This document shows, one piece after another, positions 1-64,000 of a DNA stretch of 64,000 nucleotides. This stretch comes from Desulfurivibrio alkaliphilus AHT 2 (lineage in GTDB: Bacteria > Desulfobacterota > Desulfobulbia > Desulfobulbales > Desulfurivibrionaceae). The stretch lies in assembly GCF_000092205.1 (NCBI RefSeq), contig NC_014216.1:2051742-2115741 (forward strand), written 5' to 3'. Every line of letters begins with the position of its first letter. Within the stretch, counting starts at the first letter, position 1. A program made the translations under genes and the position numbers. The notes under the pieces were generated by a model. The model made no database searches and was not told where the DNA came from. It worked only from the letters and a program-made list of their open reading frames with translations.

Positions 1-1203
1 TTTTTCAAAAGATTCCCGACCGGTGGTTGCATCCTTGGCCAGAAAAACCCTGCCCCGGTACTCGACGACCAATTGATCCAACTCCGCCAGCAACTCCACC
101 AGACCGGGCTGCATCTTGAAATCCAGGGCGAGGCTATATCCTTCCAGCGGAAACGACAGGTAGTTTTTGTTTGCGGGGCCATACAACTTGAGGACGGCCA
201 GAAAACTGCCCATGCCGCTGGCGCTGATTTTCTGCAGAATCTGCTTTAGTCCCTCATACCCTGCCGTTTTGGGCAGAATAAACTGATATTGCACAAATCC
301 TCGTTTACCGTAAATCCGGTTCCAATTACGAATGGCGTCCAGAGGATAGAAAAAACCGTCAATGCCAACGCGCCGATGAGACACACCTGAACCGGCCCGA
401 GCATAATAAACCGCATTGAACGCTTTCACACTAAAGCTGTTCAAGGTGAGGGTCGGAAAATCCACGGGAACATTCAAAGTGCCTCCGGGCCGGTATTCCA
501 AGTTGCCGTCCTCGGCAAAATCCCCGACCATCAACAAAGCGCGACCCAGCTTATCCCCCCTGGCCAGGCAATCGATCCAGGCCACCGAATAGGGCTGCCC
601 CTGGTATTCCTCGAATGCTGCAAAGGTTTCATGCAAATTAGCCGTCTTGATGGTGGTCTGCTCGATCGTACTCGATCTAACCGGTTTAAGATAAAAACTT
701 GCCTGCATAATAACGCCGGTCAGCCCCATTCCTCCACAGGTGGCATGGAAAAGTTCCGGATTTTCCCGGCGAGAGCAGCGTTTAATCGAACCATCTGCGG
801 ACATTAGAAGAAAATGGTCCAGACACTCGCTGAAACAGCCCACTATGTGGTGGTTTTTTCCGTGCACATCGGAGGCGATGGCCCCTCCCACCGTAATCAG
901 CTTGGTACCCGGTGTTATCATGGGAAACCAGCCCCGGGGCAAAAAAGATTCGACGATGTCCGCCAGCAACACTCCGGCCTCACAGGTCAGCAGGCCTGTC
1001 GCTTCTTCAAAGGCCAGCATCCGTTTCAGTTGCTGCATGGGCAGATGATTGGCAGCCAGGGCACTGTCCCCATAACTGCGGCCATTGCCGAAGGCAATCA
1101 ACGGGATGCAACCACGCACCTGTTGCGCCAGTGAGGCAGTATCCCGGAAAAAGAGTGGTTGCGACTCTGCGGAAAGGTAACGACCCCAGCCGGACAGTTT
1201 CAT
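1..1203 (-). CDS. FAD-linked oxidase, DprE1-like (partial, runs off left edge)
   Basis: Reading the minus strand from an ATG at 1203 gives about 400 codons without a stop to the window edge. The N-terminal part contains GNGRSYGDSAL, the FAD-binding loop of the vanillyl-alcohol-oxidase/D-arabinono-lactone-oxidase superfamily, followed by an ITVGGAIASDVHGKNHH stretch typical of the DprE1 subgroup. Near the edge the chain reads GRVFLAKDATTG, also like DprE1 C-termini. DprE1 oxidises decaprenyl-phospho-ribose at C2 on the way to polyprenyl-phospho-arabinose. The start overlaps the stop of the GtrA gene by one base (TGATG) and the UbiA gene lies just upstream, so a shared polyprenyl-phosphate sugar pathway is likely. 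Substrate in this organism is inferred. A DprE2-like reductase might lie beyond the edge. Confidence 0.8.
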   Translation of the reverse strand, partial: MKLSGWGRYLSAESQPLFFRDTASLAQQVRGCIPLIAFGNGRSYGDSALAANHLPMQQLKRMLAFEEATGLLTCEAGVLLADIVESFLPRGWFPMITPGTKLITVGGAIASDVHGKNHHIVGCFSECLDHFLLMSADGSIKRCSRRENPELFHATCGGMGLTGVIMQASFYLKPVRSSTIEQTTIKTANLHETFAAFEEYQGQPYSVAWIDCLARGDKLGRALLMVGDFAEDGNLEYRPGGTLNVPVDFPTLTLNSFSVKAFNAVYYARAGSGVSHRRVGIDGFFYPLDAIRNWNRIYGKRGFVQYQFILPKTAGYEGLKQILQKISASGMGSFLAVLKLYGPANKNYLSFPLEGYSLALDFKMQPGLVELLAELDQLVVEYRGRVFLAKDATTGRESFEK

Positions 1204-1598
1204 CAAGCGACCTTGAAGACGAATTTTTTATCCAGCAGATATTTGATGGTATAACCCACCATCAAACCCAAACCTCCGCCGACGTACTGGGCGCCGGCAA
1301 ATTCGAAAGTGTAATAAAACCCCATTTCGGTCCCCCAGAACACGGCCGTGGTAAACACTCCCATCAGGCTGTAGAGACCGAAGCGTGACAAATCATCCCG
1401 CCGGCTGTGAGCCGTATAATAAAAGATCCATCGTTTATCCAAAGTATATTTAGTTATCAAGCCGGTCAAAGTGCCGAAGCACAAGGCCAGGTAAAGCACC
1501 CAGAAACCATCCAGCAGCAGAAAGAAGGGCCACTGGGTGAGCAAATTGATTCCGGTTGCGATCAGGGCGAACACGAAATATTTGCATGCAGTGTACAT
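1203..1598 (-). CDS. GtrA family membrane protein
   Basis: A 131-residue protein with four predicted membrane segments and the GtrA-family ending LLDKKFVFKV, plus an internal TLDKRWIF repeat of the same pattern. GtrA-like proteins are small membrane proteins thought to move polyprenyl-phosphate-linked sugars across the inner membrane or to assist in doing so. The ATG at 1598 (MYTACKYF) is chosen because it begins just before the first membrane helix and 17 bases after the UbiA stop; an upstream start at 1646 would overlap the UbiA gene. It sits between the UbiA-type prenyltransferase and the DprE1-like oxidase, as expected for a flippase of the lipid-linked pentose they would make. Its lipid substrate is inferred from this context only. 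Confidence 0.8.
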   Translation of the reverse strand: MYTACKYFVFALIATGINLLTQWPFFLLLDGFWVLYLALCFGTLTGLITKYTLDKRWIFYYTAHSRRDDLSRFGLYSLMGVFTTAVFWGTEMGFYYTFEFAGAQYVGGGLGLMVGYTIKYLLDKKFVFKVA

Positions 1599-1615
1599 GG
1601 GTTCCCGCTCAACTC

Positions 1616-3103
1616 TCAAACCGCGATCAGTACAGCCATAACACAACCCGCCCCGGCAAGGAGGCTGACCCTGTCGCGCAGCGCGAAAACAATTGGGTCA
1701 TCAGGCATGTGGCCGCGGTGAGAAAGCACCCATATCCGGGAAATCCAGTAAATCATCACCAAACAAACCCCCCACAGGGCCTGGGGATGGCTATACAGCC
1801 CCACCACTGCAGGTGACGTGATATATAGGGCCATGATCAATATCGACATGTAGCTGGAGGCCACTCCCAGCACCCCGATGACCTCGCGATCCTCGGTATA
1901 ATAACCGCGGCCGGAAATTTTTCCGGTTTGGTTTTGCATTTTAGTGATGATCTCGGAGTACCTTTTCACCAGCGCCAGTCCCAGGAAGAAAAAAACCGAA
2001 AAGGCAATCAGCCAGTCGGAAACCATAATGCCGGTTGTCACTCCGCCGAACAGGATCCTGTAGGCGAACAACAACCCGAGCATCATCGCATCCAGCAGCA
2101 GTTTTTCCTTAAGCAAAAGAGAATAGGCAAGAGTAAGTGCAATATACCCGGCCAGCAACAGTACCGCCACCGGCGGCAATACCGGCAGGGCCAAGCCGAA
2201 GCTCAACCCCAGGAGCAGGCCCGACAAGCCCAGGCTTTCGGCGATGCTGATCCTGCCGGCCGCCAAGGGACGATGCTGTTTGCGGGGATGCGCGCGGTCG
2301 GCAGGCAGATCTAGAATATCGTTCCACAGGTAAGTGGCCGAAGCGCACAGGCCGAAACAGACAAAGCCGACCAGCGCCGCAAAAACTTTGTCGATGTCGC
2401 TGTATTGATGGGAAAGCAACAGCGGGGTAAAAATCAGAATGTTTTTGGCCCACTGGTGGAGACGAAGGGCCTTCAACAGATCCCGCCATACTTTGAGCGG
2501 TCTGGGCAGAAAAAGGGCGAGTTCTGTCGGGCCGGCAATTTGTTGGGCCGTCGCTTGATCACCGGCCACCACCAAGGCCCTGCCGGCCGCCTGCCAAATC
2601 GGCCGATCGGCCCGACTGTCGCCGATATAGTCAAAGGCTTTCTTGCCGGTGGCTTCTTCAGCGAAAGCGGCGATTACTTCCAGCTTGCGATGTCCCTTAA
2701 GGTTGCGGGTGCCGTCACTGGCAATCACCCGGGTAAAACAACCCAGGTGCGCGGCCACGGCGTCGGCAATCCGGGCGTCGGCCGCGGTGGCCAACACTGT
2801 CGGCCGCCCCAATGCCGCCTCCTGACAAACAAAGGCGACCACCTGATCATTATACTGCAGTAAATCTGGAAAAAATGGCGCCTGCCTTGCAACCGTGCGT
2901 TTGAAAGCGGCCCGCCCGCGCAGCAGGCTGAACAGGGCCGTCAGGGCCGCCACCGGGTTTTGCCGCACCAGCATGGCAAAGCTTTCCCACAGGGTATCGC
3001 CGAGTATGAGCGTGTTGTCCAGATCGACGAACAGGGGCAAACGGTCATCCAAGCCGGATGTAGCCGCCGCTTGTAAAGGCCGGTGATAAGCGCTGGAACC
3101 CAT
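1616..3103 (-). CDS. HAD-UbiA fusion: polyprenyl-phosphate phosphoribosyltransferase-like
   Basis: A 495-residue two-domain protein. Residues about 20-200 form a HAD-type phosphatase (FVDLDNTLILGD carries the DxDxT nucleophile motif; GDSRADRPIW is the distal acidic motif). Residues about 205-495 are a UbiA prenyltransferase with about eight membrane helices and the metal-binding NDILDLPADRAHPRK motif. This UbiA subgroup resembles decaprenyl-phosphate 5-phosphoribosyltransferase, which joins phosphoribose-pyrophosphate to a polyprenyl phosphate; the product needs dephosphorylation, which the fused HAD domain could supply. It is followed by GtrA and a DprE1-like oxidase, supporting a polyprenyl-phospho-pentose route. 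The exact sugar is not visible from sequence. Confidence 0.8.
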   Translation of the reverse strand: MGSSAYHRPLQAAATSGLDDRLPLFVDLDNTLILGDTLWESFAMLVRQNPVAALTALFSLLRGRAAFKRTVARQAPFFPDLLQYNDQVVAFVCQEAALGRPTVLATAADARIADAVAAHLGCFTRVIASDGTRNLKGHRKLEVIAAFAEEATGKKAFDYIGDSRADRPIWQAAGRALVVAGDQATAQQIAGPTELALFLPRPLKVWRDLLKALRLHQWAKNILIFTPLLLSHQYSDIDKVFAALVGFVCFGLCASATYLWNDILDLPADRAHPRKQHRPLAAGRISIAESLGLSGLLLGLSFGLALPVLPPVAVLLLAGYIALTLAYSLLLKEKLLLDAMMLGLLFAYRILFGGVTTGIMVSDWLIAFSVFFFLGLALVKRYSEIITKMQNQTGKISGRGYYTEDREVIGVLGVASSYMSILIMALYITSPAVVGLYSHPQALWGVCLVMIYWISRIWVLSHRGHMPDDPIVFALRDRVSLLAGAGCVMAVLIAV

Positions 3104-3118
3104 TTTACTCGCCCATAC

Positions 3119-4111
3119 TCATTTGTATTCAATCAGCGAAGATGGTTTACGGAAAGCTTTCCCGACCCAGAATTTCATCTGGCCATACAACTGCGGCCAT
3201 TTACCAATCGTATTGAAAATTGCATAGGTCAGTGAGTGCCGCCAACGGCCGAAGCGCTGGTTGGCCTTCAGGGCCACCCGAGCCAATTGGAGGGGGTAAA
3301 CGGCAAACAGCCATAGCCATTGAGGGCCCAACAGCAGAACCAGCGACAGAATGATGCCAGGTAACACTAAGCCCCAAATCCACAGCCGCAAAGAGTACAT
3401 AAAGCAAAACCTGGTCCGGGTCTTCTCATCCACCGTGCAACCTTGGGCATAACTGTACCCGCCGCGCACGGCACGCTTCCACCATTGGGAAAATCTGGTC
3501 ATCGCCGCATCATGCAGCACCATGGGGTAATCCAGCCGGCGTACCTCCCAACCCTGCTTACGGAGCCGATAACAGAGTTCCGGCTCTTCGCCGGCGGTGA
3601 CTTGCGGGTTGAACCCACCGAGTTGCATGAAGAGACCCTGGCGGATCATAAAAATGCCGCCACAGGTGGCCACCCGGCCGAAAGGGGCCTCCCTCCATTC
3701 CAAATCGCACAATAGGTTGTAGATGCTCTTTTCCGGGTATTTCTCGATGGTGCGTCCTGCCGCTATCCCGCAACGGGGATATTGGCCAAAACATGCAGTG
3801 GCGGCTTCCAGCCAACCCTCGCACAGCTCGCAATCACCATCGATAAACTGGACAAAACGCAAGTCAGGATGCCGGGAGATCAGGTGATTAAACCCTTCAT
3901 TTCTTGCCCGGCCGGCGGTAAAGGGGGTGCTCATATCCAGTTTTACGACCAACAGGCCCAGGGAGTGCGCCAACGCCACACTGCCATCGGTGGAGCCGGA
4001 ATCGACATAGACCAGCGCCTCGCGGGGAACGGACGCCGGGATCGACGCAAAGCAGCGCCGCAGCCGCTCGCCTTCATTGCGGCCGATCACCACCACCCCC
4101 AGATCGCTCAT
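3119..4111 (-). CDS. Family 2 glycosyltransferase with C-terminal membrane segments
   Basis: A 330-residue GT-A fold enzyme. It begins VVVIGRNEGERLRRC, has the VDSGSTDGS nucleotide-sugar binding loop and the DGDCEL metal-binding motif near residue 115, then ETxxx-like TAGEEPELCYRLR around residue 195. Two hydrophobic segments near residues 245-290 should anchor the C-terminus in the inner membrane. It probably adds a sugar to a lipid-linked repeat unit on the cytoplasmic face. It follows the acetyltransferase-like gene with 12 bases between them and precedes the UbiA gene, so it belongs to the long minus-strand operon. Donor and acceptor sugars cannot be named. Confidence 0.85.
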   Translation of the reverse strand: MSDLGVVVIGRNEGERLRRCFASIPASVPREALVYVDSGSTDGSVALAHSLGLLVVKLDMSTPFTAGRARNEGFNHLISRHPDLRFVQFIDGDCELCEGWLEAATACFGQYPRCGIAAGRTIEKYPEKSIYNLLCDLEWREAPFGRVATCGGIFMIRQGLFMQLGGFNPQVTAGEEPELCYRLRKQGWEVRRLDYPMVLHDAAMTRFSQWWKRAVRGGYSYAQGCTVDEKTRTRFCFMYSLRLWIWGLVLPGIILSLVLLLGPQWLWLFAVYPLQLARVALKANQRFGRWRHSLTYAIFNTIGKWPQLYGQMKFWVGKAFRKPSSLIEYK

Positions 4112-4123
4112 TGCGACACCTGA

Positions 4124-5197
4124 TTATTCATAGCGCCCTTTGCGTTCCAATCTCTTAATAAATCGGCCGGGAATCCGCAAAATCGGCAGCAGGGCGGACT
4201 GTCTGCTCCACCGCTCCGCCCTTCGGCGCAGAGCGTAGAGGTTATTGACCGCCGACGGTAATTCGGCACAACCCTCGGCAACCTGGATGGCGCCGGTCAT
4301 AAACTTCTCTTTATATGGCAATACATCTTTGCCCAGATCGATATAGGAGATATCGCCGTCACAGGCATGGCGAATCATTTCGACCAACAGGATCAGGCCG
4401 GGCGAATACTGGTGAAACTCATCGTCATAACCTGGAAACCAGGAGTGCAATACGGTTTTGGTACGCATGCCGAAATGGACGGCTGCCAGTTTGTCGCCCA
4501 CATACAGGGCAGAAAGCACACCCCCAAAATGTATTGAATCATGGGCATTTATTCGGCGCACCAGTTCCACGGTCCAGCCAAGGCCAAAATAGTCATGGAC
4601 CCCGGTGCGTTGACATTGCAAACGCTTCCAGGCGATCATTGCCTCAAACGCTGCGGCGTCATCGGTATGAAAAACAAAACGGTGCGGTTCATGTTCCCTG
4701 GCGAGTTTTCTTATACGCCGGTTGGTTTCATACAACTGTTTTCCGCCCAGTTTTCTTCGGATCGCTTCATAATGCTCATATTTTTGTGACGTATCGATGG
4801 TCGGGGACGGCTCAAGGTTTTGCCGGTATGTCTGCCACTGGGCCTGCCCGCTCAGCAGATGGTCAAACTCCCAGCGGACCAGACGGCAGCCGCGCATCAG
4901 TCCTTCCGCCGTCCAGTCGGCCTCCGGCTCGGCGATGACCCCATGATAATCGGAAAGGCCAAGCCCGACTGGGCGGGCAACACCACCCCACCGACGGTGA
5001 AAGGGGAAAAAACCCACCACCCGGTTTTCCGCCTCCATCAAACCAACAAAGAGGTCTTCTCGAACCTCGGCAACCGCCTGAGTAAATTCAGGACGAAAAT
5101 AGGGACTGGCCAAGGCCTGATCGGCCTCCTGGATCTCAGCCCAGCGGGCGATCAGGTCGGGGCTTAACTCGCCGGCAGGGATAACCGAATACTTCAT
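4124..5197 (-). CDS. GNAT-type acetyltransferase of the CelD/BcsL family
   Basis: A 357-residue protein from the ATG at 5197 (MKYSVIPAG), which overlaps the stop of the preceding glycosyltransferase as ATGA. The fold pattern is the double-GNAT CelD/BcsL group: an N-terminal half with FVGLMEAENRVVGFFPFHRR and a C-terminal half with FGGVLSALYVGDKLAAVHFG and SPGLILLVEMIRHA, followed by ISYIDLGKD. Such proteins occur in cellulose and other exopolysaccharide clusters and probably acylate the polymer or its intermediates. A longer frame extends upstream to 5515 but lies inside the glycosyltransferase gene and is not supported. Acyl donor and target are unknown. Confidence 0.8.
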   Translation of the reverse strand: MKYSVIPAGELSPDLIARWAEIQEADQALASPYFRPEFTQAVAEVREDLFVGLMEAENRVVGFFPFHRRWGGVARPVGLGLSDYHGVIAEPEADWTAEGLMRGCRLVRWEFDHLLSGQAQWQTYRQNLEPSPTIDTSQKYEHYEAIRRKLGGKQLYETNRRIRKLAREHEPHRFVFHTDDAAAFEAMIAWKRLQCQRTGVHDYFGLGWTVELVRRINAHDSIHFGGVLSALYVGDKLAAVHFGMRTKTVLHSWFPGYDDEFHQYSPGLILLVEMIRHACDGDISYIDLGKDVLPYKEKFMTGAIQVAEGCAELPSAVNNLYALRRRAERWSRQSALLPILRIPGRFIKRLERKGRYE

Positions 5198-6120
5198 GGA
5201 AGGTCTCCCGGAGGGGCGGGGAACCGGAGAAATGGTCGTTTGCCAGCCGTTTCCGGTCGGGGTTGCCGGCCGGTCAAGCGGTGACGCCAATGGCGAATCT
5301 CCCGCAAAAGTCGCACCAGCGTCTCGGTACCCACCGCCGGCAACCAACCAAAATGTTTCACCAGATAATAGAAACGGCTGCGATAAAAATGTTCGGCAAT
5401 ACAGGTGGCCTCCAGACCCTGACCGGTGGACTTGGCGCAGGCTCCGCCCAGATGGTGGGCCACCGCCCGGCCCACCGCCCAGATTTCCGACCCCACCTTG
5501 GTGGCGCGGCGGCAAAGATCTGTCTCTTCAAAGTAGAGAAAAAAGCGGGGATCGAAACCCTGCAGGCGGCGAAAAAGGTCCGCATCAATCAACATCATCG
5601 CACCGCAAACCCAGGGCGTCCGGAAAGGCGTACTGCCGGGTACAATCGGCCGTTTTTGCGGCAACGCGTTACCAATGCCCAGCGCGCTTCGCACAAGGGA
5701 GCCGGGTGTGGTCATCATACCCGCCTCCTGCAGGCTGCTCTCGCCTTCAATAATGGCCGGGGCGACGATTCCTGCCGCAGGGCAGGATGCCATAAATTCC
5801 AAAAGCGTCCGCAGCGCCTGGTGGTCAAGCACTGCGTCGGGATTGTGGATCAGCACATAAGGGGTCCGAACCCGCTGAAAACCAAGGTTACAGCCTCGGC
5901 CGAAACCCAGGTTCCGCTCACTGCGCACCAGTTCTACCCAGGGATGCGCCGCCGCGATAAAATCAGCGGTGCCGTCGCTGCTGACGTTGTCCACTACCAC
6001 ACAGGCGAGTTCACCGGCCTCGTGGGCCTCTCGCAGCGCCTCCAAGGCGCTGTGGATATGCCCGCGAGAGTTATAGGTGACAATAACGGCAGTAACTTTC
6101 GCCTCTGCGATGTTGGTCAT
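5194..6120 (-). CDS. Family 2 glycosyltransferase (rhamnosyltransferase-like)
   Basis: A 308-residue GT2 enzyme of the WbbL/rhamnosyltransferase type: TAVIVTYNSRGHI at the start, VVDNVSSDGTADFI, NLGFGRGCNLGF, then HNPDA in the DxD position and CGAMMLIDADLFRRLQGFDPRFFLYFEETDLCRR. The ATG at 6120 overlaps the stop of the deacetylase gene as ATGA, favouring it over an ATG six codons upstream. No membrane helix is evident, so it is probably a cytoplasmic enzyme acting at the membrane. It would extend the lipid-linked oligosaccharide. Rhamnose as donor is suggested by family resemblance and by the rfbABCD genes elsewhere in the window, but is not proven. Confidence 0.85.
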   Translation of the reverse strand: MTNIAEAKVTAVIVTYNSRGHIHSALEALREAHEAGELACVVVDNVSSDGTADFIAAAHPWVELVRSERNLGFGRGCNLGFQRVRTPYVLIHNPDAVLDHQALRTLLEFMASCPAAGIVAPAIIEGESSLQEAGMMTTPGSLVRSALGIGNALPQKRPIVPGSTPFRTPWVCGAMMLIDADLFRRLQGFDPRFFLYFEETDLCRRATKVGSEIWAVGRAVAHHLGGACAKSTGQGLEATCIAEHFYRSRFYYLVKHFGWLPAVGTETLVRLLREIRHWRHRLTGRQPRPETAGKRPFLRFPAPPGDLP

Positions 6121-7163
6121 CGGCCCAATCTTCTCCATAGCCCTCTGTTGGCGATGCTGGTGGCCAAAGCAAAATGGTCCATCGCGGCCGGGGCCTCGAC
6201 CCTGGGCAAGTTCAGAGGGTCTGAGGCCGCGTTGACCACCGGCTCGTGACCGCAGGCACCGAAGGCCGCCTCAACCCCGGCTTCAACCAGTAAACAGCGC
6301 AGAGGCTCCGAAGTGCGGCCATAACAAAAAGAGAAGTGGCGCGGCTGAACGCCTGTTTCTTCTTTTATCCGTTGGGCGCATTGGGTCAACTCTTTTTTTG
6401 CTTCCCCTCCAGGCACGGCGGTCAGGTCCAGGTGTTCCGTGGTATGCCCGCCAAGACTGAAACGGGGGTAATCTGACAGCAGGCGCCGCACCTCGTCCCA
6501 GGTCAGGGTGAGGCGAGGCGGCTTGGCGGTCGGCTGCAGCCGTTCATACAACAGGTTCAACAGCATCCGGCGCCTTTCGGCTCCCGCCTGTAATAAATAC
6601 CGGCAAACGCACCAGTAGGCTGCCCGTCTCTGCTCGGGATCACCAAGATCCCACCTGGCCTCAACCCCGGTTTCCCATCTCAGCCAGCGTTCGCTGCGCC
6701 GCTGGAAAGCGGTATAGGCCTGATCCACCCACTGGGTTTCCCCCCGGTCGATATAGCTGCTGGGAAGGAAAAGGGTGGCCGGCATTTGGTAACGGTGGAG
6801 GATGGGGGCGGCGACCGTGAGATTATCAAGATAACCGTCATCGAAGGTGATCACCACGGTCCCCTCCTGCACAGCTTGACCCCGGCCAATGGCGACGACC
6901 AACTCATCCAGCGCGATCACCCTTTTATGCCGAGCAAGAAATGAGACCTGCTGAGCGAAAATATCGGCCGACACATGGTTGCGAGGGTCGATCCATCTGG
7001 ACAGCGTATGATCAGCGACGCTGTGATACATCAGAACGATCGCCCCGTTCACCCCCCGAAGGCGGGCATCGAGATTCATAAGGCCCGTGGCATAACCCAT
7101 GGCCTGAATGTAGGGCCCGATGGTCCGGCGTAGACGTTGTTTGGCGGAGCTGAGTAAATTCAT
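6117..7163 (-). CDS. Polysaccharide deacetylase (NodB-like)
   Basis: A 348-residue carbohydrate esterase family 4 protein. VVITFDDGYLDN holds the general-base and first metal-binding Asp of NodB motif 1; FSLGGHTTEHLDLTA is the HxxxH metal motif; a later FSFCYGR matches the motif that closes the active-site groove. It removes N-acetyl groups from amino sugars in the polymer, which changes charge and adhesion. There is no obvious signal peptide although residues 15-60 include a hydrophobic stretch. ATG 7163 is used; a TTG three codons upstream is possible. The preceding FemAB-like gene ends 41 bases upstream and the next start overlaps its stop, so it is co-transcribed. Confidence 0.85.
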   Translation of the reverse strand: MNLLSSAKQRLRRTIGPYIQAMGYATGLMNLDARLRGVNGAIVLMYHSVADHTLSRWIDPRNHVSADIFAQQVSFLARHKRVIALDELVVAIGRGQAVQEGTVVITFDDGYLDNLTVAAPILHRYQMPATLFLPSSYIDRGETQWVDQAYTAFQRRSERWLRWETGVEARWDLGDPEQRRAAYWCVCRYLLQAGAERRRMLLNLLYERLQPTAKPPRLTLTWDEVRRLLSDYPRFSLGGHTTEHLDLTAVPGGEAKKELTQCAQRIKEETGVQPRHFSFCYGRTSEPLRCLLVEAGVEAAFGACGHEPVVNAASDPLNLPRVEAPAAMDHFALATSIANRGLWRRLGR

Positions 7164-7204
7164 AGTGGACAAAGGGCCGGCCGACCGGCAGACATCGCCA
7201 TGGC

Positions 7205-8227
7205 TTACCAGGGCATTCGTGGCAGTAAACCCATCCGCCAGGCCGCACTATTTATTTTTCGATGAGCCCAGGGAATGCTCCACCCGAGATGCATACCATG
7301 TCGCATAACATAACGGAATGGCCCGTAAAATTTACGCATCGGCACTGGCCAGTCAATCGTGTCCCGCGCCACCTTCTTCTTCTGCGCCTCCGTACCACCC
7401 AGATCATACAGATCGCAGCCCTGATCCCGCGCCCAACGCATGACGGTATAGTGCAGCAGTTCCGTTGCCCGCAATTTTCTTTGCTTTTCGCCGCGATGCA
7501 TCCCCACCCATGAGGCATAGGAACGCCCCCCCGCGATCATATTGCTTTTCGCCGCCACCGGCTCTCCTTCATGATAGGCCACGAAAAGACGAAAGCGCCC
7601 GGCCGGTCCCAGTAAACTTGCTATATACTTGATGTAATCGCGGGCAAACGGCTCAAAACCCTGATGAGCGGCGGTCATAAGGTAAAGGTTGTAAAAATCT
7701 TCAAGATCGGCATCATCTCCAACTCTAATCACGACCCCGGCCCGCTCAGCGCCTCGGATGTAATTACGGGTTTTCCGGTCTATGCTGGCCAATAATTCAT
7801 CGTCGGTATAATCCAACGGGGCGACCAGTGACAGTTTCCCGCCAAACCAGGCATCTGATTCGCGGAACCCGGCAGCCGACAAAGCGTCTCTGGCTGCCTG
7901 CTGGGTCGGTAGCGTGTCTATCCGCAGTGAAACATATGACTTTGACTTAACAAGCTGCTCCAGCTCCGATACCACCCTGGCTAAAATTCCAGGTTCATCA
8001 CCAGCGGCCAGCGGCCCGGCGAAAATCCTGGCGAATTTCCCCAGCGGCGTGGATTGGGCCAACACTTGCACGCCGCCGACGATTATTCCGCCCTGACGCA
8101 CAACCGCCCGCTCACACTCAAAACCATACCCTGTGCGAATCCGGCCGTACATCGCTGTCTGCTCATGGTAGCCATGCCGGTTGGCCGCTAAGAAAGCGTC
8201 CCATTCCTGATCTAATTCAGACACCAT
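7205..8227 (-). CDS. FemAB-like GNAT protein (copy 1)
   Basis: A 340-residue protein of the FemAB/lipid II glycyltransferase-like family (peptidyl-tRNA-dependent aminoacyltransferase fold made of two GNAT domains). Visible family signatures are RKTRNYIRGAERAGVVIRVG in the middle and VAAKSNMIAGGRSYASWVGM followed by LHYTVMRWARDQGCDLYDLGG near the end. FemAB-like proteins are regular members of exosortase-linked exopolysaccharide clusters, where they are thought to attach amino acids to sugars or lipid-linked intermediates. ATG 8227 (MVSELDQEWD) is preferred over a TTG eight codons upstream, since it lines up with the start of the neighbouring paralogue. It forms a tandem pair with the gene at 8300-9319. 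Confidence 0.85.
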   Translation of the reverse strand: MVSELDQEWDAFLAANRHGYHEQTAMYGRIRTGYGFECERAVVRQGGIIVGGVQVLAQSTPLGKFARIFAGPLAAGDEPGILARVVSELEQLVKSKSYVSLRIDTLPTQQAARDALSAAGFRESDAWFGGKLSLVAPLDYTDDELLASIDRKTRNYIRGAERAGVVIRVGDDADLEDFYNLYLMTAAHQGFEPFARDYIKYIASLLGPAGRFRLFVAYHEGEPVAAKSNMIAGGRSYASWVGMHRGEKQRKLRATELLHYTVMRWARDQGCDLYDLGGTEAQKKKVARDTIDWPVPMRKFYGPFRYVMRHGMHLGWSIPWAHRKINSAAWRMGLLPRMPW

Positions 8228-8299
8228 GTCCCTTTTTCCTAAGACGCTCAAAAACTTAAAGCTTTTGTCAGCGGTGTTTAGTTCCGGCGCCGGATCATT

Positions 8300-9319
8300 T
8301 CACCAGGGCATCGTTTGCGCAATTCCAAACTTCCGTGAGGCCTTATTGATCAGACGCCGCAACAGCGGACTGGAATCAGTTCCTTCCAGCAGTTTCCACC
8401 TGAGTATTTGAGCAGGCCCGTAAAATTTGCGCAAAGGCAATGGCCACGAGATGACCTCAATGGCAAACCACCTTTTAAAGGGTTGATTCCCCACAAAATC
8501 ATAGAGCCGACAGCCATGTTCCCGTGCCCAGGCCATGGCGGTCATATGCAGCAGATAGTTGGCTCGCAAGGTTTTTGCCTCCGGATCCCGGCGCATTCCA
8601 CCCCAGCCATAATACATGTGGTCGCCAACTATGGTGTTGTATATCGCGGCACATGGCTTTTCATTGTGCCATGCAACAAAAAGCTGCGCCTTGCCCGCCC
8701 TTCCGAAAAGCTCTTGGACATAAGAAAAATACTCGGCTGAAAAGACCGGAAAATCCTGATAAGAGGCAGTTTCTTGGTGCAGGCCGTAAAAGGCGTCCAT
8801 TGATTTTTCATCTTCGGCTTGAACGGACAACCCTTTACGACGCGAACGGCGAATATTGTACGAAACTTTTTTGTCCATCTTCCCCATAAGCTCATCATCC
8901 GACAGGGTAAGGGGAACAATAACAGAATCGCCAGCCCGGCCCCAGGCTTTGGAAGGCCTGAAGCCCGCCTCCTTCAGCGCTTGGGCGGCCACTGCCTGGT
9001 TTGGAAACAGATCCACTCGTACAGAGGCATAGGATCGCTCTCGCACCAACTCTTCCAGCTTGTCCACAACCCGCCGCATTAGCAAGGGGTTATCGTCAAG
9101 CGCCAAAGGACCTCTTTGGATATGGGCAAACCTGCCCACCGGGGTGGATTGGACCAGAACCTGCACACCACCAACTATGTCACCGTTTTCCCTCACAACC
9201 ACCCGATCACAATGGTATCCATACGCTTTACGGTTGGCAGCGTATTGGCTGGATTGCTCATGGTGACTGAGTGGGCAAGCGGCCAAAAAAACATCCCATT
9301 CGGAATCAGTTTCACTCAT
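8300..9319 (-). CDS. FemAB-like GNAT protein (copy 2)
   Basis: A 339-residue paralogue of the preceding downstream gene; both begin with a SExDxEWDxFLAA pattern and share HEQxxxYxxxRxxYG. Middle signature KKVSYNIRRSRRKGLSVQ and the C-terminal LHMTAMAWAREHGCRLYDFVG match the FemAB group. The active-site surroundings differ between the copies (GGTEAQKKKVARDTIDW in copy 1, GNQPFKRWFAIEVISW in copy 2), so they may act on successive positions or on different acyl donors. The gene lies between the DegT aminotransferase and copy 1 with short gaps, in operon orientation. Substrate is unknown. Confidence 0.85.
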   Translation of the reverse strand: MSETDSEWDVFLAACPLSHHEQSSQYAANRKAYGYHCDRVVVRENGDIVGGVQVLVQSTPVGRFAHIQRGPLALDDNPLLMRRVVDKLEELVRERSYASVRVDLFPNQAVAAQALKEAGFRPSKAWGRAGDSVIVPLTLSDDELMGKMDKKVSYNIRRSRRKGLSVQAEDEKSMDAFYGLHQETASYQDFPVFSAEYFSYVQELFGRAGKAQLFVAWHNEKPCAAIYNTIVGDHMYYGWGGMRRDPEAKTLRANYLLHMTAMAWAREHGCRLYDFVGNQPFKRWFAIEVISWPLPLRKFYGPAQILRWKLLEGTDSSPLLRRLINKASRKFGIAQTMPW

Positions 9320-9371
9320 GCTTGTCTCGTAACAACTGACATTAAAGGCGTAAATGGCGTATCGGTTTCTA

Positions 9372-10544
9372 TCAAATATGAAAGTTCAGTTCCGTGTAAA
9401 TGGCTTGAATACAATCGGCCACATCATTTTCGGTTAACTTCGCGGAAATCGGCAAACTAACCGTTTGTCTCCCTATTCGCATTGCGTTGGGATAGTCGCC
9501 TGGCTTCCAGCCAAAGGTTTTCTGATAATAAGGGTGCTCGGTAAGGCTGAGGTAGTGTACGCCCACCCCGATACCGTGGAAAGTCATGCGGTCCAGAAAG
9601 CTATCACGAGTGATGCCGGTTTTTGCTCCATCAATCAGGATATTGAACAAGTGGCAGGCATGGCGCTGATCTGCCATTACCGGAGCGGGTAGGCCCAAGG
9701 GCAATGGAGCCAAAGCTTCCATGTAGCGCTCCCAGATCTGCCGGCGACGGCGCCAGTAGTCATCCACCCGATGAAGTTGATGTACACCCAGCGCAGCCTG
9801 CATATCCATCATATTGTACTTGAAACCACACTCCACCACCTGATAATGCTTGAAACCCTCGTCGCCAAAACGCTTCCAGGCATCCTTGCTCATGCCATGC
9901 AAGCCCAGTACCTTGATACGGGCAATATCTTCTTCCCGCTTGGCCAACACCATGCCACCTTCACCGGTAACGACGTTTTTGGTTGAATAAAAGCTGAAAC
10001 AGCCAAAATCACCGAATGTGCCGGCCTTCTGCCCTTCATATTCTGTCTCGATAGCATGGGCACAATCTTCGATGACCTTCAGGTTGTGGCGCCGCGCAAT
10101 AGCCATTATGGCTCCCATATCGCAAGGCCGCCCGGCAAAATGGACTGGCACAATGGCGCGGGTGCGTGGTGTGATGCAACGTTCAATCTCCTGGGGGTCA
10201 ATATTCCAGGTATGGGGATCGATGTCGGCCAGAACCGGTTTAGCTCCGGCAAAAATGATGGCATTAACCGTGGCACAAAAAGTAAGCGGGGTTGTAATGA
10301 CTTCGGCATCAGGGCCAAGATCGGCAGCCAACAGGCTCAAATGTAATGCCGCCGTACAAGAATTGAGCGCCACCGCGTTTTGCACCCCTTTGTAGGCCGC
10401 AAAGTCGGCTTCGAACTTTGCCACTCGCGGACCGGTGCCAATCCAGGCGCTACGGAGGCATGCAACCACCTCTTCAATTTCCGCTTCTTCAATCAGCGGG
10501 GAACCAAAAACAAGAAAACGATCCTTGGGACGAATGGGATCCAT
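9372..10544 (-). CDS. DegT/DnrJ/EryC1/StrS aminotransferase
   Basis: A 390-residue PLP-dependent sugar aminotransferase. The family hallmarks are SAWIGTGPRVAKFEADFA, NSCTAALHL for phosphate binding, VIEDCAHAI holding the pyridine-binding Asp, and FSFYSTKNVVTGEGG with the Schiff-base Lys. It transfers an amino group to a keto-sugar nucleotide (typically at C3 or C4), giving an amino sugar for the polymer. Amino sugars fit the FemAB-like and deacetylase genes next door, which would act on amino groups. Length is normal. The keto-sugar it uses is not encoded by an obvious neighbour; the WbpM-like dehydratase at 41.9-43.8 kb is one possible source. Confidence 0.9.
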   Translation of the reverse strand: MDPIRPKDRFLVFGSPLIEEAEIEEVVACLRSAWIGTGPRVAKFEADFAAYKGVQNAVALNSCTAALHLSLLAADLGPDAEVITTPLTFCATVNAIIFAGAKPVLADIDPHTWNIDPQEIERCITPRTRAIVPVHFAGRPCDMGAIMAIARRHNLKVIEDCAHAIETEYEGQKAGTFGDFGCFSFYSTKNVVTGEGGMVLAKREEDIARIKVLGLHGMSKDAWKRFGDEGFKHYQVVECGFKYNMMDMQAALGVHQLHRVDDYWRRRRQIWERYMEALAPLPLGLPAPVMADQRHACHLFNILIDGAKTGITRDSFLDRMTFHGIGVGVHYLSLTEHPYYQKTFGWKPGDYPNAMRIGRQTVSLPISAKLTENDVADCIQAIYTELNFHI

Positions 10545-10553
10545 TCAATAACC

Positions 10554-11714
10554 TCACTGAACTTGCGAATTATGGTGGCCGACCCTTCCCGTCAGCCTGT
10601 CTCGCAAGGCCTCCCAACGGCGTTGCCCGACAAGCGGCCAGGTATAATAATAAGAACGCTCATGCGCGTTACTGCCAAAATCTTTCCTCAGTTTTGGATC
10701 TGCAAAAACCTTTCGTATCGCTTCAACCCAAGCGTCTGAATCATACGGGTCCATAATGATCCCGTCCTGTCCATCGCGAACAATACTCCCTCCGCCCATC
10801 GGGCTTACCAACGATGGAAGCCCGGCCCCCATGGCAAGATAGGTCACCAGAGGACTTCCCTCCTCGAGGCTCGGGAGCATAAAAACATCTGCCTCTTGCA
10901 GTACCGGCTTGAGATCCTGGCAATAGCCAACATGCTGGATATCTGGGCGCTCCAGATAAGGCGCGACCAATTGCCTGACATTGGGTTCTATCGCGCCGAC
11001 CAGCTTCAGTATTCCCTGAACGCCGGCTTTCACCCAATAGTCCAGCAACAACAGCACACCTTTACGAATGCCGATCCGCCCCATAAAAACCGCCGTGATC
11101 TCCTTTTTCTTCCGCTTCGCTATCAGATCATCAGAGAAGATATCTGAAGTCGCGAGCCCATAGCTGCATGAAATAATTTTATTGCTTGGAACACCGGCCT
11201 TGACCAGGGAGCCGGTTACCTGCTCACTGGGACTGTAGAGATAATCTGCCAATTCAAATTTGCTATTTTCAACAGCAATCCCGGCAAAATCCTGCTTGTG
11301 ACCAACGGGTATGCCGAGCCGGGAGTATTCCACATCAAGGATTGGCTTGCTGGTGGCCAGATGTGTGTTTATCTTCTCGGTTACGATGATATTCCCACGT
11401 TGCTTGACTTTTCGGAACAGCTCAACCGAAGACCCTGGCCAGAGATAAGCTATATCCTTTTTTTCCAAAGCGCCAATGAAACGTTTTTCCATGATTTTCC
11501 GGATAGTTTCCTGACTGAGCAAACGATACCCCAACGACTTGAGCCGGGGGGGCAAAACGTAACGATGAAATTTGCTCTTTAATGACAACTCGGTTGTGTA
11601 GCAAAACAAGGTGGCATCTGCCCCGCTGTCAATCATGCTCTCAATGATCGCATGTGCCGCGTACCCTGGGCCGGCGGCTTTAATATGTATTGGGTATGAA
11701 GCAACGATGCGCAT
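10554..11714 (-). CDS. Family 4 glycosyltransferase
   Basis: A 386-residue GT-B enzyme. The C-terminal half has AVFMGRIGIRKGVLLLLDYW, VGYCQDLKPVLQEADVFMLPS, and EEGSPLVTYLAMGAGLPSLV, which is the EX7E-type region that binds the nucleotide-sugar donor. The N-terminal half is basic and loosely conserved, with the acceptor groove. It should retain donor stereochemistry, as GT4 enzymes do. It starts at ATG 11714, 37 bases after the asparagine-synthase-like gene, and ends nine bases before the aminotransferase start. Donor and acceptor are unknown. Confidence 0.88.
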   Translation of the reverse strand: MRIVASYPIHIKAAGPGYAAHAIIESMIDSGADATLFCYTTELSLKSKFHRYVLPPRLKSLGYRLLSQETIRKIMEKRFIGALEKKDIAYLWPGSSVELFRKVKQRGNIIVTEKINTHLATSKPILDVEYSRLGIPVGHKQDFAGIAVENSKFELADYLYSPSEQVTGSLVKAGVPSNKIISCSYGLATSDIFSDDLIAKRKKKEITAVFMGRIGIRKGVLLLLDYWVKAGVQGILKLVGAIEPNVRQLVAPYLERPDIQHVGYCQDLKPVLQEADVFMLPSLEEGSPLVTYLAMGAGLPSLVSPMGGGSIVRDGQDGIIMDPYDSDAWVEAIRKVFADPKLRKDFGSNAHERSYYYTWPLVGQRRWEALRDRLTGRVGHHNSQVQ

Positions 11715-11750
11715 GGCTTCAGCAATCCTCCCGATTTGAGAGCACAGTGA

Positions 11751-13562
11751 TCATTTCTGTACTATTGGTCCAGACAACAAAAAAGCCAGCGACGCCATGC
11801 GCAGCAATAGAATTTTTTGTTCGTTATCGGGAGGAAAACTTGCAATGGTTTGAAAACCACAACGTGCAAACTGTTCTTTTGTCTGTGAAAAAACTTCCTG
11901 GAAAAACGCCTGGTTTTCAGCGTTATCGACATACTGGCCGATGAAACTGTCAATATCCCCCCCGGCTTTCCCATCTTTTCGCAGCCATTCGGGCATTCGA
12001 TTGACCAGTTTACGATACACCGCGTTTTTCAAGTGGGTCAAACGATACGCTACCAGATTTTGTGCGGCAAATCCTCCGGTGTTCTCTTTCGGGATTCGGG
12101 CGAGTTCCGGGAATCGTCGTCGATAGAACGCGTTATACAATCTGTCCCCGGCCCGAAGCATTTTCGCGACCCCCATGCAAGCCGTAAAAATTTTTCGGTC
12201 GTAGAATGGACAAAGCGTGTCTGCTCTGCGCATAAAACTGACAGGTCCGCCAGATGTCAAAAGAGCTCCCCTGAAGCGGTGCAACAGCATTTCAATCATA
12301 TCGGCATCTGTAGGGCAATGTTTTTGGAGCCGTTTTACTAGGTCAGTCAGGTGCTGTTTTTCGCGGACTTCAATTGCCTCCACCCAATGGGTCGGCAGTG
12401 CTGATATTTTCCGGCCGTAACCGGTGGCCAGCCTTTCCAGATAAGTCGAGCCAGGGAGGCGCGGTGTTTGGTACCGATCAAGCCCCAAAATAATTTTATA
12501 CAATGGCTCGTTTCGGCGCTTCAACTTGTAATAAAAACCGCCACCCAGGACGACATCACCGATGTGGCCGTCGATAATGTAGGCCGGGTTGTTTCTGGTC
12601 AAAGTTTCCAGGATGGCATACATGTGGCTGCTTTCCAAACTGTCCCCAGTCCCGGTCCCGTACAAAAAGTCTTCCGCGAAACGGCAAGGAGAGTTCGCTG
12701 CGACCTGAAATACTTCGGTCTGAAGTCCAAGCGTCACAGCAACCCTACGTGCGACCATGGCCTCTTGAGTATCAGGGCTATCATAAGTGCACAGTCGCAA
12801 GGACTTCTCCCGGCAATAGGCAGCGATCAATCGTGAGTCATAACCACCGCTGAGCCCTGCCGCTATCGACTCGTCTCCCAAGCGGGCAAAGTAGTCGGTG
12901 AATAGAGCATCAAGATAATCTATCGCTTGACTTTCATCTGTAAGCCGTTGTTCCGGATCAGGGTAGGTCGGATAGTTTTCTTGCGAAATTTCGAGGCGCC
13001 CCGGCTTGTTAAGCGGCAAAGTAATGGACTGGCCAGGGCCAATTCGTTTGACTTCAGCGAACAGCGACTGATGAAAGGGCAAATAACCGTAAGTTAGATA
13101 TTCAGCGCAAGCGAGGTCTGTGGGCGACTCACCATCGGCAAGATCGAACTGGTTGATGCCAATCAGTGTTTCTTTTTCTCCACTTTTGCAATAAAGTGGC
13201 ATGCAAGACAAAAAATCAGCTATCGCAAGTAATTTATTGTTAGCTTTATCTATAATAAACAAGGCAAACATGCCGCCATCGATTTCTAAGCGTACACCGT
13301 CAAGCCCCGTTCGACCGTAAGCCTCAGCCAACAGCGCCAAGGATTCTTTAACCACAAAACTCTTGGCGCGGCTGGCATATAGATGCCCCACACAGATTAA
13401 ACAAAGCGATTTCTGTTCATCTTCACAAAAAACAGGAGAATGCCCCTTGTCGGCGACAACCAACCTGGGCCAGCATGCTCCTACACCGTGCCGCAGGCTA
13501 ATGTAGAATCCACGGGCCGCCGAGTCTTTTTCAATAACTATTTCATGTTGATCTTCGGTCAT
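11751..13562 (-). CDS. Asparagine-synthase-like protein without N-terminal Cys nucleophile
   Basis: A 603-residue protein. The C-terminal half contains AAGLSGGYDSRLIAAYC, the SGGxDS PP-loop that binds ATP in AsnB-type synthetases, followed by DGHIGDVVLGG. The N-terminal half resembles the glutaminase domain (FALFIIDKANNKLLAIADFL, TYGYLPFHQSLFAEVKRIGPG) but the chain begins MTEDQHEIVI, so the Cys that must directly follow the initiator Met in a class II glutaminase is absent. The enzyme probably adenylates a carboxylate and uses free ammonia or another amine. Related proteins occur in exopolysaccharide clusters, where they are thought to amidate uronic acids; that role here is inferred. Confidence 0.8.
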   Translation of the reverse strand: MTEDQHEIVIEKDSAARGFYISLRHGVGACWPRLVVADKGHSPVFCEDEQKSLCLICVGHLYASRAKSFVVKESLALLAEAYGRTGLDGVRLEIDGGMFALFIIDKANNKLLAIADFLSCMPLYCKSGEKETLIGINQFDLADGESPTDLACAEYLTYGYLPFHQSLFAEVKRIGPGQSITLPLNKPGRLEISQENYPTYPDPEQRLTDESQAIDYLDALFTDYFARLGDESIAAGLSGGYDSRLIAAYCREKSLRLCTYDSPDTQEAMVARRVAVTLGLQTEVFQVAANSPCRFAEDFLYGTGTGDSLESSHMYAILETLTRNNPAYIIDGHIGDVVLGGGFYYKLKRRNEPLYKIILGLDRYQTPRLPGSTYLERLATGYGRKISALPTHWVEAIEVREKQHLTDLVKRLQKHCPTDADMIEMLLHRFRGALLTSGGPVSFMRRADTLCPFYDRKIFTACMGVAKMLRAGDRLYNAFYRRRFPELARIPKENTGGFAAQNLVAYRLTHLKNAVYRKLVNRMPEWLRKDGKAGGDIDSFIGQYVDNAENQAFFQEVFSQTKEQFARCGFQTIASFPPDNEQKILLLRMASLAFLLSGPIVQK

Positions 13563-13610
13563 TAATGAGGTCCTAATGGACGCTAATAACTTTTTTAAAT
13601 CAAGAATATG

Positions 13611-15302
13611 TCAGTATCCACATTCTACCTTATCTTTGCCAAAGCCTTCCCGGATATAATCATTAACTGCGCAGGCAGTGTATTCAGCTCTCCAGTTATA
13701 GCGGGATTGCTGTAAGGCTTCTAGCATGAACTCTTCGGTAGAAGCCGTGCCGCTACCAAAGGACTCATTGTATGATCTCAAACTTCTGTCAGGATTGGGA
13801 TAGTCAATTTTAACCCACTCCGAGCCAGACTCATTCTCACCAATTTCTGCCTGAAATCCTGCAATTGTATTGCCTGGTAGGAAGGCGCTGCTGGGATAGG
13901 GACTATAAAATTTGTTATCGGTAAACGTAATCCCGCCAGGGTTAAAATAATTCGCCACTAGCCTATCGGACTCATCACCCATTTGAAACTCGTTATCGTA
14001 TACATTAATAGCACTATACGGGGTCTCACGGTCAGAAAAAGATATAGCCGTCCCCTTATTTTCTACAGTTCCCCATCTTCCAACAACATTTTCATAGATT
14101 TCTGCAGCATCAGTCTCAGATTCAATTCTTATTGCCGGCTCAGTATTTGTTGCCCCTATTCCATCTGTGAAAATATTGCCAAAAACCGATACACCATGAA
14201 TGTGCTCAAGCCTTAGCCCAGTGATATCAGTCCCCTTTGGCCACCTTTCCAGAAACACGTTATAATCTACCATATCCCCGTAAAATGGACCGTAGGCGTT
14301 ACGCCCGTATTGGGTACGATCACTCCTCACAATAAGGTTGTTGTGCATTCTCCCCGCTGTACGGAATGTCACACCTACCCTTTGTGATGCGTAAAAGATA
14401 TTTCTGCGGAGCTCAATATGCCCGTTGTCGCCTTCATGGGCTATATATACATGGCGGTTGCCCGCCACGGGGCTGTAAAACAGATTCTCCTCAAATAATA
14501 AATCATGAGCACCTTCGGAGAAAAATTTGGCCCCAAGAGAACCCTGCTGGCTGTTTTCTACAAAAATATTACGTCGCCAAGAATACCCTTTTAGTTGATT
14601 CCCGCGAGGAAATGCTTGCACGGTATTACCTAGACGGTCGAAGAAACAATCTTCAACGAGTATATCTTTGCCCGATGAACCGGTAGTAACAACACCTGAA
14701 GCGCTGCCAACCTCCCACTCGGCATGAGCCCCCGTAATTCCTGATATTATAAGGTTTTGCGAGTTTCCTATATTAATCATGATAGTGTTGGCGTTTACGT
14801 TAAGTGTTGGCCGGGGGCCAATTCCATAAGAGGCAAGGATAATACGGGCTTGGGTCGATGGGCCTGACCTGTTACTCCAACCACTGAATACTTCATTATT
14901 CCACTTATCTCCACGCTTTAGAAGCAGGATGTCCGGAAATCCATTGCGGACCTGGGCGACGCCAGCGGCTACCGTTGCATAAGCGTTCACGGATCCACTG
15001 GGCTGAAACATCCCGTTCACATCAAAGGTGATATCGGAAATACCGTAATGCTTGCCCGTACTGTCATTGCCCTCTGAGCTGGACACAAAAATCACCCGGG
15101 CATCTTCGTACCCATTTTGGAGCATCGCTGAAAAATTAGTCCATCCAACCTCTGTAAGCGGCAGACCAGTAAAATCGTGAATATCAGCGGGTAGCCTTGG
15201 CCAGACCATTACGCCTATTGGTCTGGATAAAGCACTATTTGCAACGACAAGCATCAACGCAGTTACAACAAAGACATAGAAGCAACATTTACAGTTTTTC
15301 AT
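13611..15302 (-). CDS. Secreted right-handed parallel beta-helix protein
   Basis: A 563-residue protein with a clear signal peptide (Lys-Cys start, hydrophobic core to about residue 26, ALS-R cleavage region). After that come many short repeats with NxLxxSG/NxFxxx patterns such as LIISGITGAHAEWEV, LFEENLFYSPVAG, IELRRNIFYAS, YNVFLERWP and VFGNIFTDG, typical of pectate-lyase-like parallel beta-helices. A strong SD (GGAGGTG) precedes the ATG. In exopolysaccharide operons such proteins are periplasmic polysaccharide lyases, epimerases or scaffold proteins. No catalytic triad can be named from sequence alone, and the base composition is lower in GC than neighbouring genes. Confidence 0.75.
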   Translation of the reverse strand: MKNCKCCFYVFVVTALMLVVANSALSRPIGVMVWPRLPADIHDFTGLPLTEVGWTNFSAMLQNGYEDARVIFVSSSEGNDSTGKHYGISDITFDVNGMFQPSGSVNAYATVAAGVAQVRNGFPDILLLKRGDKWNNEVFSGWSNRSGPSTQARIILASYGIGPRPTLNVNANTIMINIGNSQNLIISGITGAHAEWEVGSASGVVTTGSSGKDILVEDCFFDRLGNTVQAFPRGNQLKGYSWRRNIFVENSQQGSLGAKFFSEGAHDLLFEENLFYSPVAGNRHVYIAHEGDNGHIELRRNIFYASQRVGVTFRTAGRMHNNLIVRSDRTQYGRNAYGPFYGDMVDYNVFLERWPKGTDITGLRLEHIHGVSVFGNIFTDGIGATNTEPAIRIESETDAAEIYENVVGRWGTVENKGTAISFSDRETPYSAINVYDNEFQMGDESDRLVANYFNPGGITFTDNKFYSPYPSSAFLPGNTIAGFQAEIGENESGSEWVKIDYPNPDRSLRSYNESFGSGTASTEEFMLEALQQSRYNWRAEYTACAVNDYIREGFGKDKVECGY

Positions 15303-15315
15303 GGCGCACCTCCAA

Positions 15316-16242
15316 CTATGAGTTAGTTGACCATTTTGCAGTTAGTCTGTCAATTAGATCATCAGAATAAAAATGTTTAATAAACTTTGTAGAATATATT
15401 TTATTACAGGTCTCTCTTGATAACTTTAGATTATTTTTTACATACTCGTGTATCTCATGATATTTGTCGTTTTTATGAAGATGGGAGTGGATCAGATTAA
15501 AACGATCTTCTCCCAAACCAAAAAGTTGTGCTGCACCTTGCTTGAAGCCATTTGATAAATCTTCAAATCTCAACAATAAAATTTCGAAACGATCATCTTT
15601 GATTATCTGGTAACCTTGGTCAACATCAAATCGGTGATCATATACATTAACACCTGTTTCTTCCCCAAAAACCTCATCGTACCAATTGCTCAACAACCAA
15701 CCGGAGGGGTCATCTCGGTCAAAAAGGGTCTGAAAATAATCGATTACCGGACTCTTATTTCCCTCACAATATTTTTCCAGCACTTCCACAAACTGCCCCT
15801 TGGGGTTAAGAAAATGCAGGGAAACAAAAACACTGATCGGCTCGCGAAAAATACTAATAATTTTCCAGGGTTTAGGATATGAACCATCACCAATTTTGGA
15901 GATAACCTCTCCAAGCAATTTGCCCAGCACAAAATTTCTGTCTATTCGGCGCCCGTTTCGCCTTGCTCTGTCAATCCATTCTACGGCTCGTGCTGACGAC
16001 AGGGTATGCACGTGATAAACCGGCATATCAAGGTTTGCGGCAAGCACTGAAGCATAAACACTGGTAGAAGCCACCCGACCATACTGATAAATCAGCACCA
16101 AAGGGGTGCCTTGACGAACCGCTTTATTGATTTTACGGCAATCGAAAAGGTTCTGTATCACTCTTGCACCATTGTAAATCGGCGCCGGCGAGTTGACCAC
16201 AAAACCGGTTACCATAAGCTCTAGGCGCTTTATTATATTCAC
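15316..16242 (-). CDS. Sulfotransferase-like putative capsular polysaccharide protein
   Basis: A 308-residue protein. LVLIYQYGRVASTSVY resembles the P-loop-like PAPS 5'-phosphate site of sulfotransferases, and IISIFREPISVFVSLHFLN resembles the 3'-phosphate site with its conserved Arg. LLSNWYDEVFG recalls the NKWYS-type motif of the putative capsular polysaccharide synthesis family, so it may belong to that group. It would modify the sugar chain, most simply by sulfation. The start is a GTG at 16242; a later ATG at 16212 is possible. Lower GC than its neighbours suggests separate acquisition together with the beta-helix gene. Function is tentative. Confidence 0.6.
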   Translation of the reverse strand: MNIIKRLELMVTGFVVNSPAPIYNGARVIQNLFDCRKINKAVRQGTPLVLIYQYGRVASTSVYASVLAANLDMPVYHVHTLSSARAVEWIDRARRNGRRIDRNFVLGKLLGEVISKIGDGSYPKPWKIISIFREPISVFVSLHFLNPKGQFVEVLEKYCEGNKSPVIDYFQTLFDRDDPSGWLLSNWYDEVFGEETGVNVYDHRFDVDQGYQIIKDDRFEILLLRFEDLSNGFKQGAAQLFGLGEDRFNLIHSHLHKNDKYHEIHEYVKNNLKLSRETCNKIYSTKFIKHFYSDDLIDRLTAKWSTNS

Positions 16243-16269
16243 ACAAAAACCTGTTCAAAGTTCAATAGA

Positions 16270-17697
16270 TTATTGACACCTTCGCATCAGATGAACATGT
16301 CTGCTTACACGACCAAATCTGGGCTCAATGGCCTCTCTTTCTATTTTTCTGCCATATTTTTTGTCCTTATTACCAACAACAACCCCTTCCAAGGATAAAT
16401 ACCAGCCTAACAACGCCCCGGAAGTCATAAGATAGACAGGATTGACCATGGCGTTAAAGAGAGAGTCTAACATAAAAAGAATAACCACCATGCTTAGTAT
16501 GACAGGTGTGATTATCTCTGTAACATCAACTCCCCTTTTTAGGGCCTTACCGCATAAAACAAGCCATGGCCCTAACAACATTGCCACAACCATGCTTATT
16601 AATCCGAAAAACCCCCTGGAATTGAACACGATGGTCCAAAAGGCATCCACCATTTGTATCACATTCCGGCCGGTATCCGGGTCCACCGGCCAGCCACGGC
16701 CGTAGCCTCCCCACCCAAAAAGCGGACTTTCCAGTGCTTTCTGGGAGAACAGATCTTCTTGCAAAAGCCTGATCGCCAATGAGCTGGTACGATCTTCGTC
16801 AAACACCTTGGCGACCAGCACCTCCACGTCGCCTGCGGCCACCATTCCCGAGATACGCAGGCCGATATACAACGGAACCACCAGCAGCAGAAGGGGGAAG
16901 ATGAAATGCAGCCCCGGCTTACGGTAAACAAAGTAGCCGCCACAGCCCAGCGCTAACGCGACCCAGGCGTTGGCAGATTTGCAGAGGATGGTCGTGATGA
17001 CCAGGACCGCAACGATAAAGGCCATGGGAATCCCGCCCAGCCGCTCAACCGCCCGGCTGCGCCACAGCCAGAAGGCAACGGTGGCGCTTAGCGCGATCCA
17101 CAAAGAAACCATCAGCCCGTGCTGCATGAAGACAATGGGTCGAAAACCGTCGTATCTGAAGTGCTGAAGAAAAGAGTGGGGAAAAAAACCATACACCATA
17201 TTACTGAGTTGCGGACTCATCCTGATCTCATAGAGGGCCAGGATGGCATAGACAAAACCACCAATGACCACGGCCAGGCAGAGATCACGCAGTGTTTCAT
17301 TGTTCTTGAAGTAGATACGGCCGGCCAGATAGGGAATACCCCAAGTCATAATCTGGCTGTAAAATCCGGACAACCCGTCATAAAGGCCAAGTTGATTGGT
17401 TAACGACGTGGGAATCGGCGCCAGGCACCAAAGCACCATGGGCAAATCATATATTCTCCATTTGAAATTGGCCTTAAAGTATTGCCCAGACAGCCAGCCG
17501 CCCAAGATCAATCCCATCGAAATGGCGACATTCTTGTTATAGGGCGGGATGCCCTCCCAGCTATAGCCGGTGGCCGGCAAAAGCAGCCAACCGCCGATTA
17601 CTGCCACCAGCACCGCCCGGTGGGGCTTCAGGGTGAAGAAAAGCATAACCGTGAACGGCACCCAGCCAAAAAGCATAATGGGAACCAGCGGGGTCAT
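16270..17697 (-). CDS. O-antigen ligase/polymerase-like membrane protein
   Basis: A 475-residue protein with about ten to twelve predicted membrane helices and a large periplasmic loop around residues 300-370 (FGWGGYGRGWPVDPDTGR), the layout of the Wzy_C/O-antigen ligase superfamily. Such proteins polymerise lipid-linked repeat units or ligate the chain to an acceptor on the periplasmic side. It lies directly downstream of the WecG-like gene in the exopolysaccharide operon and is the only candidate polymerase in the window. It is not an exosortase: the length, helix pattern and motifs do not fit EpsH/XrtA. Confidence 0.8.
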   Translation of the reverse strand: MTPLVPIMLFGWVPFTVMLFFTLKPHRAVLVAVIGGWLLLPATGYSWEGIPPYNKNVAISMGLILGGWLSGQYFKANFKWRIYDLPMVLWCLAPIPTSLTNQLGLYDGLSGFYSQIMTWGIPYLAGRIYFKNNETLRDLCLAVVIGGFVYAILALYEIRMSPQLSNMVYGFFPHSFLQHFRYDGFRPIVFMQHGLMVSLWIALSATVAFWLWRSRAVERLGGIPMAFIVAVLVITTILCKSANAWVALALGCGGYFVYRKPGLHFIFPLLLLVVPLYIGLRISGMVAAGDVEVLVAKVFDEDRTSSLAIRLLQEDLFSQKALESPLFGWGGYGRGWPVDPDTGRNVIQMVDAFWTIVFNSRGFFGLISMVVAMLLGPWLVLCGKALKRGVDVTEIITPVILSMVVILFMLDSLFNAMVNPVYLMTSGALLGWYLSLEGVVVGNKDKKYGRKIEREAIEPRFGRVSRHVHLMRRCQ

Positions 17698-17703
17698 GGC
17701 TTT

Positions 17704-18843
17704 TCACTCCCTGCCCGCAGGCTGGGCTTGAATCTCAAAAAAACGGCATATCTGAGCCAGGCGGCCATGGATATTGGTTAATTGCAATTGCCGATTTTGC
17801 TTCTGCTGCTGCCTGGCCAGAATCAGCAACAGGGCCATGAAGGCGCCATCGGCAAATTCAGTTTGGCGGAAATCCAGGGTAAGGTCCTTGCCGCTTTGCA
17901 CGGCGCGGCTGCACAGCTCACGCAGGGGTGAGTCCGGGGTCAGCCGGAGGTTGCGGCCCAGCGTGAGGGTAATGGTGGTGTCGTTTTCCTTTATTTGCGC
18001 TTGGTGGTCGGCGGGTTGCCGGCGGAAACGCTTTTCCCAGGCTCGATAGCGCAGCCAGCCGGGCAGGCGGCCGGCCAGGGCCCGCAGCAGCAGCAGCCCG
18101 TCGGCGGCGTAGCGGGAGAAGAGCTTCGGCTCTTGGAGAATTCGCCAGACCCACTCCAGCCCCATGCGGCTGACCAGTTTGGGCGCCCGTTGCACGGTGC
18201 CGGCCAGGAAGTTAACGGTGGCGCCCAGGTGACTGATGGTTTTGGCCCGCAGCCGGTGGCGGTTATGTTCGATCCAGCGGGTGCCCTTTTGGGCCCCCAA
18301 AGCCACCAGCAGGATATCCGGCTTGGCCTGGTTGATGGTGTTGATAATCTCCTCGCTGCTCATCTGCTCAACACTGCCGAAGCCGGGGTTGAGGAAACCC
18401 ACCGCCCGCAAGCCACCCCGACGGGCATTGACCTTGGCCACCGCCTGGCGGCCGGCCTCATCTTCGCCGCCGAAGAAGAAAATGGTCAACGGCTGGGCGG
18501 GGTTGGCTTCCTGGTTGAGTTCCTGGATCAGGGTAGAGCCCGGCACCAGCTCGGAGATGGGGTAACCCAGCAGCCGGGCCAGCCAGAGCAGGGGTTTGCC
18601 GTCCAGGGTTACCGTGTCGCTGTTGAGCACAGCGGCGCGGAATTGGGGATCGCACCAGGCCTGGGCCACCCAGTTGACATTGATGGTGGAAAGCACGTTA
18701 TTTCCTTCCCCGCGGGCATTGGCCCGCAACAGCTCTTTGGTTGCCACCAGGGTCAGGTTGTCCACCGGTAGCCCGAAGAGGCAAAAAACTTCCCGCCGCA
18801 AGTCTCGGTCAACCTCATCCTTGCGGCTATCGTGCAGCTTCAC
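17704..18843 (-). CDS. WecG/TagA/CpsF glycosyltransferase fused to a STAS-like domain
   Basis: A 379-residue protein. Residues about 20-265 are a GT26 enzyme: TINVNWVAQAW, SDTVTLDGKPLLWLARLLG, FFFGGEDEAGRQAV, LLVALGAQKGTRWIEHNR and LGATVNFLAGTVQRAPKLV are family signatures. Residues about 285-379 form a separate unit (TITLTLGRNLRLTPDSPL..., LTLDFRQTEFADGAFMALLL, ICRFFEI) with the beta-alpha pattern of STAS/anti-sigma-antagonist domains, although the usual phosphorylatable Ser after the D-x-S turn is replaced by ADGAF. GT26 enzymes add the second sugar to a polyprenyl-diphospho-sugar. The start is a GTG directly after the TAA of the upstream phosphotransferase gene, indicating translational coupling. 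Confidence 0.82.
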   Translation of the reverse strand: MKLHDSRKDEVDRDLRREVFCLFGLPVDNLTLVATKELLRANARGEGNNVLSTINVNWVAQAWCDPQFRAAVLNSDTVTLDGKPLLWLARLLGYPISELVPGSTLIQELNQEANPAQPLTIFFFGGEDEAGRQAVAKVNARRGGLRAVGFLNPGFGSVEQMSSEEIINTINQAKPDILLVALGAQKGTRWIEHNRHRLRAKTISHLGATVNFLAGTVQRAPKLVSRMGLEWVWRILQEPKLFSRYAADGLLLLRALAGRLPGWLRYRAWEKRFRRQPADHQAQIKENDTTITLTLGRNLRLTPDSPLRELCSRAVQSGKDLTLDFRQTEFADGAFMALLLILARQQQKQNRQLQLTNIHGRLAQICRFFEIQAQPAGRE

Positions 18844-20259
18844 TTACACCGCCCCTTTGGAAAACAGGACGGCGGGCACGGTTTTCAGCAGAATTTTAAT
18901 ATCCATCCAGAGCGACCAGTTGTCTATGTACTCCAGGTCCAGGGCCAGCCATTTTTCAAAGGGCAAGTCGCTGCGGCCGGATATCTGCCACAGGCAGGTC
19001 ACCCCCGGCTTAACGCTGAAGCGCTTGCGCTGGATGCCACGGTCAAACAGGTCCACATCGCGGATGGACATGGGGCGGGGCCCCACCAGGCTCATTTCGC
19101 CACGCAACACGTTAAACAACTGGGGCAGCTCATCGAGGCTGGTGCGGCGGATAAAGCGGCCCACCCGGGTTACCCGGGGGTCGTTGCTGATCTTGAAGAT
19201 CGGCCCCTGGGCCTCATTGAGGTGCTCGATCTCCTTCATCTTTTCCTCGGCGTCCATGTACATGGAACGGAACTTAAACATGGGAAACAGGTGCTTGCGC
19301 AACCCCACCCGCTGCTGCACGAAGATGGCCGGGCCGGGGGAATCGAGCTTGACCGCCAGGGCCACCACGGCCATCAGCGGCAACACCAGCGGCATGGCCA
19401 GCAGGGTCACCGTGAGATCAAAAACCCGCTTGGCAAAAAGCTTGCTTTCATCCTGGGCCACCGGCTCCATGGTCAGCAGAGGCAGGTTGCCCACCTGAGC
19501 GAGGCTGACCCGCGCCACCTGGACGTTGAAGATATCGGCCATGAAGCGCAGCTTGATCCCCTCTTCCTCGCAGGCATGGGCAATATGCTCGGCGTCTTCC
19601 AGCAGCGAACGGGGAATGGCGATGATTACCTCATCCACCACATTGCTTTTCAGACATTGGCTGATCTGATCAATATTGCCGATAACCGGCACGCCGTTAA
19701 TGTCGCTGCCTATCCGCTGAGATTCAGGATCCAGGTGGCCGACAATTTTGATGCCCCACTCCGCCTGCTCGTGCAGATTGCGCGCCAGTTCCCGGGCCCG
19801 TTCGCCAGTGCCGATGATCAGCACCCGCAGGGCGCCGCTGCCATCCTGCAGGGACTGGCGAAACTGGGCCAGCATCGCCGCCCGGACCATCACCAGGGCA
19901 ACAAAACCCAGGCCCGCAAAACCAATGATCACCATCCGGCTCACATAATCAATCTCCAGGAAAAACAACAGCGACAGCAGGACGCCGATGGTAAGCGCCA
20001 TACCGCGGAAGATTGCCCAGGCATAGCCCATAAAGGTAGCGTAGCGGGGGTTTTGGTAGGCTCCGAAATAGGAAAGAAAAAGGATCAGCAGCGTCAGCAG
20101 CAGCGGCAGCAAAAAGATGTGGGAATAGAGGTTCAGCTGCCCGGCTTCGGGCAGCAGCAGGTTGCGCGCCCAGAACGCGACCAAAAAGGCGGCCACGGTG
20201 CAGACCACATCCAAGGAAAACAAGGTGCGGTCCAGTTCTTTGCTGCGCGGGTCGTACAT
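18844..20259 (-). CDS. Exopolysaccharide polyprenyl-phosphate glycosylphosphotransferase (WbaP/WcaJ type)
   Basis: A 471-residue initiating enzyme. Four or five membrane helices occupy residues 15-125, a CoA-binding-like Rossmann region follows (VLIIGTGERARELARN), and the C-terminal catalytic domain contains KLDSPGPAIFVQQRVG, FKFRSM, TSLDELPQLFNVLRGEMSLVGPRP and VKPGVTCLWQISGRSDL. The DE pair in SLDELPQ is the catalytic dyad of polytopic phosphoglycosyltransferases. It moves a sugar-1-phosphate from a UDP-sugar to undecaprenyl phosphate and so begins repeat-unit assembly in the inner membrane. It is the second gene of the operon, ten bases after the lipoprotein stop. It resembles the EpsB/EpsL-type transferases of exosortase-linked clusters. 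Confidence 0.92.
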   Translation of the reverse strand: MYDPRSKELDRTLFSLDVVCTVAAFLVAFWARNLLLPEAGQLNLYSHIFLLPLLLTLLILFLSYFGAYQNPRYATFMGYAWAIFRGMALTIGVLLSLLFFLEIDYVSRMVIIGFAGLGFVALVMVRAAMLAQFRQSLQDGSGALRVLIIGTGERARELARNLHEQAEWGIKIVGHLDPESQRIGSDINGVPVIGNIDQISQCLKSNVVDEVIIAIPRSLLEDAEHIAHACEEEGIKLRFMADIFNVQVARVSLAQVGNLPLLTMEPVAQDESKLFAKRVFDLTVTLLAMPLVLPLMAVVALAVKLDSPGPAIFVQQRVGLRKHLFPMFKFRSMYMDAEEKMKEIEHLNEAQGPIFKISNDPRVTRVGRFIRRTSLDELPQLFNVLRGEMSLVGPRPMSIRDVDLFDRGIQRKRFSVKPGVTCLWQISGRSDLPFEKWLALDLEYIDNWSLWMDIKILLKTVPAVLFSKGAV

Positions 20260-20269
20260 GGCTGGTTGC

Positions 20270-21628
20270 CTAAATTACCTGAAAATTGTCGGTCTTCTGC
20301 AGCAGCCGGCCAATAAACTTTTCTGCATCGTAGGCCTCATCCCGCTCCCTGATCCGCAGGGCCAGATGACTGGAACGGTTGGCTTCAAGCTCCAGTTTCA
20401 GGCTGGCGCCTTCATCTTCATCCTTAAGTATCAGTACCGCCAGGCCGGGGCTGTCGACTTCTTCCTCGACCCGCCAACTGCCAGTGAACCTTTGCCCATT
20501 GCCCAAGGTAAGCTCCACGTTACCCCCGACTCCGTTGTCGCTGGAAAGAAAGCGGAGCTGGCTATCCTCGCCCAGCTCAAACACCTGCCCCACCAGGGCG
20601 CCATGATAAATCGGCTCCACCGGCTCGACGTTATTAAATCGGTTGATCGCGACGTAAGCAGTCTCGATTTGGGACAACAGCTCGTCAGCAATGGCATTAA
20701 TCACTATCTCATTCTTCTGGTGCCGATGCAAATAGTAATGCAGCCCGAGCTGGGGTTGCTCGGCGTCCACCAGAGCTTTGAAGTCGTTGGCGCTAACTTC
20801 CAACGGCTCACCCTGAAGCGCCTTGCGGATCAGCTCCTGCTTCCACCAGTTAAGGATGGCCGGCAGGGTTTCAGCCACTTCCCGCATGCTCACCGGCGGC
20901 AGATCGTAGCCCTCCGGCAGCAGGGCCTCAATATCGTTCCGGGCCGCCGGCTCCGTCGCATACCGCAACCCTTCCTGCAAGCCTGCCAGCAGTTGGCCTC
21001 CACTGGATACCAACGCCTGACCATTAAACTCGTCGTAATCCCGGCCCACCAAGAACAAATCCAGCAGCGCCCCCACATAGAGGTTGGCCCGCAGATCAAC
21101 CAAGGCATCATCACTAACGGGGCCAGTTAACTCGGCCAACCCCGCCATGGGGTCGATATTAAGATCGTAGGTCTGGTAACCGTTGAGTGGGGACAACAAC
21201 GATGAAATGTCGTTGCCCGAGAAGCCCAGGGCGGCCAGGGTGGTCAGCGGCGAAAAAATCACAGGATCGGCAGCTTCCTCCCCCACCCGGTAAAGCAGCA
21301 TGCCGGTGAAGGGCAGGCCCTGGCGATAGCCGCCCTCCCGCATGACCAGGAGACTGCCGGCGGCCACCGGCTTGGCGAAGCTTAACCGCCCTTCGGCGTC
21401 CGAGGTGGTGGAAATCTGCTCCCCAGCATCCCAACGACCGTTGCCGTTGGTATCTTCAAAAAAAGTGGCCCCGACGATATAAGGTTCCACCACCACCGCC
21501 TGGTTAATCTCCACCGCCCCCCCTTGGCCTGACGAACCGCTGGAACTGCCGGAACTACCGGAGCTGCAGGCTGTGAGCGCCGCAAACAACGCCACCAGCG
21601 CTACATAAACCCGCCATCCCTTCCCCAT
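20270..21628 (-). CDS. Cell-surface lipoprotein, paralogue 1
   Basis: A 452-residue lipoprotein. ATG 21628 follows an AGGGGG ribosome-binding site; a TTG five codons upstream is less likely. The signal peptide ends in LTAC, a lipobox, followed by a Ser/Gly linker. Then comes VVEPYIVGATFFEDTNGNGR, an EF-hand-like NGNGRWDAGEQ loop as found in SdrD-B/carboxypeptidase-regulatory-like folds, and about 330 residues shared with the lipoprotein at 21813-23330 (for example SMREVAETLPAILNWWKQEL in both). It opens the exopolysaccharide operon, so it could serve in export, anchoring or sensing of the polymer. I do not recognise a named family for the C-terminal part. Confidence 0.8.
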   Translation of the reverse strand: MGKGWRVYVALVALFAALTACSSGSSGSSSGSSGQGGAVEINQAVVVEPYIVGATFFEDTNGNGRWDAGEQISTTSDAEGRLSFAKPVAAGSLLVMREGGYRQGLPFTGMLLYRVGEEAADPVIFSPLTTLAALGFSGNDISSLLSPLNGYQTYDLNIDPMAGLAELTGPVSDDALVDLRANLYVGALLDLFLVGRDYDEFNGQALVSSGGQLLAGLQEGLRYATEPAARNDIEALLPEGYDLPPVSMREVAETLPAILNWWKQELIRKALQGEPLEVSANDFKALVDAEQPQLGLHYYLHRHQKNEIVINAIADELLSQIETAYVAINRFNNVEPVEPIYHGALVGQVFELGEDSQLRFLSSDNGVGGNVELTLGNGQRFTGSWRVEEEVDSPGLAVLILKDEDEGASLKLELEANRSSHLALRIRERDEAYDAEKFIGRLLQKTDNFQVI

Positions 21629-21693
21629 GACACCCCCTGACAAATTGTTTTTACCGTTTTTTGGTTATGACCCCCGAAGCACCACGCCATTGT

Positions 21694-21719
21694 GCCGATC
21701 AACGAATTCGTTGATCGGC
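21694..21719. promoter_or_regulatory. 26-nt perfect palindrome (putative operator, copy A)
   Basis: GCCGATCAACGAA is followed directly by its own reverse complement, giving a perfect uninterrupted dyad about 20-45 bases downstream of the predicted transcription start of the lipoprotein/exopolysaccharide operon. It has no T-run on the minus strand, so it is not a typical terminator. A degenerate copy stands at the same place before the glrK gene (27584-27609), which argues for a repressor-binding site or RNA hairpin shared by the two operons. Confidence 0.6.
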
Positions 21720-21745
21720 CCTTATTCTTGACGATGGCGGAAAGA

Positions 21746-21774
21746 ATTCTAATTTCCCCAGCAAAAAAGTGCAA
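21746..21774 (-). promoter_or_regulatory. Predicted sigma70 promoter of the exopolysaccharide operon
   Basis: On the minus strand TTGCAC (-35, 21769-21774) is separated by 17 bases from TAGAAT (-10, 21746-21751). The same arrangement with a closely similar spacer (TTTTTGCTGGGGAAAT) occurs before the glrK operon. The predicted start near 21739 gives a leader of about 110 bases to the ATG at 21628. Confidence 0.6.
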
Positions 21775-21812
21775 CTTATACTGGGCCGAAAAGCATTTGG
21801 GTCTTTACCGGA

Positions 21813-23330
21813 TCAGCTAATCTGAAAGTTACCGGCGGCATTCATTAACTGGCCCAGAAATCCTGTTTCGTCGTAGTCATCAGCCCGAGCCCTGATCCGC
21901 AGGGAAAGATGACTGTTACGGTTGGCTTCCAGTTCCAATTCCAGGCTGGCATTATCGTCCTTCAGGATCAGCAGCGAAATTTCGCCCCCGACCTCCTCAA
22001 TCTGCCAGGTGCCGCTCAGGCTGTTGTCTCCCAAAACGAGCTCCACCAAGCCCTGGGCGCCTTCCGAATCTTTAGAGAAACGGAGCCGACCGTTGTCACC
22101 CAGCAGCAGAGGCTGTTCCAGCAGGACGCCATAATTGATCGCTTCCACCGGCCCTACGGTATTGTTGCGGCCAATCGCCACGTAGGTGGTCTCGATTGCG
22201 GGCAGCAACCCTGCGGCAATGGCACTCTGAACTCCGGCGTCATCCTGGTGGTGACGCAGGTAGTAATGCAGCCCCAGCTCGGCTTGCACGGCGTCGACCA
22301 TGTCCATGAAATCATCAGCGGAAACCGCCACCGGCTGGTCTTGCAGCGCCTTGCTGATCAATTCCTGCTTCCACCAGTTGAGGATGGCCGGCAGGGTTTC
22401 AGCCACTTCCCGCATGCTCACCGGCGGCAGGTCGTAACCCATGGGCAACAGCGCGATGATATCGTTCTGGGCCCCCGGGTCCGTCGCATAAAGCAAACCT
22501 TCACGCAGGCCATAAAGCAGTTCATAGTTGTCGGGCTCCAGATTGTAGCCATTAAGCTCTTCAATGGTCCGACCCACCTGGAACAGATCCAGCAGTGCCC
22601 CCACGTAGAGGTTGGCCCGCAGATCAACCAGGTCGTCCTGGTTTACCGAGCCGTTGAGCCCCACCAGCCCGGCCATGGGATCGACGGCTAAATCATAGTC
22701 CCGATAGCCGTTAACCGCGGTCAACAGGGATGAAATATCGCCGTCTGCAAAAGCCCGGGCCGACAGGGTGGTCAGCGGGGTTACCACCACGGTATCGCTG
22801 TCTTCCTCGGCGACCAGGTGCATGAGCTGACCGGCAAAAGGCAAGCCCTGGTGGGTACCACGCTCCAGCATGATAATGGCGTTGCCGGCAGGAACCGGGG
22901 TGGCAAAGGCGAAACGGCCTTGCTCGTCGGAGGGCGTAGAAATTTGCTCTCCTTCATCCCAGCGGCCATTACCGTTTACATCTTCAAAAAAAGTGGCGCC
23001 GACAATGTAAGGATCGACCACCACGCCACCGGTAATCCCGGCAATAGTAGCTTCGTCGTTGCCTTCGTCGCTGCCTTCATCGGTGCTGTCGGCAGCACCT
23101 TCATCAGAATCGGCAACGGGACTGCTTTCCGTTATGGTTGAACTGCTTTCCTTGCTGGGGGCGCTGCTGCCGGTGCTTACGGTAGAGCCGTCATCAGAAT
23201 CGGCGACGGTACTGCCTTCCGTGCTGGTGGAACTGCTGCCACCGGAACTACTGCCGGAATCACCACTACAGGCGGCCAGGAGCAAGAGGAGAAGAAGAAG
23301 GGGGAAAAAGCGTGCGATTTTAGTTTTCAT
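21813..23330 (-). CDS. Cell-surface lipoprotein, paralogue 2 (riboswitch-controlled)
   Basis: A 505-residue lipoprotein with a Leu-rich signal peptide and LLAAC lipobox. A Ser/Thr/Asp/Glu-rich low-complexity linker of about 80 residues follows, much longer than in paralogue 1; then VVVDPYIVGATFFEDVNGNG with the calcium-loop-like NGNGRWDEGEQ and the shared C-terminal region (PLTTLSA, MAGLVGLNG, SMREVAETLPAILNWWKQEL). It is a tandem duplicate of the gene at 20270-21628 but has its own control region: a c-di-GMP riboswitch and a sigma54 promoter. The acidic linker would hold the domain away from the outer membrane. Its molecular role is unknown; a matrix or adhesion role is inferred from regulation and neighbours. 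Confidence 0.85.
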   Translation of the reverse strand: MKTKIARFFPLLLLLLLLAACSGDSGSSSGGSSSTSTEGSTVADSDDGSTVSTGSSAPSKESSSTITESSPVADSDEGAADSTDEGSDEGNDEATIAGITGGVVVDPYIVGATFFEDVNGNGRWDEGEQISTPSDEQGRFAFATPVPAGNAIIMLERGTHQGLPFAGQLMHLVAEEDSDTVVVTPLTTLSARAFADGDISSLLTAVNGYRDYDLAVDPMAGLVGLNGSVNQDDLVDLRANLYVGALLDLFQVGRTIEELNGYNLEPDNYELLYGLREGLLYATDPGAQNDIIALLPMGYDLPPVSMREVAETLPAILNWWKQELISKALQDQPVAVSADDFMDMVDAVQAELGLHYYLRHHQDDAGVQSAIAAGLLPAIETTYVAIGRNNTVGPVEAINYGVLLEQPLLLGDNGRLRFSKDSEGAQGLVELVLGDNSLSGTWQIEEVGGEISLLILKDDNASLELELEANRNSHLSLRIRARADDYDETGFLGQLMNAAGNFQIS

Positions 23331-23332
23331 AG

Positions 23333-23357
23333 CGGCACCTCATTAAGTTAGATGCCG
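23333..23357 (-). promoter_or_regulatory. SD-sequestering hairpin below the riboswitch
   Basis: In the leader of paralogue 2, CGGCATC (rc of 23351-23357) can pair with GGTGCCG (rc of 23333-23339) over seven bases including one U-G pair. The stem takes up two G residues of the GAGG ribosome-binding site (23338-23341), five bases before the ATG. It is a plausible expression platform that would let the aptamer upstream control translation. Confidence 0.55.
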
Positions 23358-23387
23358 TATGGTCTGTCACCCACTTGGCTGACAGTG

Positions 23388-23485
23388 ACCATTCGGCAAC
23401 CCCGCTGCCATTTCCTGTCTTAACAGGAAGAAGGCCGGTGGCTTTGCGTCCCATGCTTTCGCGATGGTTTGCCTTTTTCGTGGTA
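23388..23485 (-). ncRNA. Cyclic-di-GMP-I (GEMM) riboswitch aptamer
   Basis: The minus strand carries the hallmark segments of the class I c-di-GMP aptamer in the right order: GGCAAACC, then a GNRA-closed hairpin (GCGAAAGC), GGGACGCAAAGCC, ACCGGCC, a variable hairpin (TTCCTGTTAAGACAGGAA) and GGCAGCGGGGTTGCCGA. The GACGCAAAGCC and GCGGGGTTGCCGA blocks contain the ligand-contacting nucleotides and match the Vibrio cholerae Vc2 layout closely. It lies 60 bases upstream of the paralogue 2 start codon and directly below a sigma54 element. A small diguanylate cyclase gene lies 9.5 kb away in the window. Whether it is an on or off switch cannot be told from sequence. Confidence 0.93.
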
Positions 23486-23511
23486 AAATGCTTGTAGCGC
23501 TCACTGGTAAT

Positions 23512-23528
23512 TGCAAATAGCATACCAA
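23512..23528 (-). promoter_or_regulatory. Sigma54 promoter of the riboswitch-lipoprotein gene
   Basis: The minus strand reads TTGGTATGCTATTTGCA: GG and GC at exactly the -24/-12 spacing of RpoN promoters. A start about 12 bases below would fall near 23501, leaving the complete aptamer intact at the 5' end of the transcript. Confidence 0.65.
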
Positions 23529-23636
23529 CCCCGTTTTGATTAAAATTTTATACGTTATTACGGCGCGTTAACCGGCGCCGCCACCATCCCAAGACCGCAA
23601 TTTTCACCCCGGTTTTCCTGGCTGCCTGACATAAAA

Positions 23637-23654
23637 TGTCACCCAACGGCGACA
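23637..23654. promoter_or_regulatory. GlrR-type upstream activator site TGTC-N10-GACA
   Basis: TGTC-ACCCAACGGC-GACA lies about 110 bases above the sigma54 element at 23512-23528. TGTC-N10-GACA is the known binding motif of enterobacterial GlrR/QseF. Two further dyads, TGACAT-AAA-ATGTCA just before it and TGACA-N6-TGTCA at about 23669-23683, share the GACA/TGTC half-site. A GlrR-like regulator is encoded 330 bases away. Confidence 0.6.
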
Positions 23655-23699
23655 TTTGCCGATCTCTGTGACATTTTTTGTCAGCCCGGTTTGCAGTAT

Positions 23700-23727
23700 A
23701 AAAAAAACGACCATGACGGTCGTTTTT
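23700..23727 (-). terminator. Rho-independent terminator (bidirectional, stronger on minus)
   Basis: ACGACC pairs with GGTCGT around a five-base loop; on the minus strand the stem is followed by a run of eight T. It stands about 260 bases downstream of the glrR stop and also directly below a sigma54-like element, so it may end the glrK-qseG-glrR transcript, a short separate RNA, or both. Confidence 0.75.
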
Positions 23728-23768
23728 CTCTCCGGCTATTTAATTTGTCTGATCAACAAGGACTATTT

Positions 23769-23784
23769 TGCAAGCCAGATGCCA
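23769..23784 (-). promoter_or_regulatory. Second sigma54-like element, start of a possible short RNA
   Basis: TGGCATCTGGCTTGCA on the minus strand is almost the full RpoN consensus. A transcript starting near 23758 would meet the terminator after about 58 bases. The stretch from here to the glrR stop (23786-23985) holds no gene I can support. Confidence 0.55.
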
Positions 23785-23985
23785 GGCTGCAGCCGTGGCT
23801 TATAACGTCTTATTTTTAAAGATAAAAAAAAGAAACAACAGGGTGCGGCGAAAGACTTAAAAGACCAAAAGTGAAGGGAATAAACTACACTCGGGAGGGG
23901 CCAACGAGGCGATCGCGACGTTATTGGTCAGTTAAACCGGAGAGTTGCTTGAGTTGTATGGATTTTACTGCACCAGGCTTGCATT

Positions 23986-25341
23986 TCAATCCTTGAACTC
24001 ACCTGGCGAAATACCATGTTTTTTCAGCATGTTATAGAGATCGGCCCGGTATTTGCCGGCCAGCTTCGCCGCCCGGCTGATGTTGCCGGCGGTGGCCTTG
24101 AGCAGATCGCGCAGATAGTTTTTTTCAAAACCGTCCCGGGCATCTTTCAGGGTCGGCAGCGAACTGTGGTCGGCATTGGCCGGCAGGATCAGTTCCGCGC
24201 CGATGGTGCCGCTTCGAGCCATGGCCAGCGCAAACTCGATGGCGTTTTCCAGCTCCCGGACGTTGCCGGGCCAGTCGTGCAGCATTAGTTTTTGCAGCGC
24301 GGCGGGGGCGATGGTCCTTTTCTTTTTACCCGTCTGCTCGCTGTGCCGGCGGAGGAAGTACTCCACCAGGGGCGGGATGTCTTCCTTTCTATCCCGCAAA
24401 GGCGGAATATGCACCGGGATCACATGCACCCGGTAGAACAGGTCTTCACGAAAGGCACCTTTTTTCACCTCCTCCTTCAGGTTCTTGTTGGTGGCGACAA
24501 TCACCCGAACGTCGATGGGGATCTGCTGTTCGCCGCCCAGGGGCATGATGGTCCGCTCCTGCAGCACCCGCAACAGCTTGCCCTGCAGGGGCAACGGTAA
24601 CTCGCCGATTTCGTCCAGAAAGACCGTTCCCTGCTCGGCCTGGGCGAAAAGCCCCGGCTTCTTGCGGATCGCGCCGGTGAAGGCCCCTTTCTCGTGCCCG
24701 AACAGTTCGCTTTCCAGCAGGTTTTCAGGGATGGCGGCGCAGTTGATGGCCAGGAAGGGAGCTTCCCGACGCGGGCCGGCCAGGTGAATGGCTTTGGCGA
24801 TCAGCTCTTTGCCGGTGCCGCTGGCCCCATAGATGGCCACGGTGGAGTCGGAATCGGCGATGCGCGCCACCTGGTCGAGCACCCGGCGCATCGGCTCACT
24901 GCGCGCGATGATGTTGCCGAAATCGCGTTTCTCCTCGACCAGCTCCCGCAGCCGATGAAGCTCTCCGTTCAGCCGGGCTTGTTCCAGGGCCCGCTCGATC
25001 TGCAGGATCAGTTCCCGGGAGTCGAAGGGCTTGGTCAGGTAAGTGAAGGCCCCGCGCGCCATGGCGTCCACCGCGCTCTCAATGCTGCCGTGCGCGGTGA
25101 GGATGATCACCGGCAGCCCCGGGTCATCCCGGTGCAGTTCCTCCATCAGGGTAATACCGTCCTGGCTGACCAGTTGCAGGTCGATTACCGCGGCGTCGAA
25201 CGGCTGTTGGGCCACCAGCCTTTTCGCCTCGTTTTCGTGGCCGACGGCAGCTACCTGGTAACCGGAGGCCTCCAGCCGGATCCGGATCAAATCCAGCAGG
25301 TTCAAATCGTCATCGACCAGCAATATCCTTTTGGCTACCAT
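23986..25341 (-). CDS. glrR: Sigma54-dependent response regulator, GlrR/QseF-like
   Basis: A 451-residue regulator. Residues 5-120 are a receiver domain (ILLVDDDLNLL acid pair, phospho-acceptor Asp in AAVIDLQLVS, Lys in YLTKPFDS). Residues about 140-375 are the AAA+ sigma54-activation domain with GASGTGKELIA (Walker A), GAFTGA (sigma54 contact loop), GTVFLDEIGEL (Walker B) and an RxxDLFYR stretch. Residues 400-451 are a Fis-type HTH ending NISRAAKLAGKYRADLYNML, strikingly like the end of enterobacterial GlrR. ATG 25341 has a GAGGTG SD six bases upstream. It is the last gene of the glrK-qseG-glrR operon and should activate the RpoN promoters found nearby. Confidence 0.85.
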   Translation of the reverse strand: MVAKRILLVDDDLNLLDLIRIRLEASGYQVAAVGHENEAKRLVAQQPFDAAVIDLQLVSQDGITLMEELHRDDPGLPVIILTAHGSIESAVDAMARGAFTYLTKPFDSRELILQIERALEQARLNGELHRLRELVEEKRDFGNIIARSEPMRRVLDQVARIADSDSTVAIYGASGTGKELIAKAIHLAGPRREAPFLAINCAAIPENLLESELFGHEKGAFTGAIRKKPGLFAQAEQGTVFLDEIGELPLPLQGKLLRVLQERTIMPLGGEQQIPIDVRVIVATNKNLKEEVKKGAFREDLFYRVHVIPVHIPPLRDRKEDIPPLVEYFLRRHSEQTGKKKRTIAPAALQKLMLHDWPGNVRELENAIEFALAMARSGTIGAELILPANADHSSLPTLKDARDGFEKNYLRDLLKATAGNISRAAKLAGKYRADLYNMLKKHGISPGEFKD

Positions 25342-25351
25342 CTCTCGCACC

Positions 25352-26131
25352 TCAACGGGTGAGCTGCCTTTTCTGCTCTTCGATTTGCCGGTCTATCTGG
25401 CGCATCTTGTCTAAGACCTCGAAGAGCCCAAGCCAGACCCGGGCCTCTTCAGCCAGGCGACTGTCGGGAAATTCGCCGGCAATGCGGGCGAAATAATCCC
25501 TGGCCTGCTGGTAATCCCGGGCCGGATTGTCGCCGTGGGCGTAGATCAGGCCCAGGTTGTAGAGCGCCTCGTCGGCCGGCGGACCGGCTCCGGCCTGCTG
25601 CAGAATTTGTTCGTTTTTCCTCGCCGCCTCTTCAAAATTCTGATCTTCAACCAGCGGCCGGGGCAGGGCCGCCGTCGCCTCGGACGCTGTTTTTAGCCGC
25701 TCCGAGAGGGTGGCGATGGCCAGGTCCCTGGCGGCCATGGCATCGTATAGATCGACCAGGATGTTGGCCTCCGGGACCAGCGGCGAGTTGGGAAAGTGCC
25801 GGATCAGTTGCGCGAAGTATTGTCTCGAGAGCTGGGCATTCCTGTCTTTGAAGGCGGGATCGGCGTAAACCAGACCCAAGACATACAGGGCCAGGTCGAC
25901 CGGAGCCTCGGCCTCGCTTGCCCCCATTACCGCTTGGCTTTGCCGGATCACGATGTCGAAGGCGCCGGCGGCCAGGTGCTCGCGGTAGCGGGCCAGCTCA
26001 TGCTGGGCGGGGCGTTCGGCGGGGGGCGACGGCACCGGCGCGCAAGCCGCCCCCGCCAGGGCCAGGATCATTCCGCCAACGGCAAGGTAAAGTAAAAAGT
26101 GCTGCCTTTTTCGATTTGACTGGTCGCCCAC
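25352..26131 (-). CDS. qseG: QseG-like lipoprotein with TPR-type repeats
   Basis: A 259-residue protein between the histidine kinase and the regulator, the place of QseG in enterobacterial glrK-qseG-glrR operons. An N-terminal hydrophobic segment leads to GAACAP, a plausible though imperfect lipobox. The rest is helical with two TPR-like units (LYVLGLVYADPAFKDRNAQL and LYNLGLIYAHGDNPARDYQQ) followed by PDSRLAEEARVWLGLFEVLD. A GTG at 26131 with a GGAGG SD six bases upstream is the best start and overlaps the kinase gene by 64 bases, so translation is probably coupled. QseG in Escherichia coli is an outer-membrane lipoprotein that touches the kinase sensor; a similar role is inferred. Confidence 0.75.
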   Translation of the reverse strand: MGDQSNRKRQHFLLYLAVGGMILALAGAACAPVPSPPAERPAQHELARYREHLAAGAFDIVIRQSQAVMGASEAEAPVDLALYVLGLVYADPAFKDRNAQLSRQYFAQLIRHFPNSPLVPEANILVDLYDAMAARDLAIATLSERLKTASEATAALPRPLVEDQNFEEAARKNEQILQQAGAGPPADEALYNLGLIYAHGDNPARDYQQARDYFARIAGEFPDSRLAEEARVWLGLFEVLDKMRQIDRQIEEQKRQLTR

Positions 26132-27558
26132 ACCTTGCCTCCGTGCGCGAGAATGATCTGCTTCACCATGGCCAGCCCAAGGCCGCTGCCTTTGACCTTG
26201 TCGCTCCGGGCCGGAAGCACCTGCTGGAACTTGAGAAAAATGCGCTCCAAATCGCCCTCGGGAATGCCGATGCCGGTGTCTTGCACGGCCACTTCCAGCA
26301 TCTTGTCCCGGACCGTGGCGGTCAGGGTGATGGTACCTCCTTCCGGGGTGAATTTAATGGCGTTGCCCACCAGGTTGCGCACCACCTGCATGATTCTTTC
26401 CTGGTCCACATTGACCGGCGGCAAAGCGGCGATGTGGTTTACTATGCGTACCCCCTTGGCCTCGGCCAGGGGCTGCAACCCCTGCAGGGCATCGCGGACC
26501 AGGGTGGACAAAGAGGTCCGGGAGTAATGATCGACCACCATCCCTGCTTCCATTCTGGCCAGGTCCAGCAGGGAGTTGACCCGGTTGATCAGGCGGTCAC
26601 TTTCTTGGGAGATGATTAACAGGATGCGCTGCTGATGATTATTGATCTCCCCGCCCACGCGGTCAAGCAAAATGTGGGTCCCTTCCTTAATGGAAGCCAG
26701 GGGCGTGCGCAGCTCGTGAGACATGTCGGCAAAAAAGGCCGATTTCAGGTTGTCCAGCTCCTGTAGTTTGTGACACATGCTGTTGAGGGCTATGGCCAAC
26801 TCTTTAATGATCGGAGGCGATGCGATTTGGAGATCACCCTGAAAGTTGCCATGGGCGATCTCCCGGGTCTTGGCCTTGATGACCTGCAGCGGTCGAGTGA
26901 TGCTGCGAGTGACCACCGCGGCCACCAGCAGACCGATAAACAGCGCCCCGATGGTGATCAAGACGGCGATGACGGCGGCCTGCTCCCCGGTCTCTCGCAG
27001 GTTGGAGATTTTGGCAAACACGCTCTTTTCGCTCGCCTGCCGGATGCCCTGCAAGGTGGCAATCAACTCGGCAACCACCTGTTGCTTCTCCTCATCGTAC
27101 CGCTCGGCGTCATAGGCCGTAGCGCTCCGGCGCAACCGGTGCTCCTCCTCGGCCAGCCTGGTAAATTCAAGGTGCTGCAAGGTGACGGCCTGCAGGGCTT
27201 GGTTAATCTCGGGATCATCCAGCTCACCTTGGGCGATCTGCAGCAGCCGTGCAAACTCGACCCCGTCCTCCAGGTAGTTGCGGTAGAGCTGCTCATCGTT
27301 CAGCAGCACAAACAGGCGCTCGTTGCGCGCCTGGGAAAGCAACAGGTCGGAGAGCCGGCCGGAGAACTCCACCACCGACGCGTCATGCTGAACGATGGAC
27401 TGCACCACCTGGTTGAACCGATTGAGGTGGTAGATAAAAAAGAGGCTCACCCCGGCCAGCATGACGAAAAAGACCAGGGAGCTGATAAGCAGGCGTGCGA
27501 AGATAGACAGTTTCAAGGTCGACGAGCCCGGTTTCAGGTTGTTTTTAACATTTTTCAC
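26068..27558 (-). CDS. glrK: Sensor histidine kinase, GlrK/QseE-like
   Basis: A 496-residue inner-membrane kinase. Transmembrane segments lie near residues 22-45 and 195-220 with a helical periplasmic domain between them; a HAMP domain follows (RSITRPLQVIKAKTREIAHG), then the H-box MSHELRTPLASIKEG, the N-box NLVGNAIKFTPEGG, and G-boxes DTGIGIPEGDLERIF and GSGLGLAMVKQII. It would autophosphorylate in response to an envelope signal and pass phosphate to the GlrR-like regulator. The start is GTG at 27558 behind GGAGGT. The gene begins the operon under the promoter/palindrome module at 27584-27662. Confidence 0.85.
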   Translation of the reverse strand: MKNVKNNLKPGSSTLKLSIFARLLISSLVFFVMLAGVSLFFIYHLNRFNQVVQSIVQHDASVVEFSGRLSDLLLSQARNERLFVLLNDEQLYRNYLEDGVEFARLLQIAQGELDDPEINQALQAVTLQHLEFTRLAEEEHRLRRSATAYDAERYDEEKQQVVAELIATLQGIRQASEKSVFAKISNLRETGEQAAVIAVLITIGALFIGLLVAAVVTRSITRPLQVIKAKTREIAHGNFQGDLQIASPPIIKELAIALNSMCHKLQELDNLKSAFFADMSHELRTPLASIKEGTHILLDRVGGEINNHQQRILLIISQESDRLINRVNSLLDLARMEAGMVVDHYSRTSLSTLVRDALQGLQPLAEAKGVRIVNHIAALPPVNVDQERIMQVVRNLVGNAIKFTPEGGTITLTATVRDKMLEVAVQDTGIGIPEGDLERIFLKFQQVLPARSDKVKGSGLGLAMVKQIILAHGGKVWATSQIEKGSTFYFTLPLAE

Positions 27559-27583
27559 GACCTCCGGAACTCCAGACCTTTAA

Positions 27584-27609
27584 GCCGATCAACAACATCG
27601 TTGCCCGGC
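27584..27609. promoter_or_regulatory. Degenerate palindrome (putative operator, copy B)
   Basis: GCCGATCAAC and CGTTGCCCGGC flank a short centre, matching the perfect dyad at 21694-21719 in most positions and in distance below the -10 element (24 against 26 bases). It lies just above the glrK start codon. Confidence 0.5.
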
Positions 27610-27633
27610 CCACAATAACAATACCAAAAGCGA

Positions 27634-27662
27634 AGTTTAATTTCTCCAGCAAAAATGTGCAA
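27634..27662 (-). promoter_or_regulatory. Predicted sigma70 promoter of the glrK-qseG-glrR operon
   Basis: TTGCAC (27657-27662), a 17-base spacer (ATTTTTGCTGGAGAAAT) and TAAACT (27634-27639) on the minus strand. Spacer and flanks are nearly the same as in the promoter before the lipoprotein/exopolysaccharide operon, which points to common descent and shared control. Confidence 0.6.
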
Positions 27663-27705
27663 ATTGCCGCTGGACTTAAAAGGCTTTGATCAGGGGGAAC
27701 AGCTT

Positions 27706-27753
27706 GGTTCCGTTTCCGGTAATCGGAACCAGGGCAGTTCGGTTTTCCGAACT
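27706..27753. promoter_or_regulatory. Two inverted repeats above the PEP-CTERM sigma54 promoter
   Basis: GGTTCCG...CGGAACC (27706-27730) and AGTTCGG-TTTT-CCGAACT (27736-27753) lie about 70-120 bases upstream of the sigma54 element at 27824. The second resembles the dyad at 31036-31062, placed similarly before the other PEP-CTERM gene. They are candidate activator sites. The rest of the 27559-27931 gap holds the glrK promoter module and the sigma54 element. Confidence 0.4.
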
Positions 27754-27823
27754 CGGAATCAAGCCGCAGGCCCCGCTCCCCAAACAACTGACCGTAAGAT
27801 CATCGTTTTATTTTTTGGCCGGC

Positions 27824-27840
27824 TTGGCATGCATATTGCT
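27824..27840 (+). promoter_or_regulatory. Sigma54 promoter of PEP-CTERM gene 1
   Basis: TTGGCATGCATATTGCT matches the RpoN consensus with correct GG/GC spacing. The predicted start near 27851 gives an 80-base leader to the ATG at 27932. Confidence 0.7.
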
Positions 27841-27931
27841 CCAACATGATTGCGAAACATAAACCCTGCCAGGTTTAACCAGGTTGCCATTAGCGGTTAA
27901 TGGCTGATAGATAAGGAAGGAGGAACATACC

Positions 27932-28531
27932 ATGAAATATCAAACCTTAAGAATGTTGTTCGTGGCCCTGTGCGGCTTGCTGATTGCCGCACCAGCTTAC
28001 GCCCTGACCATCACCCCAACTACTTATAACGGCACGGCTTGGGACTATGGCACGAATGCGTGGTCGGGCCTTGAGACCTCGACCAGCCAAATTAAAGATA
28101 TTATTGAACCGATTGTTGAGCCATCCGTAGAGCTCTATAAGGCGGAATACGTGTCTGGACAAGCATGGGGCCAGGAACAAGGTTCCTTGTCCGGTAGCTA
28201 TAACACCATTTTTGGGCCAGCCGCAGCTGACCCGACGAGCGCCACGATCGAGTATGTGGGAGGTGACTTCGTCGGCCCCAACGCGTACGCACTGGTCAAG
28301 GATGGTAAAGGCCCTCCGGGTTGGTACCTGTTTGACTTGACAGCCGCCGGATGGAACGGCATAGACACTCTGTTTTTTGAGGATTTCTGGAAAGATGTTA
28401 ATGGTGCCATTTCGCATGTGGCCCTGTACGGCGAAAGCACCCCCGTTCCGGCTCCCTCGGCCCTTCTTCTATTGGGCACCGGTTTGGCCGGGCTGATCGG
28501 GCTGGGGCGGCGGAGGATGCAAAAAGCCTGA
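27932..28531 (+). CDS. PEP-CTERM sorting-domain protein 1
   Basis: A 199-residue secreted protein. It has a signal peptide ending around APAYA, and a C-terminal PEP-CTERM anchor: a Pro-containing motif (TPVPAPSALLLLG), a hydrophobic helix (GTGLAGLIGLG) and a basic tail (RRRMQKA). Exosortases cleave at this motif and attach or release the protein, which generally joins an exopolysaccharide matrix. The central part is poor in Cys and rich in small and aromatic residues, with no family I recognise. The SD is strong (AAGGAAGGAGG). The gene stands alone between a sigma54 promoter and a strong hairpin at 28563-28600. No exosortase gene is present in the window. Confidence 0.88.
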   Translation: MKYQTLRMLFVALCGLLIAAPAYALTITPTTYNGTAWDYGTNAWSGLETSTSQIKDIIEPIVEPSVELYKAEYVSGQAWGQEQGSLSGSYNTIFGPAAADPTSATIEYVGGDFVGPNAYALVKDGKGPPGWYLFDLTAAGWNGIDTLFFEDFWKDVNGAISHVALYGESTPVPAPSALLLLGTGLAGLIGLGRRRMQKA

Positions 28532-28562
28532 GCTTGCCAAACCAAATAAAAGTCGCCATTAT

Positions 28563-28600
28563 AACAGGGGCAGGACCATGCATTTGGCCCTGCCCCTGTT
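28563..28600 (+). terminator. Strong hairpin between PEP-CTERM gene 1 and prsT
   Basis: AACAGGGGCAGG pairs perfectly with CCTGCCCCTGTT over 12 bases around a 14-base loop, followed by TGTT. It may end or reduce transcription into the TPR gene, or stabilise the 3' end of the PEP-CTERM mRNA. Confidence 0.65.
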
Positions 28601-28649
28601 TGTTAACCAGCCGCGAGCAACCACCCAACCACGAGGAACACGAATACTC

Positions 28650-30941
28650 ATGAAGCACTGCAAGCTGTTGTCTTTTGCTGTTCTGCTGGCCTGGTCCTTG
28701 CTGTTGCTGGCCGGCTGTGGCGACCCCGAGCAGAAAAAGCAGGCCCACTACGAGAAAGGGCTTAATTACGCGGCTCAGGGAGAGCACTCGGCCGCCATTC
28801 TGGAGTTCAGGAACGCAGTGCGCATTGACGGCCGCTTTGCCGACGCTTACTTCCAGCTGGGCCTGGCCCACCTGGCTACCGGTAACGCGCAAAACGCGCT
28901 CCAGGATTTTGAGCGGGCCGTCTCGGTGGACCCCGCCAACCACGACGCCCTGCTCCACGCCGCCCGGCTGCTGCTGGCCGGCAACCAACACGCGGAAAGC
29001 CTGCAGCGGGTGGAGAAAGTCCTGGCCGCCGACCCCGAACACCTGGAAGCCCAGATCATGCTGGCCACCATTACCCTGATGAAGGGTGAGCCGGAACGGG
29101 CCGCCGCCGTGGTCGAGCAGGCGCTGGCGAGCCACCCCGAGCTGGACCGACTGCACCTGCTACAGTCCCAGATTTACCTGGCCCGGCAACAACCCGCCGC
29201 GGCGGAAGCCGCCCTGCAAAAGGCCCTGGCTTTACCGCCTGCAGACATCGGCAAGCACCGGGCGCTGGCCTCATTTTACCTTAACCAAAACCAAGCGAAC
29301 AAAGCCGAAGCCCAGCTGCGCCAAGCTGCCGCCGCCTTTCCCGACTCCCCCGCACCCCACCTGGACCTGGCCGTCATCTACGCCCAGCGGCAGGAGCTGG
29401 ACAAGGTTGAGACCAGCTTTGCCGACGCCCTTGCCGCCGCCCCCCACAACCCCGACATCTACCTTCGCCTGGGCGCTTTTTACCGCGAACAGGGCCGCCT
29501 GGAGCAGGCCGAGGCGGCTTACCAGGAAGCCCTGACCAAAACCGAAGCCAAAGCCGACATCCGGGCGCAACTGGCCGACCTTTACTTCAACCAACGGCAA
29601 ACCGAGCAGGCCGCCGCCCTGGTGGAACAGGTGCTGCAGGAAAATCGCCGGCATCCCCTGGGCAGCCTGGTTCAGGCCCGGCTGCTGGTTAACGAGGGAA
29701 AAAACGACGAGGCCATCACTATTCTTTCCCGCCTGGTACGAGACCACCCGCGCTGGGGGGAACCATTTTACGTAAAGGCCCAGGCCCACTTCAACAAGGG
29801 CGAAAACGAACTTTCTCATCAGGACGTCGAAAAGGCGGTCAGGCTTATTCCTCGCCACGCCGGGGCCCGCACTCTGCTGGCACAGCATCTTTTTCAGCAA
29901 CGAGATCTGGACGGGGCCCGCAACGAAGCCCTGGTGGCTTTGCAGTTACAACCCAACAACTTCCGGGCCGCCATCATCCTGGGGCAGGTTTTTCAGCGCA
30001 ACAACGAGCTTGACGAGGCCCTGCAACTCTTTACCAGGATGAACTCTTTGCTGCCGGACAACCTGGAGGTGCTGCATAACCTGGGGGTTACCCACCTGGC
30101 CCGGCAAGAGCACCGGGAGGCCGCCACCATCTTCGAAGAGATTTTGAGCAAAAGACCTGATTTTACCCCGGCCCTGGCGTCCCTGGTGGCCATCAAAATG
30201 CAACAGCGGGATCTTGACGCGGCCATCGAGCGGGTGACGGCGCAAATTGAAAAAGCGCCGAACCAAGCCGATTACCGACTGCTGCTGGGCGAGTTGCACC
30301 TTGCCGGCAATGATTTTGACGCGGCCATTACCGCCCTGCGCCAGGCCCAGGAGCTGGACCCGGCGGCGCTGCGCCCCTACCTGCTGATCGCCAGGCTGAT
30401 GACCGAAACCGGCAGAACCGACGAGGCCATTGCGGAATACCGGGCCTTGCTGGCCAAACGCCCGGAGTTGACCCCCGCCCGCATGAACCTGGCCGTCCTG
30501 TTGCAGCAAAAGGGCGATGACGCCGGCGCCATGGCTGCGTATCGTGAGATTCTGGCCCGGGCCCCCAACTTTGCCCCGGCTGCCAACAACCTGGCCTGGC
30601 TGCTGGCCCACGAGCCAAAGCCGGATCTTGGCGCCGCGCTGCGGCTGGCCATGCTGGCCAAGGAACAGGCCCCCACCGATCCGTACGTTGCCGACACCCT
30701 GGGGCTGATTCATTACCTGCGGGGCTCCCACGATCTGGCGATCCGGCAGCTAAGCCAGGCCGCGGCCGCTCTGCCCGACAACCCCACCATAGGCTACCAC
30801 CTGGCCCGGGCCTTGCGAGCGGCAGGCAACAAAAAGGAGGCGGAAGAGGAGTTGCAAAGAACTCTGCAACTGGACAATGACTTCCCCGAACGGGAAAAGG
30901 CGCAAAAACTGCTCACCGACTGGCAACAGCAAACAAGCTGA
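28650..30941 (+). CDS. prsT: PrsT-like TPR-repeat lipoprotein of the PEP-CTERM system
   Basis: A 763-residue lipoprotein. From ATG 28650 the signal peptide ends in LLLLAGC, a lipobox; an upstream extension to 28578 lies within the hairpin and is rejected. About 18 tandem TPR units follow, for example AYFQLGLAHLATGNAQNALQ, IYLRLGAFYREQGRLEQAEA and NNLAWLLAHEPKPDLGAALR. The architecture and length match PrsT, the TPR lipoprotein that accompanies exosortase/PEP-CTERM exopolysaccharide systems, probably in outer-membrane or periplasmic assembly of the export machinery. It lies just after PEP-CTERM gene 1 in the same direction. The rest of the Prs machinery is not in the window. Confidence 0.85.
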   Translation: MKHCKLLSFAVLLAWSLLLLAGCGDPEQKKQAHYEKGLNYAAQGEHSAAILEFRNAVRIDGRFADAYFQLGLAHLATGNAQNALQDFERAVSVDPANHDALLHAARLLLAGNQHAESLQRVEKVLAADPEHLEAQIMLATITLMKGEPERAAAVVEQALASHPELDRLHLLQSQIYLARQQPAAAEAALQKALALPPADIGKHRALASFYLNQNQANKAEAQLRQAAAAFPDSPAPHLDLAVIYAQRQELDKVETSFADALAAAPHNPDIYLRLGAFYREQGRLEQAEAAYQEALTKTEAKADIRAQLADLYFNQRQTEQAAALVEQVLQENRRHPLGSLVQARLLVNEGKNDEAITILSRLVRDHPRWGEPFYVKAQAHFNKGENELSHQDVEKAVRLIPRHAGARTLLAQHLFQQRDLDGARNEALVALQLQPNNFRAAIILGQVFQRNNELDEALQLFTRMNSLLPDNLEVLHNLGVTHLARQEHREAATIFEEILSKRPDFTPALASLVAIKMQQRDLDAAIERVTAQIEKAPNQADYRLLLGELHLAGNDFDAAITALRQAQELDPAALRPYLLIARLMTETGRTDEAIAEYRALLAKRPELTPARMNLAVLLQQKGDDAGAMAAYREILARAPNFAPAANNLAWLLAHEPKPDLGAALRLAMLAKEQAPTDPYVADTLGLIHYLRGSHDLAIRQLSQAAAALPDNPTIGYHLARALRAAGNKKEAEEELQRTLQLDNDFPEREKAQKLLTDWQQQTS

Positions 30942-30991
30942 TATGGCCCAATACGCCTAGAAAAACTCGAAAGGTTGAAAACCCGAACCAC

Positions 30992-31024
30992 AGTGCGCCT
31001 TCTAATTTCCTGATTAGACGCACT
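30992..31024. repeat. Hairpin downstream of prsT
   Basis: AGTGCG pairs with CGCACT and an inner CTAAT with ATTAG around a six-base loop. There is no T-run directly after it. It could mark the 3' end of the prsT transcript. Confidence 0.45.
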
Positions 31025-31035
31025 TATGGGCAACG

Positions 31036-31062
31036 AAGTTCGTTTTTCCGAAAAACGAACTT
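31036..31062. promoter_or_regulatory. 27-nt near-perfect dyad above PEP-CTERM gene 2
   Basis: AAGTTCGTTTTTC, one central base, then its reverse complement. It lies about 90-115 bases above the sigma54 element at 31138-31154, the usual distance for an enhancer-binding-protein site, and shares GTTCGnTTTTCCGAA with the dyad before PEP-CTERM gene 1. Confidence 0.45.
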
Positions 31063-31137
31063 GCCGCTTTGACCAAGCCGTTCCAGGTTTGCTTTTTTTA
31101 TCATTCCATTTCAACACTTTACCTTCGCGGCAAGCAA

Positions 31138-31154
31138 CAGGCATTATTTTTGCA
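31138..31154 (+). promoter_or_regulatory. Sigma54 promoter of PEP-CTERM gene 2
   Basis: CAGGCATTATTTTTGCA has GG and GC at RpoN spacing. The predicted start near 31165 leaves a leader of about 95 bases, which includes a small CGCCGATCGGCG palindrome. With the two dyads above, this accounts for the otherwise gene-free 30942-31259 stretch. Confidence 0.65.
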
Positions 31155-31259
31155 GTGAGCGATGGTTAGTTAGTTGTTCCCACGTTGGCGCCGATCGGCG
31201 TTGGCAAAAGAATCGGGAAGGCTCAGCCCGCAGGCTCACCCCATGGAGGAGAGAAAGTC

Positions 31260-32201
31260 ATGAAAGGGAAGAAAAAGTATCTGGCACTGCAGTTGGCGGC
31301 TACTGTCATGATGGCAGGACTGGTAGCCAATAGCAACGCTGACGCTGCTTCGATCATCATGGAGGGCGACTACGTTAGAACGGCGATCAGCAACGATGGT
31401 ACCCTGGGTTATGGCGGCATTACTTCACCCGGCCTGCAGCACGACCCAACCGGCACCCGCACCTGGGGCGTCGAAGATTACCTGACCCCGGGCGACCCTT
31501 GGGAATGGTTCGGGGTAACCACCAATGAAACCGGCACCAAAGGCAACAACAACAACGGCTGGCCCAACAATATCGCCACCACTGCCGGGCCAACCGATCT
31601 TTCCGGACTCACTTACGACAACCATGTGACTTGGGCTGGCCTGTACTCGGGCTATTTCACCATTGAGCATGAGTACATGTTCAACGATGATTACGAGAGG
31701 ATCGACATCCTGACCACCATTGGCGCCCTGGTCGATTTAACCGAGGTCCGTTTCTTGCGGGCCATTGATCCCGACCCCGACGTTAGGACGTACGGCACTT
31801 ACGACACCATCAACAGCCGCGGGGCCACCGGGGTGGCGCCGGAGGATTTCGTCAATTCACAGGGTGCCTACACCGGCCTGACCCTGGGGCTGTATTCCAA
31901 CTCCTCCATCACCCACAATACCGGCATCTCCAGCTGGTGGACCACCGATCCCAATTTTTACCTGGCCGGCACCGATGACGGCGACGGTGACTATGTTATT
32001 GGCTTGGCCTTCAACATCGGTAGCATGCTGGCCGGCAGCTCCGTTGTTTTGAACTACTCATACGTGATGGGCGGTACGCTTGACACTGTCGACTTGCCCG
32101 ATCCTCCTTCTCCGGTTTCCGAGCCAGGCACCATGCTACTGTTCGGCGCCGGCTTGGCAGGACTGGCGGCGGTCAGGAGGCGCAATCAGCTGCATAGCTG
32201 A
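31260..32201 (+). CDS. PEP-CTERM sorting-domain protein 2
   Basis: A 313-residue secreted protein. ATG 31260 (MKGKKKYLAL) is fixed by a GGAGGAGAG SD; an in-frame TTG at 31185 lacks one. A signal peptide ends near SNADAA. The C-terminus is a textbook PEP-CTERM: VSEPGTMLLFGAGLAGLAAV followed by RRRNQLHS. The mature part is rich in Gly, Asn, Asp and Thr and contains aromatic beta-strand patterns; no enzyme motif is evident. It probably becomes a matrix or surface protein after exosortase processing. It is monocistronic, lying between a sigma54 promoter and a strong terminator, and its promoter type matches that of PEP-CTERM gene 1, so the two should be co-regulated. Confidence 0.9.
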   Translation: MKGKKKYLALQLAATVMMAGLVANSNADAASIIMEGDYVRTAISNDGTLGYGGITSPGLQHDPTGTRTWGVEDYLTPGDPWEWFGVTTNETGTKGNNNNGWPNNIATTAGPTDLSGLTYDNHVTWAGLYSGYFTIEHEYMFNDDYERIDILTTIGALVDLTEVRFLRAIDPDPDVRTYGTYDTINSRGATGVAPEDFVNSQGAYTGLTLGLYSNSSITHNTGISSWWTTDPNFYLAGTDDGDGDYVIGLAFNIGSMLAGSSVVLNYSYVMGGTLDTVDLPDPPSPVSEPGTMLLFGAGLAGLAAVRRRNQLHS

Positions 32202-32228
32202 TCTTTCGTCGAAACGTACTGCTCAAAA

Positions 32229-32272
32229 CAAAAAAGGCAGTGGGTGTCGGTTTCGGCCCACTGCCTTTTTTT
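32229..32272 (+). terminator. Rho-independent terminator after PEP-CTERM gene 2
   Basis: GGCAGTGGG pairs with CCCACTGCC around a 12-base loop, flanked by an A-run before and seven T after. Confidence 0.9.
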
Positions 32273-32313
32273 CAGGGAAAACCAGCCGCCAGAAACCTGT
32301 TTTGACACCTGAA

Positions 32314-32958
32314 ATGCGTCATACCTATGCCATCGGCGATATCCACGGTTGCCGGGAAATGCTGGAGCGTTTGCTGGCACTGATCAAGCCCCAACGGGAG
32401 CGGGACACCGTGGTGGTGCTGGGTGATTTCATCAACCGGGGGCCGGACTCCTTGGGCACCGTGGAGCTGCTGCGCCGGCAGCAGCGTCTTTACAGGCATT
32501 TCCTGGTTTTACGCGGCAACCACGAGCAGATGCTGCTGGATTACCTGGCCGGCCGCAACCGGGAGATTTTTCTGGCCAACGGCGGCCAGGCCACCATCAA
32601 CAGTTATCTGGGCGGCCATGGCGACAGCGCCCCCGAAGACGACTCCTGGCTGCCCCCCGAGCACCGGGACTGGCTGGCCGCGTTACCCTGCAGCTATGAA
32701 AACGAGCACGGTATCTTCGTTCATGCCGGCCTGCAGCCAGGGGTACACATCAGCCAGCAGTCACGACACTGGCTGCTCTGGGCCCGGCAGGAGTTTTTAG
32801 AGACCGACCACGATTTCGGCAAACCGGTGATCTTCGGCCACACCCCATTCAAGACGGCCCATATTACCCGCAACCGGATCGGGATCGACACCGGCGCGGT
32901 TTATGGCGGTCGCCTATCGTGCGTGGTACTGCCGGAAGAACAGATCATCAGCGTATAG
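32314..32958 (+). CDS. PPP-family serine/threonine protein phosphatase (PrpA/ApaH-like)
   Basis: A 214-residue metallophosphatase from ATG 32314 (MRHTYAIGDIHG). All PPP motifs are present in order: GDIHG, GDFINRGPDS (here Phe-Ile replaces the common Tyr-Val), LRGNHE, FVHAGL and FGHTPF. These residues bind two metal ions and catalyse phosphomonoester hydrolysis on proteins or small molecules. It is cytoplasmic with no signal peptide. It precedes the diguanylate cyclase by 59 bases in the same direction, so the two may share a transcript and perhaps a signalling task; the phosphatase target is unknown. Confidence 0.88.
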   Translation: MRHTYAIGDIHGCREMLERLLALIKPQRERDTVVVLGDFINRGPDSLGTVELLRRQQRLYRHFLVLRGNHEQMLLDYLAGRNREIFLANGGQATINSYLGGHGDSAPEDDSWLPPEHRDWLAALPCSYENEHGIFVHAGLQPGVHISQQSRHWLLWARQEFLETDHDFGKPVIFGHTPFKTAHITRNRIGIDTGAVYGGRLSCVVLPEEQIISV

Positions 32959-33017
32959 CGTATTGACCTGCTTCACCGCGAACTGGAAAGGAAATAAAAA
33001 AAGAGGGGGGATTGGCA

Positions 33018-34109
33018 ATGAATGAACCGGCGACAAGCCCGCTGATGGGAATTGATGACACTCTTTTTCTCTCCACTCGGCAAGAAAGTGAAAACCTGCA
33101 GGACCGGCTGCTTAAACTCTACCATCTCTATTCCGCCAGCAAAGCATGCTGCATGGCCATGAAAGTCAGTGCGCTGCTGGCCAACATTGTTGCTCTGCTG
33201 AAAAAAACCCTCGAAATCGAGGAGTTCTACCTTCTCCTCCAGAATGAGGAGAACGGCTCTTTTGAGATGTGGGCCGCCGATGAACAACTGATGGAAATCG
33301 CTGATGAGCTGACTTTTCGTGCCGGCACTGGCCTGTTCGCCTCGGTTATCAAGAATGGCAAGCCACTGCTGGTTCAGAATATCGATAAAGACGACATACG
33401 TTTCATTCTATACAAGAAGAAGCTGCCCGATGTCAGTTCGCTGCTTTCGCTGCCGCTGCTCGGCGCCACCGGACAGGTTTTTGGACTGTTAAATATCCAC
33501 AAAAAAAATGGCCGTTGTTTCGACCACAAGGACGAGCTGTTCCTGTTTTCACTGGCCCAGAACATGGCTCTTGCCCTGGAGCGGACCCGTCTACTGGAGA
33601 AGGCCCAGCAAGAGGCGATGCACGATGAGCTAACCGGGATCTACAATCGCCGTTTTCTCTTTGACTACGCGCACAAAGAGTTATGCAAAAACTTGCGGAG
33701 CAACGCTGCTTTCTCTTTGATGCTGCTGGACATCGATCATTTTAAGCAGATTAACGATAACTACGGTCATCTTTACGGCGATCAGGTACTGCGCGATATG
33801 GCCACCACCTTGAAATTTAAAATTCGGCAGAGCGATGTCCTGGCCCGCTACGGCGGAGAGGAATTTGCGGTACTGCTGCCAAACACCGCCGCCAATGCCG
33901 CCTTTAACCTGGGGGAAAAACTTCGCCTGGAAGTGGAAAAGAAGGGGATAACGCCGCCCGGCAAGACTCAACTGGAAAAAATGACGGTTACGGTTGGGCT
34001 TTCCTCTTTTCCCGCCGACAGCAACAGCCTCGACCAGCTTTTTTCGGTGGCGGACCAAAGGCTGTACAAGGGTAAAAGCGCCGGGCGCAACCGGACGGTC
34101 GCCATCTAG
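33018..34109 (+). CDS. GAF-GGDEF diguanylate cyclase
   Basis: A 363-residue signalling enzyme. Residues about 45-195 form a GAF-type sensor domain (LLQNEENGSFEMWAA, FGLLNIHKKNG). Residues about 200-363 are a GGDEF domain: DELTGIYNRRFL, LLDIDHFKQINDNYGH, and RYGGEEFAVLLPNT with the active-site GGEEF. RQSD five residues before GGEEF is an RxxD inhibitory I-site, so c-di-GMP feedback is expected. It makes c-di-GMP from two GTP. ATG 33018 is used, behind an AGAGGGGGG stretch. The product is the ligand of the riboswitch at 23.4 kb, which suggests a local circuit, although a diffusible second messenger need not act locally. Confidence 0.92.
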   Translation: MNEPATSPLMGIDDTLFLSTRQESENLQDRLLKLYHLYSASKACCMAMKVSALLANIVALLKKTLEIEEFYLLLQNEENGSFEMWAADEQLMEIADELTFRAGTGLFASVIKNGKPLLVQNIDKDDIRFILYKKKLPDVSSLLSLPLLGATGQVFGLLNIHKKNGRCFDHKDELFLFSLAQNMALALERTRLLEKAQQEAMHDELTGIYNRRFLFDYAHKELCKNLRSNAAFSLMLLDIDHFKQINDNYGHLYGDQVLRDMATTLKFKIRQSDVLARYGGEEFAVLLPNTAANAAFNLGEKLRLEVEKKGITPPGKTQLEKMTVTVGLSSFPADSNSLDQLFSVADQRLYKGKSAGRNRTVAI

Positions 34110-34116
34110 CCCGAAG

Positions 34117-34662
34117 CTAGAAAAGCTCTGCCTGGCGGAAGGGCTGGCCCTGTTGGTCTTTGGCGGCCAGTTGGGGCGGGTCGGGGAGGGGCCAGGAGAT
34201 GGCCAGGTCGGGATCGTTCCAGATGATGCAGCGTTCGTATTCCGGGGCGTAGTAGTCGGTGGTCTTGTACAGAAATTCGGCGGTTTCCGACAGGGTGACA
34301 AAGCCGTGCGCAAAGCCGGGGGGAATCCAGAGCTGGTGCTTGTTGGCCGCCGACAGATGCACCCCCACCCACTGCCCGCAAGTGGGGGAAGCGCGGCGGA
34401 GATCCACCGCCACGTCGAACACCTCGCCCTGCACCACCCGTACCAGCTTGCCCTGGGCCTTGGGCGGCAACTGGTAATGCAGGCCTCGCAACACCCCCCG
34501 GCGGGAACGGGAGTGGTTATCCTGCACAAACTCACCGCTTACCCCGGTGGCCTGTTCAAACACCCGCCGGTTGAAGCTTTCATAGAAAAAACCGCGTTCA
34601 TCGCCGAACACCTTCGGTTCCAGCAACATCACCTCGGGTATCGCCAGCCGCCGGACCTGCAT
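34117..34662 (-). CDS. rfbC: dTDP-4-dehydrorhamnose 3,5-epimerase
   Basis: A 181-residue cupin epimerase (RmlC). [32 protein letters not shown] with the catalytic His, [26 protein letters not shown] and FLYKTTDYY are characteristic. It converts dTDP-4-keto-6-deoxyglucose to dTDP-4-keto-rhamnose. ATG 34662 is one base after the rfbA stop, so the two are coupled. It ends the rfbB-rfbD-rfbA-rfbC set and meets the diguanylate cyclase gene convergently with only seven bases between. A decayed second copy is fused to rfbA at 62.9-64.0 kb. Confidence 0.95.
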   Translation of the reverse strand: MQVRRLAIPEVMLLEPKVFGDERGFFYESFNRRVFEQATGVSGEFVQDNHSRSRRGVLRGLHYQLPPKAQGKLVRVVQGEVFDVAVDLRRASPTCGQWVGVHLSAANKHQLWIPPGFAHGFVTLSETAEFLYKTTDYYAPEYERCIIWNDPDLAISWPLPDPPQLAAKDQQGQPFRQAELF

Positions 34663-34663
34663 G

Positions 34664-35563
34664 TTAAAAAACCTCCTGCTGCAGCAGATCCAGCAGGTAG
34701 CGGCCATAACCGTTTTTGGCCATGGGCTGGGCCAGGGCCGCAAGCTGTTCATCGTTGATCCAGCCCCGGCGCCAGGCCACCTCTTCCGGGCAGGCCACCT
34801 TCAGCCCCTGTCGCCGCTCCAGGGTGGCGATATAATGCCCGGCCTCCAGCAGCGAGTCGTGGGTACCGGTATCCAGCCAGGCATAACCCCGGCCCATGAT
34901 CTCCACCGCCAACCGGCCCTGCTCCAGGTAGAGCCGGTTCAGGTCGGTAATCTCCAACTCCCCCCGGGCCGACGGCCGCAGGCTTTTAGCCAGCTCCACC
35001 ACCTGATGGTCGTAAAAGTAAAGGCCGGTAACCGCGTAACGGGACTTGGGCCGGGCCGGTTTTTCCTCCAGGGAGAGCACCCGGCCCTCCTGGTCGAACT
35101 CCGCCACCCCGTAACGCTGGGGATCATTGACGTGGTAGACGAAAATGGTGGCCCCATCCTGCTGCCCCATGGCACTTTTCAGCAACAGCTGCAGATCGTG
35201 CCCGAAGAAGATGTTGTCGCCCAGCACCAGGGCGGCGGACTGCCCGGCCAGGAACTCCTCGCCGATGATAAAGGCCTGGGCCAGCCCGTCCGGGCTGGGT
35301 TGCACCGCGTAGCTAAGCTCCAGGCCCCACTGGCGGCCGTCGCCCAGCAACTGTTGAAAACGGGGGGTATCCTGGGGGGTGGAGATGACCAGGATTTCCC
35401 GGAGGCCGGCCAGCATCAGCAGGGTCAGGGGGTAGTAGATCATCGGCTTGTCGAAAACCGGCAGCAGTTGCTTGGAAACCGCCAGGGTGGCGGGATGCAG
35501 CCGGGTGCCGGCCCCGCCGGCCAGGATAATCCCCTTCCGGGGTGGATTTTGGGGTGTCGTCAT
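34664..35563 (-). CDS. rfbA: Glucose-1-phosphate thymidylyltransferase
   Basis: A 299-residue Rml[21 protein letters not shown] is the nucleotide-binding loop with its Arg, [16 protein letters not shown] follows, and [21 protein letters not shown] and [13 protein letters not shown] are active-site regions. It makes dTDP-glucose from glucose-1-phosphate and dTTP, the first step of dTDP-rhamnose synthesis. Full length and intact. The start overlaps the rfbD stop by four bases. The homologous genes at 62-64 kb are truncated, so this is the functional copy. Confidence 0.96.
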
Positions 35564-36450
35564 GGCGCCAGCAACTCCTTTAAGGCACGTTTAACGTGGA
35601 ACTGCCAGGGGGGCAGCGTCAAGCCAAAAGCTTGCTCCAGGCGGCGGCAGTCCAGCCGGGAGTTGGCGGGCCGGGCCGCCGGGCGGGGATATTCGGCGGT
35701 GCTGATGGGTTTGATCTGCTCCGGGCCAAGCTGCAACGACGCCCCCAGCTTACCGGCCTCGCCCACGATAAAGCGGGCATAATCGTACCAACTGGTCTCT
35801 CCCGCCGCCGTGCAGTGATAGATTCCGCCCGACGCCGTGCCGGCCTGCAGCGCCGGCAGAGCTCGGGCCGTTACATCGGCCAGCAGTTCCGCCGCGGTGG
35901 GGGCGCCAAACTGGTCGGCCACCACCGTTAAACTACTCCTTTCCGCCGCCAGGCGCAAAATGGTTTGCAAAAAATTTTGCCCCCGGGCAGCAAAAACCCA
36001 GGAGGTGCGCAAAATTAAATAGTCCGCGCCGGAGGCAGCAATGGCCTCATCACCGGCCAGTTTGCTGCGACCATACACGGAACGGGGATTGGGCGGATCG
36101 GTCTCCAGGTATGGCCCATCTTGGTCGCCATCATAAACGTAATCGGTGGAAAAATGGACCAGGGGAATCCCCAGCGCCCTGGTCTCGGCCGCCATGGTGG
36201 CCGGGGCGACCTCGTTAACCGCCCGGGCCGTTGCTTCCTCGCTCTCGGCCAGATCCACTGCGGTAAAGGCCCCGGCATTGATGATGGCGGACGGGTCAAT
36301 ATCCCGAATCGCCGCCCGTACCGCCGCCGGATCGGCCAGATCCACCTGGCCTCGGCCCAGCGGCAGCAACGGCCCCAGCAGGACCAGGCTGCGCTGCAGC
36401 TCCCACCCCACCTGCCCTTCGGCCCCAAAGATGATCAATGGCCTGGTCAT
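35560..36450 (-). CDS. rfbD: dTDP-4-dehydrorhamnose reductase
   Basis: A 296-residue short-chain reductase (RmlD): [13 protein letters not shown] for NAD(P) binding, [23 protein letters not shown] and YGRSKLAGD carrying the YxxxK pair. It reduces dTDP-4-keto-rhamnose to dTDP-rhamnose. ATG 36450 with GAGGAG upstream is preferred to a TTG two codons before. A telomere-like G/C-rich tract lies 60-100 bases upstream in the gap after rfbB. Confidence 0.95.
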
Positions 36451-36513
36451 GAACAACTCCTCTTACCAATTTGCCACAAGGGGTCGTGTCACGGGGAGAA
36501 AACCTTAATTCTA

Positions 36514-36547
36514 CCCCCCTAAACCCTAACCCTTAACCCCTAAACCC
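36514..36547 (-). repeat. Telomere-like G-tract, potential G-quadruplex (left of rfbB)
   Basis: Five C-runs on the plus strand separated by TAAA, TAA, TTAA and TAAA; the minus strand and therefore the rfb transcript reads GGGTTTAGGGGTTAAGGG and onward. Four or more G-runs with 3-4-base loops satisfy the G-quadruplex pattern. It is in the rfbB-rfbD spacer. Confidence 0.7.
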
Positions 36548-36555
36548 AACCGCTC

Positions 36556-37614
36556 TCAATCCTGATAATGCCGGGCCACCCAGTCGCGATAGGCGCCGCT
36601 GGTAACATTGGCCACCCACTGCTGATTCTCCAGGTACCACTGGACTGTTTTGCGCAGGCCGCCGGCAAAGCTTTCCGCCGGCTGCCAGCCCAGTTCGCGT
36701 GCGATCTTGCCGGTGTCGATGGCGTAGCGGCGATCATGGCCCGGCCGGTCGGTCACATGGGTAATCTGCTCGGCGAAGGGCCGGCCGTCCGGCCGGGGCC
36801 GGAGTTCATCGAGGATGGCGCAGACCTGCCGCACCACCTCCAGGTTGGTCAGCTCGCAGTTGCCGCCCACATTGTAAATCTCCCCCACCCGGCCGGCCGC
36901 CAGCACCCGGCGGATGGCCTGGCAGTGGTCCGACACATAGAGCCAGTCGCGCACCTGGCGGCCATCGCCATACACCGGCAGCGGCTTGCCGGCCAGGGCG
37001 TTATGAATGATCAGCGGAATCAGCTTTTCGGGGAACTGGCAGGGCCCGTAATTATTGGAACAGTTGGTGGTGAGCACCGGCAGACCGTAGGTGTGGTGCC
37101 AGGCCCGCACCAGGTGATCGCTGGCCGCCTTGCTGGCGGAATAGGGGCTGTTGGGCCGGCAGGGATGCTCTTCGGTGAACGGCGGCTCGTTTGGCTCCAG
37201 CGAACCGTACACCTCGTCGGTGGAGATGTGCAGGAAACGGAAGGAATCCCGGGCCGGCGCCGGCTGTTGGGCCCACCAGCTTCGCACCGCCTCCAGCAAC
37301 TGGTAGGTGCCGGTGACATTGGTGTTAATAAAATCCGCCGGGCCATGAATAGAGCGGTCCACATGGGATTCGGCGGCAAAGTTGATCACCGCCCGGGGCC
37401 GGTGTTCCGCCAGCAACCGCCCCACCAGCTCGGCATCGCCGATATCGCCGCGGGCAAAATGGTAGCGGGGGTCGCTCACCACCCCGGCCAGGTTTTCCGG
37501 GTTACCGGCGTAGGTGAGCTTGTCCAGGTTAACCACCGGCTCATCTTCGGCGGCCAGCCAGTCAATAATAAAATTGGCGCCAATAAAACCGGCACCACCG
37601 GTAACCACAATCAT
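36556..37614 (-). CDS. rfbB: dTDP-glucose 4,6-dehydratase
   Basis: A 352-residue extended SDR (RmlB). VTGGAGFIGANFI binds NAD, AAESHVDRSI, HISTDEVYGSLEP (catalytic Asp-Glu) and PYSASKAASDHLV (YxxxK) are diagnostic, as is NCSNNYGPCQFPEKLIPL. It converts dTDP-glucose to dTDP-4-keto-6-deoxyglucose. It starts the rfb set, although the gene order B-D-A-C differs from the common BDAC only in the spacer: here about 105 bases separate rfbB from rfbD. The gene is flanked by oppositely oriented G-rich tracts. Confidence 0.96.
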   Translation of the reverse strand: MIVVTGGAGFIGANFIIDWLAAEDEPVVNLDKLTYAGNPENLAGVVSDPRYHFARGDIGDAELVGRLLAEHRPRAVINFAAESHVDRSIHGPADFINTNVTGTYQLLEAVRSWWAQQPAPARDSFRFLHISTDEVYGSLEPNEPPFTEEHPCRPNSPYSASKAASDHLVRAWHHTYGLPVLTTNCSNNYGPCQFPEKLIPLIIHNALAGKPLPVYGDGRQVRDWLYVSDHCQAIRRVLAAGRVGEIYNVGGNCELTNLEVVRQVCAILDELRPRPDGRPFAEQITHVTDRPGHDRRYAIDTGKIARELGWQPAESFAGGLRKTVQWYLENQQWVANVTSGAYRDWVARHYQD

Positions 37615-37637
37615 AATCCCACCCTCTTTCTTTTTTA

Positions 37638-37681
37638 GGGGTTTTAGGGGCGGTTTTAGGGGTCAAGGGGGTCTTTAGGGG
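37638..37681 (+). repeat. G-tract, potential G-quadruplex (right of rfbB)
   Basis: Five runs of four or five G on the plus strand, spaced by TTTTA, CGGTTTTA, TCAA and TCTTTA. It lies upstream of rfbB and runs directly into the REP inverted repeat at 37677. TTTAGGGG units mirror those on the left side of rfbB in inverted orientation. Confidence 0.7.
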
Positions 37682-37736
37682 TCAAGTCTTGACATGACAG
37701 TCTTAAGGCAGACTGTCATGTCAAGACTTGACCCCT
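37677..37736. repeat. REP pair: 27-bp perfect inverted repeat (REP copies 1 and 2)
   Basis: Two arms of 27 bases, each containing GTCAAGTCTTGACATGACAG or its complement, flank a six-base loop (TAAGGC). The core GTCAAGACTTGAC is itself nearly palindromic. The arms equal the repeat found at both ends of the RAYT gene and at three more sites to 47.9 kb. It separates rfbB from the uronate epimerase gene. Confidence 0.9.
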
Positions 37737-37750
37737 ACCCTCCACCCCGA

Positions 37751-38758
37751 TCACACCCCGTAATATTCGCGATACCAGGCGGCGAAACGGCCGATGCCCT
37801 CTTGCACCGTGGTGTTGGGCTGGTAGTTGAAGTCGCGGGCCAGGTCGGTTACATCGGCAAAGGTGTCCGGTACGTCGCCGGGCTGCAGGGGGAGCATTTC
37901 TTTTTGGGCCGTCTTGCCCAGGGCCTTTTCCAGGGTTTCGACGTACTCCATTAGCTCTACCTGGCGGTTGTTGCCTATGTTGTATACCCGCCAGGGCGCG
38001 GTGCTGCTGCCGGGATCGGGGTTGTTGCCGGACCACTCGGGGTTGGGGGTTGCCGGCTTGTCGAGCACCCGTACCACCCCTTCGATGATGTCGTCGATGA
38101 AGGTGAAGTCCCGCCGGTGCTTGCCGTAGTTGAAGATCTTGATGGGCTCGTCGGCCATGATCGCCCGGGTGAACTTGGCCAGGGCCATGTCCGGCCGGTC
38201 CCAGGGGCCGTACACGGTGAAAAAGCGCAGGCCGGTGGTGGGCAGGCCAAAGAGATGGCTGTAGGTATGGGCCATCAGCTCGTTGGACTTCTTGCTGGCG
38301 GCATAGACCGACAAGGGATGATCAACGTTGTGGTGCACGGAAAAGGGCATGGCGGTGTTGGCCCCGTAAACCGAGCTGGAGGAGGCGTAGACCAGGTGCT
38401 CGATCTCGTGGTGCCGGCAATTTTCCAGAATATGGGCAAAACCGACGATGTTGCTCTCGATGTAGGAAAGCGGGTTTTCAATGGAATAGCGTACCCCCGC
38501 CTGGGCTGCCAGGTTCACCACCCGCCGGGGCCGATGAACGGCGAAAACCTCTTGCACCGCCGCCTTATCGGCCAGGTCGATGCGGCAATGGGTGTAGCCG
38601 GGATGATCGGCATGGCGGGCCAGCCGGGCCTCCTTGAGCGACGGGTCGTAGTAGTCGTTGTGGTTGTCGATCCCCACCACTTCATCCCCGCGGGCCAGCA
38701 ACCGCAGGGCCAGGGCGGAACCGATGAAGCCGGCGGCGCCGGTGATCAGTACTTTCAT
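37751..38758 (-). CDS. UDP-glucuronate 4-epimerase-like NAD-dependent epimerase
   Basis: A 335-residue extended [22 protein letters not shown] binds [21 protein letters not shown] is typical of UDP-glucuronate epimerases; [32 protein letters not shown] and [19 protein letters not shown] (YxxxK) follow, with the [15 protein letters not shown] signature. It interconverts UDP-glucuronate and UDP-galacturonate. The ugd gene directly upstream supplies UDP-glucuronate. A good SD (AAGGAG) precedes the ATG. Uronic acids would give an acidic polymer. Confidence 0.92.
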
Positions 38759-38775
38759 TGCGGCTTCTCCTTATT

Positions 38776-40089
38776 TCATTTCAGGCGACCGACCCCGACA
38801 TAGGTGAAACCGGCGTCGGTCATTTTTTCCGGCTCGTAGACATTGCGCAGGTCGATGAACAGCGGGGTCTTCATGCTTTCCCGCAAACGTTGCAGATCGA
38901 GGGCGCGGTACTGGTTCCACTCGGTGAGCAGCACCAGGGCGTCGGCGCCCGCCGCCGCTTCATAGGCGTTTTCCACGTAGCGGCAAGCGGGCATTATGGC
39001 GGCGGCCTCTTTCATGCCCTGGGGGTCATGGACCTGCACGGTGGCCCCTTTTTCCAGCAGGGCCGGCAAAATGGTCAGCGACGGCGCTTCCCGCATGTCG
39101 TCGGTTTCCGGCTTGAAGGTAAGGCCCAGCACGCCGATGGTTTTACCGGCCTCGCTGCCGCCCAGGGCGTCGCGGATCTTCTTGATCATTCTGCCCTTCT
39201 GGGCCGCGTTCACCTCCACCGCCGCCTCCACCAGGCGGCTGGAGCTGCCATGTTCCTGGGCGATGCGCAGCAGAGCCAGGGTATCTTTGGGGAAACAGGA
39301 ACCGCCGTAGCCGGGGCCGGGATGAAGAAACTTGCCGCCGATGCGGCCATCCAGCCCTATCGCCCGGGCCAAAGGCTTTACATCGGCCCCCACCGCCTCG
39401 CAGAGGTTGGCCATCTCGTTGATAAAGCTGATCTTCATGGCCAGGAAGGCGTTGGCGGCGTACTTGCTCAACTCGGCGGTTTCAATGGAGGTAACCACAA
39501 AGGGGGTGGCGTTAAGATAGAGCGGATTGTAAATCTCCTGCAGCACCTCGGCGGCCCGTTCATTGTCCACCCCGATCACCACCCGGTCGGGGCGCATGAA
39601 ATCGGTAATCGCCGCCCCTTCCCGCAGAAACTCCGGGTTGGAGGCAACGTCGAAGTCGGCCCGGGGATTGGCCTCGGCAATGATCCGCCGCACCTGCCGC
39701 CCGGTTCCCACCGGCACCGTGCTCTTATCGATGATCACGGTATACTCGTTGCCCAGCAGCCCGGCAATTTCAGCGGCCGCCTGGTAAATATAGGTCAGGT
39801 CGGCATAGCCGTTGCCCCGGCGCTGGCTGGGCGTACCCACGGCAATAAAGACCGCCCGGGCCCCATCCATGGCTTCGGCCAGGTCGGTGGTAAAGGAAAG
39901 CCGCCCCTCTCGCACATTTTTGGCCACCAGTTCATCCAGGCCGGGCTCATAAATGGGAATTCCCCCGCGGCGCAGCTCTTCAATTCGCTCCGCCGCCTTG
40001 TCCATGCAAACCACCCGGTGCCCAAACTCAGCCAGACAAGCGCCGCTGACCAGGCCCACATAACCGGTACCAACCACCGCAATATTCAT
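38776..40089 (-). CDS. ugd: UDP-glucose 6-dehydrogenase
   Basis: A 437-residue enzyme: IAVVGTGYVGLVSGACLAE (NAD site), STVPVGTGRQV, NPEFLREGAAITDFMRPDR, AELSKYAANAFLAMKISFIN and PGPGYGGSCFPKDTLALL with the catalytic Cys. It oxidises UDP-glucose twice to UDP-glucuronate. The start overlaps the galE stop by four bases. Together with galE and the uronate epimerase it forms a UDP-sugar supply unit. Confidence 0.96.
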   Translation of the reverse strand: MNIAVVGTGYVGLVSGACLAEFGHRVVCMDKAAERIEELRRGGIPIYEPGLDELVAKNVREGRLSFTTDLAEAMDGARAVFIAVGTPSQRRGNGYADLTYIYQAAAEIAGLLGNEYTVIIDKSTVPVGTGRQVRRIIAEANPRADFDVASNPEFLREGAAITDFMRPDRVVIGVDNERAAEVLQEIYNPLYLNATPFVVTSIETAELSKYAANAFLAMKISFINEMANLCEAVGADVKPLARAIGLDGRIGGKFLHPGPGYGGSCFPKDTLALLRIAQEHGSSSRLVEAAVEVNAAQKGRMIKKIRDALGGSEAGKTIGVLGLTFKPETDDMREAPSLTILPALLEKGATVQVHDPQGMKEAAAIMPACRYVENAYEAAAGADALVLLTEWNQYRALDLQRLRESMKTPLFIDLRNVYEPEKMTDAGFTYVGVGRLK

Positions 40090-41147
40090 TTTTTCTCCTT
40101 GTTATCAAACGACCGGGAACCAAGGGCGGTATCGTAGCCCTCGGGATTTTGAGATTGCCAGCGCCAGGCGTCGGTTACCATATCGTTCAGGCTGCGCTCG
40201 GCTCGCCAGTTAAGCTCCGCTTGTGCCTTGGCCGGGTCGGCAAAGCAGACGGCCAGGTCGCCAGGACGACGGGGTAGTATTTCATAGGGAACGGCGGCCC
40301 CGCAGGCCTTTGCAAAGGCCTGCACCATCTCCAGCACGCTGTAGCCCTTGCCGGTACCAAGGTTCCAGACCTGACAACCGCTGAAGCTGTCCAAGGCCTG
40401 CAAAGCCTGAACGTGCCCCAGGGCCAGGTCGACGACGTGAATGTAGTCCCGCACGCCGGTGCCGTCCGGGGTGGGGTAGTCGTTGCCGAAAACACCCAGC
40501 CGCCGGCGCCGCCCCACCGCCACCTGGGCGATATAGGGCATCAGGTTGTTCGGCTCGCCCCGGGGGTCTTCACCAATCAGGCCGCTTTCATGGGCCCCCA
40601 CCGGGTTGAAATAACGCAGCAGCGCGATGCGCCAGCGTTCATCGGCCGCCGCCGCATCCTGCAGAAGCTGCTCGATCATCCATTTGGAGCGGCCATAGGG
40701 GTTGGTCAAACCCACCCCGGTGTTCATCTCCTCTTTCAGCGGCGAGTCGTTGGCCGTGCCATAAACCGTGGCCGAAGAGCTGAACACCAAGGTAAACACC
40801 CCGGCCGCCACCATGGCCCGGCAGAGGTTCAAAGTGCCGGTAACATTATTCTCATAGTAGTCCAAGGGCAGGCGCACGCTCTCGCCCACCGCCTTAAGCC
40901 CGGCAAAATGAATCACCGCATCGGGCTGGTGTTGGGCAAAAACCGTGCGCAGGGCCGCCGGGTCCCGCATGTCTCCCTCAAACAGGGTTACCGCTTGCCC
41001 CGTCAACCGCTCAACGCGGCGCAAGGCCTCGGCGGAACTGTTGACCAGGTTATCGAACACCACCACCCGGTGGCCGGCTTCCAGCAGCGCCAGCGCGGTA
41101 TGGCTGCCGATATAGCCCGCGCCCCCGGTAAGCAAATACGTTTTCAT
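40086..41147 (-). CDS. galE: UDP-glucose 4-epimerase
   Basis: A 353-residue GalE. TYLLTGGAGYIGSHTALAL, HFAGLKAVGESVRLPLDYYE, VFSSSATVYG and NPYGRSKWMIE (YxxxK) are all present, and YFNPVGAHESGLIGEDPRG is a GalE signature. It interconverts UDP-glucose and UDP-galactose. ATG 41147 (MKTYLLTGG) is used; an upstream extension is not conserved-looking. A large inverted repeat lies in the 171-base gap before the upstream phosphoglycosyltransferase. Confidence 0.95.
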   Translation of the reverse strand: MKTYLLTGGAGYIGSHTALALLEAGHRVVVFDNLVNSSAEALRRVERLTGQAVTLFEGDMRDPAALRTVFAQHQPDAVIHFAGLKAVGESVRLPLDYYENNVTGTLNLCRAMVAAGVFTLVFSSSATVYGTANDSPLKEEMNTGVGLTNPYGRSKWMIEQLLQDAAAADERWRIALLRYFNPVGAHESGLIGEDPRGEPNNLMPYIAQVAVGRRRRLGVFGNDYPTPDGTGVRDYIHVVDLALGHVQALQALDSFSGCQVWNLGTGKGYSVLEMVQAFAKACGAAVPYEILPRRPGDLAVCFADPAKAQAELNWRAERSLNDMVTDAWRWQSQNPEGYDTALGSRSFDNKEKK

Positions 41148-41215
41148 AATGTTACTCCGTCCTCCACACTGTACAAACCTTATCCCAGGTATACGATTAC
41201 GCCTACTCATGCAAC

Positions 41216-41322
41216 GTAAGCGTTCAGCAGTGCCGCAGGTTCGGGCAAGCAGCCAGGCGCAGCGTACTCCTGTACGTAAGCCTGGCTGATCGCCCGAAGA
41301 TGCGGTGCTGCTGAGCGCTTAC
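41216..41322. repeat. Large imperfect inverted repeat (107 nt)
   Basis: Two 43-base arms beginning GTAAGCG and ending GCCAGGC match at about 36 of 43 positions and enclose a 21-base loop which itself contains CGTAC-TCCT-GTACG. The right arm supplies the last codons and stop of the phosphoglycosyltransferase gene. It may be a degraded miniature element that now serves as a transcript end or processing hairpin. Confidence 0.7.
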
Positions 41323-41885
41323 CAGGAAACGGGATTGCTGCCGGCCGCATCCCCTCTTCCCTTACCGGTAACGGTCAGGAAGATATAGCGAAAATAATCG
41401 ACCAGCCCCAGGGAAGCGATCATTTTGGCATCGGTTTGGGCCAGCAATTCGGGGGTGGACATGTCGATGCCCTGGATCTGGGCCAGGCCGGTAATCCCGG
41501 GGCGGGCGTTGAACACCCTCCGCCGCGCCCGCTCCTCGATCAGCTCCGTTTGGTTGAACAGGCAGGGACGTGGCCCCACCAGGCTCATCTCGCCTTTCAG
41601 CACATTCCACAGTTGCGGCAACTCATCGAGCTTGCGGCGCCGTAAAAAGCGGCCATAGGGGGTAATCGCCGAGGCATCGGCTAAATGCGACGCCACGGAA
41701 GCGGTGTCCGGCCGCATGGTGCGCAGTTTTACCAGCACAAAGGGTTGCCGGTGGCGCCCCACGCGCTGCTGCCGGAAAAGCGGGGAGCCCGTATCGAACC
41801 ACCCCAGCAGCAGCAGGAGCAGCAGCAACGGCAGGCCAACCAGCAGCCCGCCCAAAGCCAGTGCCATATCCAGTAAACGAATCAT
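41319..41885 (-). CDS. Small monotopic phosphoglycosyltransferase (PglC-like)
   Basis: A 188-residue sugar transferase with one N-terminal re-entrant or membrane helix (LALGGLLVGLPLLLLL) and the catalytic core FRQQRVGRHRQPFVLVKLRT, RRRKLDELPQLWNVLKGEMS, LVGPRP and ARPGITGLAQIQG. The DE dyad in KLDELPQ is the nucleophile pair. It transfers a sugar-1-phosphate from a UDP-sugar to undecaprenyl phosphate. ATG 41885 is chosen for its GGAGAG SD. It pairs with the WbpM-like dehydratase upstream, a common arrangement for di-N-acetylated or deoxyamino sugars. Its last residues come from the inverted repeat at 41216-41322. Confidence 0.88.
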   Translation of the reverse strand: MIRLLDMALALGGLLVGLPLLLLLLLLGWFDTGSPLFRQQRVGRHRQPFVLVKLRTMRPDTASVASHLADASAITPYGRFLRRRKLDELPQLWNVLKGEMSLVGPRPCLFNQTELIEERARRRVFNARPGITGLAQIQGIDMSTPELLAQTDAKMIASLGLVDYFRYIFLTVTGKGRGDAAGSNPVSW

Positions 41886-41922
41886 GCCCTCTCCCGCCCC
41901 GCCAGCGGCACTCTGCATTCAT

Positions 41923-43797
41923 TCACGGCAGACCTTGAGGGGTGTACTCGGGGATTATTTTTTTCAGTTCGGTTTTGATGCCGACGGCATCATGGCGACT
42001 GGCCAGTTCCTTCAAGTTGTCCAGCGAGCGGCGCAACTCCTCAAAACTGCGGCCCTGGCCCCGCAACACCATGATCTTTTCGTGTTCGGTTTTAACAATC
42101 CCCTCGCCTTCGGTGATCAACTCCTCGTGCATCTTTTCGCCGGGGCGCAAGCCGATCTGTTTAATCTCGATCTCGCTGTCCGGCTCTTTGCCGCACAGCC
42201 GGATCAAATCGCGGGCCATCCGGCCGATGCGCACCGGGGTGCCCATCTCCAGGATAAAGATCTCCCCCCCCTCTCCCATGGCGGCGGCCTGCAAAATCAA
42301 CTGGCTGGCTTCCTCGATGGACATGAAGTAGCGGGTCATCTCCGGGTCGGTCACGGTCACCGGCCCGCCCAGTTCAATCTGGCGTTTGAACAGGGGGATC
42401 ACCGAGCCAGAGGAACCCAGCACATTGCCGAAACGCACCGCCATGAAACGGGTAGCAACCTTCTCCGGGCCGGCGGTTAACTCGCGGCAGTATGCTTGCA
42501 GCAACATTTCCGCCAGGCGCTTGGTGGCGCCCATTACATTGGTGGGCCGCACCGCCTTGTCGCTGGAAACCAGGATAAAACGCTCCACCCCATACGCCAT
42601 GGCCACTTCCATCAGGCGCTTGGAAGCAAAAATGTTGTTATAAACCCCTTCCCAGGGGTTGTGCTCCACCAGGGGCACATGCTTGTAAGCGGCGGCATGG
42701 AAAACCACCGTCGGCTTATGCTCGGCAAACATATGCTCCAACAGCTCCCGGTCCTGCACCTTGCCCAGCACCACTGCGTACTCGGCAAACCCCTTCTCGT
42801 GCAGAATCTCCATTTCAATACGGTAAAGATTGGCCTCATCGGCGTCAAACATCACCAACCGGGCGGGTTTGAAGCGGACAATCTGCCGGCACAGGTCGGA
42901 ACCAATGGAGCCGCCGGCCCCGGTAACCAGCACCGTGCGCCCCCGCAGTACCTCTTCGATGCGCTCCTGCTCCAGGCGCACCGGCGGCCGCCCCAGCAGA
43001 TCCTTGTAGGAAACATCACGAATGGATTTAATGGAAACCTTGTCGCTGATCAGCTCGCCCAGGCCGGGCAGGGTTTTAAAGGGCAGCTTGCTCTCCCGGC
43101 AAAGCCGCACCACCTGCTCCATCTCCTCGCGGCCGGCCGACGGCATGGCAATCAGCAGTTCCTCGGCCTTCACATGCAACGCCAGGGTGCGGAGCCGGGC
43201 AATGGGGCCGTAAACGGGAATGCCGTGAATCCAGCGCCCGATCTTATCGGGGTTATCATCCAGGAACCCCACTACCCGGTGGGGCAGCTCCTGGTTGTCC
43301 ATGGTCTCCCGGACCACCTTTTCCGCCGCATCCCCGGCCCCGATCAGCAGCAACCGCTTGCGCCGCCGGGCATTACCCGGCACCACCAGGTCGCGCCAGC
43401 GGGGCAACCCCTGGTAAAAAAGACGAATGCTGAAGCGCAGGCCGGCAATCATCAGGAAAGCCAGGATGGTGTCCAGCACGAACACCGAGCGGGAAAACCC
43501 CTCAAACCGGGTGGCCAGCAGAATACCGCCCATAATCACCAGGCCGGTCACAAAGTTGGCCCGAAGAATATTAAGCAGGTCGGTAACCCCGGTGTAGCGC
43601 CACATTCCCCGATAAAGCCCGAAGAAGGCAAAAACCGTGATCTTCAGCGGCACCAGCCAGGGCAACACGGCCTTAATATTGGCCCACTCCCGCGCCCCCG
43701 GCTCGAAATCGAAACGAATGCCGTAAGCCAGCAGATGAGCGGCCACCAGAAGCAGAATATCCGCCCCCAGAATCAGCCAGAAGTTTAATCTTCGCAT
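41923..43797 (-). CDS. Membrane UDP-sugar 4,6-dehydratase (WbpM/PglF/CapD-like)
   Basis: A 624-residue protein. Four membrane helices occupy residues 5-120; a first Rossmann region follows (RLLLIGAGDAAEKVVRETM), then the catalytic SDR domain: VLVTGAGGSIGSDLCRQIVR, HAAAYKHVPLVE, FILVSSDKAVRPTNVMGATK and FGNVLGSSGSVIPLFK. This family converts UDP-GlcNAc to UDP-4-keto-6-deoxy sugars, the precursors of bacillosamine-type sugars. The aminotransferase at 9.4-10.5 kb could use such a product. ATG 43797 is selected; the gene lies directly downstream of the REP-bounded insertion and directly upstream of the PglC-like gene. Confidence 0.92.
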   Translation of the reverse strand: MRRLNFWLILGADILLLVAAHLLAYGIRFDFEPGAREWANIKAVLPWLVPLKITVFAFFGLYRGMWRYTGVTDLLNILRANFVTGLVIMGGILLATRFEGFSRSVFVLDTILAFLMIAGLRFSIRLFYQGLPRWRDLVVPGNARRRKRLLLIGAGDAAEKVVRETMDNQELPHRVVGFLDDNPDKIGRWIHGIPVYGPIARLRTLALHVKAEELLIAMPSAGREEMEQVVRLCRESKLPFKTLPGLGELISDKVSIKSIRDVSYKDLLGRPPVRLEQERIEEVLRGRTVLVTGAGGSIGSDLCRQIVRFKPARLVMFDADEANLYRIEMEILHEKGFAEYAVVLGKVQDRELLEHMFAEHKPTVVFHAAAYKHVPLVEHNPWEGVYNNIFASKRLMEVAMAYGVERFILVSSDKAVRPTNVMGATKRLAEMLLQAYCRELTAGPEKVATRFMAVRFGNVLGSSGSVIPLFKRQIELGGPVTVTDPEMTRYFMSIEEASQLILQAAAMGEGGEIFILEMGTPVRIGRMARDLIRLCGKEPDSEIEIKQIGLRPGEKMHEELITEGEGIVKTEHEKIMVLRGQGRSFEELRRSLDNLKELASRHDAVGIKTELKKIIPEYTPQGLP

Positions 43798-43920
43798 TAT
43801 GGAATATCCCCAAAACACCTGCCCGGCCCAAAGGGCGGCAGACGTAGACAAGCAGCATCAAAACCAACCGGAATACTAACGACAACTTACCGGAAACAGA
43901 GCAGTAAAACAAGCTGGTGA

Positions 43921-44883
43921 TTAGGGGTCAAGTCTTGACATGACAGCTTGCTGTTGCCGGTGTAGCCTGTCTTCTCCCCAGCGCTTTTTCAGCCGCCGGA
44001 TATTCTGGCTGACCGCAGAGTAGTGAATGTTGCCGAAACGTGCCCCAATCTCCCGCAAGGTCAAGCCGGCTTCCTGTTGGCACAACCACATGGCAAAGGG
44101 ACGGGCCTCGGTGGCTCCGGTATGCCCACGGGCCAGGATATGTTCCACCTCCAGATCGAACCAGGCCGCCGTCGCCCGCAACAGCGCCTCTGGGTGCTGC
44201 AAGGGGCGGGCCTGAGCCTGACGAAGAGGAACCTCCGGCGGGCGGCGACGCTCGGCCAGCACACGCGCCCGAAAGGCGTCGCCGCCCAAAATCGGCCCTT
44301 GGCGTTCCCGGGCATGAAAAACATCTACCGCATCCTCTTTGCCAGACGCCACCATCGACTGGTATCTCGCCGCAAAATCGTGTATATCAACACCATTAAG
44401 GATATCGTCAAGAACCAGCCACGGCGGCGGTGCCAGGTGCCCGGCGTAAACCGGATAACTGGACCACGGCCAATCCTGCAATTCTTTAACCAAGGGAGTA
44501 TCTCCGGCCACGGGATTACGGTGAATGTAGCGCGAAAGCGACACCAGATAAGCCTCCGCTTCCACCAGAATGGCCTTGTAGCGGCCCCGAAACAGTGAGC
44601 CGTCGGTATTGAACAGCCGATTGTGACGCTGGGTGTAAAGACCATCTATGTGGCGCATGATGCGCGAAAGGTTCCCCAAAGGGGTTCGGACCAGCAGGTG
44701 ATAGTGATTGGGCATTAGACAGTAGGCATGGACTTCAAGCTTAAAACGCTCGACAGCTTCGGCCATGGTGTCAAGAAAAGCCCGGTAAGCCTCATCTGCC
44801 GGAAAGGTGACGCAACGTCCACGGCCCCGGTTCATTACATGATACCAGGCACCTTCATATTCGATGCGCAACGGGCGAGCCAT
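43921..44883 (-). CDS. REP-associated tyrosine transposase (RAYT) with DnaA-like C-terminus
   Basis: A 320-residue protein. The N-terminal Y1-transposase (IS200-like) domain has VMNRGRGRCVTF, YCLMPNHYHLLVRTP (HUH-type His pair, here HYH) and SLSRYIHRNPV with the catalytic Tyr; the C-terminal 90 residues (ARGHTGATEARPFAMWLCQQ, GLTLREIGARFGNIHYSAVS) resemble DnaA domain IV. RAYTs are single-copy, domesticated-like transposases that mobilise REP sequences. Inverted REP copies at 43923-43946 and 44908-44931 bound the gene, and the last residues and stop (MSRLDP) are encoded by the REP itself. Confidence 0.92.
   Translation of the reverse strand: MARPLRIEYEGAWYHVMNRGRGRCVTFPADEAYRAFLDTMAEAVERFKLEVHAYCLMPNHYHLLVRTPLGNLSRIMRHIDGLYTQRHNRLFNTDGSLFRGRYKAILVEAEAYLVSLSRYIHRNPVAGDTPLVKELQDWPWSSYPVYAGHLAPPPWLVLDDILNGVDIHDFAARYQSMVASGKEDAVDVFHARERQGPILGGDAFRARVLAERRRPPEVPLRQAQARPLQHPEALLRATAAWFDLEVEHILARGHTGATEARPFAMWLCQQEAGLTLREIGARFGNIHYSAVSQNIRRLKKRWGEDRLHRQQQAVMSRLDP
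43923..43946 (-). repeat. REP copy 3 (downstream end of the RAYT unit)
   Basis: GGGGTCAAGTCTTGACATGA on the plus strand, overlapping the 3' end of the RAYT gene and inverted relative to copy 4. Confidence 0.9.
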
Positions 44884-44907
44884 GACAGTACTCTACAGCA
44901 GCAACAA

Positions 44908-44931
44908 CTGTCATGTCAAGACTTGACCCCT
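44908..44931 (+). repeat. REP copy 4 (upstream end of the RAYT unit)
   Basis: TGTCATGTCAAGACTTGACC on the plus strand, 25 bases above the RAYT start. It cuts into the region where the AbiEii toxin gene would continue. Confidence 0.9.
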
Positions 44932-44948
44932 ACCCGCTACCCTCCTTC

Positions 44949-45011
44949 CTACCCTGCCGCATCGGTATCGCGGGGGTAACGCGCCAGCATCTGTTCCACC
45001 ACCGTCGCCAT
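44949..45011 (-). pseudogene. Stump of an AbiEii-type toxin gene
   Basis: ATG 45011 overlaps the AbiEi stop (TAATG) and opens a 20-codon frame containing VVEQMLARYPRDTDA, which resembles the N-terminus of AbiEii/AbiGii nucleotidyltransferase toxins, before a stop at 44949. The REP copy at 44908-44931 follows, so the rest of the gene has been removed. The family identity rests on this short stretch and on gene order. Confidence 0.6.
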
Positions 45012-45640
45012 TACAAACTCTCCAAGGCTTTAGCCAACACCCGCAAATACCGAGCCTTGTACCCCGCTGCGGCACAATCAAGAACAACCTGCCTGTCCAT
45101 CTCCCGCAGTATATCCTCATCCATACGATGATGCTCCAGCAACCAGCTTCGCATGGCCGCCACCGACATATAGGGCAACCCCCGGGTCAGCATAATCAGG
45201 TCGCACAGCGCCTTCTCCGGCGACGCCAACAAAAACGCCGCTTTTCCCTCCTGTTCGGCCCGAACACCGATTCCGTATACCGGCTGCGGCAAATGCTTGT
45301 ATGAAAAGCGCCCCAAAGGGTTGGTCATCACTCGGCTGCGCCTCAAGGTTACTGAAGTCACATCGAATACCCCTTCGGGAATCAGGCCATACCTGCTCAA
45401 GGCGTACTCCAGCGACACGTAAGAAGGACCATACAGAATATTGGCAACCAAAGGTAAAGAGATCGGCTCTGTGCGCTCTTCCGGCCCCAGCACATAAAGC
45501 CCCCGGCGAACCGGCAACAGCACCCCTTTAGCCAACAAGTCCGCGATTTTGTCGTTGGGGCGACGATAGCCCTGCAGCAACGACAATAAGACCCCATGGC
45601 CAAAAGGAATACTTCCCAGTTTACGAAGCACTTTCTCCAT
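45011..45640 (-). CDS. AbiEi-like type IV antitoxin/regulator
   Basis: A 209-residue protein from ATG 45640 (MEKVLRKLG, SD GAGGTG). The N-terminal third is a winged-helix unit (NDKIADLLAKGVLLPVRRGLY), followed by an AbiEi-type domain with GPSYVSLEYALSRYGLIPEG, FDVTSVTLRRSRV and ASPEKALCDLIML. AbiEi proteins neutralise the AbiEii nucleotidyltransferase and repress their own promoter by binding inverted repeats. Exactly such a repeat lies at 45652-45696. The partner toxin survives only as a 20-codon stump, so this is an orphan antitoxin. Confidence 0.82.
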   Translation of the reverse strand: MEKVLRKLGSIPFGHGVLLSLLQGYRRPNDKIADLLAKGVLLPVRRGLYVLGPEERTEPISLPLVANILYGPSYVSLEYALSRYGLIPEGVFDVTSVTLRRSRVMTNPLGRFSYKHLPQPVYGIGVRAEQEGKAAFLLASPEKALCDLIMLTRGLPYMSVAAMRSWLLEHHRMDEDILREMDRQVVLDCAAAGYKARYLRVLAKALESL

Positions 45641-45651
45641 ATACACCTCAA

Positions 45652-45696
45652 AAAATGTAAGCTTAATCGGAAAAAAACCGACTAAGCTTACATTTT
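45652..45696. promoter_or_regulatory. 19-bp inverted repeat in the AbiEi control region
   Basis: AAAATGTAAGCTTAATCGG and its complement (one mismatch) flank a run of seven A. It begins 11 bases above the AbiEi start codon and is probably the autoregulatory operator. Confidence 0.75.
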
Positions 45697-45759
45697 CAAC
45701 CAAAAGCTTCAGTGGGGCGGCTTTTTTAGGGACATTTCCGAAATACCTGTCCCACTATG

Positions 45760-45783
45760 CTGTCATGTCAAGACTTGACCCCT
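45760..45783 (+). repeat. REP copy 5
   Basis: TGTCATGTCAAGACTTGACC core, same orientation as copies 2, 4, 6 and 7. It separates the AbiEi unit from the ParDE unit. Confidence 0.9.
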
Positions 45784-45819
45784 CTCCCTCTCCGTCCTCC
45801 GCCGAGGGCCTACCAATCA

Positions 45820-45848
45820 TTGACAATGTTTGTATGCGGTGCTATGCT
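45820..45848 (+). promoter_or_regulatory. Sigma70 promoter of the parDE-type pair
   Basis: TTGACA (45820-45825), 17 bases, TATGCT (45843-45848). The start codon follows at 45880 behind AAGGAGAG. Confidence 0.8.
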
Positions 45849-45879
45849 GTGGCCACAATCTTTCGATAAGGAGAGAGCC

Positions 45880-46143
45880 ATGCACATCTCATTGACCCCG
45901 GAACTGGAATCACGAGTTAAAGCCAAGGTAGAAAGCGGTCTCTACAACAACGCCAGCGAGGTTATCCGGGAAGCGTTACGCTTTATGGAAACCCACGAGG
46001 AGTGGATCAACGAAATCAAACTCGCCCGCCTGCGTGAGCAACTCCAAATCGGGGTGGATCAACTTGATCGGGGACAAGGGATCAAAATCGAATCCAAGAA
46101 AGGTCTGGATCGCCTGTTTGATGCCGTCCGGGGTGACCTTTAG
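45880..46143 (+). CDS. parD: ParD-type antitoxin
   Basis: An 87-residue protein. ISLTPELESRVKAKVESGLY and NNASEVIREALRFME form the ribbon-helix-helix DNA-binding fold of the ParD/CC2985 family; the C-terminal tail (RLREQLQIGVDQLDRGQG) is the flexible toxin-binding part. It should bind the toxin encoded next and repress the promoter above. The frame can be extended upstream to 45757 through the REP, but ATG 45880 has a strong SD and matches family length. Confidence 0.9.
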   Translation: MHISLTPELESRVKAKVESGLYNNASEVIREALRFMETHEEWINEIKLARLREQLQIGVDQLDRGQGIKIESKKGLDRLFDAVRGDL

Positions 46144-46146
46144 GTT

Positions 46147-46449
46147 ATGAGCGATTACCGACTGATCATCTCACCGGCCGCGCGAAATGACCTGAAAGAC
46201 ATTTATCAATTTGGCTTGCGCAACTGGGGAGCGAGCCAGTCCTTAAGATATCTCGAGAATCTAAAAGAACGGTTTTGGGCGCTGACTGAACAGCCTCTCA
46301 TCGGCATTGAACGCTTTGAGCTTTTACCAGGAATGCGAAGCTTACCGGTTGAAAGTCACATTGTGTTTTATCAGGTGCGGTCCAAACAAATCGAGATTAT
46401 CCGCGTCTTGCATGGCAGACAGGATCCAAACCGGCACATCATAAAGTGA
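46147..46449 (+). CDS. parE: ParE/RelE-family toxin
   Basis: A 100-residue toxin: YRLIISPAARNDLKDIYQFG at the N-terminus, GMRSLPVESHIVFYQVR and IEIIRVLHGRQDP at the C-terminus are ParE signatures. Chromosomal ParE proteins poison DNA gyrase, while some relatives cut mRNA; the ending HGRQDPNRHI fits ParE better. It starts three bases after the antitoxin stop. Complete in length. Confidence 0.92.
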   Translation: MSDYRLIISPAARNDLKDIYQFGLRNWGASQSLRYLENLKERFWALTEQPLIGIERFELLPGMRSLPVESHIVFYQVRSKQIEIIRVLHGRQDPNRHIIK

Positions 46450-46491
46450 ATAAACACGATCTCCAGCCCGGCCCTGCCCCTGCCGTCCAAG

Positions 46492-46514
46492 CTGTCATGT
46501 CAAGACTTGACCCC
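46492..46514 (+). repeat. REP copy 6
   Basis: TGTCATGTCAAGACTTGACC between the ParE-type toxin gene and the convergent DUF4143 ATPase gene. Confidence 0.9.
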
Positions 46515-46522
46515 CTGCCCTC

Positions 46523-47761
46523 TTATGGCCTAAGGGCGGCGATGGGGATTACCATAATGCCGTCATCCCGCAGGTAGCCGTAACCCGTGGCGGTTATTAC
46601 CGCCAGTAGCGATGGGGGGCCGCATTTGTCGATATCTACCCGGTTGGCGAATTTCAACAACGAGGCGGCGGCCTGATCCGCCATCCCCGCCCCCAGTTTT
46701 ATTTCAAGCGCCCCCCAGCGGCCGTCGGCGGACTGAATCACAGCATCCACTTCCAGCCCTGTATTGTCCCTATACTGCGACACTTCAGCATCGACGGCCT
46801 GGGCGTAAACCCGCAGGTCACGAACGACCATTGATTCAAACAGAAAACCCAGCAGGTTGATATCCTTAAGCAAACCTTCCGGGGTTGCCCGCAATGCCGC
46901 GACCGCCAAGGACGGATCGACGAAATGGCGTTTGGCGGCGCTCCTGAGCCGGGATCGTGATCGCAAATGCGGCGACCAGGCCGGCTGGTCTTCCACAATC
47001 ATCAAACGTTCCAGGCTTGCCAGATACTCTAGGACGGTCTGCACCGTAACACCGCCGATATCTTCCGCCAGGCCGGTTGCCGAGGCATAGGTGCCGGTAT
47101 TGCGGGCCAATGAGCGCAGTAACCGGCCCACCTTGTCGGGATCACGGCGAACCCCGTCTACCCGGCCGATGTCCACCCGCCTGATCTCCTCCAAATAGTC
47201 CCGGTTGGCCTGCAGGGCTTGCTTGGTGGTCAGGCGCAGATGCCCGGGCCAGCCTCCGACGGCAATCAGCTCCGCCAGTTCCGGTATGTCCGAACCGGGG
47301 TCGGGGCAGGTCGGACGAGCGCCATTCATCAACTCCGCCAGGGACACGGTTGCGGCGCTTCGCTCAAGCTCGAACATGGTCATGGGGCGCAGCCGCAGCC
47401 GAGTCAAACGCCCGGCCCCGGTATGCCTGGTGATATCATCGGTGGGCGCCGCAGACCCGGTAAGAATGAACTGGCCCGGCGCGCCACGCTCGTCGACCGT
47501 GCGCCGGATATGATTCCAGATGGCTGGTTCGATCTGCCACTCATCAATAAGACGCGGAGTATCGCCAGCCAATACCAAACGGGGATCAATCGCCACCGCC
47601 CGGCGGGCGTTGTCATCCACATCAAGCAGCACTTCACTGGCGGCCAAATTCCTGGCTGTTGCCGTTTTGCCGCAAGCTTTAGGCCCTTCAATAACCACAG
47701 CACCGGTGGATGACAGGCGCTGCCGCAATTCGCGGTCAATTATTCTTGAATAATAACGCAT
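46523..47761 (-). CDS. AAA ATPase with DUF4143 domain (copy 1)
   Basis: A 412-residue ATPase. VVIEGPKACGKTATARNLA is Walker A, RLIDEWQIEPAIW carries the Walker B-like acid, QFILTGSAAPTDD is sensor 1, and the C-terminal DUF4143 region ends in a nuclease-like fold with DAVIQSADGRWGALEIKLGA (D-x10-ExK). ATG 47761 (MRYYSRIIDREL) matches the usual family start; a TTG six codons upstream with GGAG is possible. The role of this family is unsettled; many copies behave as mobile accessory genes. It is bounded by REP copies 6 and 7. It shares the domain plan but little sequence with the gene at 60757-62022. Confidence 0.88.
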   Translation of the reverse strand: MRYYSRIIDRELRQRLSSTGAVVIEGPKACGKTATARNLAASEVLLDVDDNARRAVAIDPRLVLAGDTPRLIDEWQIEPAIWNHIRRTVDERGAPGQFILTGSAAPTDDITRHTGAGRLTRLRLRPMTMFELERSAATVSLAELMNGARPTCPDPGSDIPELAELIAVGGWPGHLRLTTKQALQANRDYLEEIRRVDIGRVDGVRRDPDKVGRLLRSLARNTGTYASATGLAEDIGGVTVQTVLEYLASLERLMIVEDQPAWSPHLRSRSRLRSAAKRHFVDPSLAVAALRATPEGLLKDINLLGFLFESMVVRDLRVYAQAVDAEVSQYRDNTGLEVDAVIQSADGRWGALEIKLGAGMADQAAASLLKFANRVDIDKCGPPSLLAVITATGYGYLRDDGIMVIPIAALRP

Positions 47762-47877
47762 TTCTATAATATTAGCCAAACAACAAAAACTCCAAGAACA
47801 GTAATAGCAACAATTTTATGCCAATAAATATAGCAAAGCTAACACAATAAATGCAACTATAATCCGGAAGACAACAA

Positions 47878-47901
47878 CTGTCATGTCAAGACTTGACCCC
47901 T
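47878..47901 (+). repeat. REP copy 7
   Basis: TGTCATGTCAAGACTTGACC, overlapping the 3' end of the SDR gene and providing its last codons. Confidence 0.9.
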
Positions 47902-48800
47902 GCGGGACCCCTGCGGCTGAACGGTGGGGACCAGCCCAGAATTTGCCGGGTGTGGCTGATATCCACCTGCAAGGAGCCGCACAGGCTTTCCACTTCAGTG
48001 CTTCTTCCCAGCAGGCGGCCGGCCAGGCGCAGCAGTGGCGGCGGAAACGGGAACAGGCGGGGCTTGCGGCCCATGGCCTGGGCGATTTCCCGGATCAACT
48101 GCGGGGTGGACAGATCATCGTCATCGCTTACCAGCAAGGTTTGCCCCGCCGCCTCGGGGGCATCCAGGCAGCGCACCAGCAGATCGACCAGGTTAGGCAG
48201 GGCCACCAGACTGCGGCTATTGCGCACCGCAGCCAGGGGCAAAGGGATGCCCCGGCGCACCAGGGAAACCAGGCGGGCAAAATTGCCCGGCGCACCGGGG
48301 CCGTAAACCAGCGGCGGGCGCACAACAACCACCTCAAAGCCGGTAAATTCCGCCGCCACCTGCCACACCGCCTGCTCCCCCAGCCACTTGGAACGGGCGT
48401 AAGGCCCCACCGGGTTGGGTGGGGCATCGGCGGTGAAAGGGCGAGCGCCACTACTGTTACCCAACACCCCGACGGAACTTACATAAACCAGCCGCCGCAC
48501 TCCAGCCAGGGCCGCCTGGCGGGCCAGGTTTGCCGTGCCGGCGGCATTGACCGCCATAAAGGCAGCCTCCGCAGCACTCTCGCTTTCCCCCCGCACATGG
48601 GCCCGGCCGGCCAGGTGCACAACCGTTTCAACCCCATGCAGGGCCAAACTCCAGTCGGTGGCAGGGCCGATCTCGCCCACCGCCACCCCGCGCCCATCCT
48701 CAATTTGCCGGCACACTTCAAGTACATGGCGCCCTGCCGCCCGCAGCCGGGCCACCAGCGCCTGGCCGATGAAGCCGTTGCTACCGGTAACGGCCAGCAT
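47886..48800 (-). CDS. NAD-dependent epimerase/dehydratase, 3' end replaced by REP
   Basis: A 304-residue extended SDR: LAVTGSNGFIGQALVARLR, VHLAGRAHV, RLVYVSSVGVLG and PYARSKWLGEQAV (YxxxK). Proteins of this subgroup usually precede a PglC/WbpL-type sugar transferase and interconvert UDP-GlcNAc and UDP-GalNAc-type sugars. Here the tail ends WSPPFSRRGPAGVKS, with the last residues encoded by REP copy 7; relatives normally continue with a short helix. The start overlaps the upstream sulfotransferase stop by one base (TGATG). Catalytic residues are intact so activity may remain. Confidence 0.82.
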   Translation of the reverse strand: MLAVTGSNGFIGQALVARLRAAGRHVLEVCRQIEDGRGVAVGEIGPATDWSLALHGVETVVHLAGRAHVRGESESAAEAAFMAVNAAGTANLARQAALAGVRRLVYVSSVGVLGNSSGARPFTADAPPNPVGPYARSKWLGEQAVWQVAAEFTGFEVVVVRPPLVYGPGAPGNFARLVSLVRRGIPLPLAAVRNSRSLVALPNLVDLLVRCLDAPEAAGQTLLVSDDDDLSTPQLIREIAQAMGRKPRLFPFPPPLLRLAGRLLGRSTEVESLCGSLQVDISHTRQILGWSPPFSRRGPAGVKS

Positions 48801-49861
48801 CAATCGGCTTCCGGTCTTAAATAATTGGGCAACTCCCGCATAATCCGCTCCATCTGCCGCCGCAAGCCACTCTGGCGCCAAATGCCGATATTCTTGCGAG
48901 ATTGCGCAGCCTGGAACAAACCGGCACGCCAACCTCCCGGCAAAACAGCATCGGCAAAAAACTGGTCGAGTTCCCGCCGCAAATCTTCTCGTTTTGCCTG
49001 ATGACAGACAAACTCCTCAAAAGAGAGCAAGCGTAAAAATTTGCCCCGGCTGTCCGCAAGCAGTTGCCGGCTGTCCTGCATGTTTTGTTTATACTGCCGG
49101 ATAAACGCCCCCACCATACTCGGCCGGGTCCTCACACTATGCCGCACCAACTCGACAAACTGATCCCGCGGGTCGCGGTAAACCAGAAAAATAAGCTGAC
49201 GCTGGAAAACAGCCGTTTGCAGAAGGTGAAAATAGCGGGCTTGCATGCCGGCAAAGGCGTTGTCAAAAACCGGAATTACGCCGGTCCGGCACAGTCGATC
49301 GTAGAACAGGGCAAAAAGAGCGGAAACGGTGGCCGCCACGGCAGGGTCGTGGACAACCGAGCAACCTTTGCCGGCTTCATACCTGCAAGCGCGCAGCGCC
49401 GCCACCAAGCGGCTCAACAGATCGAGATATTCCCGATCTTCAGCAAAATCGCGCCCCAGGTACTGTTGCAGCAGGGGCCGGTACAGGGCGGGTTTCGGGC
49501 GCAGCTTGTGGCGTACCGCCATGAACAGCACGCGGTCCAGCAAAGCCGGCCAACCAAAGGCCGCCCCCCACCCCCGGTACAAAGACTTACCAAACACCCG
49601 GGACCACAGGCCAGGGTCCGGGCACAAACTGTAGCGAGCCAAGCGCTCACCAAAAATAATTTTTTGTTCCCTGGCCAGCAGCAGCCCCTGCACGCCGTAG
49701 GACAGGGCCCGAATCTCCTCGAACGAGCCGGCAGCCATCGGCGGTTTTCCTAACGCCTCGTGCCCATCCAGCCAGTCACTGACCGCGCTGGAGCCGCTCC
49801 AGCGATACCCTGAAACAAAAATTCCCAGCCTTTTAGGCTGACCAGCCGCACCACTCAGCAC
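48800..49861 (-). CDS. P-loop sulfotransferase-like protein 1
   Basis: A 353-residue protein. LGIFVSGYRWSGSSAVSDWL matches the PAPS 5'-phosphate loop of sulfotransferases and LIFLVYRDPRDQFVELVRHS the 3'-phosphate region with its Arg. The later half is helical with SFEEFVCHQAKREDLRRELD, like the LRFEDF segment in the second sulfotransferase-like gene. A GTG at 49861 overlaps the preceding stop; it is preceded by no clear SD, so coupling is likely. It probably sulfates or otherwise tailors the glycan made by this cluster. Donor is inferred from family only. Confidence 0.72.
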   Translation of the reverse strand: MLSGAAGQPKRLGIFVSGYRWSGSSAVSDWLDGHEALGKPPMAAGSFEEIRALSYGVQGLLLAREQKIIFGERLARYSLCPDPGLWSRVFGKSLYRGWGAAFGWPALLDRVLFMAVRHKLRPKPALYRPLLQQYLGRDFAEDREYLDLLSRLVAALRACRYEAGKGCSVVHDPAVAATVSALFALFYDRLCRTGVIPVFDNAFAGMQARYFHLLQTAVFQRQLIFLVYRDPRDQFVELVRHSVRTRPSMVGAFIRQYKQNMQDSRQLLADSRGKFLRLLSFEEFVCHQAKREDLRRELDQFFADAVLPGGWRAGLFQAAQSRKNIGIWRQSGLRRQMERIMRELPNYLRPEAD

Positions 49862-50652
49862 TTTTGCAGCCTTTTTTTGACCACCAGGGGCTTTTCATGC
49901 ACCACCGCCCCGTCATCGTGCCAATAATACCAGGCTTCAACCGGCCGGCGCCATTCCCCGTAACGGTAAGCCAGGTAATCCTCCAGTCGCGCGGGCACAG
50001 GGTAAACCCGGCCCGCAACCTGCAATTCCCCCAGCGGCAAGATCAACCGTGCCGGCACCTGCCAGGTTAGAGGCACATAAACTTCCCGCCAGGGCCAGGT
50101 TTCCGCCAGCCAACCCTTGTCCAGCCGCAAATAAAAAAAACGCAGCACCCTACTCACCAAAGAGTTGCGCTTGGGTACCGGCACCAAACGTGCCTCGGCG
50201 CGGCCATACATTTGCTGCTCCAAGCGGCGGCAGAGCCAACGCCCCAGCCGCGAACGGCGCCCCCGATAAACATCCGGCGCCGGCGGCGGCACATAAAGCT
50301 GGGTCTGCGGCGCCCACAACCATTCACCAACCCGGTGAAAAACATGAATCGAAACCGTCAACCGTCGATCCGCCACCCGCCCGATCGGCTCCAGCCCCAC
50401 ACAAAACACCTGCCCCCGGTAGCGCAGCACCAGGCTCCGATAGCCTAATTTTTCAAGATCCGGCAGGGCCGCCAGCAGAGCATCCAGGCCGGCGGCCTCC
50501 ACCCCCAGGTCGATGTCTTTATCCCGGGGGTTGATCTGTCCGTCGCGCACCAGCGCCAACAGTACGCCGCTGTCCAGCCAAAAAGGAATGGCCAACGCCC
50601 GCAAACGTTCAATAACAGTATACAGCCCCGCAGGGTCATGATCATTGTTCAA
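49855..50652 (-). CDS. LicD/nucleotidyltransferase-fold protein 1
   Basis: A 265-residue protein from a TTG at 50652 that overlaps the preceding stop as TTGA (GGAG five bases upstream); a TTG at 50673 is an alternative. The N-terminal core FWLDSGVLLALVRDGQINPR with DKDIDLGVE is the DxD-containing nucleotidyltransferase/LicD-like active site. The remainder contains WPWREVYVPLTWQVPARLIL and YLAYRYGEWRRPVEAWYYW, the tail typical of LicD-related proteins. LicD-type enzymes move phosphocholine, ribitol phosphate or similar phospho-groups onto glycans. It is a diverged duplicate of the next gene. Confidence 0.75.
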   Translation of the reverse strand: MNNDHDPAGLYTVIERLRALAIPFWLDSGVLLALVRDGQINPRDKDIDLGVEAAGLDALLAALPDLEKLGYRSLVLRYRGQVFCVGLEPIGRVADRRLTVSIHVFHRVGEWLWAPQTQLYVPPPAPDVYRGRRSRLGRWLCRRLEQQMYGRAEARLVPVPKRNSLVSRVLRFFYLRLDKGWLAETWPWREVYVPLTWQVPARLILPLGELQVAGRVYPVPARLEDYLAYRYGEWRRPVEAWYYWHDDGAVVHEKPLVVKKRLQKC

Positions 50653-51467
50653 ACCCGCTCCACCTTTGTCCAATCAATAACCTCCTCTGGCGGAGCCGGT
50701 TTTATACAACCATCATCTGTCCAGTAGCACCAATCCTGCACGGGCCGACGCCAGTCATGATAACGCAGGCGAAGATAAGTTTCGACCTCGGAAGGCACCG
50801 GAATTTCCACCCCGTCATGGTTGATCGTATCCAAAGTATCAAAATGCCGGGCCGGCACCACCCAGGTATACATGGCGTACAAAACCGAAAAAGGCCAAAG
50901 AGAACACCAGTGCTCCCGGTCAAAACGGTTACGAGTCACCACAAATCCCCCCCACAAAGGAAAGCAAACACCCCAACGCCACATCCGGTGCAACAAAGCT
51001 GCATCGGCCACCTTGCGTTGCCGTGCCTCCTCTCTCAGGTATAAAATAAGGCGGCGCAAAGCGGGCCACGGTGAAAAACCAACTTTAGCCCGCTCCCCTC
51101 GCCCATTGGGAGCAAAAAGCACCGTTTGCGGCGACCAGGCAAGATCATCATGGCGGAAGTAGACATGAACATGGATCGGCCTCATGTCATTCCCATTGAT
51201 CTGCTTGATAGTACAACCATACAAGATGCCCCGATAATGCCGCACAGATACTTCGTAACCAATACGTTTGATCTCGGGCAATGCTTCCATAAGCCGAGCC
51301 ATGTCATCGGCCCATATTCCCAGGTCTATGTCTGAATCCCAAGGAATTTCGGCACCATCCCGAACAAGCCCCAAAAGAGAACCGCTGTCCAGCCAGTAAC
51401 GAATTCCGTGTTTATTAAGCAGATCGACACCAGCCCAAAGACTCGGCGCCGCAGTTTGCATCTTCAT
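50649..51467 (-). CDS. LicD/nucleotidyltransferase-fold protein 2
   Basis: A 272-residue paralogue of the preceding entry: RYWLDSGSLLGLVRDGAEIP with DSDIDLGIW is the active-site region, HVHVYFRHDDLAWSPQTVLF matches the copy 1 segment around SIHVFHRVGEWLWAPQTQLY, and the tail is RLRYHDWRRPVQDWCYWTDD. It probably transfers a phospho-substituent to a sugar. Starts at ATG 51467. The run of three LicD-type genes with Stealth and sulfotransferase-like genes points to a heavily phosphorylated or sulfated glycan. Confidence 0.78.
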   Translation of the reverse strand: MKMQTAAPSLWAGVDLLNKHGIRYWLDSGSLLGLVRDGAEIPWDSDIDLGIWADDMARLMEALPEIKRIGYEVSVRHYRGILYGCTIKQINGNDMRPIHVHVYFRHDDLAWSPQTVLFAPNGRGERAKVGFSPWPALRRLILYLREEARQRKVADAALLHRMWRWGVCFPLWGGFVVTRNRFDREHWCSLWPFSVLYAMYTWVVPARHFDTLDTINHDGVEIPVPSEVETYLRLRYHDWRRPVQDWCYWTDDGCIKPAPPEEVIDWTKVERV

Positions 51468-51526
51468 GTGTCAGTCATCAAATCGTGGCCCCAAAAGAAG
51501 ACTCGCAAGATTTTACTCCATTATGC

Positions 51527-52600
51527 TCAGGCATGCCGATGTTCAGCTTCTCGACGCAGGGAAGCGGTTCCAAATTGCTCCACATCTTCTTTTCGAGGCC
51601 GAAGTTTGGCACGGTTCCGCAATGCGTCCGCCGACGGCCTGGACCGGTAACCAGGATCAGGATTACGCCACCCCTCTCCATACTGATATTCAAGAAAAGC
51701 CTCAGGACGCGCAAACGCCTGCACTGCACCACCAGCAAAAGGCAACAGTCTGAACGGTCTCAATTCATCATCACTGATTGGCATGACCGTAAATCCTGCT
51801 ATGTTTAATGAATCGTCGACAATCCAAGAGGGCATCAAATCGATTTCCACTTTACCGTATCGCACTTTTATATGGCCGGTTGAGCCAACAAAACACTCAA
51901 AGCCATCAGCAAGCAACCGGCAGAGTATATTGTGCCTCTCCTGGCAAACGCTTTCGACGCTGTCTGCGGTTGAAAGATACAGGCAGTCGAAGTCATCATC
52001 ATGTGGAATCAAGTCACCCTCCCGGACCAGCCCCAGCAAAGTGCCATGACTAACCAGCACCGGGTAACCGTACATTTTATCAAACCAATCTTTAACCGCC
52101 AGGTAAGCGGCTAAATACGATTTCTTTCTTTTTTGAACAAAAGCCGGGGACCGAAAGGTTCCTTTTTTGGTCAACAGACAACCATTGCTGAGCGCTTTTT
52201 CAATATTAAGTTTCCTGCTACCTCCTTGCTGAACAAAAGGTGTCTCTACCTCCCAGAACAATTTTTTGCCCAAGTAGGGAATCACCCCGTCGTCTGAAGT
52301 GATCTTGAATTTTGCTCCGGGAGTGATCCTTCCTTTAGCCCTCTTGATAACGAACCTGAAACTGTCTTTATCAAATTCATTATGGCCCAAAAGCCGATCA
52401 TTAAATAGCAAGGCCACCCGCTTTGTTCCCTCCGGCTTAACTCCGAAAATAACAAGTTTACCTCTTCCATCATTATCATCCAGGCGCCATTCCCAATAAC
52501 TGCCTTGGGCCGTGCGCCAAAAGGCCGACGGCAGCCTGTTACAGACGGCGGCCCAAAGACGAGAGAACAAGAGACCCCATTGATTCATTTTGGAAAACAT
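51527..52600 (-). CDS. LicD family phosphotransferase
   Basis: A 357-residue protein. About 150 N-terminal residues form an all-beta region of unknown type (GKLVIFGVKPEGTKRVALLF). The LicD core follows: VSHGTLLGLVREGDLIPHDD with DFDCLYLS gives the catalytic Asp residues, and GKVEIDLMPSWIVDD the third. The tail YQYGEGWRNPDPGYRSRPSA resembles LicD ends. LicD enzymes use nucleotide-activated phospho-alcohols such as CDP-choline or CDP-ribitol. ATG 52600 overlaps the preceding gene by 16 bases; ATG 52588 (ATGA overlap) is an alternative. Lower GC than the rfb/ugd block suggests separate acquisition. Confidence 0.82.
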   Translation of the reverse strand: MFSKMNQWGLLFSRLWAAVCNRLPSAFWRTAQGSYWEWRLDDNDGRGKLVIFGVKPEGTKRVALLFNDRLLGHNEFDKDSFRFVIKRAKGRITPGAKFKITSDDGVIPYLGKKLFWEVETPFVQQGGSRKLNIEKALSNGCLLTKKGTFRSPAFVQKRKKSYLAAYLAVKDWFDKMYGYPVLVSHGTLLGLVREGDLIPHDDDFDCLYLSTADSVESVCQERHNILCRLLADGFECFVGSTGHIKVRYGKVEIDLMPSWIVDDSLNIAGFTVMPISDDELRPFRLLPFAGGAVQAFARPEAFLEYQYGEGWRNPDPGYRSRPSADALRNRAKLRPRKEDVEQFGTASLRREAEHRHA

Positions 52601-54135
52601 AATCCGCCCAAAGCATCATTGGCGGCCGCGAGATTTTTCATGATATAATCAAGATCGTTGTTTTTTGAATAACCCAAGTGGATATTAATATTTTTTTTCG
52701 AATCCTCGGGGTTAAAAAAATGCTTATTAGGCATGGCCGGATCATCAATGCCTAAATCGGCGGCCAACTCAAGGCGTAGGCGAGACTTTAAAACAAAGTC
52801 TTCAAATCGCAGCAAAGTCAAACTGGACCGCCAACCCTTGCTATCTTCTGCCGCCCTTATTACTGCAGTCAATTTTGCCTGCATCTCCTTAACAAAAGCC
52901 TTGGCAGACTTCTTCTTCCGGTCTGTTTGGTTGTTGTAATCAACAAACTGATCTCTGGGGTCTCGCACCACCACAAACACTTTAGCCCCTGGGATTGAAT
53001 GTGCAAGCGCTGCGTTTTGACCATGCAGCCAGTTGTTCAATAAACAATAACGGTAACCGCCGGGGGCAGCCAGGGCGATAACTTCTCTCAGCCAGCACGC
53101 CAAGTTGTCTTCCAATGAGTTACCGTTGTCATGCATAACCCTGGTAACAAGCCTCTCGGTTGCTTTTGCCAGAGCCAACAGCTTGCGTTTCTGTACATGT
53201 TTAACCAAAGATTGGTTGTATGCCTTGGCAGGGGAAATACCGGAATCGGCCACAAACCCCCACACCCTGCGCAACACAAACTCTTTTAAAACAGGGCGCC
53301 AATCGGTTGCGGCCAACAAATCCTTGACCCCACCCTTTCCTTCAAAAATTTTCACCTCAGAGCCGCCAAAAGTAGTGGCAACTTCAGGGAATTGCCGCAG
53401 ATAATCATGCAACGCGCCCGAGCCGGACCAGCCCAAGCCACAAAGAAAAACCGGCACCGGACTGAGCGTCGATGCCTTGGCCAGGCGAGCTGATAAATCA
53501 ACCTGGCGCCTAAAAAAAGGCCTCAACCATGCTTTCAACGACGCCTTAAAACCAGGCTTAGCTTCCATAGCCACATCCCGGCCATCAATTCGCGCCAGGG
53601 TGCGAAGAATGGAGCAAGTAATATTTTCCGCATACTTAGTCCCCACCCCCCGCAACAGCAGGGTGGCATGCATCAAACTCCTGGCTGTTGCCTCATTTTT
53701 AAACCCGTAATCGTCAAGAAGCAATTCCGTAAGAACTTTGGCCGCAAACATCCGCTCACGCCGTTGGATCATTTGCAGACATTTTCTGGCTTCGCGCTTT
53801 TTCATGAACGCTTTGCTCAAGCGGCTAAAATTCTGCCTGGCTTGCTGGTGGTTGCCCAGCCAGGAATAAGATCTGGCCAACTCAAGAGAAGCAACATCCT
53901 GATAATCGGGATGCTTCGCACGAACCTTAGACCACCGGGCAACAGCAGTTTCCCACAGCTGCGACAACGATGCGCACCGTGCATATGCCACCAGCACCCG
54001 AGGATCATCACCCTCTTTCAGCATGCCCTTGAGCCGGCGGTCCAATTGCTGCAGTTTTTGGCGAACGGTAAACCTCCGCCCCTCATCAGCTAAACTCAGT
54101 TCGGCCAACCCGGCTTCTATTTCGTCAAGATTCAT
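52585..54135 (-). CDS. Helical-repeat protein with sulfotransferase domain
   Basis: A 516-residue protein. Residues 1-170 are alpha-helical with a TPR-like unit (VASLELARSYSWLGNHQQAR). Residues about 225-500 are a P-loop sulfotransferase-like domain: VPVFLCGLGWSGSGALHDYL, VFVVVRDPRDQFVDYNNQTD and LTLLRFEDFVLKSRLRLELA. The pair of PAPS-binding motifs is shared with the sulfotransferase at 48800-49861. The start overlaps the Stealth gene's 3' end by 11 bases. It probably modifies the glycan, with the helical part mediating assembly with other enzymes. Confidence 0.75.
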   Translation of the reverse strand: MNLDEIEAGLAELSLADEGRRFTVRQKLQQLDRRLKGMLKEGDDPRVLVAYARCASLSQLWETAVARWSKVRAKHPDYQDVASLELARSYSWLGNHQQARQNFSRLSKAFMKKREARKCLQMIQRRERMFAAKVLTELLLDDYGFKNEATARSLMHATLLLRGVGTKYAENITCSILRTLARIDGRDVAMEAKPGFKASLKAWLRPFFRRQVDLSARLAKASTLSPVPVFLCGLGWSGSGALHDYLRQFPEVATTFGGSEVKIFEGKGGVKDLLAATDWRPVLKEFVLRRVWGFVADSGISPAKAYNQSLVKHVQKRKLLALAKATERLVTRVMHDNGNSLEDNLACWLREVIALAAPGGYRYCLLNNWLHGQNAALAHSIPGAKVFVVVRDPRDQFVDYNNQTDRKKKSAKAFVKEMQAKLTAVIRAAEDSKGWRSSLTLLRFEDFVLKSRLRLELAADLGIDDPAMPNKHFFNPEDSKKNINIHLGYSKNNDLDYIMKNLAAANDALGGLCFPK

Positions 54136-55678
54136 TATGGTTCCGTTTAACGGTTTTTTCCCAGGGAGAGGGCCAGGGATATAAAGAGTTCAAGAAATAC
54201 CGCACCAGTCCATCTTTCTCCTCCCAGGACATCCCCCCCTCATACTCTTCCGTATCATTCAAACAAAAAACTTTTCTGCCCCGGCTTCGCAAGAATGATT
54301 GTATACGCCTTTTAGCCAGGGGATCGCCAATATCCAAATAGGCGTAGGTGATGTTGACATTCACGGCTGCCCCAGTGGCAATGGCATAGTTTACGTAGAA
54401 GGAAGTGAGTGGCGCAATATCCTGGCTGCTGCGAAACTGTGCCTGCCTGACCCGGGCAAAAGCCTCGGGAAATCTATCTTCAATTTCCCGCATTACCGAA
54501 CGGCGAATCGGCAGTGGTGTATGTTTAATCTTCCTTCGCACCACTCGTCCCAACGCCTCTTCAAGCAGGGCGGAGACATTCATCGCCCCCCACTCTGAAG
54601 CCTTTTCCCGGCTTTCCGGGCTGCCGACCGGCAACAAGCTGGTACTGAAAAAAACCTTACTCAACCCGGTAACGGTAAAGAAATCTTCCGGCCTGGTCGG
54701 TGCACCGAAAAAGAAATCATCATTCATATAAATAAAATTTTCGGACAGATCGGGAATATGGTGCAACACCGATTCGATGGCATGGCTGTTAAAGGTAGGC
54801 AACTTGGCCCCTGCCGGAAACAATTCACGATGATCGACGATGCGGATTTTTTCAGACGCTTCCTCATGCAGCCAAGGCGGTACCTGCCGGTCTGTAACAA
54901 TGTAAATATGCCTTATCCAGGGAGCAAACAAGGCCACCGAACGCAAAGAATAAAGCAGTTCGTTTCTGTTCTCCCAGCGGGAACGATTGGCAGAGCGGCG
55001 CGGCACATCGCACCCTAGCCCCTGCAGTGCGGCATCCTTGCGCTCCGCCCAGGCCGGATCATCGCCATCGACCCAAGTATAAACAAGATCTATAGGGTAG
55101 TTAATATCGGTTACGGTGGGCAGTTCCAGGTTTTTTTCGCAATCGATTTGAACCGGAGCGCTATCCCGATCGGACCAGGGGTTCACCCACCAGCCGTTCT
55201 CCTCAATCACAAAACGTACGGAGGCAGCATATTGCATACCGTATGGGCGGCTTTTGCCCGCAGCAATGAACTGCTTGCAAAAATTTATTTCCTCAACCCA
55301 TGGGGCCGGGGTAAACAGGCGTAGCAACCAGGCAGTAACACCCGACTTTACCGTTACAGAGCGCTGCCCGCCCCGCACAAACAGCTTAACCCTAACAGCA
55401 AGGTGGTCGCCCCTCACCACATTAGGCAAGTCATTCAACAAACTACGGGCAGCAACCTGCTCAACAAAGTCTGTTCGCTTAAAATCGTCCTCCAAGCAAT
55501 ACAAAGAACTCACCGCGTTCCGGCGTAAAACTGTCGACAGCGCTTTTACATTTTCCTCTTTCAGGCGACTGGCGGTAACCACGTTCGACACCGGTATTGC
55601 CGTGGGAGGCACCGGGAGAATTCGATTAAGGAACTGCAGCACCTTTTGAATAAAAAAATAGACCAAACGAAGGAGCAT
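54125..55678 (-). CDS. Stealth-family sugar-phosphate transferase
   Basis: A 517-residue protein with all Stealth conserved regions: YPIDLVYTWVDGDDPAW (CR1), NRNELLYSLRSVALFAPWIR through HAIESVLHHIPDLSENFIYM and NDDFFFG (CR2), a middle HTPLPIRRSVMREIEDRFPE (CR3), and SRGRKVFCLND (CR4). Stealth enzymes are hexose-1-phosphate transferases that build phosphodiester-linked capsules, such as those of Neisseria, and are related to GlcNAc-1-phosphotransferase of animals. About 190 residues precede CR1 and include a beta-rich domain of unknown role. The product would be a phosphate-bridged polymer. Confidence 0.92.
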   Translation of the reverse strand: MLLRLVYFFIQKVLQFLNRILPVPPTAIPVSNVVTASRLKEENVKALSTVLRRNAVSSLYCLEDDFKRTDFVEQVAARSLLNDLPNVVRGDHLAVRVKLFVRGGQRSVTVKSGVTAWLLRLFTPAPWVEEINFCKQFIAAGKSRPYGMQYAASVRFVIEENGWWVNPWSDRDSAPVQIDCEKNLELPTVTDINYPIDLVYTWVDGDDPAWAERKDAALQGLGCDVPRRSANRSRWENRNELLYSLRSVALFAPWIRHIYIVTDRQVPPWLHEEASEKIRIVDHRELFPAGAKLPTFNSHAIESVLHHIPDLSENFIYMNDDFFFGAPTRPEDFFTVTGLSKVFFSTSLLPVGSPESREKASEWGAMNVSALLEEALGRVVRRKIKHTPLPIRRSVMREIEDRFPEAFARVRQAQFRSSQDIAPLTSFYVNYAIATGAAVNVNITYAYLDIGDPLAKRRIQSFLRSRGRKVFCLNDTEEYEGGMSWEEKDGLVRYFLNSLYPWPSPWEKTVKRNHNES

Positions 55679-55698
55679 GATCGCGCTTCCATTAGAAT

Positions 55699-57927
55699 TT
55701 ATCTCTTGCTCTTAACACGGCACATGAAGCGCGAATTCACGACACTTGTGTGCAACATATTAAGCTGCCTGTCGGGGTTCGTTTCATCTTTCACCCCGGT
55801 TCCCGCCCTATTAAGGAAAGTGGCGGCCTCACTCCATACTCCATCGGAACGAAGTACAAACTTGTCACCTTTAGCTTTAGACGCGACAACCAGTTCGAAC
55901 AAATATTCATCCCGCATGCAGTCCTGCCAATCCATCCCCCGCCCTGGAGCGGTTATCAAGCGAGACGAGATCACATAAGCCGACAAAACATGACGGGCGG
56001 TATAGCCTGCCAAAGCTTCGACAAAACCCTCACCATCAACGGTTTCCTGCGCATTGGCACTTTTAAAGGACCAGCAATTGCCACTCGATTGAGCAAGCAC
56101 GATAAACCCTGCCTGCAAAAAGTCATTTTCTTTTTCCAGGTCGTCACCATCCAGTAGCACAATGACTGAATCCGGCCGCTTATATCCTTCCATCAGGAAA
56201 TCGTCACCGAGTTGTGCATACTCTTCCTGCATGGTTGAGAGTGGGAAATCGAAACTGCGTGGCAACCCCTCTAAGCTCAAGCTTTCATAATGCCGATTTG
56301 CTATTTCAATATGCTGCCTACGCAAGCCAAGATTAGCCGCTATCCCGCTTCCACCACGAACAATTTTGTAAATATCGGCCGTCAGATTTACTCCGTCAAA
56401 AGTCTGAAACAGTGCCAGCATTTTAATCCAGGTTGGGGACGGCGGGCCAATGAAGCGCCTGACACGCCGGATAAACTCCCAATCTGCATTCTTTTGAATA
56501 TTCTGAAAGTAGCCGACCTTGCTAATCAGGCTTGCTTTGAAGCAGAGCGAGGCCGTGCCGTACCGTTCCACTTCGTTGTTAAGCGGGAGAAGTGAATAAT
56601 TTTCGTCCACTCGCACGATATTGAACAGACAGACTTCCATCTTTTCGTCCGTTGCGAGTGTTCCCATTTGCAGCGTGGCACGCATGGTGCTGCTAACATC
56701 ATCAGAATCGTTTACAAAAAAAACCACACCTTCTCGCAGGTGGCGAGAAATAACCAGATTTCTGATCCAGTAAGTTCCCCGCTTGCATTCATTGACACTA
56801 ACGCTCAGTAAAGTGTCATCCAATCCCGTCAAGCGCTTAAATTCGGTTATCTTTGCTAACGATGCGTCATTGCTTACATCATCGACGATATCCAACCTGA
56901 TGTTTGGATATGTTTGCATCACCCAACCGTACAAGGCGGCAGGCAGATAAGCCGCCTTGTTGAAGTTGGACATGATGAATACGGCTTCCTGCGCCCCAAC
57001 ACAACACTTTTCGGTATCTATCGACACCGGGCAACGACGCCCGACTAGAACCTGCCTGGGAACATCCAGCCAGGCGCCATCGCTTTGCCCATTTTCTACC
57101 GCCAGCACATAAGGTGCCGGCCAGATATCGAACACAACCTTTTCAGTGCTTACAGGGGCAGTATGAGCTACAGCAGAAACCTTTCGCCAAACTGTGCGCT
57201 GGCTGCCATCGGCCTTTGCATCTTCTAGTGCAAGTAACGAAATTTGGTCAAAATCGTTAACGGCCAAACCGCCCACCCGCAGGGAAAGCTTTTGGAAGCG
57301 ATCGCGCCCCCCCAAGCGTTGCACCCCGGCCTCGGTAACAAAAAGGTGATACGGGCCGCCCCTTTGGTCATCAAGGTCGGCTATATCTTGTTTTTCAATG
57401 ATCCCTTTTGTCTCCTGGCGGCAGGCGGCATCTATAAATCGTAACCCCTCCGGCCATGCGGCAGGAAAGCGCCGCCGCGGAAGATCAAGCAATTGCGGTC
57501 GCCCAACTTGCAGGAAGCAGGAATCGGCACTCAAGATTGAAACGGCCTGCTTTCCCAGGTTTTCAACCATAAATTGAAGTGCCCGGGCCGGTGAAAGCAG
57601 CAGTTGGTCGACATCCATAAACACCGTTGAAACCGCATTGCTGCGGATAGCGGCATCTACCAAGTCATTCAAGACCAGACTACGGTGCCCTGAACAGATG
57701 CTCTGAATAATTAAGCCATCTGCCAACCAATTTGCCGGCACTTGCGCATCCAGATGCTCCAACCCCTCCATACCTACAACGACGGAAGCATCGAATCGTT
57801 TACAAAAGATCCCGCAAACCTTCGCCAGCCGATTAACAGCCTCAGGACCCATTGGCCCGCCGACACGTAAACAAACCAGCAGGCCAAGATCCCCCTTGCG
57901 GGGTGGCGCCAGCCTGCGCCAGCTCAT
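55699..57927 (-). CDS. Large two-part glycosyltransferase (GT2-type core)
   Basis: A 742-residue protein. The centre (about 310-480) is a GT-A domain: AVFIMSNFNKAAYLPAALYG, DIVDDVSNDASLAKI, NECKRGTYWIRN and FFVNDSDDVSS in the DxD position, then KNADWEFIRRVRRFIGPP. The first 300 residues and the last 150 do not match a family I can name; the N-terminal part has LLVCLRVGGPMGPEAVNRLA and an FMDVDQLLLS stretch that could be a degenerate second nucleotide-sugar site. The start overlaps the next upstream stop (ATGA). It would transfer sugars to the phosphoglycan. Confidence 0.7.
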   Translation of the reverse strand: MSWRRLAPPRKGDLGLLVCLRVGGPMGPEAVNRLAKVCGIFCKRFDASVVVGMEGLEHLDAQVPANWLADGLIIQSICSGHRSLVLNDLVDAAIRSNAVSTVFMDVDQLLLSPARALQFMVENLGKQAVSILSADSCFLQVGRPQLLDLPRRRFPAAWPEGLRFIDAACRQETKGIIEKQDIADLDDQRGGPYHLFVTEAGVQRLGGRDRFQKLSLRVGGLAVNDFDQISLLALEDAKADGSQRTVWRKVSAVAHTAPVSTEKVVFDIWPAPYVLAVENGQSDGAWLDVPRQVLVGRRCPVSIDTEKCCVGAQEAVFIMSNFNKAAYLPAALYGWVMQTYPNIRLDIVDDVSNDASLAKITEFKRLTGLDDTLLSVSVNECKRGTYWIRNLVISRHLREGVVFFVNDSDDVSSTMRATLQMGTLATDEKMEVCLFNIVRVDENYSLLPLNNEVERYGTASLCFKASLISKVGYFQNIQKNADWEFIRRVRRFIGPPSPTWIKMLALFQTFDGVNLTADIYKIVRGGSGIAANLGLRRQHIEIANRHYESLSLEGLPRSFDFPLSTMQEEYAQLGDDFLMEGYKRPDSVIVLLDGDDLEKENDFLQAGFIVLAQSSGNCWSFKSANAQETVDGEGFVEALAGYTARHVLSAYVISSRLITAPGRGMDWQDCMRDEYLFELVVASKAKGDKFVLRSDGVWSEAATFLNRAGTGVKDETNPDRQLNMLHTSVVNSRFMCRVKSKR

Positions 57928-58856
57928 GCAGCCGCCTTTAGCTCAGCACGAATCAACCAAGCCAGGTTGTAGTTACAAGTCTGCTCATAATGCGCCTCCA
58001 ATCGTGCGATCAGTGAGTTATTCCCTTCGAAAGTCGGGCAATCTCCCGGTTCAAGCACCACTGTCGGCACCCCATTCAACGCGCAATGCCACTTAACCCA
58101 TAACTCATCGGACATTGGGGCCAACAGTTGTGCTTGGGAAAAATTTAAAAAGTCTTTAACGAAAAACTTCGTGCTGTAAAAAACGCCGTTTTGACCACAC
58201 GGCAGATTGCCCAACGAAGGCACGTTTTTTCCCATGGTCCAACGATCATCCAGCGACAGTCGGCCATCCTGATCCAACTCCATATGCCAACCCCGAAAGG
58301 AGATCACGCAATTATACCGTAAATAATTTTCATAAAGGAGTTGCAAAAAGTCAGCCGGATACGGGGTATTGTCGTCAACCGTTACAAAAAGTCTGTCCCC
58401 GGCAACCACTTGCGAAAAATGTCCTTCCAAGAGCGGCCAAATCTTTCGATAAGAGCCTATATTGGGCACCCAGCTAATATTAAGCCCAGGGATACGCGTT
58501 AACTCAACTAGAACTGGATCGTCTGGGGCGATTCCCTCATCAGACATATCACTTTGGCGTGAAATATTGAGGTCGATGCGGAAAGGTTTCAAAGTCTGCT
58601 CCAGCAGACTGTCGACAACTTTCGGCACACCCTGCAGGCGGGAACGGGTAGTCGTTAAAGCGACAATTATCTCTGGTGGTTCAACTTCTTTCTTTGCTGG
58701 ATTTTCCTGTAGGCGTTGACGGCAAAGAACCATATTGGCGTGAACAAGAGAGTCCCAGCCCGGTCTTTGCGCAACTCGTTCGTAAAGTGCCAGTGCAGCA
58801 CTATACGCGCCGGCCTGATACAAGGCATTGGCCTGTGCCGTTTCCCCCTTTCCCAT
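57924..58856 (-). CDS. Putative glycosyltransferase with short TPR-like N-terminus
   Basis: A 310-residue protein. Residues 1-55 form one TPR-like hairpin (ANALYQAGAYSAALALYERV). From residue 65, EIIVALTTTRSRLQGVPKVV is followed by a GT-A-like middle with SYRKIWPLLEG and LFVTVDDNTPYPADFLQLLY, where VDDNTPYP could be the metal-binding motif. The tail contains GVPTVVLEPGDCPTFEGNNS. This fits poorly characterised capsule glycosyltransferases. ATG 58856 is used; GTG or TTG codons one and two positions upstream are possible. Confidence 0.6.
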   Translation of the reverse strand: MGKGETAQANALYQAGAYSAALALYERVAQRPGWDSLVHANMVLCRQRLQENPAKKEVEPPEIIVALTTTRSRLQGVPKVVDSLLEQTLKPFRIDLNISRQSDMSDEGIAPDDPVLVELTRIPGLNISWVPNIGSYRKIWPLLEGHFSQVVAGDRLFVTVDDNTPYPADFLQLLYENYLRYNCVISFRGWHMELDQDGRLSLDDRWTMGKNVPSLGNLPCGQNGVFYSTKFFVKDFLNFSQAQLLAPMSDELWVKWHCALNGVPTVVLEPGDCPTFEGNNSLIARLEAHYEQTCNYNLAWLIRAELKAAA

Positions 58857-58863
58857 CACCAAC

Positions 58864-60651
58864 TTACCCGCCCTGTTCCCCAGGCATTTTTTCTTTGCTG
58901 GCGCTGTCAGCCACGCCCCCGGGCCATTGCAAGCTGCATATCTCTTCCATTATAGCCAGGGCGGCCTTGTAACGGCCTTGGCTAATCTTTGCTTCCAGGC
59001 CGGCGCAAAGGGCTGCCAGGCGAATATCGGCCTCCGCCAAAGGCTTTTTAATATCGGCCCGGCGCTTGACAAGTTCCGGGAGCAGCTCAAGCAAATGCTT
59101 TTCATGGGCCAGGTCATTCAAGCCGCCGCCAAGTGGCTCCAGCGACCATTGCCCCCAGCGCACCACGAAAACACCACCATTGGCGGTGGCCACGGCAAAG
59201 TCGAGCTTTAACCATGGATTGTAGACGTACAGCGGCACTTTTTTTAAGCGTTTGGTCACACTAGGCAGAAACGCCAGAAACTTCTCCAGGTTTTCACCTT
59301 CCTCTTTAGTGTCCACCGCCACCCACAACCGCTCGAACAACTCCCGGTTAAGGCGCTCATGTAACAGGCGCTTGGAGGTACGGTAGGCATCAAGCAGTTC
59401 CCGGGGGGGGGCAAAGCCCCACAGGCGTTCCCGAAGTTCCAGGCGGTAGCGAAACCATTCTTGTTTACCTACCGGCTGGCCGGTGCCATATTCACAGATT
59501 CGGCAGTCAAAAGGGCCTTCCTTGAAACGGGCTACAATTTCCGGCGCCCAACAATACGCCCTGGGAACATGACGGAACAAAAATTCCTCATTATCGAAAA
59601 CATGGGCAAAACGTTCGGGAACAACCTGTTGCTGGTAGTGCTGGTTTTCAGTAGTTCCAACTTTATTGGCGGTGATCAGAAAAGTATAGGTGTTCGGTGT
59701 TACCGGGTCGGCCCAACATACCTCTACCCCTTGCTCCTCGTCCAATTTTTCCACTAATTCAGCTTCCACCCTCGCCTGGCGGCGCTCCTTGGCAAACAGA
59801 TCGCGCAGTTCCCGGCGAGCCTTGCGCTCCAAGGGTTGAAATTTAACCTTGGGAAAAACCAGGGTATCAATGGTAGGCCGGTCTGCCGCCAGGTCTACCC
59901 ATGTCTTAATCCCCCCCTGAATGGAGCCAAGTGTTTGACGCAGCAGAATAATAGAGAGGATCGCGATCAGCAGGTTGCCGCCAATACCGAGCACAAAAGG
60001 GGCCAACAACACCAAAAAACCAGCCAGAAAGTTGATCGACGCAAGAACTTCAAGATAATTTTTCAGCTTGGTTTTAATATAAGCCTTGGTCCTGCTGGGA
60101 ACAACGTCTTCTGAACCGGCCATAACAACAACCGTAAACAGGTACTGGCCGACAAGCAAAACAAAAAGCAACAAAGCCAATTCAGGATTAAGCCAGGCCA
60201 GAACCAGCATACCGATGGCCACAAACAACCCATCTGCCGCCACCTGTACAAAATCGCCGTAATAAGCACGAGCCCGTACGCCCTGTTGCGACACCACAGC
60301 CAACTCCGTGGCTCGTTCAACAACAGCGGCACTGCCGCTCATACACAGGCGGTCGGCAACCCGGTCGAATACCAGGCTTAAAATATAGGCAACAAAAGCG
60401 CCAATGGTCAGGCCAATTATCCAGCCGGTTTTGTCGGAAGGGTCAATAAAAGGAAAATAACGGGGAACACCGGTGGAGCCGGCCAACAGAATAACTTTCA
60501 AAGGAAGGAAAAAGGCCAGCAGCTTTGCAATACGCCCCAACACCGTGACGCCCACAGCCATCGTGGTAGTACCGGAGCAAACGCGCAGAAAGACCAGCAA
60601 AACCCGCAGCAGCCAAACAAAATATATTTTAGTTTCATGCAGCAAATGCAT
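58864..60651 (-). CDS. Large membrane protein with possible kinase-like cytoplasmic part
   Basis: A 595-residue protein, first of the decoration cluster. Residues about 10-260 hold five or six membrane helices laid out like an ABC-exporter permease (for example LGRIAKLLAFFLPLKVILLA, DGLFVAIGMLVLAWLNPELA), but no ATPase domain follows. Residues about 300-560 are soluble; the run VYNPWLKLDFAVATANGGVF and VVRWGQWSLEPLGG recalls the catalytic loop and DFG region of aminoglycoside-phosphotransferase-like kinases, yet the key His/Asp are not clearly kept. It may be a membrane-tethered pseudokinase or transporter. I do not recognise the family. ATG 60651 is used; GTG 60678 is possible. Confidence 0.55.
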   Translation of the reverse strand: MHLLHETKIYFVWLLRVLLVFLRVCSGTTTMAVGVTVLGRIAKLLAFFLPLKVILLAGSTGVPRYFPFIDPSDKTGWIIGLTIGAFVAYILSLVFDRVADRLCMSGSAAVVERATELAVVSQQGVRARAYYGDFVQVAADGLFVAIGMLVLAWLNPELALLLFVLLVGQYLFTVVVMAGSEDVVPSRTKAYIKTKLKNYLEVLASINFLAGFLVLLAPFVLGIGGNLLIAILSIILLRQTLGSIQGGIKTWVDLAADRPTIDTLVFPKVKFQPLERKARRELRDLFAKERRQARVEAELVEKLDEEQGVEVCWADPVTPNTYTFLITANKVGTTENQHYQQQVVPERFAHVFDNEEFLFRHVPRAYCWAPEIVARFKEGPFDCRICEYGTGQPVGKQEWFRYRLELRERLWGFAPPRELLDAYRTSKRLLHERLNRELFERLWVAVDTKEEGENLEKFLAFLPSVTKRLKKVPLYVYNPWLKLDFAVATANGGVFVVRWGQWSLEPLGGGLNDLAHEKHLLELLPELVKRRADIKKPLAEADIRLAALCAGLEAKISQGRYKAALAIMEEICSLQWPGGVADSASKEKMPGEQGG

Positions 60652-60756
60652 ATTTTTGACCCCACACCCTCCCGGCACTCCAAACCGGCGTTATCGACCC
60701 GGCCATGTTGTCTGGCTCGGCAATTCTTATTTTTTCTGCCTTAATCAACTACAGGG

Positions 60757-62022
60757 TCAGATTAACTCTTCCAGCATCAGATCCCAGATGGTCATGAAAC
60801 GAACCTCGGTGTCACGCAGCGTGGCGGTGGCCCGGAGGCTTTTGTTGATCACCAGACAACGTACAGGGGCATACTTGGCCACGAAGCCGTCCAAGGGCCG
60901 GGGCGGTGCGGGCCGGGTCAGGTCCTGAAATTTGACCTCGATGGCAATAAGGTTTCTGCCGGCCTGAACGACAAAATCCACTTCGGTTTTGGCGGTGGTT
61001 CGCCAGAAGTGAATTTGTGCACCGCTTAAGCGCAGTTTTTCCCGCAATACCAAATAAACCAGATTCTGGAAGGAAAAGCCCAAATCGTCCAGGCGTTGCT
61101 GGTGGCCGAAAATACCAAGGACGAAATTCCGGAAACCGAGATCGGAGAAATAAACGTAAGGCGCCTTGCTGATCTCGCTGCGAACATTGCGAAAAAAAGG
61201 GGAGACACGCCGCAGGATGTAAGTTTCCTCAGCGTACCAGCAATAATTCTTAACCGTCGGTAGCGAGATCCCAAGCGTGGAGGCCAACTCCGAATAATTA
61301 ACGATCTGCCCCGCCTGGCCGGCCAGGGTCCGGATCAGTTGACCATAGGCCTCGACCTTTTCGATTTTAAGCAGATAAGCGATGTCCCTGGTGATGTAAC
61401 CTTGGTAGATTTCATCCATCACCCGCAGTTTCTCACGCGCCTCAACTTCCAGCACCACCCGGGGATAGCCGCCGTAACTCAGGTACTCCAATAGCAGTTC
61501 CGCCGCCCGAGCCTGTTCAAAGGACAGGAAGTCCGCCAGGCGATCCGAATAGCGATAACCGGTTTTGAAATCGACAAACTCCCGCAGGGATAAGGGGTAA
61601 ACCTCGTAGAGCCGCTTGCGGCCCAGCATCGACTCCTTGACCTTGGCCTTCAGGTCAACGCTGCCGGAGCCGGAGACGATGAACTTGTAGGGAAGCCGCA
61701 TATCCTGCAGCCCCTTAAGAAAAATGTCCGCATCCTCGCGGCGCTGGATTTCGTCGATAAAGACAAAACCCGGGCCTGCCCCAAGCTCCAGCTCGACCTT
61801 TCTCAGCAGGCTTTGCTGGGATTCGAAATAAACCCGGTCATAATCATAGTCAAGGCTTAAAAAGAGGGTTTTTTCACCCGCGGCGGCCAACTCTTCCTGG
61901 ATGATCCGCATGATCGTGGTCTTGCCGGCCTGGCGCGGGCCGATGAGAAAGGCAACCTCTTCACGGCGAAGTTCACGGAGAAGTTCCTCGAGAATATATC
62001 GACGAATGGCAACTGAAGGCAT
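60757..62022 (-). CDS. AAA ATPase with DUF4143 domain (copy 2)
   Basis: A 421-residue ATPase. EVAFLIGPRQAGKTTIMRII is Walker A, PGFVFIDEIQRREDADIFLK Walker B, FIVSGSGSVDLKAKV sensor 1. The C-terminal DUF4143 part ends IHFWRTTAKTEVDFVVQAGR and IAIEVKFQD, a restriction-endonuclease-like D-x-ExK pattern. A winged-helix-like ASTLGISLPTVKNYCWYAEE lies in between. Function is not established for this family. It separates the decoration cluster from the gene-fragment zone. Confidence 0.9.
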   Translation of the reverse strand: MPSVAIRRYILEELLRELRREEVAFLIGPRQAGKTTIMRIIQEELAAAGEKTLFLSLDYDYDRVYFESQQSLLRKVELELGAGPGFVFIDEIQRREDADIFLKGLQDMRLPYKFIVSGSGSVDLKAKVKESMLGRKRLYEVYPLSLREFVDFKTGYRYSDRLADFLSFEQARAAELLLEYLSYGGYPRVVLEVEAREKLRVMDEIYQGYITRDIAYLLKIEKVEAYGQLIRTLAGQAGQIVNYSELASTLGISLPTVKNYCWYAEETYILRRVSPFFRNVRSEISKAPYVYFSDLGFRNFVLGIFGHQQRLDDLGFSFQNLVYLVLREKLRLSGAQIHFWRTTAKTEVDFVVQAGRNLIAIEVKFQDLTRPAPPRPLDGFVAKYAPVRCLVINKSLRATATLRDTEVRFMTIWDLMLEELI

Positions 62023-62078
62023 GCTTTAAAAATAACATAGTTTTTTGCAAAGTCTATTTTAAAATTACCCCCATCTTG

Positions 62079-62164
62079 TTTCGGCCGCTGCGGTTTTTCT
62101 TCCAGCGACAGCACCTTGCCGTCGGCGTCGAATTCGGCCACCCCGTACCGTTGGGGATCGTTAA
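62079..62164 (-). pseudogene. rfbA: 86-bp internal fragment of an rfbA gene
   Basis: The minus strand encodes [20 protein letters not shown] and EEKPQRPK, identical in protein to a part of the chimera at 62896-63960. Over 86 bases it differs from 63598-63683 at five positions, all silent. Both ends stop abruptly against unrelated sequence. It is a remnant of another rfbA copy. Confidence 0.9.
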
Positions 62165-62182
62165 GGTTTCTCGATTTTGCAA

Positions 62183-62211
62183 TTGACTATTGTCTTACAA
62201 GAAAATACAAT
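62183..62211 (+). promoter_or_regulatory. Sigma70 promoter of the RHH/RelE-type pair
   Basis: TTGACT (62183-62188), 17 bases, TACAAT (62206-62211); the start codon follows at 62239 behind GGAGG. Confidence 0.8.
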
Positions 62212-62238
62212 GTATGCAAATTAGTTACGGAGGTTCAA

Positions 62239-62487
62239 ATGCAGAAAGCCGCCAGCGTGTCAGTTCGTGTCAAGGCAGCAACCAAAACCCGTCTCGAGGC
62301 ATTAGCCACCGCTACCAGACGGTCAAAATCCTACGTCATCGAGGAGGCACTTGAACAATACCTCGATGTGAATGAGTGGCAGATAGAGGGTATTCTAAAA
62401 GCCATAGCCGAGGCAGATACAGCCGGAGCAGTGTTTATCGACCACGACGAAGTCCTTGCCCGGTGGGAGGCAAAGGTTGCGCGTTAA
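62239..62487 (+). CDS. Ribbon-helix-helix antitoxin
   Basis: An 82-residue protein. ASVSVRVKAATKTRLEALAT and RRSKSYVIEEALEQYLDVNE form the RHH fold of CopG/RelB-like antitoxins; the tail DHDEVLARWEAK contacts the toxin in related pairs. ATG 62239 has GGAGG seven bases upstream. It overlaps the start of the toxin gene by 11 bases. The pair lies inside the gene-fragment zone at the right end of the window. Confidence 0.88.
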   Translation: MQKAASVSVRVKAATKTRLEALATATRRSKSYVIEEALEQYLDVNEWQIEGILKAIAEADTAGAVFIDHDEVLARWEAKVAR

Positions 62488-62761
62488 ATGGCTCCAACAA
62501 GCACTCCTGGATTTAAGGGAAGTTGAGGCCTATATATACCAGGATAACCCCACCGCAGCCGCAGAGGTTGCACTAAAGATCATTGAAGCGGTTTCCCTGC
62601 TGAGGGAGCAACAGGGAATCGGCCGTACCGGTCGCGTTCCCGGCACCAGAGAGCTTGTGGTTTCCGGATTGCCATACATTGTCCCATATCGCGTCATCGG
62701 CGAAACAGTTCAAATATTACGGGTCTATCACACATCGCGAAAATGGCCGAGTCGCTTATGA
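62477..62761 (+). CDS. RelE/ParE-family toxin
   Basis: A 94-residue toxin. RVKWLQQALLDLREVEAYIY, GRTGRVPGTRELVVSGLPYI and VQILRVYHTSRKWP are family signatures. The best start is a TTG at 62477, since GGGAGG lies seven bases above it and no ATG is available near the conserved N-terminus. Target (ribosome-bound mRNA or gyrase) cannot be told from sequence. Confidence 0.85.
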   Translation: MRVKWLQQALLDLREVEAYIYQDNPTAAAEVALKIIEAVSLLREQQGIGRTGRVPGTRELVVSGLPYIVPYRVIGETVQILRVYHTSRKWPSRL

Positions 62762-62834
62762 TAGTCGACCACGACAGCACTTACGGGAAAAATTAAGGCA
62801 GAAATTATTGATCCGCTCAAGCCGTAAGCTTCCC

Positions 62835-62888
62835 CTAATCCACGGTTACGCTTTTGGCCAGGTTGCGGGGCGTGCCTGCCTTGCTCCC
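62835..62888 (-). pseudogene. glmS: 3' tail of a glmS gene
   Basis: The minus strand encodes AGTPRNLAKSVTVD and a stop. PRNLAKSVTVE is the near-universal C-terminus of glucosamine-6-phosphate synthase. Nothing more of the gene precedes it: the sequence upstream is the end of the rfbA-rfbC chimera. Confidence 0.75.
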
Positions 62889-62895
62889 TGCGTTC

Positions 62896-63960
62896 TCAAA
62901 ACACCTGGGCGTTGCGCAACGGTACGCACTCCCGGTCTTTTGCGGAAAGCAGGGGCGCATCTTCATAGCCCCAGTCTATGCCGATATCCGGGTCATTCCA
63001 GGCTATGCAGCGTTCGTGTTCGGGGGCGTAAAAATCGGTGGTTTTGTAGAGGAACTCGGCGGTTGGCGTAAGGGTGAGGACGCCGTGGGCGAAACCTTCG
63101 GGTATCCATAACTGTCGCTTGTTGTCCGCCGAAAGCCGTTGGCCCACCCAGCGGCCGAAGGTGGGGGAGTTGTGGCGGATGTCCACCGCCACATCAAACA
63201 CCTCGCCCTGCACCACCCGCACCAGCTTGCCCTGGGCCTTCGGCGGCAACTGATAGTGAAGGCCGCGCAACACGCCCTTTTGTGATTTCGAGTGGTTATC
63301 CTGCACAAAATTCGGCCGCAGGCCGGTGGCCGCCTGGAAAATCTTTTCGTTCTTCAGCCCCTGCCGCCTTTCAAGGGTGGCAATGTAATGCCCCGCTTCC
63401 AGCAATGATTCATGGGTGCCGGTATCCAGCCAGGCATAACCCCGGCCCATGATCTCCACGGCCAGACTGCCCTGTTCCAGGTAGAGCCGGTTAAGATCGG
63501 TAATCTCCAACTCGCCCCGGGGCGAAGGTTTATTCTGCCTGGCCAACTCCACCACCTGGTGGTCGTAAAAATAGAGCCCGGTCACGGCATACCTGGATTT
63601 CGGCCGCTGCGGCTTCTCTTCCAGCGACAGCACCTTGCCGTCGGCGTCGAACTCGGCCACCCCGTATCGTTGGGGGTCGTTAACGTGGTAGGCAAAAATG
63701 GTGGCCCCGTGCTCCCGCCGCATGGCATTGGCAAGCAGCACGTGCAGATCATGACCATAGAAGATGTTGTCCCCCAGCACCAGGGCCGCAGGCTCACCGG
63801 CAAGAAACTGCTCGCCGATGATAAAAGCCTGGGCCAACCCGTCCGGGCTGGGTTGCACCGCGTATTGTAAATTGACCCCCCAGGCGCTGCCATCGCCGAG
63901 CAGTTTCTGACCCCATTTCTCCCTGCAGTCACCCATGACCGGCACCGGGTGTCGCGCCAA
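62896..63960 (-). pseudogene. In-frame chimera of truncated rfbA and truncated rfbC
   Basis: A 354-codon frame. About 19 codons of unrelated sequence lead into RfbA from [20 protein letters not shown] on; RfbA runs through [21 protein letters not shown] and [13 protein letters not shown] to [10 protein letters not shown], then switches without a stop to RfbC at [20 protein letters not shown] and continues to its normal end. Compared with the intact rfbA at 34664-35563 it lacks about 72 N-terminal residues (including the GGAGTRL nucleotide loop) and about 44 C-terminal ones; the RfbC part lacks about 31 N-terminal residues. The thymidylyltransferase part cannot work; the RfbC part keeps its catalytic His region. 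Confidence 0.88.
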
Positions 63961-64000
63961 TCCTTAAAATATCGTTTGCGGGAGAGTGTCTTTTGTTACT

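Follow-up and report, generated by a model that had tools for sequence, protein, structure and literature searches.

The locus examined here raises the question of which signals decide on the expression of a predicted lipoprotein gene, and in which direction the riboswitch in its leader acts. The original prediction described an AND gate, in which an envelope signal acting through GlrR and sigma-54 drives transcription and c-di-GMP permits translation. Our analysis of the window, i.e., the whole 64,000-nucleotide stretch of Desulfurivibrio alkaliphilus AHT 2, points to a different logic. We consider it probable that a two-signal leader placed before polysaccharide genes works as an "activator AND NOT c-di-GMP" gate, for which we infer promoter use, ligand response, direction and operon alike. 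Judging from the sequence, an enhancer-binding protein would occupy TGTC/GACA half-sites about 125-180 bp above the start and open a sigma-54 promoter, yielding an RNA whose 5' end precedes a c-di-GMP-I aptamer by about 18 nt. With c-di-GMP bound, UGCCGAAUGGU would pair with ACCACG, and the linker CGGCAUCU together with AGGUGCCG would bury the ribosome site (OFF). Without ligand, UGCCGAAUGGU would pair with the linker GACCAUACGGCA and the ribosome site would stay unpaired by the linker (ON). What the gate would control is lipoprotein translation, possibly along with that of the polysaccharide genes if these are co-transcribed.

Organization of the Locus

The minus strand carries TGTC/GACA half-sites, a sigma-54 box, a class I c-di-GMP aptamer and a ribosome-site hairpin, all four present and in the order originally predicted (Table 1). 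The aptamer had been described as a Vc2-like GEMM, which was borne out by the covariance-model search, since the GEMM-I model (RF01051), whose gathering score is 35, matched at 80.1 bits (E 3.9e-14) and the alignment flags none of the consensus pairs as broken.

Table 1. Features of the leader and of the neighboring genes in the window.
Feature	Position	Strand	Remark
TGACA-N5-TGTCA site, distal copy	23669..23683	.	pilin-promoter type
TGTC-N10-GACA site (exact)	23637..23654	.	GACA half (minus-strand reading) common with proximal TGACA-N5-TGTCA
TGACA-N5-TGTCA site, proximal copy	23627..23641	.	
Sigma-54 -24/-12 box TGGTATGCTATTTGCA	23512..23527	-	predicted start near 23501, deduced from the box
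Class I c-di-GMP aptamer RF01051	23392..23483	-	full-length covariance-model match
Anti-P1 (ON) fold	23353..23398	-	aptamer 3' strand UGCCGAAUGGUC with GACCAUACGGCA
Ribosome-site hairpin (OFF fold)	23333..23357	-	CGGCAUCU...AGGUGCCG
Predicted lipoprotein	21813..23330	-	505 aa
Paralogous predicted lipoprotein	20270..21628	-	59% identity to the first lipoprotein (its residues 82-504)
Exopolysaccharide sugar transferase	18844..20259	-	TIGR03025 above cut-off
WecG/TagA-type glycosyltransferase with STAS domain	17704..18843	-	
Further genes, many polysaccharide-type	1616..17697	-	glycosyltransferases, FemAB/GNAT, deacetylase, aminotransferase, capsule-like NKWYS
GlrR-like sigma-54 activator	23986..25350	-	47% identical to E. 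coli GlrR
TPR protein at qseG position	25352..26131	-	
Histidine kinase at glrK position	26068..27558	-	25% identical
GGDEF gene (diguanylate cyclase)	33012-34109		about 9.4 kb from the leader

The predicted lipoprotein had no match in Pfam or NCBIfam, and its structure model was poor (mean pLDDT 52.9), with no PDB match at E<=0.001. Its lipobox cysteine, Cys21, is invariant across four aligned sequences. Matches to the protein were found in 6 of 58 genomes, including the window's own; those in genomes G001 and G003 are good and the other three are partial or weak. The gene that follows the lipoprotein is the sugar transferase in G001 (76% identical) and the WecG-STAS gene in G003 (64% identical), and the lipoprotein gene stands before polysaccharide genes in all three genomes. 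The earlier designation of the target as a surface lipoprotein was too narrow for the gene of a predicted lipoprotein that heads a polysaccharide locus. The polysaccharide genes are perhaps co-transcribed with it and hence also controlled. The two lipoprotein genes are separated by about 180 bases containing a 26-base inverted repeat, and two genes further along the run (13611-15302 and 16270-17697) had no Pfam match. A nearby diguanylate cyclase had also been adduced; the gene is real, but since the genome has 31 GGDEF matches it is uninformative, and we rejected it as evidence.

Operator and Identity of the Activator

The claim that a GlrR-like activator is encoded next door holds (Table 1). 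For this neighbor the best NCBIfam model is GlrR, which it matches at 469.9 bits without reaching the cut-off of 763. The gene order of kinase, TPR protein and regulator resembles glrK-qseG-glrR, and BLAST similarity of the middle TPR protein to QseG is absent.

The GlrR-type site survived in part. An exact TGTC-N10-GACA is present, but its GACA half also belongs to a TGACA-N5-TGTCA site, and in the sister genome G003 the TGTC/GACA spacer is N9 rather than N10. The window holds two copies of the motif against 0.39 expected, a number reached by 8 of 100 shuffles, and the genome holds 19 against 26 for the reversed pattern, which is not above chance. The second copy in the window (46765-46782) lies inside an open frame (46523-47779) and is probably due to chance. 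Thus, where the GlrR/QseF regulon is recognized by several conserved TGTN12ACA sites, this leader offers a single exact one, with a changed spacer in the sister genome and no genome enrichment.

A different operator form stands out from its controls. The looser TGAC-N7-GTCA occurs twice in the window leader and twice in that of G003, with 2 copies in the window against 0.44 expected and a modest excess in the genome (35 versus 23 reversed). The strict TGACA-N5-TGTCA, two sites of which are kept in G003 with one mismatch each, is found five times in the genome and its reversed pattern never; two of the five copies belong to this leader. Of the remaining three, two are found at a type IV pilin gene, at distances of 115 and 188 bp upstream of its sigma-54 box. 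This pilin locus (L126:5047-5250 and 5394-5978, genome about 2661546-2662477), with its sigma-54 box and two TGACA-N5-TGTCA sites, has the operator form seen in the window. In the family, 19 of 27 genomes carry the motif, in 43 copies against 11 reversed. A subset of these matches, namely 20 loci from 19 genomes (L126, L129-L147), was inspected, and at 11 of them, in eleven different genomes, the matching strand has a major-pilin start GFTLVELMIVVAIIGILAA no further than about 310 bp away, while at the other 9 such a pilin is absent. A sigma-54 box scoring at least 18 stands between site and pilin start at 6 of the 11. At E<=1e-120, a GlrR orthologue was detected in the window's own genome and in none of the other 26 of the family (the candidates scored numbering 62 of a larger total in many genomes), and at this threshold none was detected in ten of the eleven genomes with pilin sites.

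PilR is known from other bacteria as the sigma-54 activator of pilin genes, as described in the accessible parts of two papers (PMC2725144, PMC6058289). Given that TGACA-N5-TGTCA recurs at family pilin genes, the operator is of the pilin-promoter kind, and a PilR-like protein becomes a serious candidate for the activator. The motif is common to our leader and the family pilin promoters; its assignment to PilR is one that we infer. That the same switch is served by a putative PilR-like activator and not, or not only, by GlrR is compatible with the gate proposed above, and we give it close to an even chance. On its side are the excess of the strict motif over its reversed control, the pilin genes behind the inspected sites in genomes mostly devoid of a detected GlrR orthologue, and the conservation of two such sites in G003. 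Against it, no PilR gene was found when the neighbors of four activators were inspected, and a GlrR-like gene is adjacent here, with the C-terminus of a similar regulator recognizable by eye at a contig end of G003. In addition, TGTC-N10-GACA resembles the E. coli glmY sites, and the looser TGAC-N7-GTCA is just modestly over its control. GlrR as the sole activator was kept as a candidate, although the non-enriched motif, the spacer change, the pilin-type sites and the scarcity of orthologues weigh against it. We thus amend the activator from GlrR to a putative GlrR or PilR-like protein.

PrsR, the PEP-CTERM regulator, was rejected, as none of the genome's matches reached the TIGR02915 cut-off. 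Elsewhere in the window, sigma-54-like boxes with 1 and 3 mismatches (27825-27840 and 31139-31154, plus strand) precede two genes that match PEP-CTERM weakly (27932-28531 and 31185-32201), between which a PrsT gene (28578-30941, TIGR02917 above cut-off) is located. By eye, the upstream repeats in this region contain GTTCCG/CGGAAC or GTTCG/CGAAC and not TGTC.

Alternative Folds and Direction of the Switch

Four strands of the leader, P (ACCACG, aptamer 5'), A (UGCCGAAUGGU, aptamer 3'), T (ACCAUACGGCA, linker) and H (AGGUGCCG, ribosome site), can pair either as P-A plus T-H or as A-T, the two options being mutually exclusive. The T-H hairpin (CGGCAUCU/AGGUGCCG) comprises 8 pairs, one of them U-G, in agreement with the predicted hairpin able to hide the ribosome-binding site. 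In energy folding with P1 imposed, the T-H probability was 1.00, 0.98 and 1.00 for the leaders of the window, G003 and G001, respectively. Unconstrained, it was 0.56, 0.15 and 0.67, while that of A-T (anti-P1) was 0.16, 0.51 and 0.21, so that the free equilibrium fold of the window already prefers the hidden ribosome site. Without ligand, P1 loses to anti-P1 by 3.3, 6.3 and 5.5 kcal/mol in the three leaders, and in transcripts that stop just short of the ribosome site, strand A pairs with downstream sequence at probabilities of 0.79, 0.82 and 0.83.

Closure of P1 leaves the linker free for the ribosome site, and c-di-GMP is hence predicted to turn the switch off. At equilibrium, ON and OFF were hardly separated when 44 leaders were compared. 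Differences between free and bound Shine-Dalgarno exposure above 0.2 went in the OFF direction at 2 of 21 sigma-54 loci and in the opposite direction at none, and were split 2 versus 2 among 23 other loci; the window itself gave 0.48 (0.46 without masking) versus 0.46. Since the free and bound equilibrium folds differ so little, the OFF direction rests on folding order and on the exclusivity of the pairings. Pairing of the A strand with downstream sequence at a mean probability of at least 0.5, in transcripts ending before the ribosome site, was observed in 17 of 20 usable sigma-54 leaders (of 25) against 24.7% of shuffles (n = 400), and in 12 of 27 leaders lacking the box, against 23.0% of shuffles.

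The comparative evidence comes from five aligned leaders, one each from the window and G003 and the other three all from G001. In this alignment the anti-P1 helix has 92.7% of its cells paired and three pairs changed on both sides. Among 500 shuffles, the paired cells and the covariation score were each reached by 3 and the two-sided cells by 10, while the other two of the five measures are ordinary, three two-sided pairs being reached by 116 and the number of pair types by 128; slid versions of the helix gave a covariation of 0. The T-H helix, with 77.5% of cells paired and no two-sided change, is neither supported nor opposed by the alignment, and part of it is disrupted in two tandem copies from G001. 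On visual inspection, the outer pairs of P-A shift jointly from ACCA:UGGU in the window and G003 to AUCC:GGAU in G001, a change left uncounted because the alignment register differs. Of 86 leaders tested, 45 have an aptamer that ends in UGCCG, and 6 of these contain the three-part match UGCCG-CGGCA-UGCCG, whereas 500 shuffles gave 0.49 on average and 5 at most. With any 5-mer allowed, 17 of 86 leaders matched, where shuffles averaged 6.3 and reached at most 12; this test was set aside as many of its matches are unlike that of the window. At another locus, L055, tandem class I aptamers (2926-3019 and 3347-3440), each having a platform of its own and neither followed directly by a long open frame, look like relics of the lipoprotein leader.

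Taken together, the folding models make it probable that c-di-GMP hides the ribosome site, i.e., that the leader is a translational OFF switch, dependent on folding order. Exopolysaccharide is usually promoted by c-di-GMP, which would favor the AND gate of the original prediction, in which the ligand exposes the ribosome site while GlrR and sigma-54 drive transcription. Class I switches do act both ways, two of those in V. cholerae responding oppositely according to the accessible part of PMC6366702. However, in all three leaders folded, P1 closure hides the ribosome site and no fold freeing it was seen. We consequently regard the AND gate as unlikely and replace it by a probable AND-NOT.

Source of the Transcript and Ligand of the Aptamer

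The -24/-12 element was recovered as a GG-N10-GC box with 2 of 12 mismatches to TGGCACGN4TTGCW. At up to 3 mismatches this consensus matches the window 111 times, against 124.9 in shuffles, so the case for the box rests on position and conservation: it lies 29 nt from the aptamer, and the identical distance is kept in G003. The genome encodes rpoN (one Sigma54_DBD match) and 21 matches to enhancer-binding proteins that include the ATPase part.

A strong hairpin behind glrR (z -4.45), whose 3' arm ends in eight U, is read as a terminator, in which case the leader needs a promoter of its own. Between this hairpin and the aptamer, no sigma-70-like site was listed on the minus strand in the scan, which together with the hairpin makes the sigma-54 promoter the likely source of the leader transcript. 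The alternative that the main source is read-through of glrR transcription or a sigma-70 promoter that escaped notice, with the riboswitch acting alone, draws on two observations, namely that the terminator scan does not list the hairpin, and that the lipoprotein leader of G001 has a riboswitch but no sigma-54 box passing the thresholds (best score 12.5). Apart from the hairpin and the scan for sigma-70-like sites, it is opposed by the enrichment of sigma-54 boxes above such aptamers across the order (see below), and we hold it to be improbable. The sigma-54 promoter is thus retained as the likely source.

As for the ligand, the sequence identifies the aptamer as a class I c-di-GMP riboswitch with c-di-GMP as the predicted ligand. 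It and two orthologous leaders have, in the alignment, a G at the residue that we take to be position 20. Some aptamers of the order have an A there, like cGAMP-sensing relatives (L027, L031, L091, L098 and L038, of which L027 and L031 also carry sigma-54 boxes). Replacing A by G at position 20 is reported to convert an aptamer for cGAMP to one for c-di-GMP (PMC6456294). A cGAMP ligand (GEMM-Ib), suggested by aptamers of the same fold in Geobacter (PMC8835794, accessible part) and by those with A in the order, is very improbable here and was rejected on account of the G.

The genome (one contig of 3,097,763 bases) holds two class I aptamers. The second (L002:1501-1580, genome 469735-469814) lies 58 nt below a perfect TGGCACGN4TTGCT sigma-54 box, TGGCACGCCGTTTGCT, and its downstream gene is multihaem cytochrome-like, with several CXXCH motifs by eye.

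Recurrence of Sigma-54 Boxes at Aptamers of the Order

The order-wide sample consisted of 129 aptamers, 128 among the matches listed (the best-scoring, not all) plus the second of the genome, and it is neither complete nor independent, as some are close copies. A sigma-54 box scoring at least 18 on the sense strand within 110 nt upstream was found for 29 of 127 sampled aptamers, whereas the antisense strand gave 1 and windows further up gave 4, 1, 3 and 1. Loci L015, L021 and L033, with contig ends within about 160 nt upstream, had been excluded in advance, and two of the 129 with less than 330 nt were dropped at the count. In a first batch, 23 of 88 had the box, against a mean of 0.56 and a maximum of 3 in composition shuffles; for aptamers of the window type (GG in the pocket, at least 86 nt) the figure was 18 of 36.

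The proteins downstream are often of the surface type. A fn3-like query domain, itself taken from one sigma-54 locus, was detected behind 15 of 25 sigma-54 loci (score at least 17) and 7 of 63 others, the loci not being independent. Pfam analysis of 10 of the 25 revealed Ig-like, cadherin or PKD repeats in 7, with fn3 below cut-off in 3. Loci L020, L023, L028, L013, L036, L032 and L029, from several genera of the order, have a sigma-54 box and a class I aptamer before long Ig-like, cadherin or PKD proteins. The arrangement of known parts thus seems, from these sequence surveys, to recur before surface-protein genes in relatives.

Earlier work put forward the idea that the cell exterior is under the control of sigma-54 (PMC3162934). 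A pairing of sigma-54 with a GEMM or c-di-GMP riboswitch was not described among the literature matches listed, a set with subscription papers mostly outside it, nor does it appear in the accessible parts of PMC12316311, PMC4641369 and PMC10599522. As the parts are known singly, it is their stacking that makes the prediction, namely transcription by an enhancer-binding protein and translation vetoed by c-di-GMP. Given that the boxes recur at aptamers, often before surface-type proteins, one leader may be informative for many. A possible, though on balance doubtful, extension is that of a standing module of this order of sulfur bacteria, probably Desulfobulbales, in which transcription is turned on by an enhancer-binding protein (here possibly PilR) and translation is turned off by c-di-GMP; surface polysaccharide and giant cadherin/Ig-like proteins would then be made at an active pilus or envelope signal and low c-di-GMP. 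If true, this would reverse the usual expectation that c-di-GMP favors such surface components. Because the polysaccharide locus carries an operator of the form seen at pilin promoters, pili and polymer may also be under shared control.

Comparison with Known Systems

As a full-length match to the c-di-GMP-I family (RF01051), the aptamer is unremarkable, and the particularity of the window lies in its platform and promoter. The platform resembles that of Cd1 of C. difficile, which, in the accessible part of PMC9262584, has the same order of P, A, T and H strands, pairs A with T when ligand-free and is turned off when the ligand leaves T and H to pair. However, Cd1 stops transcription at a terminator, while in the window the H strand is the ribosome site. 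The GEMM riboswitches before fibronectin type III proteins in Geobacter (PMC2996986) share the aptamer class and the surface-type targets, many relatives in the order also preceding fn3, cadherin or Ig-like proteins; a sigma-54 promoter is not named in the accessible part of that paper, and the lipoprotein of the window is without such domains.

With the E. coli glmY system under GlrR/QseF (PMC6075780, accessible part), the window shares the glrK-qseG-glrR-like gene order, the activator at 47% identity and a TGTC-N10-GACA above a sigma-54 box. It differs in having one such site instead of three, no glmY match in Rfam, a middle protein unrelated by BLAST and an activator below the cut-off of the GlrR model. 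Finally, compared with the pilA promoters under PilR and sigma-54 (PMC2725144, PMC6058289, accessible parts), the target is not a pilin but a predicted lipoprotein and the link to PilR is putative, whereas the likeness lies in the operator, since TGACA-N5-TGTCA at the pilin genes of the family stands about 110-190 bp above the sigma-54 box, as it does here.
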